IMG/VR virus record: IMGVR_UViG_3300029448_008211 | Coordinates: 1 to 31,192 of that record | DNA: 31,192 nt | Origin: a virus | Strand: one strand, 5' to 3' | In this document: in pieces, positions 1 to 31,192 of the stretch | How the letters are laid out: each line of letters begins with the position of its first letter | How positions within the stretch are numbered: the first letter of the stretch is position 1 | Made by a program: the position numbers and the translations under genes | The notes under the pieces: generated by a model | Told to the model about the DNA's origin: nothing | Seen by the model: only the letters and a program-made list of their open reading frames with translations | The model's database searches: none

Positions 1-528
1 TTGCTCAATTTTTTCTTCAATTAGTATTGTTGCAACTCTGGCCGTAAATTCATTTTTGTCTATTGTTTCTATGTGAAAGCCTTGACATCTTGAATGCAGT
101 GCAGGAATAATTCTGTTGGGATAGTTGCAAGTCAATATAAACCTTGCTGATGTATGATATGTTTCCATTACACCACGTAAGGCCGCTTGTCCATTTGGAG
201 TAATATAATCTGCTTCATCAAGCAAAACATATTTGAAAGCACCAAAAGGCATAATTTGCACAAAGTTTATAATCTTGTCTCTAACTGTGTCTACACTGTT
301 TTCTCTTGAAGCATTTATTTCTAGTATGTCATAACCATCAACTTTTAATTCGCTGAATAGTATTTTGGCCAATGTAGTTTTACCTACACCTGGTGCACCT
401 GACAATAGTAAATGTGGTATCGCACCTTCTTTGATCCATGCTTGTATTTGCTGACGTTGTGCTTCATCTCGAACCACGTAGTCTTTCAGTGTGTCTGGTC
501 TATATTTTTCTACCCAAAGTTCTTTCAT
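1..528 (-). CDS. 44: Sliding-clamp loader large subunit, T4 gp44-like (3' end outside window)
   Basis: AAA+ ATPase that, with gp62, loads the gp45 sliding clamp onto primer-template DNA in T4-type replication. The visible 176 codons start at the ATG at 528 and read through the left edge, so only the N-terminal ATPase part is present. It opens with WVEKYRP, typical of RFC/gp44 subunits. It then has Walker A GAPGVGKTT (about residues 44-52), Walker B LLDEAD (about 102-107), the sensor-1 segment TCNYPNRI and the SRCQGF arginine-finger segment. Gene 44 usually sits among the replication genes, so the region to the left should hold more of them. A promoter-like TATAAT lies 5 bases upstream of the ATG and there is no Shine-Dalgarno site. 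The family assignment is firm; the gp44 name rests on the T4-like context. Confidence 0.95.
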   Translation of the reverse strand, partial: MKELWVEKYRPDTLKDYVVRDEAQRQQIQAWIKEGAIPHLLLSGAPGVGKTTLAKILFSELKVDGYDILEINASRENSVDTVRDKIINFVQIMPFGAFKYVLLDEADYITPNGQAALRGVMETYHTSARFILTCNYPNRIIPALHSRCQGFHIETIDKNEFTARVATILIEEKIEQ

Positions 529-533
529 AATTC

Positions 534-562
534 ATTATACTACATAGGAAAGTAATATACAA
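534..562 (-). promoter_or_regulatory. Sigma70-like promoter before the clamp-loader gene
   Basis: TATAAT at 534-539 is preceded, 17 bases upstream, by TTGTAT at 557-562, a weak -35 matching only TTG. The predicted start falls at the clamp-loader ATG (528). Two direct copies of TTTCCTAT (544-551 and 562-569) flank the spacer; their meaning is unknown. It is weaker than the four perfect sites elsewhere. Confidence 0.5.
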
Positions 563-576
563 TAGGAAAATTATGC

Positions 577-1047
577 TTAATGTAACATTGATTGCATGAC
601 TGCCCAGTGTGCCACTATGCCACTGGTGTCCAGTTTGTAACCAAACTCTTTATCTATGTCTCTCAAAATTTTATTAACTTTTGCCATTGTAAGTCCAACC
701 CTTACAGGAATCTGTAGTGCGTAGATTGTTTTTTGTTTTTTCATTTTTGCCGCCTGTACCCTATGCCAACCATCTGCCAACACATAATATCCGGAATCTT
801 TTATTGGTGTAACTAATATAGGTTGATTACTGCCTTCTCTGGCAAGTTTTTTGATCCACTTTCTTTTTTCAGCATTAAGTGGCCTTTCAACTCCAAGACC
901 TAATTCTGCAAGTGTTACTAATTTTTCGATTGGAACATGGCAGGGTATAGGTGTGTAATGTGTTGCCACTCTGGCCCTTTTGGATAAGGTGCCTTTCTTA
1001 GTTCCCAATCTTTTACGTTGTTTTCTTTGTGCCATTCGTCTACGCAT
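577..1047 (-). CDS. ParB/sulfiredoxin-like domain protein
   Basis: A 156-residue protein with a ParB N-terminal-like (ParB/Srx fold) core: PIEKL near residue 39, the QPILVTP strand near 75 and the signature ADGWHR at 91-96. This fold binds or hydrolyses nucleotides in ParB, sulfiredoxin and phage ParB-like nucleases. No ParB helix-turn-helix or partner ParA is visible, so a role in partitioning is not supported. The N-terminus is very basic (MRRRMAQRKQRKR) and overlaps the preceding gene by 130 bases, which is long for a phage. Two in-frame ATGs (1047, 1035) are available, neither with a Shine-Dalgarno site. A start further downstream would need a non-ATG codon. Domain call moderate; role unknown. 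Confidence 0.7.
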   Translation of the reverse strand: MRRRMAQRKQRKRLGTKKGTLSKRARVATHYTPIPCHVPIEKLVTLAELGLGVERPLNAEKRKWIKKLAREGSNQPILVTPIKDSGYYVLADGWHRVQAAKMKKQKTIYALQIPVRVGLTMAKVNKILRDIDKEFGYKLDTSGIVAHWAVMQSMLH

Positions 1048-1166
1048 TTAGGACCGCAAAAAGGAATAATCTTTCGTTGGTCAAATTTCTCATAGTATAA
1101 ACTATCAAACCAATAAACGCAATCCTTAAAATTGGTTGCACATTTACCACAAGTAAAATCGGTCAT
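918..1166 (-). CDS. Small cysteine-rich (zinc-binding-like) protein
   Basis: An 82-residue protein with CGKC at residues 6-9 and CGPKC at 37-41, a spacing that suggests one bound zinc; another Cys is at 16. The rest is aromatic and charged, with no signal peptide or membrane segment. Its ATG overlaps the groES stop (TAATG at 1164-1168), so it is probably translationally coupled to groES. The last 130 bases are shared with the 5' end of the ParB-like gene in another frame. I do not recognise a named family. Conserved cysteine spacing and tight coupling make it a credible gene, but its function is unknown. Confidence 0.65.
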   Translation of the reverse strand: MTDFTCGKCATNFKDCVYWFDSLYYEKFDQRKIIPFCGPKCVDEWHKENNVKDWELRKAPYPKGPEWQHITHLYPAMFQSKN

Positions 1167-1612
1167 TAATCATTGCCTGGCAAACTTGTCATCTGTTGCA
1201 TACCGCCAGTGTTAATGTAGCCTGCTTTTTTGGTTGTTTCGTCTTCGGGTCTTTCGTCTGACACTAGTAAAATATCGTTTTCATCTATCATCCTTACATC
1301 TAATTCTGTGCCATCTTTTTTTACTTTAAACGCTCGACTCCATCTTCCGTGTGCAACCAATATCCATTGTCCAACTTTTACGTCTTCTTGTTTGCTACCC
1401 ACCGCATACACTTCTGCCCATCTAGGGTGTATACCAGATTCTGTACCATCGTCATCGGGAATAATTATTCCACCTGCTGTTTTAATTTCACCAAACTTCA
1501 TGTTTGTTACTAGCACACGTTTCTTTAAAGGAGTAATATCGTATTCCACAGTGTATTGTCGTCCACCGTGACTTCCAAAACCTTTTTCTTGTAAATCTTC
1601 TATTTGTCCCAT
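1166..1612 (-). CDS. groES: GroES-type co-chaperonin (gp31-like)
   Basis: Co-chaperonin that caps the host GroEL cage. T4 encodes gp31 for folding its large capsid protein, and marine T4-like phages often carry a GroES homologue instead. The core fits GroES: TPLKKRVLV at about residues 27-35, a mobile-loop region leading into TAGGIIIPD, then RWAEVYAVG, a VKVGQWILV strand, and VRMIDENDILLV at the end of the fold. At 148 residues it is longer than host GroES (about 97) or gp31 (111). It has about 25 extra residues at the N-terminus and about 30 at the C-terminus that end polar and Gly-rich. A perfect sigma70-type promoter lies directly upstream, so expression probably begins early. The next gene starts on its stop codon. 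Confidence 0.88.
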   Translation of the reverse strand: MGQIEDLQEKGFGSHGGRQYTVEYDITPLKKRVLVTNMKFGEIKTAGGIIIPDDDGTESGIHPRWAEVYAVGSKQEDVKVGQWILVAHGRWSRAFKVKKDGTELDVRMIDENDILLVSDERPEDETTKKAGYINTGGMQQMTSLPGND

Positions 1613-1621
1613 TGTGCTCTA

Positions 1622-1650
1622 ATTATATTATTTTATTTAGACTTTGTCAA
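1622..1650 (-). promoter_or_regulatory. Perfect-consensus sigma70 promoter of groES
   Basis: TTGACA at 1645-1650, a 17-base spacer, then TATAAT at 1622-1627. The predicted start is about 1615, giving a leader of roughly three bases before the ATG at 1612. The -35 box lies inside the 3' end of the SGNH-like gene, where it encodes part of its last codons. No ribosome-binding site follows. Confidence 0.85.
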
Positions 1651-2397
1651 TATTGTATCAAATTTTGGCTTTAACAATTCTGCCAGTTTGAAATGGCCTT
1701 TGTAGTTTGGATGGCCACCATCTTGTGATAGATATTTGTAGTTTTTAAGCACATATTGATCAAAACTAAATTCATTAAATTGGTAAAAACAATCTTTGTC
1801 AATCTGATCTTTTAATTCCAGAACTTCTCGATCGTTGCTATCATGTTCACTACCACAAGCATTATACATAAGATAAGGAATTTTGTATAATTGCAACATC
1901 TGTTGCGCCTGTAAAAACAAATTGTATTGCCTATATTCTGTTTGAGTTTCGTATGCTAATGGTCTAAACTTTCTTTCGTTGAACTCAACCATCATTGGTC
2001 CGCTTCCTTTTACAAAATGTTTTAGCATTGATTTTGAACTTGGTATTTCTCTGTATTGTGTAAATTCGTTTTTGTTTTTATCAACAACAACACTCATGTA
2101 TTCTCTTCTGAAAGCGTGTGTCCAACCTATAAGAACAAATAAATCTTCTTTGTTATTTTTATGTAGGTATGTCCTTAGTGTTCTTAGAATACCTTCATTG
2201 CTATTACCATTACGTGCTAGATCAATGTAATCCATTTTATAATCCATTGCTAGGTGCCAACCGGCACTTTGCCAGGCGCTAACATCACTGTCTTTGGTTC
2301 CTGTTTTTGAAAGGCCTTTTTGCTGTATGGGAGGATAATCTAAAGGTTTTGAATTGTGGCCATGTGCGAAACTACAACCACAGTTGATAAGTTTCAT
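1633..2397 (-). CDS. SGNH/GDSL-like hydrolase-fold phage protein
   Basis: A 254-residue protein with the ordered blocks of an SGNH hydrolase: GCSFAHG (possible nucleophile Ser9) at the N-terminus, ARNGNSN at 61-67 (block with Gly/Asn) and DGGHPNYKGH at 226-235 supplying Asp226 and His229. GWTHAFRRE at 91-99 is another patch I associate with this marine-phage group. Family members act as esterases or acyl-hydrolases on lipids or glycans; the substrate here is unknown. It has no signal peptide. It sits 8 bases after the preceding gene, in a run of late or uncharacterised genes below the fibres. It could trim acyl groups from surface glycan or from a virion protein, but that is only a suggestion. 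Confidence 0.68.
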   Translation of the reverse strand: MKLINCGCSFAHGHNSKPLDYPPIQQKGLSKTGTKDSDVSAWQSAGWHLAMDYKMDYIDLARNGNSNEGILRTLRTYLHKNNKEDLFVLIGWTHAFRREYMSVVVDKNKNEFTQYREIPSSKSMLKHFVKGSGPMMVEFNERKFRPLAYETQTEYRQYNLFLQAQQMLQLYKIPYLMYNACGSEHDSNDREVLELKDQIDKDCFYQFNEFSFDQYVLKNYKYLSQDGGHPNYKGHFKLAELLKPKFDTILTKSK

Positions 2398-2405
2398 TAA
2401 ACCTA

Positions 2406-2783
2406 CTATTCTATTCCGTCAAGTGCGGCGTCTATTCCTGATTTTTCATTAGCCTGTGTCTTTGCTGATTCCACTGGCTTAACAACTTTTGGTGCAACCT
2501 GCGCCTTTGGAGTTGCTGGTTGTGGTATTCTTGGTCTTGGTGGAGTTTTTACTTTTGGATTGTCTTGTGCTCTGCCTTTAGGAGTTTCATAGTACTCCTT
2601 CATTACTTTTTCTTTTGGCTTAACAATGGTGCCACCTGGACCCAACACATCTCCTCTTGCATTGACTTTCATGTTGCCAACTGCTTGAACGTTTTCGTTG
2701 GCTCCTCTTATTTTTTCTATGTCAACCATACGACCTTGCATGGTTCTGTACATTTTTCTTCTTGGTGATCTAGTAACTGCCAT
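2406..2783 (-). CDS. Conserved T4-like marine phage protein, unknown function
   Basis: A 125-residue basic protein. The N-terminal half contains RKMYRTMQGRMVDIEK and VGNMKVNARGDVLGPGG, patterns I recall from hypothetical proteins of marine T4-like phages. The C-terminal half is a disordered Pro/Lys/Ala stretch (about residues 78-115). The start at 2783 is supported by the Shine-Dalgarno sequence AAGGAG about 8 bases upstream (2790-2795). There is no catalytic motif, membrane segment or cysteine. A scaffolding, virion or DNA-binding role would fit the composition but nothing shows it. Confidence 0.75.
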   Translation of the reverse strand: MAVTRSPRRKMYRTMQGRMVDIEKIRGANENVQAVGNMKVNARGDVLGPGGTIVKPKEKVMKEYYETPKGRAQDNPKVKTPPRPRIPQPATPKAQVAPKVVKPVESAKTQANEKSGIDAALDGIE

Positions 2784-2807
2784 TTGTTTCTCCTTGTGTT
2801 TTACTTA

Positions 2808-3329
2808 TCATCTTAAAAATTCACGGTAATCTAAATTGTATAACAGTGGATTTATTTTATGCACACCTATTAAAAACAAGCAAAAACTTGAAACAGATGA
2901 ACCTCTGCCCACACCCCAAATAACATTATTTGCTCGTAGCGTGTCTACAAAATAAATTAAAAATTGTAAAACTTTGGTAAAGCCTTTTTGTTCAAAAAGT
3001 TTGTATTCTATTAACACTCGGTCTCTTTCTTCTTCAGTGTTGCATTTGTCTAACAAATATTGTTTTACATCTAGTTTTGTATATGATTCAGGCATGTGCC
3101 AATTTGAATAATGTCTCAAATCAAAATCACTCACAGACTCTTTTCGTTGTGTTATTTTTGCTAACGGAGGCAATTCCATGTCTAGTTCTTTCAAAGCCTT
3201 GTCATACAAAACGTTGTCAGTTGGTAATTTTGAAATATCTATATCTGGATTTTGATAGATTAGATCAATTACAGCGTCTTCACTGTAAAAGCAATCTCCG
3301 TAATCATTTCTTTTTATCTTTGCTACCAT
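2808..3329 (-). CDS. DNA polymerase III alpha (DnaE)-like fragment
   Basis: A 173-residue protein whose C-terminal half resembles the start of the C-family polymerase palm. It has a LQFLIYFVDTLRANN helix, then GVGRGSSVSSF at 139-149 (compare G-P-G-R-G-S-A in DnaE), then a leucine-rich stretch and INPLLYNLDYREFLR at the end. In DnaE the next conserved block is the catalytic P-D-F-D-I-D, and the protein stops just before it. No PHP nuclease, catalytic aspartates, finger or beta-binding region is present, so it cannot be a polymerase. Its 5' end overlaps the preceding gene by 26 bases, and AAAGG lies 7 bases before the ATG. It may bind nucleotide, primer or clamp-loader parts, or be a domesticated relic. 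Confidence 0.7.
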   Translation of the reverse strand: MVAKIKRNDYGDCFYSEDAVIDLIYQNPDIDISKLPTDNVLYDKALKELDMELPPLAKITQRKESVSDFDLRHYSNWHMPESYTKLDVKQYLLDKCNTEEERDRVLIEYKLFEQKGFTKVLQFLIYFVDTLRANNVIWGVGRGSSVSSFCLFLIGVHKINPLLYNLDYREFLR

Positions 3330-3951
3330 CTAAAACCTTTGGGTTGAATTCAAATATTTTAGCATGGGTATCATGTTCGTTGTCAACCATATCTGTAATT
3401 GCATCATGATTGTGCCAACGATAGTGTCCTGTGTAAATGCCTTTGTCAAGTATTTTGTCATAAGTTGCTGTATCTGATCTTAACCACCATGGATCAAATT
3501 TATTATACTTGGTTGGAAACCAATTGTCAATGTCTAGCAGTTGTATTTCTGGTCCTTCCTTAACAATTCTATAGGTAATACCGTCTCCTTGAAAACTACT
3601 TAACTCTAATTCGTTAATTAAAATTTTGCCTTGCAAAACTGAATTTGCTTTGGTAAAACACACAGCCGCCATTAGTTGATCATAAGGCTGTCTTGGTAAT
3701 TGTACAAATCTATTGTTTGTTTCTTTTTCCAAAATCTTGTATAAAGGTTCTTCTCTAGATGCAACAATAGTGTTATTAAAAACACTTTCGAATAACATTT
3801 TTAATCTTTCAAAAAAATCTCCTTGCTCTTGAAGGTCAGCAGTGATAGGAGTAAGATGTATTTTTAAATGGTAATCATTATTGAACAATTCGTTGTCAAC
3901 AACAATAATACTTTTAAAATTAGTTTTCCAACTGAAAAATTTCTTTGACAC
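3304..3951 (-). CDS. Conserved hypothetical phage protein (GTG start)
   Basis: A 215-residue soluble protein with no family I can name. It is rich in aromatic and charged residues, has a WRHNHDAITD-like His/Asp patch near the C-terminus (YRWHNHDAITDMVDNEHDTH, about 176-195), and ends in a lysine run. The only in-frame start near the upstream stop is GTG at 3951. No clear Shine-Dalgarno site precedes it, so the start is uncertain. Its 3' end overlaps the DnaE-like gene by 26 bases, which suggests co-expression with it. The His/Asp cluster could bind metal, but this is speculation. Confidence 0.65.
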   Translation of the reverse strand: MSKKFFSWKTNFKSIIVVDNELFNNDYHLKIHLTPITADLQEQGDFFERLKMLFESVFNNTIVASREEPLYKILEKETNNRFVQLPRQPYDQLMAAVCFTKANSVLQGKILINELELSSFQGDGITYRIVKEGPEIQLLDIDNWFPTKYNKFDPWWLRSDTATYDKILDKGIYTGHYRWHNHDAITDMVDNEHDTHAKIFEFNPKVLDGSKDKKK

Positions 3952-3961
3952 GTAGTAGTTA

Positions 3962-4216
3962 TTATTCTACGTTTATTAATTCGCCTAGATCTGGCTCACC
4001 TCGATTTTTTTTATGATTGTCTTGCCAACCTTTTAATCTTTTTGCTCTTAATGTTTGTTGATAAGATAAAAGTGCTTTTTGTAATTGACCTTGTAGTTCT
4101 GGGTTTCTTCCAAACCTTCTTGCACTTGTATATTTTTTAGTCAGTTCACGAATTCTTTCGCCCAACTGCTCTTCTGACATGTTATCTAATTCTTCTTGTA
4201 GGGGATGAAAGTACAT
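3962..4216 (-). CDS. Small helical charged protein, unknown function
   Basis: An 84-residue protein that is mostly predicted helix: MSEEQLGERIRELTKKY at about 13-29 is strongly amphipathic and is followed by a Gln/Leu-rich helix and a basic segment ending near RLKGWQDNHKK. There are no cysteines and no membrane segment. The start at 4216 is set by GGAGG only 4-5 bases upstream, a short but strong site. It is the first small gene after the fibre block. I associate proteins of this appearance with conserved hypotheticals of T4-like marine phages, without a known role. Confidence 0.7.
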   Translation of the reverse strand: MYFHPLQEELDNMSEEQLGERIRELTKKYTSARRFGRNPELQGQLQKALLSYQQTLRAKRLKGWQDNHKKNRGEPDLGELINVE

Positions 4217-4231
4217 AGTACCTCCTAATTA

Positions 4232-4795
4232 TTATGAGTGATAATCACCCAATTGGTGCATGTAAACAGTTGTGCCACCGTCAGTGGTCATAAACTCCCA
4301 CATATATCTACCAACACCTGGATTTACTGTGACTGAAGATCCGTCAGCACCAGTTACATTTGTTGCTTTTTTTACAGCGGTCGGCATAGTCAAAGCAGTA
4401 ACACTTGACCCGACAGTTGCTAAAATAATAATTCTTCCTAATCTTCCACTTGCTGGAAAATTGCTAAAAGCAAAAGTCACGTTGCCTGTTATGTTTGCTG
4501 TGTGAAAATTACCATTTTCTTGATCTAAAGTTAAAGTTCCTGTTGATACTGTACCTTGTTCATAAACAATTTCAGCAGTATCTTTTAATGCCATTCTAGA
4601 AACAATATTATCAGTAAAATTACTTGCCGCATTTGTGCTCGCCTTATTGGCCTGTAAGTCTGTTATTTCTGAACTTGCTGTTGTAAAATTATTTTTTGTT
4701 GCTGTAAAATTATCTCGGAATCCTTGTGAAGAATTGTCCTGTCCTGCTATTGGGAAAGTTCCGTCTATATTACCTGGTACTATTGCACTTGTCAT
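4232..4795 (-). CDS. Fibre-associated virion protein with N-terminal adaptor motif
   Basis: A 187-residue protein. The N-terminus carries IPGQ-type adaptor features seen in its neighbours: IAGQDNSSQGFRDNFTATKN at about 16-35 corresponds to the NDGTGD...NDNFSELY motif of the four larger fibre proteins. A short helical stretch follows, then a beta-rich C-terminal domain (GTVSTGTLTLDQ onward) ending in a Gly/Tyr/Trp-rich tip. The gene begins one base after the stop of the 847-residue gene (TAATATG), so translation is probably coupled. Likely a small receptor-proximal or fibre-connecting virion component; the exact position in the particle is inferred from gene order only. Confidence 0.72.
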   Translation of the reverse strand: MTSAIVPGNIDGTFPIAGQDNSSQGFRDNFTATKNNFTTASSEITDLQANKASTNAASNFTDNIVSRMALKDTAEIVYEQGTVSTGTLTLDQENGNFHTANITGNVTFAFSNFPASGRLGRIIILATVGSSVTALTMPTAVKKATNVTGADGSSVTVNPGVGRYMWEFMTTDGGTTVYMHQLGDYHS

Positions 4796-4796
4796 A

Positions 4797-7340
4797 TTAT
4801 TCTTTTAACTTCTTTTTAAACGCTAGATATTTATCTCCTTTACGCTCCACTCTTATTTTAGAAGTGGCTGTAGGAGCATTGGTGAAATTAATAGTGGTTT
4901 TTTCGTTAACAGTGTCATGTGATAGACTAAACTGAGGCTCATAGTCAACTGATCGCAGTAGAGAATCTGCTGACAGATATGTAGGACTTAAAGTGTTATC
5001 TGCTGTAACTTGTTGCCCAAATGACAACACAGTGGCATTTTCTCTCAATTTAATTTCTTCTTCATGAACTAATTCATTTAAAGTAAATGAAGTTGTAGAA
5101 CCATCTGCTGTCAATGTGCCTGTGTCTACTAAATTAATATTTGTTTTGTATCTGTCGATTACAAAGTTTAATTTTTTAAAGTCGATTGCTTTATCTGTGA
5201 TACGTTTTTTAACAAGACCGGATTTTCCAGGTTTACAATATGCTAAAACCATCGCCATTTTATATCCTAAAGGTACACCTGAGCCGTCTTGACTCGTTCT
5301 CATCCATAATGGTAAATGAACGTATTCTCTTTGTCCTAAAGATTTCATTCTTGACCTCATATTAGCCACTGCATTAGGAAACAATTGTTCAAATTGTCCT
5401 GTGTCAGCAGTAAGTTGGTTTGCATATCTTATTTTAGATCCAGCGATGCTAAAACTTAATCCACTATCTGTTGTAACATCATACACATCAAAATCCGCGG
5501 TAATCCTATTTGCGTCAGCCACAGGTCCAATCATAGGTCTTACAATATCACTTCTTAAAGATATACTTGATGCAATTGATGTGCCTGCATTGTTGACTAA
5601 ATTATCTTTCATTTCAACGTAAACAACTTCGTATTTTTCTGTGCCATTTTCTTTTGCAGTTGCAGTTTTAATATCACCAAAGTACAATGACTTTGGAGTG
5701 TGATTTTGTTCCATTTGTTCTTGTAAAACTTTTAATGTCTTGTGTTCTAAACCTGCTAACAATAACATTTCAGGATTTGTTTTGATACCAAAACTATTAT
5801 CTTCTGGTCTAAAAATATTTTCTGCGTTGTTGATGTTAGGGTCTTGAGATATTTGGTAAAATAAATCTCTGTCTGCACTTGGTATAAGTCCTTGTGCTGA
5901 CATATTTCCATATTCTACTCCATATGGTAAACTTACTGTAATGTTAAATTCTTTTGATGTTGCTAATGATTGGTACTGGTCACCAACTGTAACTGTAAAA
6001 GTGTATTTCCTATCAAAACTTAAACTGTTTGTGTCAAAGGTAATGTCATTTGCGTCAATCGTTGTAAATTCTGTTTTGTCTACTGAACCTATAATATTAC
6101 CAGAACGTGATAATGTAAGTCCAGTTGGTAAAGAGCCACCTGTGACAGTGTATTCTAAAACTCTGTTGGTTTCAACTGCGGTGGCTTCAACAGATATCAA
6201 ACTTGGAATACCAGCAATCACTTTTCCTAAATCAGTAGCACTTGTAAATGAAACACCAACATCTATTTCGCCAATGACAGTCATGTTGAATTTTCTGTCT
6301 GCAAATATAGTAACTTCGTTGACTAGTCTTGATGCTCTTACTGTAAAAGTATAATCTACTGATACCGCTGATTGTGTAGGCAATTGTCCTGAAATTTCTC
6401 CACTATTGGCATCAATACTCAATCCTGTTGGCAGAGATCCACTTTGTATCGCATAAGTCAAGTCACCTTGCAGTGAGTCAAAGTCAACTACATCAATTTT
6501 TATTACAACTTGATTGTCGTGTCTAAATGTGCCCAATGCACTAGGAGTTTCGAAGATAGGTTTTCTTGCTCCACTTATGCTCATTAGCAAAGGTACGCCT
6601 TCGAATTCAGTAGCGTCTATTGAAATTCTAGTGTTATCAACTCTAAAGAAGTCAGCGGTGTAAACAAAAATACTGTTTATCTGTGTTGTAACATTGCTAC
6701 CATCGGATACTCTAACACTGAATTCATAATTTTTTGATAATGAAGTTTGTCTTACTGTTGGATCATATGTGATGTCATCGTAAGCGTATGTGTTATCGTA
6801 GCCACCAATGTCTCCAAACTTATCGTTATCTGTTAAAAGCACAGTGCCTGATATTAATCCTGTACTGCTCATTGTTAGTCCAGGAGGTAAAACTCCTTCA
6901 GCAATATCATACACTAAAGTTTGTCCTGCGGCAGTGTCAGTGTCAGTTGCTAGTGTTTGAAAACTAATAAATGATCCGTCTAGCACCCATTTGTTTCCTA
7001 TCCTTGTGCTGTCAGATAAATCTAATTGTCCTTCCGCTGTTGAAAATACTGGTGCATCAGCACCTTGAACTTGCAGGCTAAATGACCGATCAGCAACGTT
7101 AGTACCATCGGAGGCTCTTACAACAAAAGTGTAAAGGGATCTTGTTGCAACCTCCGTTGGCACACCACGCAGAATACCTCCAGAAGTAAGTTCAATTCCT
7201 GTGGGTAAAGTTCCTGCTATTTTGGAATAAGTCAAATCGTCACCGTCAGCATCAGTGGCTGATAGGGTTACAGAATAGTAATCACGCTCGTTAATTACTC
7301 CTAACAAGCCTGCTGTTGTTTGCCAGACGGGTGCGGCCAT
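4797..7340 (-). CDS. Large virion/fibre protein with tandem Ig-like (He_PIG/cadherin-like) domains
   Basis: An 847-residue protein. The first ~480 residues contain at least four repeats of an Ig-like unit. Each has a DGDDLTYS or D-L-T-Y-strand, LPTGI or LPPGL, a short turn, then G-x-I-x-G and YTFVVRASDG; examples are GTLPTGIELTSGGILRGVP near 43-61 and SLPTGLSIDANSGEISGQLP near 304-323. These match putative Ig (He_PIG) domains of surface adhesins. The last ~350 residues have a different composition, with helices and a final beta segment ending in basic residues. This part may anchor the protein. ATG 7340 follows AAGGAG (7351-7356) with 10-base spacing, one of the few classical leaders in the fibre block. 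A role in host-surface binding is inferred. Confidence 0.85.
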   Translation of the reverse strand: MAAPVWQTTAGLLGVINERDYYSVTLSATDADGDDLTYSKIAGTLPTGIELTSGGILRGVPTEVATRSLYTFVVRASDGTNVADRSFSLQVQGADAPVFSTAEGQLDLSDSTRIGNKWVLDGSFISFQTLATDTDTAAGQTLVYDIAEGVLPPGLTMSSTGLISGTVLLTDNDKFGDIGGYDNTYAYDDITYDPTVRQTSLSKNYEFSVRVSDGSNVTTQINSIFVYTADFFRVDNTRISIDATEFEGVPLLMSISGARKPIFETPSALGTFRHDNQVVIKIDVVDFDSLQGDLTYAIQSGSLPTGLSIDANSGEISGQLPTQSAVSVDYTFTVRASRLVNEVTIFADRKFNMTVIGEIDVGVSFTSATDLGKVIAGIPSLISVEATAVETNRVLEYTVTGGSLPTGLTLSRSGNIIGSVDKTEFTTIDANDITFDTNSLSFDRKYTFTVTVGDQYQSLATSKEFNITVSLPYGVEYGNMSAQGLIPSADRDLFYQISQDPNINNAENIFRPEDNSFGIKTNPEMLLLAGLEHKTLKVLQEQMEQNHTPKSLYFGDIKTATAKENGTEKYEVVYVEMKDNLVNNAGTSIASSISLRSDIVRPMIGPVADANRITADFDVYDVTTDSGLSFSIAGSKIRYANQLTADTGQFEQLFPNAVANMRSRMKSLGQREYVHLPLWMRTSQDGSGVPLGYKMAMVLAYCKPGKSGLVKKRITDKAIDFKKLNFVIDRYKTNINLVDTGTLTADGSTTSFTLNELVHEEEIKLRENATVLSFGQQVTADNTLSPTYLSADSLLRSVDYEPQFSLSHDTVNEKTTINFTNAPTATSKIRVERKGDKYLAFKKKLKE

Positions 7341-7350
7341 ATTGAACTTA

Positions 7351-7371
7351 CTCCTTTACAAGGATATTTAT
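7351..7371 (-). promoter_or_regulatory. T4-late-like promoter with Shine-Dalgarno before the Ig-domain gene
   Basis: ATAAATA at 7365-7371 resembles the T4 late box TATAAATA. It is followed 24 bases later by the ATG (7340), and AAGGAG lies at 7351-7356. This is the conventional leader arrangement, unlike the near-leaderless sites of neighbouring fibre genes. Confidence 0.6.
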
Positions 7372-7385
7372 CGTGATTTTAACTA

Positions 7386-9200
7386 TTAAGATACGTCGGC
7401 TGAGAATGGAGTAGCAGGATTGGTTCCAGATGATACTCGCATTTGGCCTTTAACTGCATATTTGTCAGCGGCAATATCGATAAGCGTAACTGTGTCACCT
7501 ATTAGTCCGCCTTGTGTGCCACTGTTTAGTGTGATTGTGTCAGATTGGGCAACTGTTGGAAAGGCCGAAACTGCTGTGCCATCTTCATCTAGATATTGTA
7601 TCATTCCTGAGAAAGTGTTGTTGGCATCTGGTGCTTGAATTTTGTATGTTGTTGATCCGCCCATTGCAACACTTACTATAAATTCATATACGTTACCCGA
7701 ACCTGTTGCGTCAGGCAGTGTTAAAACAACATTAGCATTTCCACCAACTTCACCAAGTAAAAGTGTTCTACCTGCGTGTTCTGTTTCTGTAACACTATCA
7801 GTCGCTGTAAATGTGTGTATTGCTTTTTTGAAAGATCCAGTCAAAGTTAATTGTGCAGATGTTGTTACTGCTCCTGTACCGTTTGTTTGTAAAACTAAGT
7901 CTTCATTAGTAGTAACTTGAACTATTTTTGCACCTGTGGCCAAAAGCAATTCACTTGCAACAGCAACATCAGTTGCTGAAAGTTCATTTGTTACTGCAAC
8001 ATAGTTTCCGCCAAGTGTAATGTTACCTGAACCATCTGGAGTAATGTTTATACCACCATTTGAATTTGTTGATGTAATTGCGTTGCCGTCTAATCTTAAA
8101 TTATCTATATTGTGTTGTCCAGTTACTGACACTGTGCCAGTGATAGTTTGACCAATAGTGGTCATTGCATTTTGCACATCAATTGTGCCTGAACTGTTAG
8201 CCGCAATTTCTAAAACTGCATTTGAGGCATTAGTTGTAATTTTATTATCTTTTATTGTTACACCGTCAACAATTAATGTACCTGTTATTGTCTGTGTGCC
8301 TGCGGTTGTGATGTCGTCAGTTGTTAGTGTTCCAGTGACATCCACGTTGCCAGTAATGTTAGTGGCCGCATGTAATTCAATTGTGCCAGTGCCACCTGGA
8401 TTTAGTGTAAGATTACCATTTGAAGCAGTTGAAATATCTGTGTCATCAAAACTTAAATTGTCAATCGTGACAGTGCCAGTCATTGTTGCCGCATTGATTG
8501 TAGGTGATGTTAAAGTTTTATTTGTTAAAGTTTGTGTATCTGTTTTAGTAACCACTGTGCCTGTGTCGATCGCATGTGTAACTGTGTTGTTGCTAACAGA
8601 TGTGCTAATTCCGTTTCCGCCTGCAAAGTGTAAAACTTCTGAATCTAAATCAATTGACAACACTGTTGAGTCATCTGCACTGAAATCTAAGTCTTCAGCG
8701 GTGATCTGTGTGTCGACATATGCTTTGATTGATTGCTGTGTTGCAAGTAGAGTTGCACTGTTTGAAGTCATGTCGTCTTCATCCGCTATACCGGTCACAG
8801 TTGCTCCTGTTGCCAATGCTAAACTTGTGGCAGAACTTAACGCTCCACTCACTGAAGCAGTACCGTCTACTACTAATCCATCATTAACATTGATAGCAGT
8901 TGAATCACTTGATGAAACACTGGTACCCTGAACTTGTAATGCACCAATTGTTACGTTTCCTGTGCCATTGGGTTGGATACTGACATTGCCATTGGTTACG
9001 TCAGTTGTAATTTGAAAATTGTTTACGTCTAAGTTTGCGGCAAGTTTAGGTGCTGTATCATGTTCTAAAATTGTGGATGCATTATCGTCGCCACCATACA
9101 ATTCTGAAAAGTTGTCGTTAATTTTGTCAAACGCTGTTCTTAGCGGATCACCTGTTCCGTCGTTTGCTGTTGTACCTATATTGATAGTTTGTCTTGCCAT
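7386..9200 (-). CDS. Tail-fibre-like structural protein, paralogue 1 (604 aa)
   Basis: It begins with the adaptor motif MARQTINIGTTANDGTGDPL and NDNFSELY (about 27-34). It then carries many ~30-residue beta repeats of the form T-x-x-x-N-x-N-L-x-L-x-P-x-G-T-G-x-V/I, rich in Thr, Asn, Ser and Gly, a pattern that usually folds as a trimeric beta-helix or beta-prism shaft. A globular C-terminal domain starts near residue 455 (AGRTLLLGEVGGN). It differs from the tips of the other fibre proteins, so it may be an alternative receptor tip. The repeats have almost no cysteines. A late-like box lies 7 bases before the ATG and there is no Shine-Dalgarno site. Confidence 0.85.
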   Translation of the reverse strand: MARQTINIGTTANDGTGDPLRTAFDKINDNFSELYGGDDNASTILEHDTAPKLAANLDVNNFQITTDVTNGNVSIQPNGTGNVTIGALQVQGTSVSSSDSTAINVNDGLVVDGTASVSGALSSATSLALATGATVTGIADEDDMTSNSATLLATQQSIKAYVDTQITAEDLDFSADDSTVLSIDLDSEVLHFAGGNGISTSVSNNTVTHAIDTGTVVTKTDTQTLTNKTLTSPTINAATMTGTVTIDNLSFDDTDISTASNGNLTLNPGGTGTIELHAATNITGNVDVTGTLTTDDITTAGTQTITGTLIVDGVTIKDNKITTNASNAVLEIAANSSGTIDVQNAMTTIGQTITGTVSVTGQHNIDNLRLDGNAITSTNSNGGINITPDGSGNITLGGNYVAVTNELSATDVAVASELLLATGAKIVQVTTNEDLVLQTNGTGAVTTSAQLTLTGSFKKAIHTFTATDSVTETEHAGRTLLLGEVGGNANVVLTLPDATGSGNVYEFIVSVAMGGSTTYKIQAPDANNTFSGMIQYLDEDGTAVSAFPTVAQSDTITLNSGTQGGLIGDTVTLIDIAADKYAVKGQMRVSSGTNPATPFSADVS

Positions 9201-9207
9201 TTGCTAT

Positions 9208-9214
9208 TATTTAT
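9208..9214 (-). promoter_or_regulatory. T4-late-like box, near-leaderless, before the 604-residue fibre gene
   Basis: ATAAATA lies 7 bases upstream of the ATG at 9200. With the spacing of T4 late promoters the transcript would start about at the ATG. No Shine-Dalgarno sequence lies between them. Confidence 0.6.
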
Positions 9215-9243
9215 TGTATTTTTTGTAAACCTAATGTAAAAAA

Positions 9244-10533
9244 TTATGCATTTAAGGCAATTCTTTGAAACTTAAACACTATACTATCACTGGTAATAGG
9301 CGTACATCTAAATCTTACATTTCCGCTGTTTATGTCAGCACTGTAAGTACCAAGACCTTCTGTCCCACTTGTTACTGAACCAAAAGTTGCAATATAGGCA
9401 TTAGTACCGTCATGTGTAATGTTGGCCTCAACAATTTCAAATCTACCATCTTCAGTGTTTGTTGCAGACACAATATATTTTGCACTTCTTGAACTTGAAG
9501 CACTAAAAGTATCAATATTGTCTGTTGTAGAAGCAGACAAAGTTGTTGTGCCATCTGCTATGGCACTGTGATTTAAAGTTACTCCTGCAGTAGCAAAACT
9601 TAATGTGCCAGATCCATCTGTTTTTAAAAACTGTCCACTGGACCCATCACTTGTTGGAAATGTAAAACCACTTATGGATACTCCTCCTGAACCACTTCCT
9701 GAAAGTACTAAATTTGCGTTTGTGGCATTTGCCGAAATTTCATTGTCAGTTAAAGTTATACCATCTACTGTTGCACTTGTATTTGCAGTTACAGTTGTAA
9801 ACACTCCAGTCGTGGCCGATGAAGCACCAACAGTGGCTCCGTCGATTGCACCACCATTAATATCCACTTTGCTCATTACCACTGATCCTGTGCCAGAAGG
9901 TGTAATGACAATGTCATCATTTGTGAGTAACGCCGTGATTTCATTGTCTTGGATTGTTATTTTTGAATCTATAGTTAATTTAGGAACAATTACTTGACCA
10001 GTTCCACTTGGTGTAATGTTTATATCTTCGTTTGACCTGGTTCCAGTAATGTTGTTATCATTGATTGTTATTGCAGGTAAAACAATTGCACCTGTTCCTG
10101 CTGGAGCAAGTGTTATATCAGCATTAGAAGGAGCAATAATTGTTGATCCCACAACTGAAAGATCACCCAAAGAACTTGCACTCAAACCAGTTAATGCACT
10201 ACCGTCACCTGTAAAACTTGTTGCTGTGATAGTACCATCAATTGCTAAATTTTCATTAATGTTGACCGCTGTAGAATCATCGGATGAAATCGATGTGCCT
10301 TTGAATTTAAGAGCGCCTGCAGTTACTGATCCTGTGCCTGATGCTCTAAGAACTAGGTCATCATTTGTTCTTGTGGCTGTAATTTCATTTCCTCTAACTA
10401 TAATACCGCTTGCCAATAAAGGTGAATTGTATAACTCCGTAAAGTTATCATTCACTTTGACCATTGCGGCTCTTAGTGTATCACCTGTACCGTCGTTTGC
10501 TGTTGTTCCTACTTGTAATATCTGTCTAGCCAT
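9244..10533 (-). CDS. Tail-fibre-like structural protein, paralogue 2 (429 aa, single C-terminal module)
   Basis: It begins MARQILQVGTTANDGTGDTL with NDNFTELY, the shared adaptor. Beta repeats follow (SGTGSV, APAGTGAIV, PSGTGQVIV, PSGTGSVVMSKVD). Residues up to about 330 align by eye, block for block, with the N-terminal ~330 residues of the 1,498-residue neighbour, including the APSNAD, ITINDNNI and DGSSGQ segments. The last ~95 residues form one module: DTFSASSSRSAKYIV, then ITHDGTNAYIATFG, then YSADI and VRFR strands. The neighbour has ten divergent copies of that module. The gene lies four bases after the larger one; the pair is a clear duplication with unequal module expansion. Confidence 0.87.
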   Translation of the reverse strand: MARQILQVGTTANDGTGDTLRAAMVKVNDNFTELYNSPLLASGIIVRGNEITATRTNDDLVLRASGTGSVTAGALKFKGTSISSDDSTAVNINENLAIDGTITATSFTGDGSALTGLSASSLGDLSVVGSTIIAPSNADITLAPAGTGAIVLPAITINDNNITGTRSNEDINITPSGTGQVIVPKLTIDSKITIQDNEITALLTNDDIVITPSGTGSVVMSKVDINGGAIDGATVGASSATTGVFTTVTANTSATVDGITLTDNEISANATNANLVLSGSGSGGVSISGFTFPTSDGSSGQFLKTDGSGTLSFATAGVTLNHSAIADGTTTLSASTTDNIDTFSASSSRSAKYIVSATNTEDGRFEIVEANITHDGTNAYIATFGSVTSGTEGLGTYSADINSGNVRFRCTPITSDSIVFKFQRIALNA

Positions 10534-10536
10534 ACT

Positions 10537-13500
10537 TTATATATTTAAGTTTCTTTTTACTATTTTAATAGTGTGATCTTGAGTTCCTGCAACTTCACCT
10601 CTTAATCTTACATTATCGCCGCTTATATCTGCGGAATATGTCGCCAAGTTTGTTGTTTGTGTCCCAACTTGTCCAAAAACACTTAGATATGCATTGGTAC
10701 CATCATGAGTAACATTGACATCTGCAAATTCAAATTTGTCATCATCTGTTCTATGTATTTGTACCAAATATTTTACTGATCTCTGTTCTGTTTTGTCAAA
10801 ACTGTCAAGTGTTGTTAAACTACTTGAACTTCCTGAGCCACGCAACATATTAATTCTATAAGCATTTGCAGTAAATGAACTTGTTCCGTCTGCCGCTTCT
10901 GCTCTTACTTCTGCTGTGGATCCTGTATTGCCTCCCGTATAGTTTATTAAATTACTACCAGTCGAAGAAACAATCGGATCGCTGTTTACAAAAGTATCAC
11001 TGCCATTTGTTACTGCTTGTATTTCTGATATTTGACTATCAGTGGCTCCTACTTTTTTGGCAACCACAACATAATGAGCACCGTTGTAAGTGCCACTTGC
11101 AAAACTATCAAGAATTGTGTATGATGTTGCCGCTGGTCGCAACATATGAATTCTATATGCATTGACCGTTGTTGAGCCTCCACTTGTTGAAGATGCACTT
11201 ATTGTTATAGTTGATGAACCGTTATGTGCGGCAGTCAAAAATATCTGTCCAGATTCTTTTGTGCTGACCTCAGGACCTTGTGCTACACTGGCATCTGTGC
11301 CATCTGTTACAACTGTAAATTCTGATATACTAGCCGCTCCTTCTGTGGAATTGTTTGCAACCATAACATAATGAGCGCCTGTGTGTTGTGTGTCATCAAA
11401 TGTATCTATTGCTGTGGCTCCACTTGATATGGTTACTGCACCTATAGTGTTTGCGTCTGTGCCTGATGAATCACTTTCATTGTCAGCCAATCTAATTCTA
11501 TAAAATTTAATTCTTATATCTCCACTTAATGGTGTCGCATCAATTGAAACAGTTGACCCGCTGAGAGTTGCTGTAAGAGTCAAAAGTCTGCTGTTTGAAA
11601 AATGTTCATTGGACACAGTTATAAATGCTTCACTGCCGTTGTGTACAACCAGTGCTTCAAGGTTACTGATGTTTCCATTGTCAGTGTCCTCAGCACTGAT
11701 GTAATACTTGGCACCTCTATAACTTGCGTGTGCCCAACTGTCCATAGTTGTAGCGGATGTTGTGGGTGCTTTTATTTTTACTGCATAAGCCTGCACAGTT
11801 GATGATCCACTTGTTGAACTTGCTTTAACACTTACAGTTGTTCCTGAAATTGTCGCAGTAATTGCCAACATGTCATTTTCTTTAGTGCTTACATTTGGAC
11901 CTTGTGACACAAACACATTTGATCCATCTGTTACCACTGCCGCTTCACATATAAAATTTTCATCGGAACCTTTTTGTCCTGTTATAATGTAATGGGCCGC
12001 GTCAACATCATCACTTGAAAAAGTATCAAAGGTTGTTGCCGAACTTGATACAATAGTATTACCTATCACTTTTCTTGAACTGTCGGAATTGGCTTCACTT
12101 GATTCTGAATCACCAAATGCTACAACTCTGTTGACTATGACTTTAGTGCTACCACCTGCTGTGGCCGATGCTCTCAATCTAAAAGAAGTGCCGGAGATAT
12201 CTGCTGTCAAAGTAATTAAACTGTTATTGCCCGAGAAAAACTCGTTGTATGTGGTGATGTAGGCGTTTGTTCCGTCATGAGTCACCAATGCTTCAATGTT
12301 GCCAACTTCGCCTGTGGATTGATTGTTCACTGTGATAAAATATTTTGCTCCTACGTGTGCGCCATGAGAAATTGCATCAAGTGTTGTCACAGCACTGTCA
12401 ATTATATCTGTGTGCATGATGTCATTAATCAAAACAAATTCACCAACGTAACCTGCTGAGTCACCGTCTCCGAGACCCTGCCTATAATAGGCCAATGTGT
12501 TTGATGGTGTAACACTAGATCCATCACTGTCAGTCATTCTTAATCTCACCAATGAAGAACTGTCACTGGCAGTCACAATGTCAGCATCAAAAGTTGCATG
12601 TTGATCTGCTGGATCTGAACGCACTACTTGTGATGACGTAATAAAAGCATCTGCTAAATTATGACAAATACTTAATTTTTTAAATTCAAAACTGTCATGT
12701 TCAATATCTTTAGTCACTGTAAAATACATGGCGGCGTCATAAGTGCCTGCTGTGAAAGTGGCCGCTGTTCTTGTTTCTGCAACACTACCCTGTGTTGTGC
12801 CTGTGGCGTTCATGGCGTCTAAGGCAGTTTCGTTGTTTCCTCCTAGAATTATACCTGCTTCTGTACCTATGTTACCCGAAGTGGCATCTGCTGTATTTTG
12901 TCCAAGTCCTAGTGCATAGTAGGTCATACTGTTACTAATCGTTGATGATCCATCACTGACTCCTGTGCCTCTTAATCTTACATTTGATCCATCAATGTCA
13001 ACATCGTAACTCATCACATCATTGTGGACACCACTTTTAACTATACTTGAACTTGTAATAAAAGCGTTTTGGGTGCTTCCGTCTGTGGTTGTTCCATGCA
13101 TGACTGATAATTTTTCCATGTTAAATTCACTATTGGTTTGATCTCTGTTTATCACGTGATACCAAACACTGTCAAAATCTGTTGTGGCAAAAGTGCTGGC
13201 TGTCTGTGTGCTACTGAAATCTGGATTGGCAGTGCCTCTAAAACTGTTTGTGTCAATTGTTGTTTGTGATATGTTGCTGACTGTGGTTGCTCCTATCACA
13301 CTAACATTGTCTCCACTTGAACTGCTCTCTGAATCTGACAGCAGTACTCTATACATTCTTACTTTAGTGTTTGGCGTCAAGGCCGCTCCACTTAAAACAA
13401 CATTGGATCCAGTGATACCTGCTGTCAAAGTTAACAAACTATTATTTCCTGAGAAATGTGAATTGTGAACGTTTATAAATGCATCTGATCCATTGTGTAT

Positions 13501-15033
13501 CACAAGTGCTTCAAGGTTCTGCACTTCTCCATTATCTGTATTTTCAGCACTTACATAATATTTTGCACCTCTATAACTGGCATGGGCAAAAGTATCCAAA
13601 CTCTCACTGGCACTGTCAACATCTGCATTAACAATTGTTGTAATGTTGCCAGATGTGGTGCTTGAATCATTGTCCCCAAGTCCAATTCTATAAAATCTTA
13701 TTGCATTGTCGGCCGATGTACCTGTTCCAAGTAATTGGGTATTTGATCCACTGACTGAAGCATCAGCAGTAATATGTGTATTTGTACTTGATCTTACTAT
13801 GTTGGATTGTGATAAAAATGCACCTGTGGTACTGCCGTCATTGGTTGTTCCAGTCAACAGTGAATATTTTGCTACTGCAAATTGAGTGTTGGTTACGTCT
13901 TTGGTTACAACATGATACCAAGCACTATCGTATTTTGATGTGGCAAAAGAATCCATAGTAACTTGGCCGGTGGTTACAATCTCATGTCCTCCTAGTGCAG
14001 TATTGGCATTTAATTCTGTGAGTGATCTAAAACTAATATCTTGTGTGGTGTCAGCAAAAGTGGACACTCCAAGTATCAATGGTGACGTTGCAAAACTTAA
14101 TGTTTTACTTCCGTCTGTCTGTAATATTTGTCCTGAACTTCCATCACTGCTGGGCAATGTAAAACCATTTACTAACACAGATCCACTACCACTGCCTGTA
14201 AAAATCAATTTGTCATTAGATTGTGACGCTTTAATCTCATTGTCAGTGATTGTAATTCCTGTTGTGCTTAATGTGGTTGCTTCTATTGTTGTAAAAGTTC
14301 CTGCCGCTGGTGTTGTTGCGCCTAAGGTTGTTCCGTCAACTGTTCCTGCATTGGCATCTACTTTGCTCATAACAACTGAACCTGTGCCTGAAGGTACTAA
14401 ATTTATACTGTCGTTGGATCTTATTGCTGTAATTTCGTTGTCTTTTAATCTAAAACTTGAATCTATTGTGATGTCTGTGACATTGATTGCGCCACTTAAA
14501 CTTGCATCTAAATTTATGTCGTCGTTGCTTCTTGTACCAATTATATTGTTGTCATTGATTGTTATCGCAGGCATAACCAAACTGCCTGTGCCACTAAAAC
14601 TAAAAGTTAAGTCTGCGTTTGAAGGTGCAATCAAAGTTGAACCTGTTGCAGATAAATCACCCACTGTTGATATTGTTGCACCAGTTATTCCTGCCGCACT
14701 ACCAAAATATGTGGTTGCGGTTACAGTTCCGTCAACATTGACATTTTCATTTATGTTTATTCCTGTGGAATCGTCTGATGATAAACTTGTGCCACTGACT
14801 TTGACATCCGCTAATTGTATTGATCCGTTTCCTGCCGCAGTCAAAACAAGATTGGCATTAGATGCCGTGGCAGTAATATTGTTTTCAATAAATGTGATCT
14901 GTGTGCTTTCTATTTCATTGTCAGTGTAAAGTTGGCTAAAATTGTGGTTTATTTTGCTACCCGCAGTCTGGATACTGTCACCAGTTCCGTCGTTTTCGGT
15001 CACACCTACATTTATGATTTGTTGCTGTGTCAT
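10537..15033 (-). CDS. Giant modular fibre/adhesin protein (1,498 aa)
   Basis: The largest gene in the window. The N-terminus carries the adaptor motif in divergent form (INVGVTENDGTGDSI, then NHNFSQLY at 29-36). A beta-repeat shaft homologous to the 429-residue neighbour runs to about residue 350. From about 355 to the end, ten modules of roughly 100-130 residues follow. Each has an A-K-Y/A-H-Y strand, a V-T-H-D-G-T-N-A-Y/F-I core and an L-T-x-T-A-D-I-S-G-S-x-V-R-L strand. They are absent from the shaft, so they probably form a string of beta-sandwich domains. No signal peptide or cysteines of note. The likely role is a long flexible host-binding fibre; length variation through module gain or loss is expected. 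The start at 15033 is supported by a late-like box 7 bases upstream. Confidence 0.88.
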   Translation of the reverse strand: MTQQQIINVGVTENDGTGDSIQTAGSKINHNFSQLYTDNEIESTQITFIENNITATASNANLVLTAAGNGSIQLADVKVSGTSLSSDDSTGININENVNVDGTVTATTYFGSAAGITGATISTVGDLSATGSTLIAPSNADLTFSFSGTGSLVMPAITINDNNIIGTRSNDDINLDASLSGAINVTDITIDSSFRLKDNEITAIRSNDSINLVPSGTGSVVMSKVDANAGTVDGTTLGATTPAAGTFTTIEATTLSTTGITITDNEIKASQSNDKLIFTGSGSGSVLVNGFTLPSSDGSSGQILQTDGSKTLSFATSPLILGVSTFADTTQDISFRSLTELNANTALGGHEIVTTGQVTMDSFATSKYDSAWYHVVTKDVTNTQFAVAKYSLLTGTTNDGSTTGAFLSQSNIVRSSTNTHITADASVSGSNTQLLGTGTSADNAIRFYRIGLGDNDSSTTSGNITTIVNADVDSASESLDTFAHASYRGAKYYVSAENTDNGEVQNLEALVIHNGSDAFINVHNSHFSGNNSLLTLTAGITGSNVVLSGAALTPNTKVRMYRVLLSDSESSSSGDNVSVIGATTVSNISQTTIDTNSFRGTANPDFSSTQTASTFATTDFDSVWYHVINRDQTNSEFNMEKLSVMHGTTTDGSTQNAFITSSSIVKSGVHNDVMSYDVDIDGSNVRLRGTGVSDGSSTISNSMTYYALGLGQNTADATSGNIGTEAGIILGGNNETALDAMNATGTTQGSVAETRTAATFTAGTYDAAMYFTVTKDIEHDSFEFKKLSICHNLADAFITSSQVVRSDPADQHATFDADIVTASDSSSLVRLRMTDSDGSSVTPSNTLAYYRQGLGDGDSAGYVGEFVLINDIMHTDIIDSAVTTLDAISHGAHVGAKYFITVNNQSTGEVGNIEALVTHDGTNAYITTYNEFFSGNNSLITLTADISGTSFRLRASATAGGSTKVIVNRVVAFGDSESSEANSDSSRKVIGNTIVSSSATTFDTFSSDDVDAAHYIITGQKGSDENFICEAAVVTDGSNVFVSQGPNVSTKENDMLAITATISGTTVSVKASSTSGSSTVQAYAVKIKAPTTSATTMDSWAHASYRGAKYYISAEDTDNGNISNLEALVVHNGSEAFITVSNEHFSNSRLLTLTATLSGSTVSIDATPLSGDIRIKFYRIRLADNESDSSGTDANTIGAVTISSGATAIDTFDDTQHTGAHYVMVANNSTEGAASISEFTVVTDGTDASVAQGPEVSTKESGQIFLTAAHNGSSTITISASSTSGGSTTVNAYRIHMLRPAATSYTILDSFASGTYNGAHYVVVAKKVGATDSQISEIQAVTNGSDTFVNSDPIVSSTGSNLINYTGGNTGSTAEVRAEAADGTSSFTANAYRINMLRGSGSSSSLTTLDSFDKTEQRSVKYLVQIHRTDDDKFEFADVNVTHDGTNAYLSVFGQVGTQTTNLATYSADISGDNVRLRGEVAGTQDHTIKIVKRNLNI
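10540..13971 (-). repeat. Array of ten divergent beta-module repeats in the giant fibre gene
   Basis: Ten modules can be counted by their core (T/H-D/N-G-S/T-x-A-F/Y-I/V). By sequence they fall into types, in protein order A B A A B C B C C D. Type A has WYHV and NAFITSSSIV-like ends. Type B has HASYRGAKYY and NLEALV. Type C has GAHYV and VSTKE. Type D is the terminal copy, closest to the single module of the 429-residue protein. Modules 2 and 7 (both type B) are also similar at DNA level around 13570 and 11720. The order suggests repeated block duplication, not simple tandem slippage. Confidence 0.75.
10542..10548 (-). promoter_or_regulatory. Late-like box before the 429-residue fibre gene
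   Basis: TTAAATA lies 8 bases before the ATG at 10533, inside the last codons and stop region of the 1,498-residue gene. There is no Shine-Dalgarno site. The same TTAAATA-N8-ATG arrangement recurs at 25669 and 29425. Confidence 0.45.
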
Positions 15034-15040
15034 ATACGGG

Positions 15041-15047
15041 TATTTAT
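15041..15047 (-). promoter_or_regulatory. T4-late-like box, near-leaderless, before the giant fibre gene
   Basis: ATAAATA lies 7 bases before the ATG at 15033. A perfect 7-base inverted repeat, CATATAC (15031-15037) and GTATATG (15058-15064), brackets it, with one arm covering the start codon. No Shine-Dalgarno site. Confidence 0.6.
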
Positions 15048-15077
15048 TGGATTTTAAGTATATGTTTGAGGTGTCTA

Positions 15078-16205
15078 TTAAACACTTATTTTGACAGTTG
15101 TGCCATCTCTGTACAATCTACCTGCCACTCCAGGGTCGGAGGTTGGAAGGTTAGTAAAATCTATCTGTGAGCCATCTGCCGCCAGGTTTCCTGTGACTGA
15201 AACACCACCTGCTGTTGTTTCAAACTTTTTGGTATTGTCGTGATAAAGTTCAACTGCCCCATCGGCAATACCCTTCACCATGATTTCTGTGCTAGTATCT
15301 TTAGAAAGTATTACATTGTTGTCACTCTGCAGGTAAAGGCTTCCGGTTCCATCTTCTCGTACTATTGAATGACTTCCATTGTGGAATATCCTCAAGTCTC
15401 CGGAAGTACCAAGTTTTATTTCGTCACTATCATCTAGTGTTAAATTTCCTATGACTTTTACTGTACCTGAACTTGCCGCTGTAAGTTCTAGATTGGCGTT
15501 TGATGCTGATGTTGTTATTGTGTTGTCTGTGATAGTAATGCCATCGTCTACATTTAAAGTGCCTGTGACTTTTGCTCCGCCTTGTTGTACCCTGAATGCC
15601 TCGGCAATTCCACCTGCTACTGTAAAGGTTTGGAAAATTAATTCGTTTGCTGTGCCGCTTGTACCGTCAAATAAAATATTTGCACCTGCTGTGCCGGCCG
15701 AACCTACGAAACTTACGCCAGGAACGTTGGCGTTGTCTGTTCTTTGTATTTTTACAAACGGTGTGCCGCCTTTTACAAGCAAACTACTAGACATCTCAAC
15801 TTCACCTGTACCGGATGCAGATATTACTAAATTATCATTTGATCTTGATGCCGTAATTTTGTTGTCTGTTAAATCAATGCCACCGTCAACGTCCAAAGTG
15901 CCTGATACTTTGATACTACCTGTGCCATTTGCTGTAAGGGTGATATCTGCATTAGTATCTAGTGAGCTTATTGCTGTATTGTTTATTGATAATCTATCAA
16001 TTTCAACGATACCTGTTCCATTTGCAAATATTTTCACATTACCGTTGGTATCTGAATTTGTTAAATTTCCATTTGCTGATGTTGTGGCCGCCAAATCTGT
16101 GTATAGTTCTGAGAAATTGTCATTGGCCTTCGTCATGGCTGTACGTAACGTATCACCCGTTGCCGCGTTGCCTACTACACCTGTATCTATTATTAATCTC
16201 GCCAT
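15078..16205 (-). CDS. Tail-fibre-like structural protein, paralogue 4 (375 aa)
   Basis: The start was set at the ATG at 16205 because it gives the shared adaptor MARLIIDTGVVGNAATGDTL and NDNFSELY. The longer frame upstream encodes an unrelated stretch and crosses the divergent promoter. Beta repeats (NGTGIVEI, NGTGSIKV, SGTGEVEM) form the shaft. The C-terminal part has GDLRIFHNGSHSIVREDG, LYLQSDNNVIL and VELYHDNTKKFETT, elements I recall as widespread in marine phage structural proteins. It ends with GRLYRDGTTVKISV. It is the first gene of the fibre block and is transcribed from an element shared with the divergent zinc-ribbon gene. Confidence 0.86.
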   Translation of the reverse strand: MARLIIDTGVVGNAATGDTLRTAMTKANDNFSELYTDLAATTSANGNLTNSDTNGNVKIFANGTGIVEIDRLSINNTAISSLDTNADITLTANGTGSIKVSGTLDVDGGIDLTDNKITASRSNDNLVISASGTGEVEMSSSLLVKGGTPFVKIQRTDNANVPGVSFVGSAGTAGANILFDGTSGTANELIFQTFTVAGGIAEAFRVQQGGAKVTGTLNVDDGITITDNTITTSASNANLELTAASSGTVKVIGNLTLDDSDEIKLGTSGDLRIFHNGSHSIVREDGTGSLYLQSDNNVILSKDTSTEIMVKGIADGAVELYHDNTKKFETTAGGVSVTGNLAADGSQIDFTNLPTSDPGVAGRLYRDGTTVKISV

Positions 16206-16218
16206 AATCTTGTAATCG

Positions 16219-16231
16219 TATTTATTAAATA
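16219..16231. promoter_or_regulatory. Bidirectional late-like promoter element
   Basis: The 13 bases TATTTATTAAATA read TTAAATA on the plus strand (16225-16231, 5 bases before the ATG at 16237) and ATAAATA on the minus strand (16219-16225, 13 bases before the ATG at 16205). Only 31 bases separate the two start codons. A single element could therefore serve both the fibre operon and the zinc-ribbon gene. Confidence 0.55.
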
Positions 16232-16236
16232 CTAAT

Positions 16237-16515
16237 ATGTTCATAGAAACCCTGAAAACAATGCGTTTGTACAAGAGGGAGAGCAAATTAGGGCTTATGC
16301 ACACTTTCCACAGGAAGAATGTCATCTACGTGTTCAAGTGCGACTGTTGTAAAGACACTTTCATGAGGCCTAAATCAAAGGTAGATCCACAAAGGGCATC
16401 TAATGACTACAAACACGTGTGCAACACCTGTGATTCAAAGAAGTTTGCTCAGCAAGTTGGAGTCAAGATGCGGAAAGTATACCAGTTAGACGCCAGCAGT
16501 ACCAAGACCCTATAG
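16237..16515 (+). CDS. Small zinc-ribbon-like protein (only plus-strand gene)
   Basis: A 92-residue basic protein with KCDCCKDTF (Cys at about 35, 37 and 38) and HVCNTCDSKKF (Cys at about 62 and 65), a two-knuckle pattern typical of small zinc ribbons in phages. The C-terminus is basic (VGVKMRKVYQL). The start at 16237 is chosen from the late-like box 5 bases upstream; ATGs at 16261 and 16297 are alternatives. Its last six bases overlap the 3' end of the convergent gene at 16510. The CxxC pairs and absence of any matching minus-strand gene support it as real. Possible roles include binding DNA, RNA or host polymerase; none is shown. Confidence 0.72.
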   Translation: MFIETLKTMRLYKRESKLGLMHTFHRKNVIYVFKCDCCKDTFMRPKSKVDPQRASNDYKHVCNTCDSKKFAQQVGVKMRKVYQLDASSTKTL

Positions 16516-17274
16516 ATCCATCCACTTGATGTCATCACGTTGACCTGATATCCATCTCTGTAGGTCAGCGTATATGCCTGACTCGATGTTAGGCTGGTCG
16601 AAGTACCATCTAAGGAAAACATTGCCACGAAGATTCTCTTTGCGATTTATGAAATAGAAGTTTGTGCCGGGGAATTTCCTGAATATCTGTCTGAGCTGGT
16701 ACATCCACTCAAATTTTAGATATGCCTTCATGCTCATCCTGGAAGGATAGTTTATGGTGTTTTTGTAAATGTTGTTCTGTTCTCTGCTGGTTTGGCCTTG
16801 TGTGTCAGGGTTGCTATCAAGTTCCCATTGTTTGGCACCCAGGATATCGAAAGCCATTATTACTATGTTCTTGACACCTGATTCTGCCGCCATCAGCACT
16901 GCTGAACAACCGCTACCTCTGGCCAGTGAGAAATCTAGCGTTTTGATCTGGCCCGCTTTTTTGACGTCACCTCCCCTCCAGATCCTGTATAGTTTTAGGC
17001 CCTGCGGACAGTCGTGTTCACTGTCCCCATCAATAATGTAGTTCCATTTTGACACGTCGTCTATACCGTGTATCATGGGAGATTCTTTTCCGTTGTTGTG
17101 CCATTTCGTAAGTTCCTCATACATGGGTGGATTGACGGAGACAACGTGGTCACACAATTTAGGATGATCCCTGTAAATGGCGTTACACCCATATATCACA
17201 CCGTGCCCTTTCAATTTCTCTATTGGAAATATATTTCTTGATTCACCATTGCCTATTATGAAAGCAGTATCCAT
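16510..17274 (-). CDS. GNGESR-type Rossmann-like protein, copy 1 (possible glycan-related transferase)
   Basis: A 254-residue protein starting at the ATG that overlaps the IscA-like stop (TAATG at 17272-17276). The N-terminus has AFIIGNGESRN (about 4-14), then YGCNAIYRDHP and a DHVVSVN strand, followed by a long C-terminal region with LARGSGCSAV and VIMAFDILG. The same order (IGNGESR, GCNALFRDH, then a VGMDLWG strand) occurs in the gene at 21257, so the two are paralogues. The glycine-rich N-terminal loop recalls DUF115/MptE-like proteins and GT42 sialyltransferases, whose N-terminal Rossmann fold binds a nucleotide-sugar. That link is by eye only. With the adjacent glycosyltransferase it suggests surface-glycan or DNA/protein glycosylation. 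Confidence 0.68.
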   Translation of the reverse strand: MDTAFIIGNGESRNIFPIEKLKGHGVIYGCNAIYRDHPKLCDHVVSVNPPMYEELTKWHNNGKESPMIHGIDDVSKWNYIIDGDSEHDCPQGLKLYRIWRGGDVKKAGQIKTLDFSLARGSGCSAVLMAAESGVKNIVIMAFDILGAKQWELDSNPDTQGQTSREQNNIYKNTINYPSRMSMKAYLKFEWMYQLRQIFRKFPGTNFYFINRKENLRGNVFLRWYFDQPNIESGIYADLQRWISGQRDDIKWMDL

Positions 17275-17609
17275 TATACGCCAAATGACTCTCCGCAACC
17301 ACATGAGCTAGAGCTGTTTGGATTGCTTATCTCAAACTGAGATCCAAATGTTTCTTCTATCCAGTCGATTTTGGTTCCTGCCACGTAGAGCATGGAAGTT
17401 TCATCCACAACAAACCTACCTGTGTGCCAGTCTTCCAAATGATCATTCTCAGTAACATTATCTTTGGTGTCCGCGAATCCCCACTCGTATTTGAATCCTG
17501 CACAACCGCCACCTTGAACTGCCAGGCTAACTGCATATTTGCCGGGATTCTTTTCCAGTAATTTCTCGATTTGGTTCTTTGCTTCGTCTGTGATTTCAAA
17601 TAGTTTCAT
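17274..17609 (-). CDS. IscA/ErpA-type (HesB family) iron-sulfur cluster protein
   Basis: A 111-residue A-type Fe-S carrier. The three metal-binding cysteines are in place: Cys36 in QGGGCAGFKYEW and Cys103/Cys105 in SSCGCGESF near the end. The start at 17609 (MKLFEITDEA) matches family length; the longer frame upstream adds an unrelated tail. Host homologues deliver 2Fe-2S or 4Fe-4S clusters to apo-enzymes. Phage versions are known in marine myoviruses and may feed Fe-S enzymes during infection. The radical SAM protein in this window is one possible client. No scaffold (IscU), desulfurase or ferredoxin is visible, so it would rely on host sulfur donors. Its stop codon overlaps the next start. 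Confidence 0.9.
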   Translation of the reverse strand: MKLFEITDEAKNQIEKLLEKNPGKYAVSLAVQGGGCAGFKYEWGFADTKDNVTENDHLEDWHTGRFVVDETSMLYVAGTKIDWIEETFGSQFEISNPNSSSSCGCGESFGV

Positions 17610-17617
17610 ACTATTAA

Positions 17618-17935
17618 TTATCTGTCCTTTCGTCCGCTGTTTTGTATTCCAACCGACATCCAAAATTTTGTTGCGTCTAGTCTACGTTCAAAGCTCATGT
17701 ATGCATTTTGATCTTCCCAATGGTTCTTTGGATTTTCTATCTCTCCTGCAGGTTCAAACCACCAACCCCATTTCCCTTCACAGTTTCTCTCACACCAATC
17801 TATGCAATCTCCCATTATGCCATTACTGTTCATGTCTATGTTGTACTCGAATCTCTGCATGTATCCACAGTCTTCCGGTATGTTGTCAGACCTAGGATTA
17901 ATTTTTTTGATCTTGACTTGTCCGTACATTGACAT
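17618..17935 (-). CDS. Small Cys/Trp-rich protein, unknown function
   Basis: A 105-residue soluble protein. The start at 17935 lies on the stop of the glycosyltransferase gene (TAATG), which argues for translational coupling; the longer frame beginning at 17959 would overlap that gene by 25 bases. Four cysteines are visible (EDCGYM, GDCIDWCERNCEG), and GKWGWWFEPAG around 56-66 is followed by an aromatic-rich tail with FERRLDATKFW. I believe similar proteins occur in cyanomyoviruses as conserved hypotheticals. The C-x-x-x-W-C-x-x-x-C run could bind metal or form disulfides. Its position between glycosyltransferase and IscA gives no clear functional hint. Confidence 0.68.
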   Translation of the reverse strand: MSMYGQVKIKKINPRSDNIPEDCGYMQRFEYNIDMNSNGIMGDCIDWCERNCEGKWGWWFEPAGEIENPKNHWEDQNAYMSFERRLDATKFWMSVGIQNSGRKDR

Positions 17936-18633
17936 TATTTCCAATTCCTTATGACCCATTCATCAGCACACTCCATCGGGTTTGGTTGTCCATGGAAAAC
18001 AGCAACCCTGTTTCCTGGCTGTACTTTAGCAGGCGTCCTGAAATATTTCTTGCCTTCTTTGTTAAGCAATTTTGTATCTTTGAACCCCACCATCTCCCAT
18101 TTGTATGATCTTATCCATTCATCCGGCCACCAATTTATATCATTCTTACCGGCTTTCATAATCCAATCTTGGTCTCCGTGGTTCTCACGCATTATTTGGG
18201 TCGACCGGGTCTGAAAGTCTTCCCACAAATGATCCATGGTGCCTGTCTCCCAACGCATGACGCTTGAATTAGACTGTTTCCAGTCCTTGACCCTACATCT
18301 GTTGAAGTCTCTGATAATGTTGAACTTCCCATGATTGTAAGTGAATAACGGGTCAATGTTTTCAAAAATCACAACGTCAAGATCAAAAAACAGAATGTTC
18401 CCCTTCAAAGGCATGTCTGGGGAGAACATCCACAGTTTGCTCCACCAGGATGTAATCCCTGGAGCACTTGGCAACTGTACAACGTTGATATCTGAATCCA
18501 AACCTTTAGGATCGTCTGTTAAGCAATGGAACTGATATGGCACTGTCGTGTGCCTGGATACCATACTTTTAAGGATGTTTGCATATATGGATGGATACTT
18601 ACTCCCCCACTTAACGCAGACTACGTGATTCAT
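17935..18633 (-). CDS. Phage-type glycosyltransferase (DxD family)
   Basis: A 232-residue protein with the features of a GT-A fold transferase: an N-terminal VVCVKWGSKYPS strand-helix, TSWWSKLWMF at about 61-70, and ILFFDLDVVIF at 80-90 containing the DLD motif (Asp84, Asp86) that binds the metal and nucleotide-sugar. SSVMRWETG and GDQDWIM follow, and FHGQPNP lies near the C-terminus with a candidate metal-binding His. Donor and acceptor cannot be told. It has no membrane segment, so it acts in the cytoplasm, perhaps on surface-glycan precursors, modified DNA or virion proteins. It overlaps the upstream 398-residue gene by 23 bases and the downstream small gene by one base. Confidence 0.82.
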   Translation of the reverse strand: MNHVVCVKWGSKYPSIYANILKSMVSRHTTVPYQFHCLTDDPKGLDSDINVVQLPSAPGITSWWSKLWMFSPDMPLKGNILFFDLDVVIFENIDPLFTYNHGKFNIIRDFNRCRVKDWKQSNSSVMRWETGTMDHLWEDFQTRSTQIMRENHGDQDWIMKAGKNDINWWPDEWIRSYKWEMVGFKDTKLLNKEGKKYFRTPAKVQPGNRVAVFHGQPNPMECADEWVIRNWK

Positions 18634-19807
18634 ACCCTTGCTTCAGCCCTTTCATTTGTATCTGTTTCCAATCAACGTCATCTAGCGTGTAGGGATAGTC
18701 ACACTCCACCGATGGGCCAGTGATTGTTCTTATGCTTGTGATATTTAAATTATCAGTCATCACTGTGTGAATTTTATGTATAGAAGCGTCAGTTCCAAAT
18801 GTTCTCTGTAAGTCCACCTGTCCTATTTTAATGTAACCTAAACTTAATTTTGAATCCTCCCAATCATATCCATTTGCTTCCAACCATTTCCTGTAGTCAT
18901 TCATCTCTTGTTTCTTGAAATCGTGTTGTTCCTCTGTGATCGTTTGTCCCCACTCCACGTCAAACTCCCCAGAATAATACTTCTGATGATTTATTTCGGA
19001 GCATAAAGCATCTGTCATTTTTGGAGCGTGTTCGTCCCTGAAGACTTCATAAAGTGTTTTACCCACTTGAGACCAGTGCAGGTAAACCCCACCTAGCTCT
19101 CTATCATATCTGTTTTCTTTGAACAGTTGAAGATCCTCTTCATGGAGATCATGTCTGGGAGCGTTAAGGAAAGTTGTAATCTGAGAAGGTCGCATCCACT
19201 CTGGGTCAACTATTTTATCACGATCTGCCATAACCCATCCTTCTATTTCATGACAGATGTTGTTCAATTGCCTGATCGCATACTTTGTTTCGAGATCCGA
19301 CTGCTTGTAAAACTCAGACAGTTGCCATGCAGTGCCTTGAAGTTCCTCAAAGTACCTGTGTAGAAGATTACAACTCTCGTGTTTCAGTCTCTTGCCTGGA
19401 GTTACACTTTCGTCCCCATTGACGGCCTTACCTATAGGCAGGCTACTGCTGTACTGGAAATCATCTACTGTGAATGGGTGTATATTTTCGTAAGGAGGTG
19501 TAAATGTAAAAGAGTTAATTTTAGCAATGTTAGAATTTAATTCTGCCACTAGATAGTTAAGGTCTCTTTTTGAATCTGCAAATCCCAGGAAACAGAAGTT
19601 CTTTTCCAGTATCCTCTCTTGTTTGAGGTTATCCTTGAGTGCCTCCAACCACCTTTGTCCCAACGGAGTGTCGTAGACCTGGAAGTAGTAGGCCCTGTCT
19701 ATGAGGCCTACCCTAACCATATCATGAATAAATTTAGTCTTTTCTGTAGATGGCACTATTGGCTCCGTGTTCCATACATTCCACGCTGTCCACGAAACAT
19801 CTGCCAT
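18611..19807 (-). CDS. Conserved hypothetical protein, 398 aa
   Basis: A large soluble protein that I do not recognise. It has no obvious catalytic signature. Notable patches are GLIDRAYYFQVYDTPLGQRW at about 34-53, NFTF/TFTPPYENIHPFTVDD, an E-H-E-rich helical middle (LLHRYFEELQG), and LGGVYLHWSQVGKTLYEVF near 240. The ATG at 19807 puts its first 74 bases inside the QueD-like gene; GAGAAA lies about 9 bases before it. An internal ATG at 19720, 13 bases after the QueD stop, is a simpler alternative start that would remove 29 residues. The 3' end overlaps the glycosyltransferase by 23 bases. Operon membership suggests a role with those genes, but nothing more. Confidence 0.7.
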   Translation of the reverse strand: MADVSWTAWNVWNTEPIVPSTEKTKFIHDMVRVGLIDRAYYFQVYDTPLGQRWLEALKDNLKQERILEKNFCFLGFADSKRDLNYLVAELNSNIAKINSFTFTPPYENIHPFTVDDFQYSSSLPIGKAVNGDESVTPGKRLKHESCNLLHRYFEELQGTAWQLSEFYKQSDLETKYAIRQLNNICHEIEGWVMADRDKIVDPEWMRPSQITTFLNAPRHDLHEEDLQLFKENRYDRELGGVYLHWSQVGKTLYEVFRDEHAPKMTDALCSEINHQKYYSGEFDVEWGQTITEEQHDFKKQEMNDYRKWLEANGYDWEDSKLSLGYIKIGQVDLQRTFGTDASIHKIHTVMTDNLNITSIRTITGPSVECDYPYTLDDVDWKQIQMKGLKQGYESRSLR

Positions 19808-20183
19808 CAGTTTTTTCTCGGATTAACTTGTCGGCGAAATCAAATGCATGTTTGGCGAACATCTCAGCACCGACACCATCAAATATTCTTATCTCGGCTA
19901 GATCAAGTTGTTCAAACTCTTTGAATTTCTCCATGTGTGGGTCATTCTTGTCTAGTGCAAGTTTGTGGTCGAAGTGATCTTCGAGCCAGGCCTTAATGGG
20001 TTTGAGTCCACCAAAGTCCACAGCCCAGTTCTTGTTGTCTAGGTCCTTGCAACCAAATGTGAATTTGAATGCCAGGCTGTATCCGTGTAGTAGATGGCAG
20101 TGCGAGTGATCTGCGTTGGGTTGTCTGAACACCGCAGATAGTCCTATGTTGTGTCCGTATGTTTTAGTTGAGTAGTAAGTCAT
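19734..20183 (-). CDS. QueD/6-pyruvoyl-tetrahydropterin synthase-like protein (variant zinc site)
   Basis: A 149-residue T-fold protein. Canonical QueD converts dihydroneopterin triphosphate to carboxy-tetrahydropterin, an early step towards queuosine and 7-deazaguanine bases. Family elements are present: HCHLLHGYS with the catalytic-type Cys29, VDFGGLK at 55-61, FDHKLALD, and ECMEHGANSAIY with the pterin-anchoring Glu. Two of the three usual zinc histidines are changed by my alignment: A-A-H becomes A-V-F19, and H-G-H becomes H-G-Y35. Nearby His26, His28 and His30 might substitute. I recall a similar variant group in marine bacteria and phages. QueC, QueE and FolE are not in the window. The start has AGGAGAAA upstream. 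Confidence 0.82.
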   Translation of the reverse strand: MTYYSTKTYGHNIGLSAVFRQPNADHSHCHLLHGYSLAFKFTFGCKDLDNKNWAVDFGGLKPIKAWLEDHFDHKLALDKNDPHMEKFKEFEQLDLAEIRIFDGVGAEMFAKHAFDFADKLIREKTDGRCFVDSVECMEHGANSAIYRKD

Positions 20184-20252
20184 CGTTTCTCCTAGTTTTG
20201 ATGACTTGCAGAGTGTTTATAGAGGGTTGAAAGTCTTGAGTCCTCTTGATCA

Positions 20253-20507
20253 TCAGTTGAGCTTTTTGTTCATCTTCTGATCCATGTCCAACTGAAACGC
20301 TGTGTCTCTGATGCGATCTGTTAGGTCATTTGGTATATTTAACTCACCGTCTATGATGCTTTTCAAAAAATGTACTAACACAGTAAACTCGGGTCTGTTG
20401 GAAACTGTCTCTGGATCTATACCATTGGTCTCCATGGCATTCAGCAGAGCCTCAGATGTGTCCACCAATGCTTTCATTCCTTTGTTGTGTTTGTCAAAGT
20501 GGGCCAT
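20253..20507 (-). CDS. Small helical protein, unknown function
   Basis: An 84-residue protein with mostly helical character: an N-terminal basic stretch (HFDKHNKGMKAL), a middle amphipathic helix with EFTVLVHFLKSIIDGE at about 40-55, and a polar C-terminus ending KMNKKLN. No cysteines, membrane segment or catalytic motif. Its ATG overlaps the stop of the LSm-like gene (TAATG at 20505-20509), so the two are probably co-translated from the perfect promoter at 20819-20846. I do not recognise it. Confidence 0.65.
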   Translation of the reverse strand: MAHFDKHNKGMKALVDTSEALLNAMETNGIDPETVSNRPEFTVLVHFLKSIIDGELNIPNDLTDRIRDTAFQLDMDQKMNKKLN

Positions 20508-20812
20508 TATACAATAATCTTAGGCTTCTCAGGAGTTTTTATAGTCTGGAATACTCTTTTATATTCTTCCTGTATCTTTGATGTAACAACAGATATACAC
20601 TGTATCTTGTCTTTTGCTATTGTAATCTCTTTATCTTGATCGGCTGTTGAGAAAAATGTTCCAAAGGCCAGCCCCTGTGGACCTTGCATTAGCGTCAACG
20701 CTTTTTTAATTTCGATTGTTGTCTCGGTTTGTGATTGCAGAGTGGAGATTACTTCTTCACCGTGCATTAATTTAAGAGTGATAAGATCTCCATCTTTATA
20801 TTTTTCAAACAT
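20507..20812 (-). CDS. LSm/Hfq-like small beta-barrel phage protein
   Basis: A 101-residue protein whose first ~60 residues look like an Sm fold: KDGDLITLKLMHGEEVISTL (6-25) is the classic Sm1-type strand pair with a Gly-Glu turn. A second TTIEIKKALTL strand pair follows, then DKEITIAKDKIQCISV as a third. The C-terminal tail is helical (IQEEYKRVFQT). I recall similar small proteins in marine T4-like phages. Sm proteins bind RNA as rings; here RNA binding is an inference and no Hfq-specific residues are evident. It is expressed from a perfect sigma70-type site that ends on its ATG, so it is probably made early. Confidence 0.6.
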   Translation of the reverse strand: MFEKYKDGDLITLKLMHGEEVISTLQSQTETTIEIKKALTLMQGPQGLAFGTFFSTADQDKEITIAKDKIQCISVVTSKIQEEYKRVFQTIKTPEKPKIIV

Positions 20813-20818
20813 ATTCTT

Positions 20819-20846
20819 ATTATAAACTATCCTATTAGTTTGTCAA
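20819..20846 (-). promoter_or_regulatory. Perfect-consensus sigma70 promoter of the LSm-like gene
   Basis: TTGACA at 20841-20846, 16-base spacer, TATAAT at 20819-20824. The predicted start falls on the A of the ATG at 20812, so the transcript would be leaderless. The -35 lies inside the last codons of the DNA glycosylase gene. No Shine-Dalgarno site. Confidence 0.85.
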
Positions 20847-21237
20847 TGTATTTTTTTAATTCTTTGTCTTGCACATTGGGTGGAATACGATTAAAGAAAA
20901 ATAACTGGTAACTGTCTGAGCCATACTTTCCTATTCCGTGCAGGTGCTTGGCGTCCTTGCCATCCCAGTCGATATACTGCTCAGTCATCTTCCTAATTCT
21001 TTTTGATCTCACTTCCCACATGCCCAAAGGTTTAAGCATTTGTTGTTGTGTTGCTAACCTGCCACGTAGATATGCCCTGGGGTTTGGATATCTCTTGAAA
21101 AGTTTTGGTAAAATTATTTTAACATGTTTCCTATAGGTTAGATTCAAACACATAACACCCACCATGTGTTTCCATCTTTTGTAAGGTGCCTTAATTTGTT
21201 CTTGCACCATTAGGTCATCGACCATGCTCTTTGTCAT
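20827..21237 (-). CDS. MBD4-like helix-hairpin-helix DNA glycosylase
   Basis: A 136-residue protein equivalent to the catalytic domain of MBD4, which removes thymine or uracil mispaired with guanine. The match is strongest at the hairpin, LHGIGKYGSDSY (99-110), against vertebrate LHGIGKYGNDSY. It continues to VQDKELKKY, where Asp124 lines up with the catalytic Asp of MBD4 (in the P-E-D-H-K-L-N-K-Y segment). The N-terminal part is a helical bundle with the VGVMCLNLTYRK segment. There is no methyl-CpG-binding domain and no iron-sulfur cluster loop of the EndoIII type. Its likely role is repair of deaminated bases in phage or host DNA. It is read from its own perfect promoter. Confidence 0.83.
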   Translation of the reverse strand: MTKSMVDDLMVQEQIKAPYKRWKHMVGVMCLNLTYRKHVKIILPKLFKRYPNPRAYLRGRLATQQQMLKPLGMWEVRSKRIRKMTEQYIDWDGKDAKHLHGIGKYGSDSYQLFFFNRIPPNVQDKELKKYIDKLIG

Positions 21238-21243
21238 GCTATA

Positions 21244-21271
21244 ATTATATTTGGAATTATGATTTTGTCAA
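21244..21271 (-). promoter_or_regulatory. Perfect-consensus sigma70 promoter of the DNA glycosylase gene
   Basis: TTGACA at 21266-21271, 16-base spacer, TATAAT at 21244-21249. The predicted start is at the A of the ATG (21237), hence leaderless. The -35 overlaps the 3' end of the GNGESR copy 2 gene. No Shine-Dalgarno site. Confidence 0.85.
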
Positions 21272-21898
21272 CTGTTTGTTGATCCACTTTGCTAGGCCTT
21301 GGTACGTGTCCTGGAAAACATTTTTATTTTCCTTCCATTCGTCTGGCATCTTCCAGTCTGGTTCATTTACTACGATCCATCGGCATTCAGAATTTTCAAA
21401 CAGCTTGTTAAATTGGTAAATCCAATACGATGGATCCACCGGTCTTTTTATATAGGTATAACCTGTCGTTCCTTTGTAAATGTTGTTAACATTTTCCGGT
21501 TTACGTTCCTTACCCAATCCCCACAGATCCATACCAACGAGGAATATTGCTTTAGGTTTGAAACTCATTGCGACCAGTGCCGCAAATTGCCCCGTGCCCC
21601 AGTGGAAAGGGTCGTCTTGTCTTTTGTCACCTTGGTATGGTAAGTCAGGTACACATTTGACGTTAGGCCAATATGCAAACTGCTTGTACCATTTGTCTCT
21701 GGTGAACACAGTTGTATTTTTACCAACTGTGTTTGCGGCCTCCTGACACATATGCCTATCAGCACAAACAACATATTCTAGATTATGATCGCGAAACAGT
21801 GCATTACAACCCACCATGGTAGTAACGGTTTTTAAAGGAGTAATATCAAATCCACGTCTACTCTCACCGTTTCCTATCACGCTTACAAACTTGGTCAT
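21257..21898 (-). CDS. GNGESR-type Rossmann-like protein, copy 2
   Basis: A 213-residue paralogue of the protein at 16510. The start at 21898 (MTKFVSVIGNGESRRG) is chosen to match copy 1; the longer frame begins 21 bases upstream. Shared features are VIGNGESR at about 7-14, VGCNALFRDHN, YVVCADRHM, then GTGQFAALVAM and AIFLVGMDLWGLG, with an N-N-I-Y-K-G segment that also exists in copy 1 (NNIYKNT). Both may bind a nucleotide or nucleotide-sugar in the N-terminal loop. The C-terminal third has many Trp residues (EPDWKMPDEWKENKN). A role in glycan synthesis is an inference from copy 1's neighbours. The two copies are about 4 kb apart, not tandem. Confidence 0.68.
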   Translation of the reverse strand: MTKFVSVIGNGESRRGFDITPLKTVTTMVGCNALFRDHNLEYVVCADRHMCQEAANTVGKNTTVFTRDKWYKQFAYWPNVKCVPDLPYQGDKRQDDPFHWGTGQFAALVAMSFKPKAIFLVGMDLWGLGKERKPENVNNIYKGTTGYTYIKRPVDPSYWIYQFNKLFENSECRWIVVNEPDWKMPDEWKENKNVFQDTYQGLAKWINKQLTKS

Positions 21899-21980
21899 AA
21901 TATACTTTAAACACCTCATTAGACTGCTTTAGAGCTACGTACACGCATGGTAAAAGCATTGCTGGAGCAGTTATTTGTTC

Positions 21981-21987
21981 TATTTAT
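21981..21987 (-). promoter_or_regulatory. T4-late-like box between the radical SAM and GNGESR genes
   Basis: ATAAATA overlaps the stop codon of the radical SAM gene and is 82 bases upstream of the ATG at 21898. The ~88 bases between the genes (21899-21986) contain no convincing terminator, tRNA or start signal apart from this box. Confidence 0.45.
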
Positions 21988-23024
21988 TAACCGGAGAAAT
22001 CTGGGAAGAATTTGGTGCTTATTTTTCTTTGTTTGGAAATAGTTTTGTTTATGCTCCAGCCTTTTGTTGAGATACCGGCCCTATTGCAGTTGTTACAAAT
22101 TAATTTCATCTTTCCATCAGAATATTCCTGATCGTATATGAGCTGATGTTGTTTGGTAAGATTCGCCCATACACCCTCCACGCCTATTTCAAACACATTA
22201 CCAAAATCCACCTTTTCCTTGGGAAAGTTTCGATCATATGACATGTCACAACACAGTGCGGCTCTTCCACTGACCATTACTTCAAGTCTGTTTAGAATTT
22301 TTCCTGGTGTAAGGTCGCAACCATTTACAAAGCCAGCTTTTGATGGCTTCCAACTACTAGACTTTGCCCACACGTCATCTCCTGTGCCCAACCTGTTGCT
22401 GATCCAATTGGATTGTCCTCTGGCCTTACCTGGAGGAACTAGTTTTTCTTGGTATTCTCTTATCACTTCATGGTGTGGCATTTCCTGTTTCTTGTCCTTG
22501 ATTTGCACATCAAGTAACATAGATATATCAGGGTAATTGTTTTTTAGGAATTCCAAACTGTGTAAGGTTTTCTCTTTGCTGATTCCCATTTGTTCTTGTA
22601 CTGCCTCTGCTGTGAATCCTATCACTGATACAAATATCTTGTTTAAGGTGTGTATGTACTTCTGTAAAATGTCGCACTGTCTTTTCTTGAATGAAATTGC
22701 ATTCGTAGTGAGCCCGACCCTTAGTCCGTGTTTGTCTGCTAGTTCTAACACTGTCTCTAGATGTGGATTTACCAATGGGTCGGAATATCTCCAGGGTAAG
22801 ATTGCGGCATTCTTGTGTTTCACACCGTATTTGTCCAGTTGGGCTACCCAATCTTCAATCAAAGTTGTGATCTGATCACTAGACATTTTTTGTGTTATAA
22901 AGCTCTTGTCTGCACTAAATTCTGTATACGGGCAACAGAAACACTTTGCATTACAAAGGTTAATTGGTTCAAATGCAAGAGCCAACGGGACAGGGGAATA
23001 CCATAATTTTTTAGAAGGATTCAT
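21987..23024 (-). CDS. Radical SAM protein with SPASM-like C-terminus
   Basis: A 345-residue enzyme. Cys24, Cys28 and Cys31 in LCNAKCFCCPY form the CxxxCxxC site for the radical-generating 4Fe-4S cluster, followed by ILPWRYSDPLVNP and VGLTTNAISF, which fit the TIM-barrel strands. The C-terminal third has GCDLTPGK, ALCCDMSYD, FGNVFE and ICNNCNRAG. These cysteines are spaced like the auxiliary clusters of SPASM proteins such as those acting on peptides or sugars. It is not a QueE, whose motif and length differ. The substrate is unknown. An in-window Fe-S carrier (17274) could help load clusters. The start has no clear Shine-Dalgarno site; the preceding gene ends 28 bases upstream. Confidence 0.85.
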   Translation of the reverse strand: MNPSKKLWYSPVPLALAFEPINLCNAKCFCCPYTEFSADKSFITQKMSSDQITTLIEDWVAQLDKYGVKHKNAAILPWRYSDPLVNPHLETVLELADKHGLRVGLTTNAISFKKRQCDILQKYIHTLNKIFVSVIGFTAEAVQEQMGISKEKTLHSLEFLKNNYPDISMLLDVQIKDKKQEMPHHEVIREYQEKLVPPGKARGQSNWISNRLGTGDDVWAKSSSWKPSKAGFVNGCDLTPGKILNRLEVMVSGRAALCCDMSYDRNFPKEKVDFGNVFEIGVEGVWANLTKQHQLIYDQEYSDGKMKLICNNCNRAGISTKGWSINKTISKQRKISTKFFPDFSG

Positions 23025-23052
23025 TTACAGTAATTATCTGTAAATCGATAAA

Positions 23053-23307
23053 TTATCTTTGATAGTCCTCAAGCCATTTTTCTAAATCTACGCCGTTAAG
23101 AGGCTCTTTGGTCAACCACTCCTGTTTGCCATGGGTCATCTGCCATTTGCCACTTCCCATTTGGTGTGATTTTTTTGGTTCTTCTATGTTCCTGCCGACC
23201 ATGTATCTACGTGTGCCTGGCCCATATGGTGCTATCTCTGTGTGGATGACTATCAAGCCAAGTTGCTCTATAATCTCCAACATTTTGTCTTTGTGATTTT
23301 TTTTCAT
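23053..23307 (-). CDS. Small basic protein, unknown function
   Basis: An 84-residue protein. The start at 23307 (MKKNHKDKMLEIIEQLG) is preferred because its ATG overlaps the stop of the preceding gene as ATGA; the longer frame at 23352 would overlap that gene by 49 bases. A helix, an IVIHTEIAPYG beta segment, a GPGTRRYMVGRN turn and a WLEDYQR end are visible. It has no cysteines or membrane segment. It is the last gene of the DexA-HIT group. Function not recognised; the sequence pattern is compatible with a small nucleic-acid-binding protein. Confidence 0.65.
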   Translation of the reverse strand: MKKNHKDKMLEIIEQLGLIVIHTEIAPYGPGTRRYMVGRNIEEPKKSHQMGSGKWQMTHGKQEWLTKEPLNGVDLEKWLEDYQR

Positions 23308-23570
23308 TTTGCTCCCATAATCAGATGCCATACTGTCTTGTAGTGTTTCCATGCTTTGCCAAGTGCAGGATATTTTCTCCTCATCTTGACAGCATACTCA
23401 TCTACCATTTCGTATTCATCAGAGACAGTGTCTATGTCTTTCGCGTACTGGGTCTTTGATACAAGTCTGCCACGAGTGCCGTCCTTTTTCTGGACGTAAA
23501 CAGTTTCGCCGCCATCTGGAGATATGTAGATTTCGTTTCTTTGTTTTTTCAACTTAATTTTTCTTTTCAT
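23304..23570 (-). CDS. Small basic protein, unknown function
   Basis: An 88-residue lysine-rich protein (MKRKIKLKKQRNEIYISPDG at the N-terminus), followed by YVQKKDGTRGRLVSKTQYA, an acidic stretch (DIDTVSDEYEMVDEY) and a helical C-terminus ending HLIMGAK. Its ATG lies on the stop of the HIT gene (TAATG) and its own stop overlaps the next start (ATGA), so it sits inside a tightly coupled group. Not recognised. Confidence 0.66.
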   Translation of the reverse strand: MKRKIKLKKQRNEIYISPDGGETVYVQKKDGTRGRLVSKTQYAKDIDTVSDEYEMVDEYAVKMRRKYPALGKAWKHYKTVWHLIMGAK

Positions 23571-23971
23571 TAGTAATAGTGTTTATGGTCAGCATTTGGG
23601 TGAGTGTACCTCATACCTCCTACATGATCTGCATCTCCCTCATGTCTTGGTATGAAATGTATGTGTGGCCACATTATTGTTTGACCTGCACAAAGACCCA
23701 TGTTCATGCCAACATTGAATCCTTTCATCTTGCCATCTGCTATCCATTTCTTTCCGTATTCATATGCTAAGTTATAGGAGTGTCCTACGGACTCAGGGGT
23801 ATCAAATTTCGGTATAAACAAGGTATGTCCCTTCACGCACGGGTAGAGATCATTGAACACTGCTGTAAACTTATTTTCAAAGAATGGTTTGTCATTCCCT
23901 AGCCAAGTGCTTTCTTCATAACAGTCTATAATTTCAAAGGCTTTCTTGTAGATAGGTTTTTTTGATTGCAT
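23570..23971 (-). CDS. HIT-family (histidine-triad-like) nucleotide hydrolase
   Basis: A 133-residue protein. HIT proteins hydrolyse nucleoside phosphoramidates or diadenosine polyphosphates. Landmarks are NKFTAVFNDLYPCVKGHTLF (33-52) for the first sheet and GLCAGQTIMWPHIHFIPR (92-109). The classical triad H-x-H-x-H becomes W101-P-H103-I-H105, so the first His is replaced by Trp while the nucleophile-position His103 is kept. I believe this W-P-H form occurs in many marine HIT proteins. The C-terminus adds a His-rich tail (YTHPNADHKHYY). The next gene in the operon starts on its stop. The preceding gene overlaps its 5' end by 38 bases. Likely cytoplasmic; the natural substrate is unknown. Confidence 0.85.
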   Translation of the reverse strand: MQSKKPIYKKAFEIIDCYEESTWLGNDKPFFENKFTAVFNDLYPCVKGHTLFIPKFDTPESVGHSYNLAYEYGKKWIADGKMKGFNVGMNMGLCAGQTIMWPHIHFIPRHEGDADHVGGMRYTHPNADHKHYY

Positions 23972-24293
23972 TTGTTTTTATAATTCCTATCTTTATATTA
24001 CTAGAATTTGGTCTGTGTCGCAACCTGATTTGTTCCCAACGTTTGGTTTTTGTAACACTACTATTGTACTCTAGCACATTCAGAAGATTTACTAACGCCT
24101 TACGCACTTTTTCAGCGCCGCCATGTTTTTTGCATGTATCTGACCTACCAACTTCCACCACGGTGTTGCCAATCTTTATTTTGTAAACACATGGCAAGCG
24201 TATCCATTTCGTAACTGGATCTTTTTTATGAGTGATTTTAAATTTTTTAATTGTGTATAAGTCTTCTATGTTGTACCACTTAGTATCGGTCAT
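23934..24293 (-). CDS. Small basic protein, unknown function
   Basis: A 119-residue basic protein with no named family visible. There is a beta-rich front (WIRLPCVYKIKIGNTVVEVG, about 31-50), then GRSDTCKKHGGAEKVRKALV and a basic C-terminal stretch with RLRHRPNSSNIKIGIIKTN. Two cysteines are present (Cys35, Cys54). It overlaps the exonuclease gene by 14 bases and the HIT gene by 38 bases in another frame, so it lies within one transcription unit. Nucleic-acid binding would fit the charge, but no motif shows it. Confidence 0.62.
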   Translation of the reverse strand: MTDTKWYNIEDLYTIKKFKITHKKDPVTKWIRLPCVYKIKIGNTVVEVGRSDTCKKHGGAEKVRKALVNLLNVLEYNSSVTKTKRWEQIRLRHRPNSSNIKIGIIKTNAIKKTYLQESL

Positions 24294-24819
24294 TTTTAAT
24301 ATCCAATTGGTGGAATATCTGTTGCACTTTCCTTGCTTGAAAGTAACAGTCCTCTAGTGCGTTGTGTAGTCCTGTTCTCTTTTCATTAGGATCACGCGGC
24401 ACTAGACTTCCTAGTGTTCTCGAATCTCTAATTTGCCAGTAGTTCCACGGAACAGGAACATTCATCTGTGCATAAAAATTTTGTAGTATAGCATAATCAA
24501 ATAGCGGACCTTGGCACCAGAAAACATCTACTCCCACACACCATTTGTTTAATTGCTTGATAAAGTATTTTAGATCTATTCTGTCATCGTCGCCTAGTGC
24601 TTCTTCTCTTACATTTTCTGCTTGTTTGCCCCACCATTCTACAGTTTCTTCCATCACATCTCTGCCCATTGCAGTCTGTGAATCAACATCTATTCTGTAA
24701 TACATGCCTTGCGATGGTTCTACTTTTGTGTAAGGGTCAAATTTAACTCCGCCTATAGTTAGTATCGTGGCGTTAGGTTTTGTAGACAGTGTTTCCAAAT
24801 CTATCATTGCGTGGATCAT
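24280..24819 (-). CDS. dexA: DexA-like 3'-5' exonuclease (DEDDh)
   Basis: A 179-residue exonuclease with all DEDDh residues: Asp7 and Glu9 in MIDLETLST, Asp108 in WCQGPLFDYAIL and His152/Asp157 in LHNALEDCYFQA. The EWWGKQ and YWQIRDSRTL segments match T4 exonuclease A (DexA: IEWWKNQ, FWNQRDIRT), which degrades single-stranded DNA. The first in-frame codon, at 24825, is TTG. The ATG at 24819 is used because the perfect promoter's predicted start is right there. It heads the operon HIT-unknown-unknown. Early expression fits a role in host-DNA breakdown or in DNA or RNA end trimming. Confidence 0.87.
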   Translation of the reverse strand: MIHAMIDLETLSTKPNATILTIGGVKFDPYTKVEPSQGMYYRIDVDSQTAMGRDVMEETVEWWGKQAENVREEALGDDDRIDLKYFIKQLNKWCVGVDVFWCQGPLFDYAILQNFYAQMNVPVPWNYWQIRDSRTLGSLVPRDPNEKRTGLHNALEDCYFQARKVQQIFHQLDIKNDRY

Positions 24820-24824
24820 GCACA

Positions 24825-24853
24825 ATTATACTATGGAAATTTGGTAATGTCAA
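24825..24853 (-). promoter_or_regulatory. Perfect-consensus sigma70 promoter of the DexA-like gene
   Basis: TTGACA at 24848-24853, 17-base spacer, TATAAT at 24825-24830. The predicted start is at about 24818, on the ATG at 24819. The -35 region is in the short gap after the gene at 24854; no Shine-Dalgarno site lies between promoter and ATG. Confidence 0.88.
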
Positions 24854-25117
24854 TTAGATGCTTGACGACTTCTCTGGATGTGAAAGACTCAATGAAGGCA
24901 CGCCACCATTTTCGATAAAAGCCTTGTATTCTGCATAGTCTGTAGCTGACAAACAGTGTATCTCACCTGATGATGTCGTGTACACGTCTCTCATGTATCT
25001 GCTTACAGGAACAGCCTGTGCCATACACTCGTCGTAGGTGTTGAATTGTGTGGCATCAAAAACTGCCTGACAGGTGTCCTCTGCGAAACATATAATCATT
25101 ACCATAAGAAATTTCAT
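24854..25117 (-). CDS. Small exported protein, unknown function
   Basis: An 87-residue protein with a likely short signal peptide (MKFLMVMIICFA, then EDTCQAVFDATQ). Three cysteines in the mature part (about 16, 31 and 55) may form disulfides outside the cytoplasm. The tail is Ser-rich (VPSLSLSHPEKSSS). It stands just after the two membrane proteins, and a TTAAATA late-like box lies 5 bases before the ATG. The signal sequence is short and could be a membrane anchor instead. A periplasmic partner of the neighbouring membrane genes is plausible but not shown. Confidence 0.65.
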   Translation of the reverse strand: MKFLMVMIICFAEDTCQAVFDATQFNTYDECMAQAVPVSRYMRDVYTTSSGEIHCLSATDYAEYKAFIENGGVPSLSLSHPEKSSSI

Positions 25118-25122
25118 ACAAA

Positions 25123-25129
25123 TATTTAA
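25123..25129 (-). promoter_or_regulatory. Late-like box before the small exported-protein gene
   Basis: TTAAATA lies 5 bases before the ATG at 25117. The same heptamer and spacing occur on the plus strand before the zinc-ribbon gene. No Shine-Dalgarno site. Confidence 0.5.
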
Positions 25130-25154
25130 ATGAAAGTGTGTAAAAATTAAACTA

Positions 25155-25382
25155 CTACTTCTTCTTTTTCTGCAAAGTGCGTACTTTTGTCTGCAGTCTG
25201 ATCAGGTCGTTATCCAGCAGTCTTATCCTGTCGATCAGTTTAATTAATGTGCCCGAAGTAGAACCAAGTTTAGGTTTTATTTGCTTTACAATGTAATTGT
25301 ACAAATACCATATGAAATAGGCCAGGAAGAATACTGCTACAACAGGAAATCCATAATCATTTATCAGGGTTACAATGTCCAT
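25155..25382 (-). CDS. Small membrane protein with C-terminal coiled coil
   Basis: A 75-residue protein with one membrane segment, FPVVAVFFLAYFIWYLYNYI (about 12-31). A KQIKPKLGS turn and a heptad-like helix (LIKLIDRIRLLDNDLIRLQ) follow, ending in a lysine run. The start is the ATG at 25382 overlapping the upstream stop as TGATG; a TTG three bases further upstream is less likely. The paired gene upstream has the same plan, so the two may form a hetero-oligomer through their coiled coils. This size and plan recall phage holin/spanin-like or superinfection-immunity proteins, but no such family can be assigned. Confidence 0.68.
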   Translation of the reverse strand: MDIVTLINDYGFPVVAVFFLAYFIWYLYNYIVKQIKPKLGSTSGTLIKLIDRIRLLDNDLIRLQTKVRTLQKKKK

Positions 25383-25660
25383 CAATCTTTCCTTGCGTCC
25401 ACTTTGCCGTCTGCCCTTGCTATCCTATCAGTGTCTACAGGCAATCCCAATTGCTCGGAAACTTCCTGGTCTATCTTCAAGATGTCGTTGTTCATTGTTT
25501 TTACTCGGTTGTCCAGTTGTGTGATCACGCTCTCTATAAAGTTGATACTGCTGATAACAGATCCTAGTATGTATTTTATAATCACCATGATGAATGCACC
25601 AAGACCCACTGTGGCCGCTATGGGCATGCCAAGTTCTGCAACTAAATTCCAAAAGCTCAT
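25382..25660 (-). CDS. Small membrane protein with coiled coil, partner of the downstream gene
   Basis: A 92-residue protein: WNLVAELGMPIAATVGLGAF followed by IMVIIKYILGSVISSINFIE is a membrane-spanning region (about residues 5-40), then a heptad-like helix (SVITQLDNRVKTMNNDIL), and a charged tail. TTAAATA lies 8 bases before its ATG at 25660. The next gene begins on its stop. The gene order, cyclase then this pair, places it directly beside the signalling/export block, though a separate late-like box suggests its own transcript start. Function unknown. Confidence 0.7.
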   Translation of the reverse strand: MSFWNLVAELGMPIAATVGLGAFIMVIIKYILGSVISSINFIESVITQLDNRVKTMNNDILKIDQEVSEQLGLPVDTDRIARADGKVDARKD

Positions 25661-25668
25661 TATGTGTG

Positions 25669-25675
25669 TATTTAA
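25669..25675 (-). promoter_or_regulatory. Late-like box before the small membrane-protein pair
   Basis: TTAAATA, followed by CACACATA and then the ATG at 25660 (8-base spacing). Very close to the site at 29425 (TTAAATACACATATA-ATG). It overlaps the stop end of the cyclase gene. No Shine-Dalgarno site. Confidence 0.55.
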
Positions 25676-27594
25676 CGTTGCAAAGAATACACTTTTACAG
25701 GTTCGGTTTTACCCTTTACCATTATTTCGTCTATGTACTCGAATGTAAATTTGTGTTCAATACCTTGTTTGGTATTTTCTGAAACAATCAGTGTCCTGCC
25801 CAGTGTTTTACTTGCACTCTCTAGACGTGCGGCAAGGTTAACAGGATCTCCTATCACAGAGTAATCAAATCTTTGATCTGATCCCATGTTACCAACAAGG
25901 GCCTCACCTGTGTTGATTCCTATCCCGATGTTGATGGTTGGTAAATTTTCTGCTTTAAGTTGTGTATTCAACATAGCAAGTTCAGACTGCATCTGTGCCG
26001 CGGTCAACACCGCCAACATCTGGTGATCCTTTGTGTCTAATGGTGCGTTCCAGAATGCCATTATGCAGTCACCCATGAACTTGTCCACTGTGCCACCATT
26101 AGCAATTATCACATTGGTCATGCGTGTCAAGAATCTGTTAATAAGTTTTGTAAGTCCAGCAGGATTGCTCTTGTACTTCTCCGATATGGGAGTGAAGCCA
26201 CGTATGTCACAGAACATGAAGGTCATGTTCCTTGTCTCGCCACCCAGTTTCAGCAATGTTGGATCCTTCTGTAACTTCTTGACCATTCTAGGATCAAGAT
26301 AGTGTTCAAACTGTTTCTTTATCTGTTGTCTCAGTCTGCTCTGTGTCGCGAAGTTGTTGTACACAGAATGAGACCAAATCAAAAACACGGACAGCATTGT
26401 CCAAGAAGGATCTACAAGAAATCCTTTGTTTGCGTATGCCATGAATGCCCCGTAGGCCACACCACCCTCTATGAAAAATAAGAGAGGCACTGCCAACAAC
26501 ACACTGGTTCTTGGCAACACTAGTATCAACAGCAACAGCAAAAATGCCATAAACACAATCTCGTAAGTGTCTGCCTGTGGCGTCCTGTACAGGTAGTCAC
26601 CAGTCATTGTGGTGTCCAGTGCCTGTGCTGTTATCATCTGGTCTGTGGTTAGTCCGTGTGGTGTGTACTTTAACACACTAAGGCCTGCGGCATCCATGCC
26701 GACCACGACAATCCTGCCCTTGATCTTCTCATCGTGTTCTCTGCTGAACACCTGCTCAACAGACAGTTGTGTGTATTGTGATGGGTCTGCGTAGTTGATG
26801 TACATCTCGGCATTGTGATTGACTGGTATGCCTGCTTTTTTGCTAACCAACACTTCGTTAATGCCATACTCCTTGGCCACCACTTTGATCCTGTTACTTC
26901 TGTTGACTAATCGTATGTTCTCCAACAACATGCTTGGATATATCTTATCGCTAACACGTATTAACACAGGCATCTTCCTAACCACTGCGTCTGGTTCCGG
27001 AGAGGTAACGTTCACACCTATGCCTTTGGCACCAACGGTCAATTGTGTCAGTGGTGGAACTATGCCATTGTACTCGTATAACCATGGCAACACGTTGCCT
27101 TTCTGTATAATTTGTGTTGTTGTTGGTATGATCTCATCTTGATCACTTTTCACACTCATCATTAGAACAACATTCTTGCTTTCATTGATTGCGTAGGCAA
27201 AGACTCTGTCGGTATCTGTAAGGAACGCTCCTAATTGTTCTCTTACTTCCTCGGTCATTGGAAAACTCTTTAGGTATTCCTTGCCTCCCATTCTGTCCGC
27301 TTCAGCAAACAACACATTATAGTTCACAAGCACCGCACCTGAGTCGGTTAGTCCTGCGTGGAACAAGGCCAGTATGTGCCTTGGCCATGGCCACTGTCCA
27401 TATCTCTTAAGGTCTGATTCCGTAATATTCACTACCACCACTCGATCACTGATATCAGCACGAGGTTGCACTTGCTGGAAATAGTCCCAAGTCTTGTATC
27501 TCAAAATTTTGACAGTATCGCTGTTGTTTACCCTAATACCTGTCAGCACAATAGCAAACACGATAACCATCCATATGCTTGTAAATATCTTCAT
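25672..27594 (-). CDS. CHASE2-domain class III adenylate/guanylate cyclase
   Basis: A 640-residue membrane cyclase. Plan: N-terminal membrane helix (5-20), a periplasmic CHASE2 sensor (about 30-340, with WPWPRHILA near 68-76 and a VVVVNITESD strand), two or three membrane helices (346-410), then a cytoplasmic class III catalytic domain (about 450-640). Metal ligands Asp463 (FCDIRGFT) and Asp509 (DKFMGDCIMAF) are intact, as are the purine-site Lys505 and the transition-state residues Asn586 and Arg590 (GDPVNLAARLE). It should therefore make cAMP (or cGMP; the purine pocket alone does not settle this). It starts on the stop of the small membrane gene (TAATG) in the export locus. Cyclases of this type are unusual in phages as far as I know. 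Confidence 0.9.
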   Translation of the reverse strand: MKIFTSIWMVIVFAIVLTGIRVNNSDTVKILRYKTWDYFQQVQPRADISDRVVVVNITESDLKRYGQWPWPRHILALFHAGLTDSGAVLVNYNVLFAEADRMGGKEYLKSFPMTEEVREQLGAFLTDTDRVFAYAINESKNVVLMMSVKSDQDEIIPTTTQIIQKGNVLPWLYEYNGIVPPLTQLTVGAKGIGVNVTSPEPDAVVRKMPVLIRVSDKIYPSMLLENIRLVNRSNRIKVVAKEYGINEVLVSKKAGIPVNHNAEMYINYADPSQYTQLSVEQVFSREHDEKIKGRIVVVGMDAAGLSVLKYTPHGLTTDQMITAQALDTTMTGDYLYRTPQADTYEIVFMAFLLLLLILVLPRTSVLLAVPLLFFIEGGVAYGAFMAYANKGFLVDPSWTMLSVFLIWSHSVYNNFATQSRLRQQIKKQFEHYLDPRMVKKLQKDPTLLKLGGETRNMTFMFCDIRGFTPISEKYKSNPAGLTKLINRFLTRMTNVIIANGGTVDKFMGDCIMAFWNAPLDTKDHQMLAVLTAAQMQSELAMLNTQLKAENLPTINIGIGINTGEALVGNMGSDQRFDYSVIGDPVNLAARLESASKTLGRTLIVSENTKQGIEHKFTFEYIDEIMVKGKTEPVKVYSLQR

Positions 27595-27983
27595 TATTTT
27601 ACTTCCTGTTCGAACACTTCAAAACCTATATTCAATCCTTCCCATAGTCCAAAGAACAAAGCACCGGTCAGCATCAATGCGAAAAGTATGATAGGACTCA
27701 ACAACCATAACCACCAGTAGTACCTCAATATGCCTTGTCCTCTGGCCAAACGTTTTACCCTGTTGTCCATGAACCAATGCACTATTCTCTTGATGAAACT
27801 TTTTATGTGATTGACGAAGAACTTGTTTATTACCCAACGAACCAATCTCATGACGATCAGTATTGGAGAACTCAACACATCAAAAAATATAAGAAACATA
27901 TCAACACTGAAGTCGACAATGTTGTCCGCGGTCATGGCCTTACGCCATCTTTCTCTGATTGTGAGCTTCTTTTGTCCTTCCAT
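27594..27983 (-). CDS. Small two-helix membrane protein of the export locus
   Basis: A 129-residue basic protein. A hydrophobic region MFLIFFDVLSSPILIVMRLV (about 29-48) and a second one near the end, WWLWLLSPIILFALMLTGAL (about 90-109), flank a basic, Trp-containing middle. The start at 27983 is two bases after the HlyD stop, and its stop overlaps the cyclase start. Tight packing between HlyD and the cyclase implies a role with them, perhaps as a membrane scaffold. No family recognised. Confidence 0.7.
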   Translation of the reverse strand: MEGQKKLTIRERWRKAMTADNIVDFSVDMFLIFFDVLSSPILIVMRLVRWVINKFFVNHIKSFIKRIVHWFMDNRVKRLARGQGILRYYWWLWLLSPIILFALMLTGALFFGLWEGLNIGFEVFEQEVK

Positions 27984-27984
27984 T

Positions 27985-28710
27985 TTATCTTTCTTGTAGT
28001 GCCTGTCCTATGCTGTTGTGGAAAGGTGTTGTTACGTAACTCAAAATTGTACGTTCACCAGTGAGTACGAAAACGTGCACCTGTACTCCTGGCACAAGTT
28101 TGTACTGCATGTCTCCGTTGGCAAAAATTTGTGAATCTAATTCTAATTCTATCTCGTAGTAAGACATTGTCTGTCCTTGTACAGCATCTGGTGATATTGA
28201 AATCAGTTTTGCTATGATAGGTAGGTATGTGAATGCTTCACTGCTTGCCAGTTTAATTTTTGCGGATTGCCCTATTTCGATATATCCTCTGTCCTTAACC
28301 TGTAGTTGTCCTTGTACTATTAATTTTTGATCCAATGGAACAAGTATAGCAAGGGCATCTCCTTGTTTGACAACAGAGCCTGGATTTTTGTATGTGAGTT
28401 CTTGTATTCTGCCATCTATGTTTGCTCGTATATGGTAAGGTTCATATCCAACTCCTGGATTGATTGTGATTATGATATCACCTTTGTTCACCACTGCTCC
28501 CTGCTTGTAATAAACTTTTACAATCTCTCCTGTCACCATTGTGCCTAATTTTGTAATGTTCTTCTCTGGTATCACCATACCGTTGGCTACTGTGGTTATA
28601 TCAACCTTGGCGTGCCATGCCCACACTAATAATGTTACAAATAGAGTTGTCAACAAGACAAAGAACTTATTGTTTGATGAAACTGATGATTTCTGCTGTT
28701 GCTCGGTCAC
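27985..28710 (-). CDS. Short HlyD-family membrane-fusion/adaptor protein
   Basis: A 241-residue periplasmic adaptor: membrane anchor at about 17-33, then a lipoyl-like half (GEIVKVYYKQGAVVNKGDII, and NIDGRIQELTYKNPGSVVKQ for its pair), a beta-barrel (LQVKDRGYIEIGQSAKIKLA) and the family C-terminus with VPGVQVHVFVLTGERTIL. Full HlyD proteins have about 400-480 residues with a long alpha-helical hairpin between the lipoyl halves; here the halves are joined almost directly, so the periplasmic reach is short. The start is GTG at 28710; the strong AAAGGAGG is 12 bases upstream. It overlaps the ABC-type gene by 44 bases. Export partner role inferred from family and context. Confidence 0.85.
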   Translation of the reverse strand: MTEQQQKSSVSSNNKFFVLLTTLFVTLLVWAWHAKVDITTVANGMVIPEKNITKLGTMVTGEIVKVYYKQGAVVNKGDIIITINPGVGYEPYHIRANIDGRIQELTYKNPGSVVKQGDALAILVPLDQKLIVQGQLQVKDRGYIEIGQSAKIKLASSEAFTYLPIIAKLISISPDAVQGQTMSYYEIELELDSQIFANGDMQYKLVPGVQVHVFVLTGERTILSYVTTPFHNSIGQALQER

Positions 28711-29416
28711 GTCTTGCTATTGCCTCCTTTGCTTTGGCGTATTTGTTGGCACCTTGCAGTGCCCTCGCCGCCAGTATGTTTGAACCTATCAGTAGTCCCA
28801 CGTCCAGTGTGCCTGCGATTATCTGTGTCGCACCCACTGACATTATTACCACTGTCATAAGTCCTGTTAAAAATATTTCTAAGTTTGCTGTGCTGTCACT
28901 CTGCAGGCTCAGGTTCATTCGCTGTGCAGTCAACACCATCATGATGGTCATGAATATGGCCGCGATCAGTGCCGCTGTCCAGTTTATGTAGAGTAGAACC
29001 ACAAGGAATGCCAACACGAATGGCCAGTCCAAGATCCACCCTGTGATGCTGGAACTAGTGGCCCCTTTGATAGTTGCACCCGCAACCTCTAGTTTCTTAA
29101 ACTGTTCTCCTGTGATCTGTGTGCCTTTGATCTTCTTTGCATACGCATTCAATAATGGAGTGAATATCCTTATGTTCAATTGCTGGATCATGCCTGCCCT
29201 GTTTTGTCTGAATCCAAATTCGAAAGCCAACAACAGTATGGCACCCATGGCCAACGATATCAACGTTGATGTGACACCTGATGCCAGGTATTTGTTCAAT
29301 ACGATTATCACGAACAACGCAGGGGCCAATGCACACATGGCAATGATAAAACTGCTGATCAATAGCATTATGGCCGTAATCTTGTCACGGAATAGGTGTC
29401 GTAGGAAACTTGTCAT
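28667..29416 (-). CDS. Type I exporter-like ABC membrane domain without ATPase
   Basis: A 249-residue protein with six hydrophobic segments in pairs (about 14-35 and 49-66; 121-140 and 142-161; 181-200 and 205-222), the plan of an ABC exporter membrane domain. Its N-terminal LFRDKITAIMLLI, the RQNRAGMIQQLNIRIFTPLL cytoplasmic helix and the ILAARALQGANKYAKAKEAI exit resemble PrtD/LapB-type type I secretion permeases. In those proteins the ATPase domain follows this last helix; here the gene ends at that boundary, with no Walker A, signature or Walker B. No separate ATPase is in the window. A late-like box lies 8 bases before the ATG. It may borrow a host or distal phage ATPase, or act as a non-transporting partner. 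Confidence 0.8.
   Translation of the reverse strand: MTSFLRHLFRDKITAIMLLISSFIIAMCALAPALFVIIVLNKYLASGVTSTLISLAMGAILLLAFEFGFRQNRAGMIQQLNIRIFTPLLNAYAKKIKGTQITGEQFKKLEVAGATIKGATSSSITGWILDWPFVLAFLVVLLYINWTAALIAAIFMTIMMVLTAQRMNLSLQSDSTANLEIFLTGLMTVVIMSVGATQIIAGTLDVGLLIGSNILAARALQGANKYAKAKEAIARRDRATAEIISFIKQ
28723..28730 (-). promoter_or_regulatory. Shine-Dalgarno site deciding the HlyD GTG start
   Basis: AAAGGAGG, 12 bases before the GTG at 28710 and inside the end of the ABC-type gene. It is the strongest ribosome site in the export locus and supports the GTG call. Confidence 0.6.
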
Positions 29417-29424
29417 TATATGTG

Positions 29425-29431
29425 TATTTAA
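29425..29431 (-). promoter_or_regulatory. Late-like box before the ABC-type permease gene
   Basis: TTAAATA, then CACATATA and the ATG at 29416 (8-base spacing), in the 24-base gap after the TolC-like gene. Very similar to the site at 25669. No Shine-Dalgarno site; probably late expression of permease, HlyD, small membrane protein and cyclase. Confidence 0.55.
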
Positions 29432-29440
29432 TTGATTTGG

Positions 29441-31192
29441 TTATTTAAGAATTGGATCTACCAGCCCTAGTACCTTGTGTAATTGGTACCTAGCGATCAT
29501 CCAATCTATCTGTGCGTTTGCATATGCAACTTCACTCATAAGGTGTGCTGTCTTCATTCCAAATACCGCCATGATAGGTGAATTACCTGCTTGGAAGTCC
29601 GCCAATGTGAGTTTGTACATCTCATCATTGATCTCCACTGTTCTCTTCAGTGTCTCTAGGTTCTGTTCCACCAAAACGTAGTTGTTCCATGCGTTAGTGA
29701 ACTGCTCCTGTGTGCTTCTCAATGTGTCAGCGTATCTAAGATCCGCGGCTCTAAGTCTCGATCTATCCGCATTGGTCATGTGCTTGTTCTTTGTGTTGAA
29801 CAGTTTCCATGTCATTGTAACATCTGCTCTCCACTCTTCTTTCCTAGCACTGTCTGTGTCGTAACCACCTGAAAGTTCGCCGTCCTTCTCTGTGTAAGAA
29901 AGTTTGCCATCAACTCTTGGTTTGAATTCTGCTTCGTCAAATCTCAACTGTTCTTTCGCAATTAAAATATCCATGTTGGCTATCTTCAACGCAGTGTTGT
30001 CTGACACAGGTGCACCCTGTACAGGTATGATGCCTAGTAGGTCTATCATTGGCTTCGGTATCTGGCTTATGTTCTTTGGTTCGAACCTCCAAACGTTTTG
30101 GAATCTCTGGATTGCACTGTCTAAACCTAACCTACTTGTCATTGACAGTGTCTGATATGTTCTGTACTGTTGTTCTATCTGCAGTTGTTCTAGTTTACTG
30201 CCTTCACCCTTTTTGACTTTTTCAATGGTCATTGCAAGTGTGATTTTTGCGTTGGCTTCTATTTTCTTGTTTGCTTCATGTGTGTTGTATGCTTTTGTCA
30301 AGTTCAACCATGCATTGATGGCTTCCATTACAACATCTTCCTTCACAAGTTCTAATCTGTAGTAGGCCTGTTGTGTGGTGTGCTTGGCCTTGTCTATCAC
30401 GGAGTTTGTCCTGCCTGCGTCCCATATCATCTGTGTAACAGTGATTGATTTCTGTATGCCCTGTTTTGAGTCATGTGTGATCGTGTTGCTTGGATGTGTT
30501 CCTTTTGCAGGTGTACGATCATCCTCCCAATTATTTCCTATAGATATTGTTACCTGTGGATGGTACGCTGTGTATTCAGATTTTAAAGTTTCCTTTGCGG
30601 CCTCATAGTCCTGCTCCGCCGCTATGATCTTCTCGTTCTCCACGATCAGTCTTGGCAGTAGTTCATGAAGTTTCCTCCAGTCTACATTAGGCTCCTTGTC
30701 GATCTCTGCCCAGGCCTTGTCTTCCGCTTGTTCAACTAACTTCTCGTCTGACTTCTCGTCAACTTTCTGCTTGGCTATCTCTTTCTTTATCTCAGGTTTC
30801 TCAATCTCTTGAACGTGTGTTTCTGCTAATTTTTTCTTTTCAACATGTTCCTCAACTTTTTCAACAACGTTTTTTTCTTCCTTCAATTCTTTTACTTTCT
30901 TCTCTGTGATTTTGACTTCTTTCTCTATCTCTTTGACCTTCTCTACTTTCTCAACCACCTTAGGTGCTTCTTCGACCTTGTCCTTGAATTTCTTCAGTGG
31001 ACTTGCTTCCTTACCGACCACCTTGAACTCACCAACTTCACCGTTGATGTCTTTTGTACGTATCCTAGCACCCATACCCGTGCCTGCTTTACACTGCTCT
31101 CTGACGTACGTAGGGGTCTCCTCAACCAACTGCCACTCGCAGTCCGCTAGGGCCACATTGAACTGTAGCATTAAAAATATAAGTGTGTACGT
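29441..31192 (-). CDS. TolC-family outer-membrane efflux protein with Lys/Glu-rich extension (5' end outside window)
   Basis: Outer-membrane channel of type I/RND export. The frame stays open through the right edge: codons upstream of the internal ATG at 31171 read TYTLIFLMLQFNVALA, a signal-peptide core with cleavage likely after ALA, so the true start is outside. The mature N-terminus has a small Cys-containing domain (DCEWQLVEETPTYVREQCK), then a Lys/Glu-rich heptad stretch (30680-31025). A typical TolC body follows from about 30670: AAEQDYEAAKETLKSEYTAY, the helical barrel segments, and the QAGNSPIMAVFGMKTAHLMS end. The long charged insert is not part of standard TolC. Alternative: an outer-membrane factor tethered to peptidoglycan or a virion component. 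Family call firm. Confidence 0.9.
   Translation of the reverse strand, partial: TYTLIFLMLQFNVALADCEWQLVEETPTYVREQCKAGTGMGARIRTKDINGEVGEFKVVGKEASPLKKFKDKVEEAPKVVEKVEKVKEIEKEVKITEKKVKELKEEKNVVEKVEEHVEKKKLAETHVQEIEKPEIKKEIAKQKVDEKSDEKLVEQAEDKAWAEIDKEPNVDWRKLHELLPRLIVENEKIIAAEQDYEAAKETLKSEYTAYHPQVTISIGNNWEDDRTPAKGTHPSNTITHDSKQGIQKSITVTQMIWDAGRTNSVIDKAKHTTQQAYYRLELVKEDVVMEAINAWLNLTKAYNTHEANKKIEANAKITLAMTIEKVKKGEGSKLEQLQIEQQYRTYQTLSMTSRLGLDSAIQRFQNVWRFEPKNISQIPKPMIDLLGIIPVQGAPVSDNTALKIANMDILIAKEQLRFDEAEFKPRVDGKLSYTEKDGELSGGYDTDSARKEEWRADVTMTWKLFNTKNKHMTNADRSRLRAADLRYADTLRSTQEQFTNAWNNYVLVEQNLETLKRTVEINDEMYKLTLADFQAGNSPIMAVFGMKTAHLMSEVAYANAQIDWMIARYQLHKVLGLVDPILK
30680..31025 (-). repeat. Lys/Glu-rich heptad segment in the TolC-like protein
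   Basis: About 115 residues of V-E-K/E-K-V-K-like heptads (for example VVEKVEKVKEIEKEVK), probably one long charged coiled coil or a disordered spacer between the N-terminal Cys domain and the TolC barrel. Low-complexity DNA here is A/G-rich on the coding strand. Confidence 0.7.

Follow-up and report, generated by a model that had tools for sequence, protein, structure and literature searches.

How does a phage gene come to encode ten copies of one protein module, in an order that is not a simple repeat, beside a paralogue that encodes a single copy? The question is raised by a stretch of DNA of 31,192 nucleotides, here called the window, which derives from a virus fragment of 31.7 kb. It contains adjacent open reading frames for a giant fibre-like protein of 1498 aa and a neighbour of 429 aa, with the limits given in a first-pass annotation made from the sequence alone (Table 1). 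That annotation regarded the two proteins as paralogues, and their N-termini are indeed 55% identical across about 335 residues. It further proposed that the giant had arisen by block duplication of one module taken from the neighbour, as a device for evolving fibre length or receptor range.

Both genes belong to a run of four paralogues with a gp9/gp10-type N-terminus, encoding proteins of 415, 1498, 429, and 604 aa. This gene order recurs in relatives, and the 429-aa-type paralogue comes after the giant in those relatives that show the region. The 429-aa neighbour carries the motif NDGTGD..K.N.NF.ELY, which is also present in gp10 and gp9 of phage T4, and it scores 24.6 bits against PF07880, the gp9/gp10-type N-terminal domain, for which the cut-off is 25. 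The giant of the window gives no direct match to PF07880, and the giants of its relatives reach the cut-off in some records. Because the giant sits among paralogues with this type of N-terminus, a role in the baseplate wedge or as a fibre connector is the natural reading, and we infer that it lies in the tail of the virion and has a role in reaching the cell surface. Whole-protein tblastn with the giant gave no match in isolated phages at 1e-5, and a search of solved structures by sequence gave nothing useful. Among the relatives of the source record is a contig of 172 kb (L020) with a DNA polymerase closest to those of jumbo myoviruses, for example Sinorhizobium phage Phosso and Agrobacterium phage Atu_ph07. 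The fibre cluster of the window adjoins a gene for an 847-aa protein with putative Ig domains (He_PIG, four stretches; 4797–7340, minus strand), and proteins of similar size and similar start occupy its place in several relatives.

Table 1. Coordinates in the window of the giant gene, its parts, and its paralogues
Feature	Coordinates	Strand	First residue (aa)	Evidence and remarks
Giant fibre-like protein	10537..15033	−		1498 aa: N-terminal region and 10 modules, ABAABCBCCD; ORF, module typing, 74 complete homologues
Giant, N-terminal region (aa 1–318)	14080..15033	−	1	Related to N-termini of the gp9/gp10 type and of the neighbouring proteins
Module 1, type A, outer triplet	13648..14079	−	319	Alignment, HMM typing, tree
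Module 2, type B, outer triplet	13303..13647	−	463	Alignment, HMM typing, tree
Module 3, type A, middle triplet	12874..13302	−	578	Alignment, HMM typing, tree; absent from 7-module relatives L017/L020
Module 4, type A, core triplet	12451..12873	−	721	Alignment, HMM typing, tree
Module 5, type B, core triplet	12076..12450	−	862	Alignment, HMM typing, tree
Module 6, type C, core triplet	11758..12075	−	987	Alignment, HMM typing, tree
Module 7, type B, middle triplet	11449..11757	−	1093	Alignment, HMM typing; model pLDDT 93, gp9 C-terminal fold (predicted)
Module 8, type C, middle triplet	11122..11448	−	1196	Alignment, HMM typing
Module 9, type C, outer triplet	10819..11121	−	1305	Alignment, HMM typing
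Module 10, type D, terminal	10540..10818	−	1406	Alignment, HMM typing; near the single modules of the neighbour and of isolates
429-aa paralogue	9244..10533	−		One terminal module, aa 320–429 (window 9247–9576)
604-aa paralogue	7386..9200	−		Same N-terminus type as giant; no module match
415-aa paralogue	15078..16325	−		Same N-terminus type as giant; no module match

The rest of the window holds genes of other kinds, all on the minus strand. An outer membrane efflux protein (PF02321), a weakly ABC-transporter-membrane-like protein, and a HlyD family protein (PF13437) are encoded at 25672–31171, where a CHASE2 adenylate/guanylate cyclase adjoins the PF02321/HlyD set; this is probably a phage-encoded type I secretion set. 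The same order is found in the 172-kb relative (L030:17366 to L031:7074), where a 1471-aa protein that has a FecR-like domain is encoded upstream of it. This relative (L028-L036) gave no match to the T4-type major capsid protein PF07068, in a first search run without a positive control, nor to the sheath protein PF04984; incompleteness of the record or strong divergence of its capsid and sheath proteins may be the reason. The window also encodes a GroES-like co-chaperonin (PF00166; 1166–1612), a 173-aa protein matching the short DNA polymerase family phrog_11127 and not a full polymerase (2808–3329), a QueD-like enzyme (19734–20183), and a radical SAM protein whose similarity to SPASM is marginal (21987–23024).

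The ten modules of the giant share 17–56% pairwise identity. Most pairs align far above shuffled sequence (Z about 40–48 for B2/B7, about 27–32 for D10 and the single module of the neighbour), a few A/C pairs lie near the shuffled background, and the HMM scores of the modules are 81–126 bits, so that the ten copies and the neighbour's one are homologous, as had been claimed. HMM typing confirmed the order A B A A B C B C C D with a margin of at least 62 bits, and each of the four types forms one clade in the module trees, including one with 209 modules from divergent members. The resemblance noticed earlier between the last module and the copy next door also holds, type D being the closest to the neighbour's module. 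An artefact of collapse or expansion during assembly, which could have produced a spurious array, is excluded, since the copies are highly diverged, Tandem Repeats Finder detected no DNA array in the giant gene, a second contig (L007) has a ten-module gene that is 100% identical, and the assemblies of three different metagenomes contain identical ten-module genes (L008-L010). Judged from their sequences, the module copies are ancient.

The first-pass annotation had also suggested predicting the structure of one module. Module 7, modelled with AlphaFold2 from a 110-row alignment, has a mean pLDDT of 93.4, and its model best matches the C-terminal domain of T4 gp9 (1qex 184-288; Z 12.1, rmsd 2.1 Å, 98 residues; Foldseek E 2.4e-4 against gp9). 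The next structural matches are a chain of about the size of gp9 in a Klebsiella phage baseplate entry, and then the C-terminal parts of tailspikes. The module is thus predicted to have the gp9 C-terminal beta-sandwich fold. In T4 the gp9 homotrimer connects the baseplate wedge to the long tail fibre, which it carries, and binds gp7. Each baseplate has six gp9 trimers, and it is to the C-terminal domain of gp9 that the long tail fibre is joined, in a coaxial arrangement (PMC3004832). The likeness to gp9 lies in the type of N-terminal motif, which is seen in the neighbour, and in the predicted fold of the C-terminal domain. However, T4 gp9 has exactly one such domain per chain, as does the 429-aa neighbour, whereas the giant has ten, and it is classed for this reason as a gp9-like derivative rather than as gp9. 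In the model of the 429-aa neighbour the N-terminal region has a pLDDT below 50, with low confidence throughout outside the module, so that trimerisation at the base rests on homology.

Copy number varies among relatives, from 4 to 16 modules. The first 21 relatives sampled had complete giants of 7, 10, or 13 modules, and in a wider sample of 57 complete giants only 4, 7, 10, 13, or 16 were found, all 57 having A, B, and C in equal numbers and a single D at the end. The final sample comprises 74 distinct complete giants, identical sequences having been removed, with modules typed by A, B, C, and D profiles. All 74 obey one composition rule: A, B, and C are present in equal numbers (nA=nB=nC, with n from 1 to 5) and are followed by one terminal D, the totals being 4, 7, 10, 13, or 16 and no other number. 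The terminal module of two ABCD proteins scores marginally nearer to the neighbour's type than to D. No gap over 60 aa conceals a further module, none between the modules being long enough to hold a missed copy, the 28 giants truncated at an end are compatible with the rule, and searches started from the n=5 and n=1 proteins yielded few new loci. T4 gp9 is thus set apart from the giants, being a homotrimer with one C-terminal domain per chain, whereas they have 3n+1 in a typed, nested order with a long repeat region before.

The order of the modules is as constrained as their numbers. Eight orders occur among the 74 complete giants: ABCD (22) for n=1; ABABCCD (12) and AABCBCD (3) for n=2; ABAABCBCCD (26), AABABCCBCD (1), and AAABCBCBCD (1) for n=3; ABAAABCBCBCCD (8) for n=4; and ABAABABABCCCBCCD (1) for n=5. 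Leaving D aside, each of the eight is reduced to nothing by repeated deletion of 'ABC', which makes them properly nested words. The giant of the window reads, with brackets, A1 B2 (A3 (A4 B5 C6) B7 C8) C9 D10. Such words are only 12 of the 1680 equal-count orders possible at n=3 (nine modules), and 55 of the 34650 for twelve modules. The simple tandem (ABC)n with n>1 was found in none of the 74. Linker lengths are class-specific (32–41 aa before A, 10–20 between A and B, 11–18 between B and C, −3 to 7 after C); they fit a model in which each triplet forms a bead, but are not counted as proof of nesting, because additive type-specific extensions could explain them. No description of this rule of composition and nesting was found in the literature searched.

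The nested triplet is also the unit in which the array changes. Modules form position-specific clades across divergent relatives, and the seven modules of relatives L017/L020 match modules 1, 2, 4, 5, 6, 9, and 10 of the window. What these relatives lack is exactly A3, B7, and C8, the nested middle triplet, whose members are not all adjacent. Since they fall within the ten-module group as sisters of the window in a tree of the core triplet and D, loss of a triplet is indicated; the 13-module relatives carry one further nested triplet. A recent change is seen in L103 when compared with its close relative L108, with duplicates at 91% (A1/A2), 95% (B6/B8), and 92% (C7/C9) DNA identity. The core A3-B4-C5 of L103, which lies between the duplicated modules, is itself single, and the copies of L108 match a mixture of the inner and outer copies of L103, a pattern that would fit more than one direction and path of change. 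On the core and D tree, some forks of which are weakly supported, n changed at least 11 times, and every change lands on n(A+B+C)+D. Non-adjacent partners of a triplet are thus gained and lost together, and because the changes come as an A and a B-C pair at separate places, nA=nB=nC always holds. The part of the first-pass proposal that invoked duplication stands, as L103 makes clear, but the unit is a nested triplet and not one module or a contiguous block. The array thus has a more specific cause than the copying of a block out of the neighbour.

Could these regularities come from the mechanics of duplication, without any structural rule? Tandem duplication and recombination, with a three-module block as the mechanical unit, would account for the duplicates of L103 at 91–95% DNA identity, and the core and outer modules do differ in history as cassette exchange would make them. 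Duplication of such a block gives (ABC)n, however, which is the order never seen for n>1. When blocks of one to three modules were duplicated or deleted at random in simulation, equal counts arose in 17% of arrays of 9 modules and 6% of those of 12, and the observed 12-module order in none of 20,000 runs. With every recorded change also landing on the same composition, a purely mechanical origin is very improbable.

Further evidence on the pairing comes from the divergence patterns of 29 ten-module sequences after removal of their common trend. The residual correlation is 0.64 (r) for triplet partners versus −0.09 for non-partners, and the correlated partners include the non-adjacent pairs A1-C9, A3-B7, and A3-C8. 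The nested pairing ranks first of 36 in the n=3 set and first of 4 in the n=2 set, but second of 576 in the n=4 set. No pairing spans less of the chain in total than the nested one does, 7 others of the 36 being equal to it, so that part of the signal could reflect linkage or exchange of inner cassettes between phages; for nested pairing, co-evolution appears as supporting rather than decisive evidence.

The best explanation, and probably the correct one, is that A, B, and C form pseudo-trimeric beads within one chain, that D forms a trimer between chains, and that n is the number of beads. The giant would be a gp9-like tail connector or fibre in which a three-fold cap has been turned into a chain of beads. 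Three chains of T4 gp9 meet in a trimer to which each contributes its one C-terminal domain, and homology suggests the same for the single-module neighbour. The A, B, and C that make up one nested triplet of the giant would instead pack together within their own chain as a pseudo-trimer, or bead. The chain would run outward via the outer beads, build the core bead from the contiguous A-B-C, and then return, completing the outer beads and ending in D at the base, where the D modules of three chains would join in a gp9-like trimer. We infer this packing, chain topology, and basal trimer. Beads, from one to five, would be gained or lost as whole triplets, since adding an A or a B-C pair by itself would produce an incomplete bead, and the nested order would follow from the addition of a whole triplet within another. 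The full recursive architecture, with one polypeptide making a pseudo-trimeric bead fibre of variable length by placing triplets inside triplets, and with length quantised from n=1 to n=5, has slightly better than an even chance of being right.

The same module family occurs in other phage proteins. Fibre-like proteins of S-SM2, S-SRM01, C48C1, DSL-LC02, and Pseudomonas phage Cygsa01 carry a homologous module at the C-terminus, but as one copy and behind other N-terminal architectures. Iterated profile searches found exactly three tandem modules in gp7-like baseplate wedge initiators of five cyanophages, Bellamy, S-B05, S-SCSM1, B23, and P-TIM68 (loci L044, L045, L174, L175, and L176). These resemble the giant in having several tandem copies per chain, but they hold one contiguous triplet in a protein of about 2,850–4,300 aa, with no terminal D and no nesting. 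T4 gp7 is a monomer (PMC3004832); if the gp7-like proteins are monomeric too, three copies per chain are what an intramolecular three-fold head would need. The giants that lie beside gp9 in P-SSM4 and S-8S29 have no convincing module.

The gp7-like proteins bear on two other ways of building a three-fold fibre. Three parallel chains could trimerise through like modules, giving a straight rod of 3n+1 beads with a repeating A-B-C unit. Homotrimers are the rule for T4 gp9, gp10, and gp12 (PMC3004832), other chains would have to supply the partners of the single-module paralogue, and bead-chain fibres of separate trimers exist, as in the neck fibre of Anabaena phage A-1(L) (PMC10966104). That fibre is likewise a chain of trimeric beads, but its beads are about 14 separate trimers of gp81, the product of another gene, whereas those of the giant would be domains of one chain (PMC10966104). 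The homotypic rod is nevertheless unlikely: it predicts ABCABCABC, present in 0 of 74 giants, and leaves unexplained the nesting, the gain and loss of non-adjacent partners, and the three copies in gp7-like proteins, given their monomeric T4 counterpart. Beads could also be domain-swapped, with A, B, and C each supplied by a different chain. This would equally need nA=nB=nC, keeping the 1:1:1 ratio, and is compatible with a homotrimeric base, but it offers no obvious reason for nesting within one chain, and three modules in a single gp7-like chain favour the intramolecular form; we regard it as distinctly unlikely.

The neighbour, proposed earlier as the source of the modules, does not fill that role, because across all relatives the module of this paralogue makes up a separate clade; the neighbour is better described, on the module tree, as a sister of the giant. 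The neighbour's clade lies near D and the single C-terminal modules of isolates, and the outgroup modules join the tree among these D and single types, with only moderate support for the join; A, B, and C therefore look derived, and the terminal type ancestral. In one relative a 769-aa upstream paralogue (L024 954-3260) has its own single terminal module, so that this module is also found on another gene of the cluster. Nor is the array a device of fast turnover, since divergent relatives share the same old types at corresponding positions; one recent change is seen, that between L103 and L108. If modules were alternative binding domains kept for breadth of receptor range, their diversity would be expected, as would the greater divergence of some outer modules than of the core (mean distance 0.51 for C9 vs 0.27 for A4), and the fold does recur in the C-terminal parts of several tailspikes. 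As an added function this is compatible with intramolecular beads, but as the explanation of the array it is extremely unlikely, because it predicts neither equal type numbers nor nesting, and the types are conserved position by position. Fibre length, that is bead number, is plausible as what varies.

An array that grew in a tail-associated protein is known elsewhere, in the tandem BACON-domain tail proteins of crAssphage, which expanded by sequential duplications (PMC6949934). The domain is probably another one, and the abstract of that report mentions neither a 1:1:1 composition nor nesting (PMC6949934); no BACON model was among the Pfam matches of the giant or in its fold-match list. The copy number of domain arrays usually varies with no stoichiometric rule in evidence. 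What is new here is the rule, the fold of the domain being already known. Exact composition and nesting across 74 divergent proteins point to a structural constraint that can be read from sequence alone, and this constraint would concern the conversion of a homotrimeric cap into a single-chain pseudo-trimer and the lengthening of a fibre in complete units. The rule would explain the odd order that first drew attention to the locus, and for uncultured marine phages it yields a structural prediction that can be tested directly.
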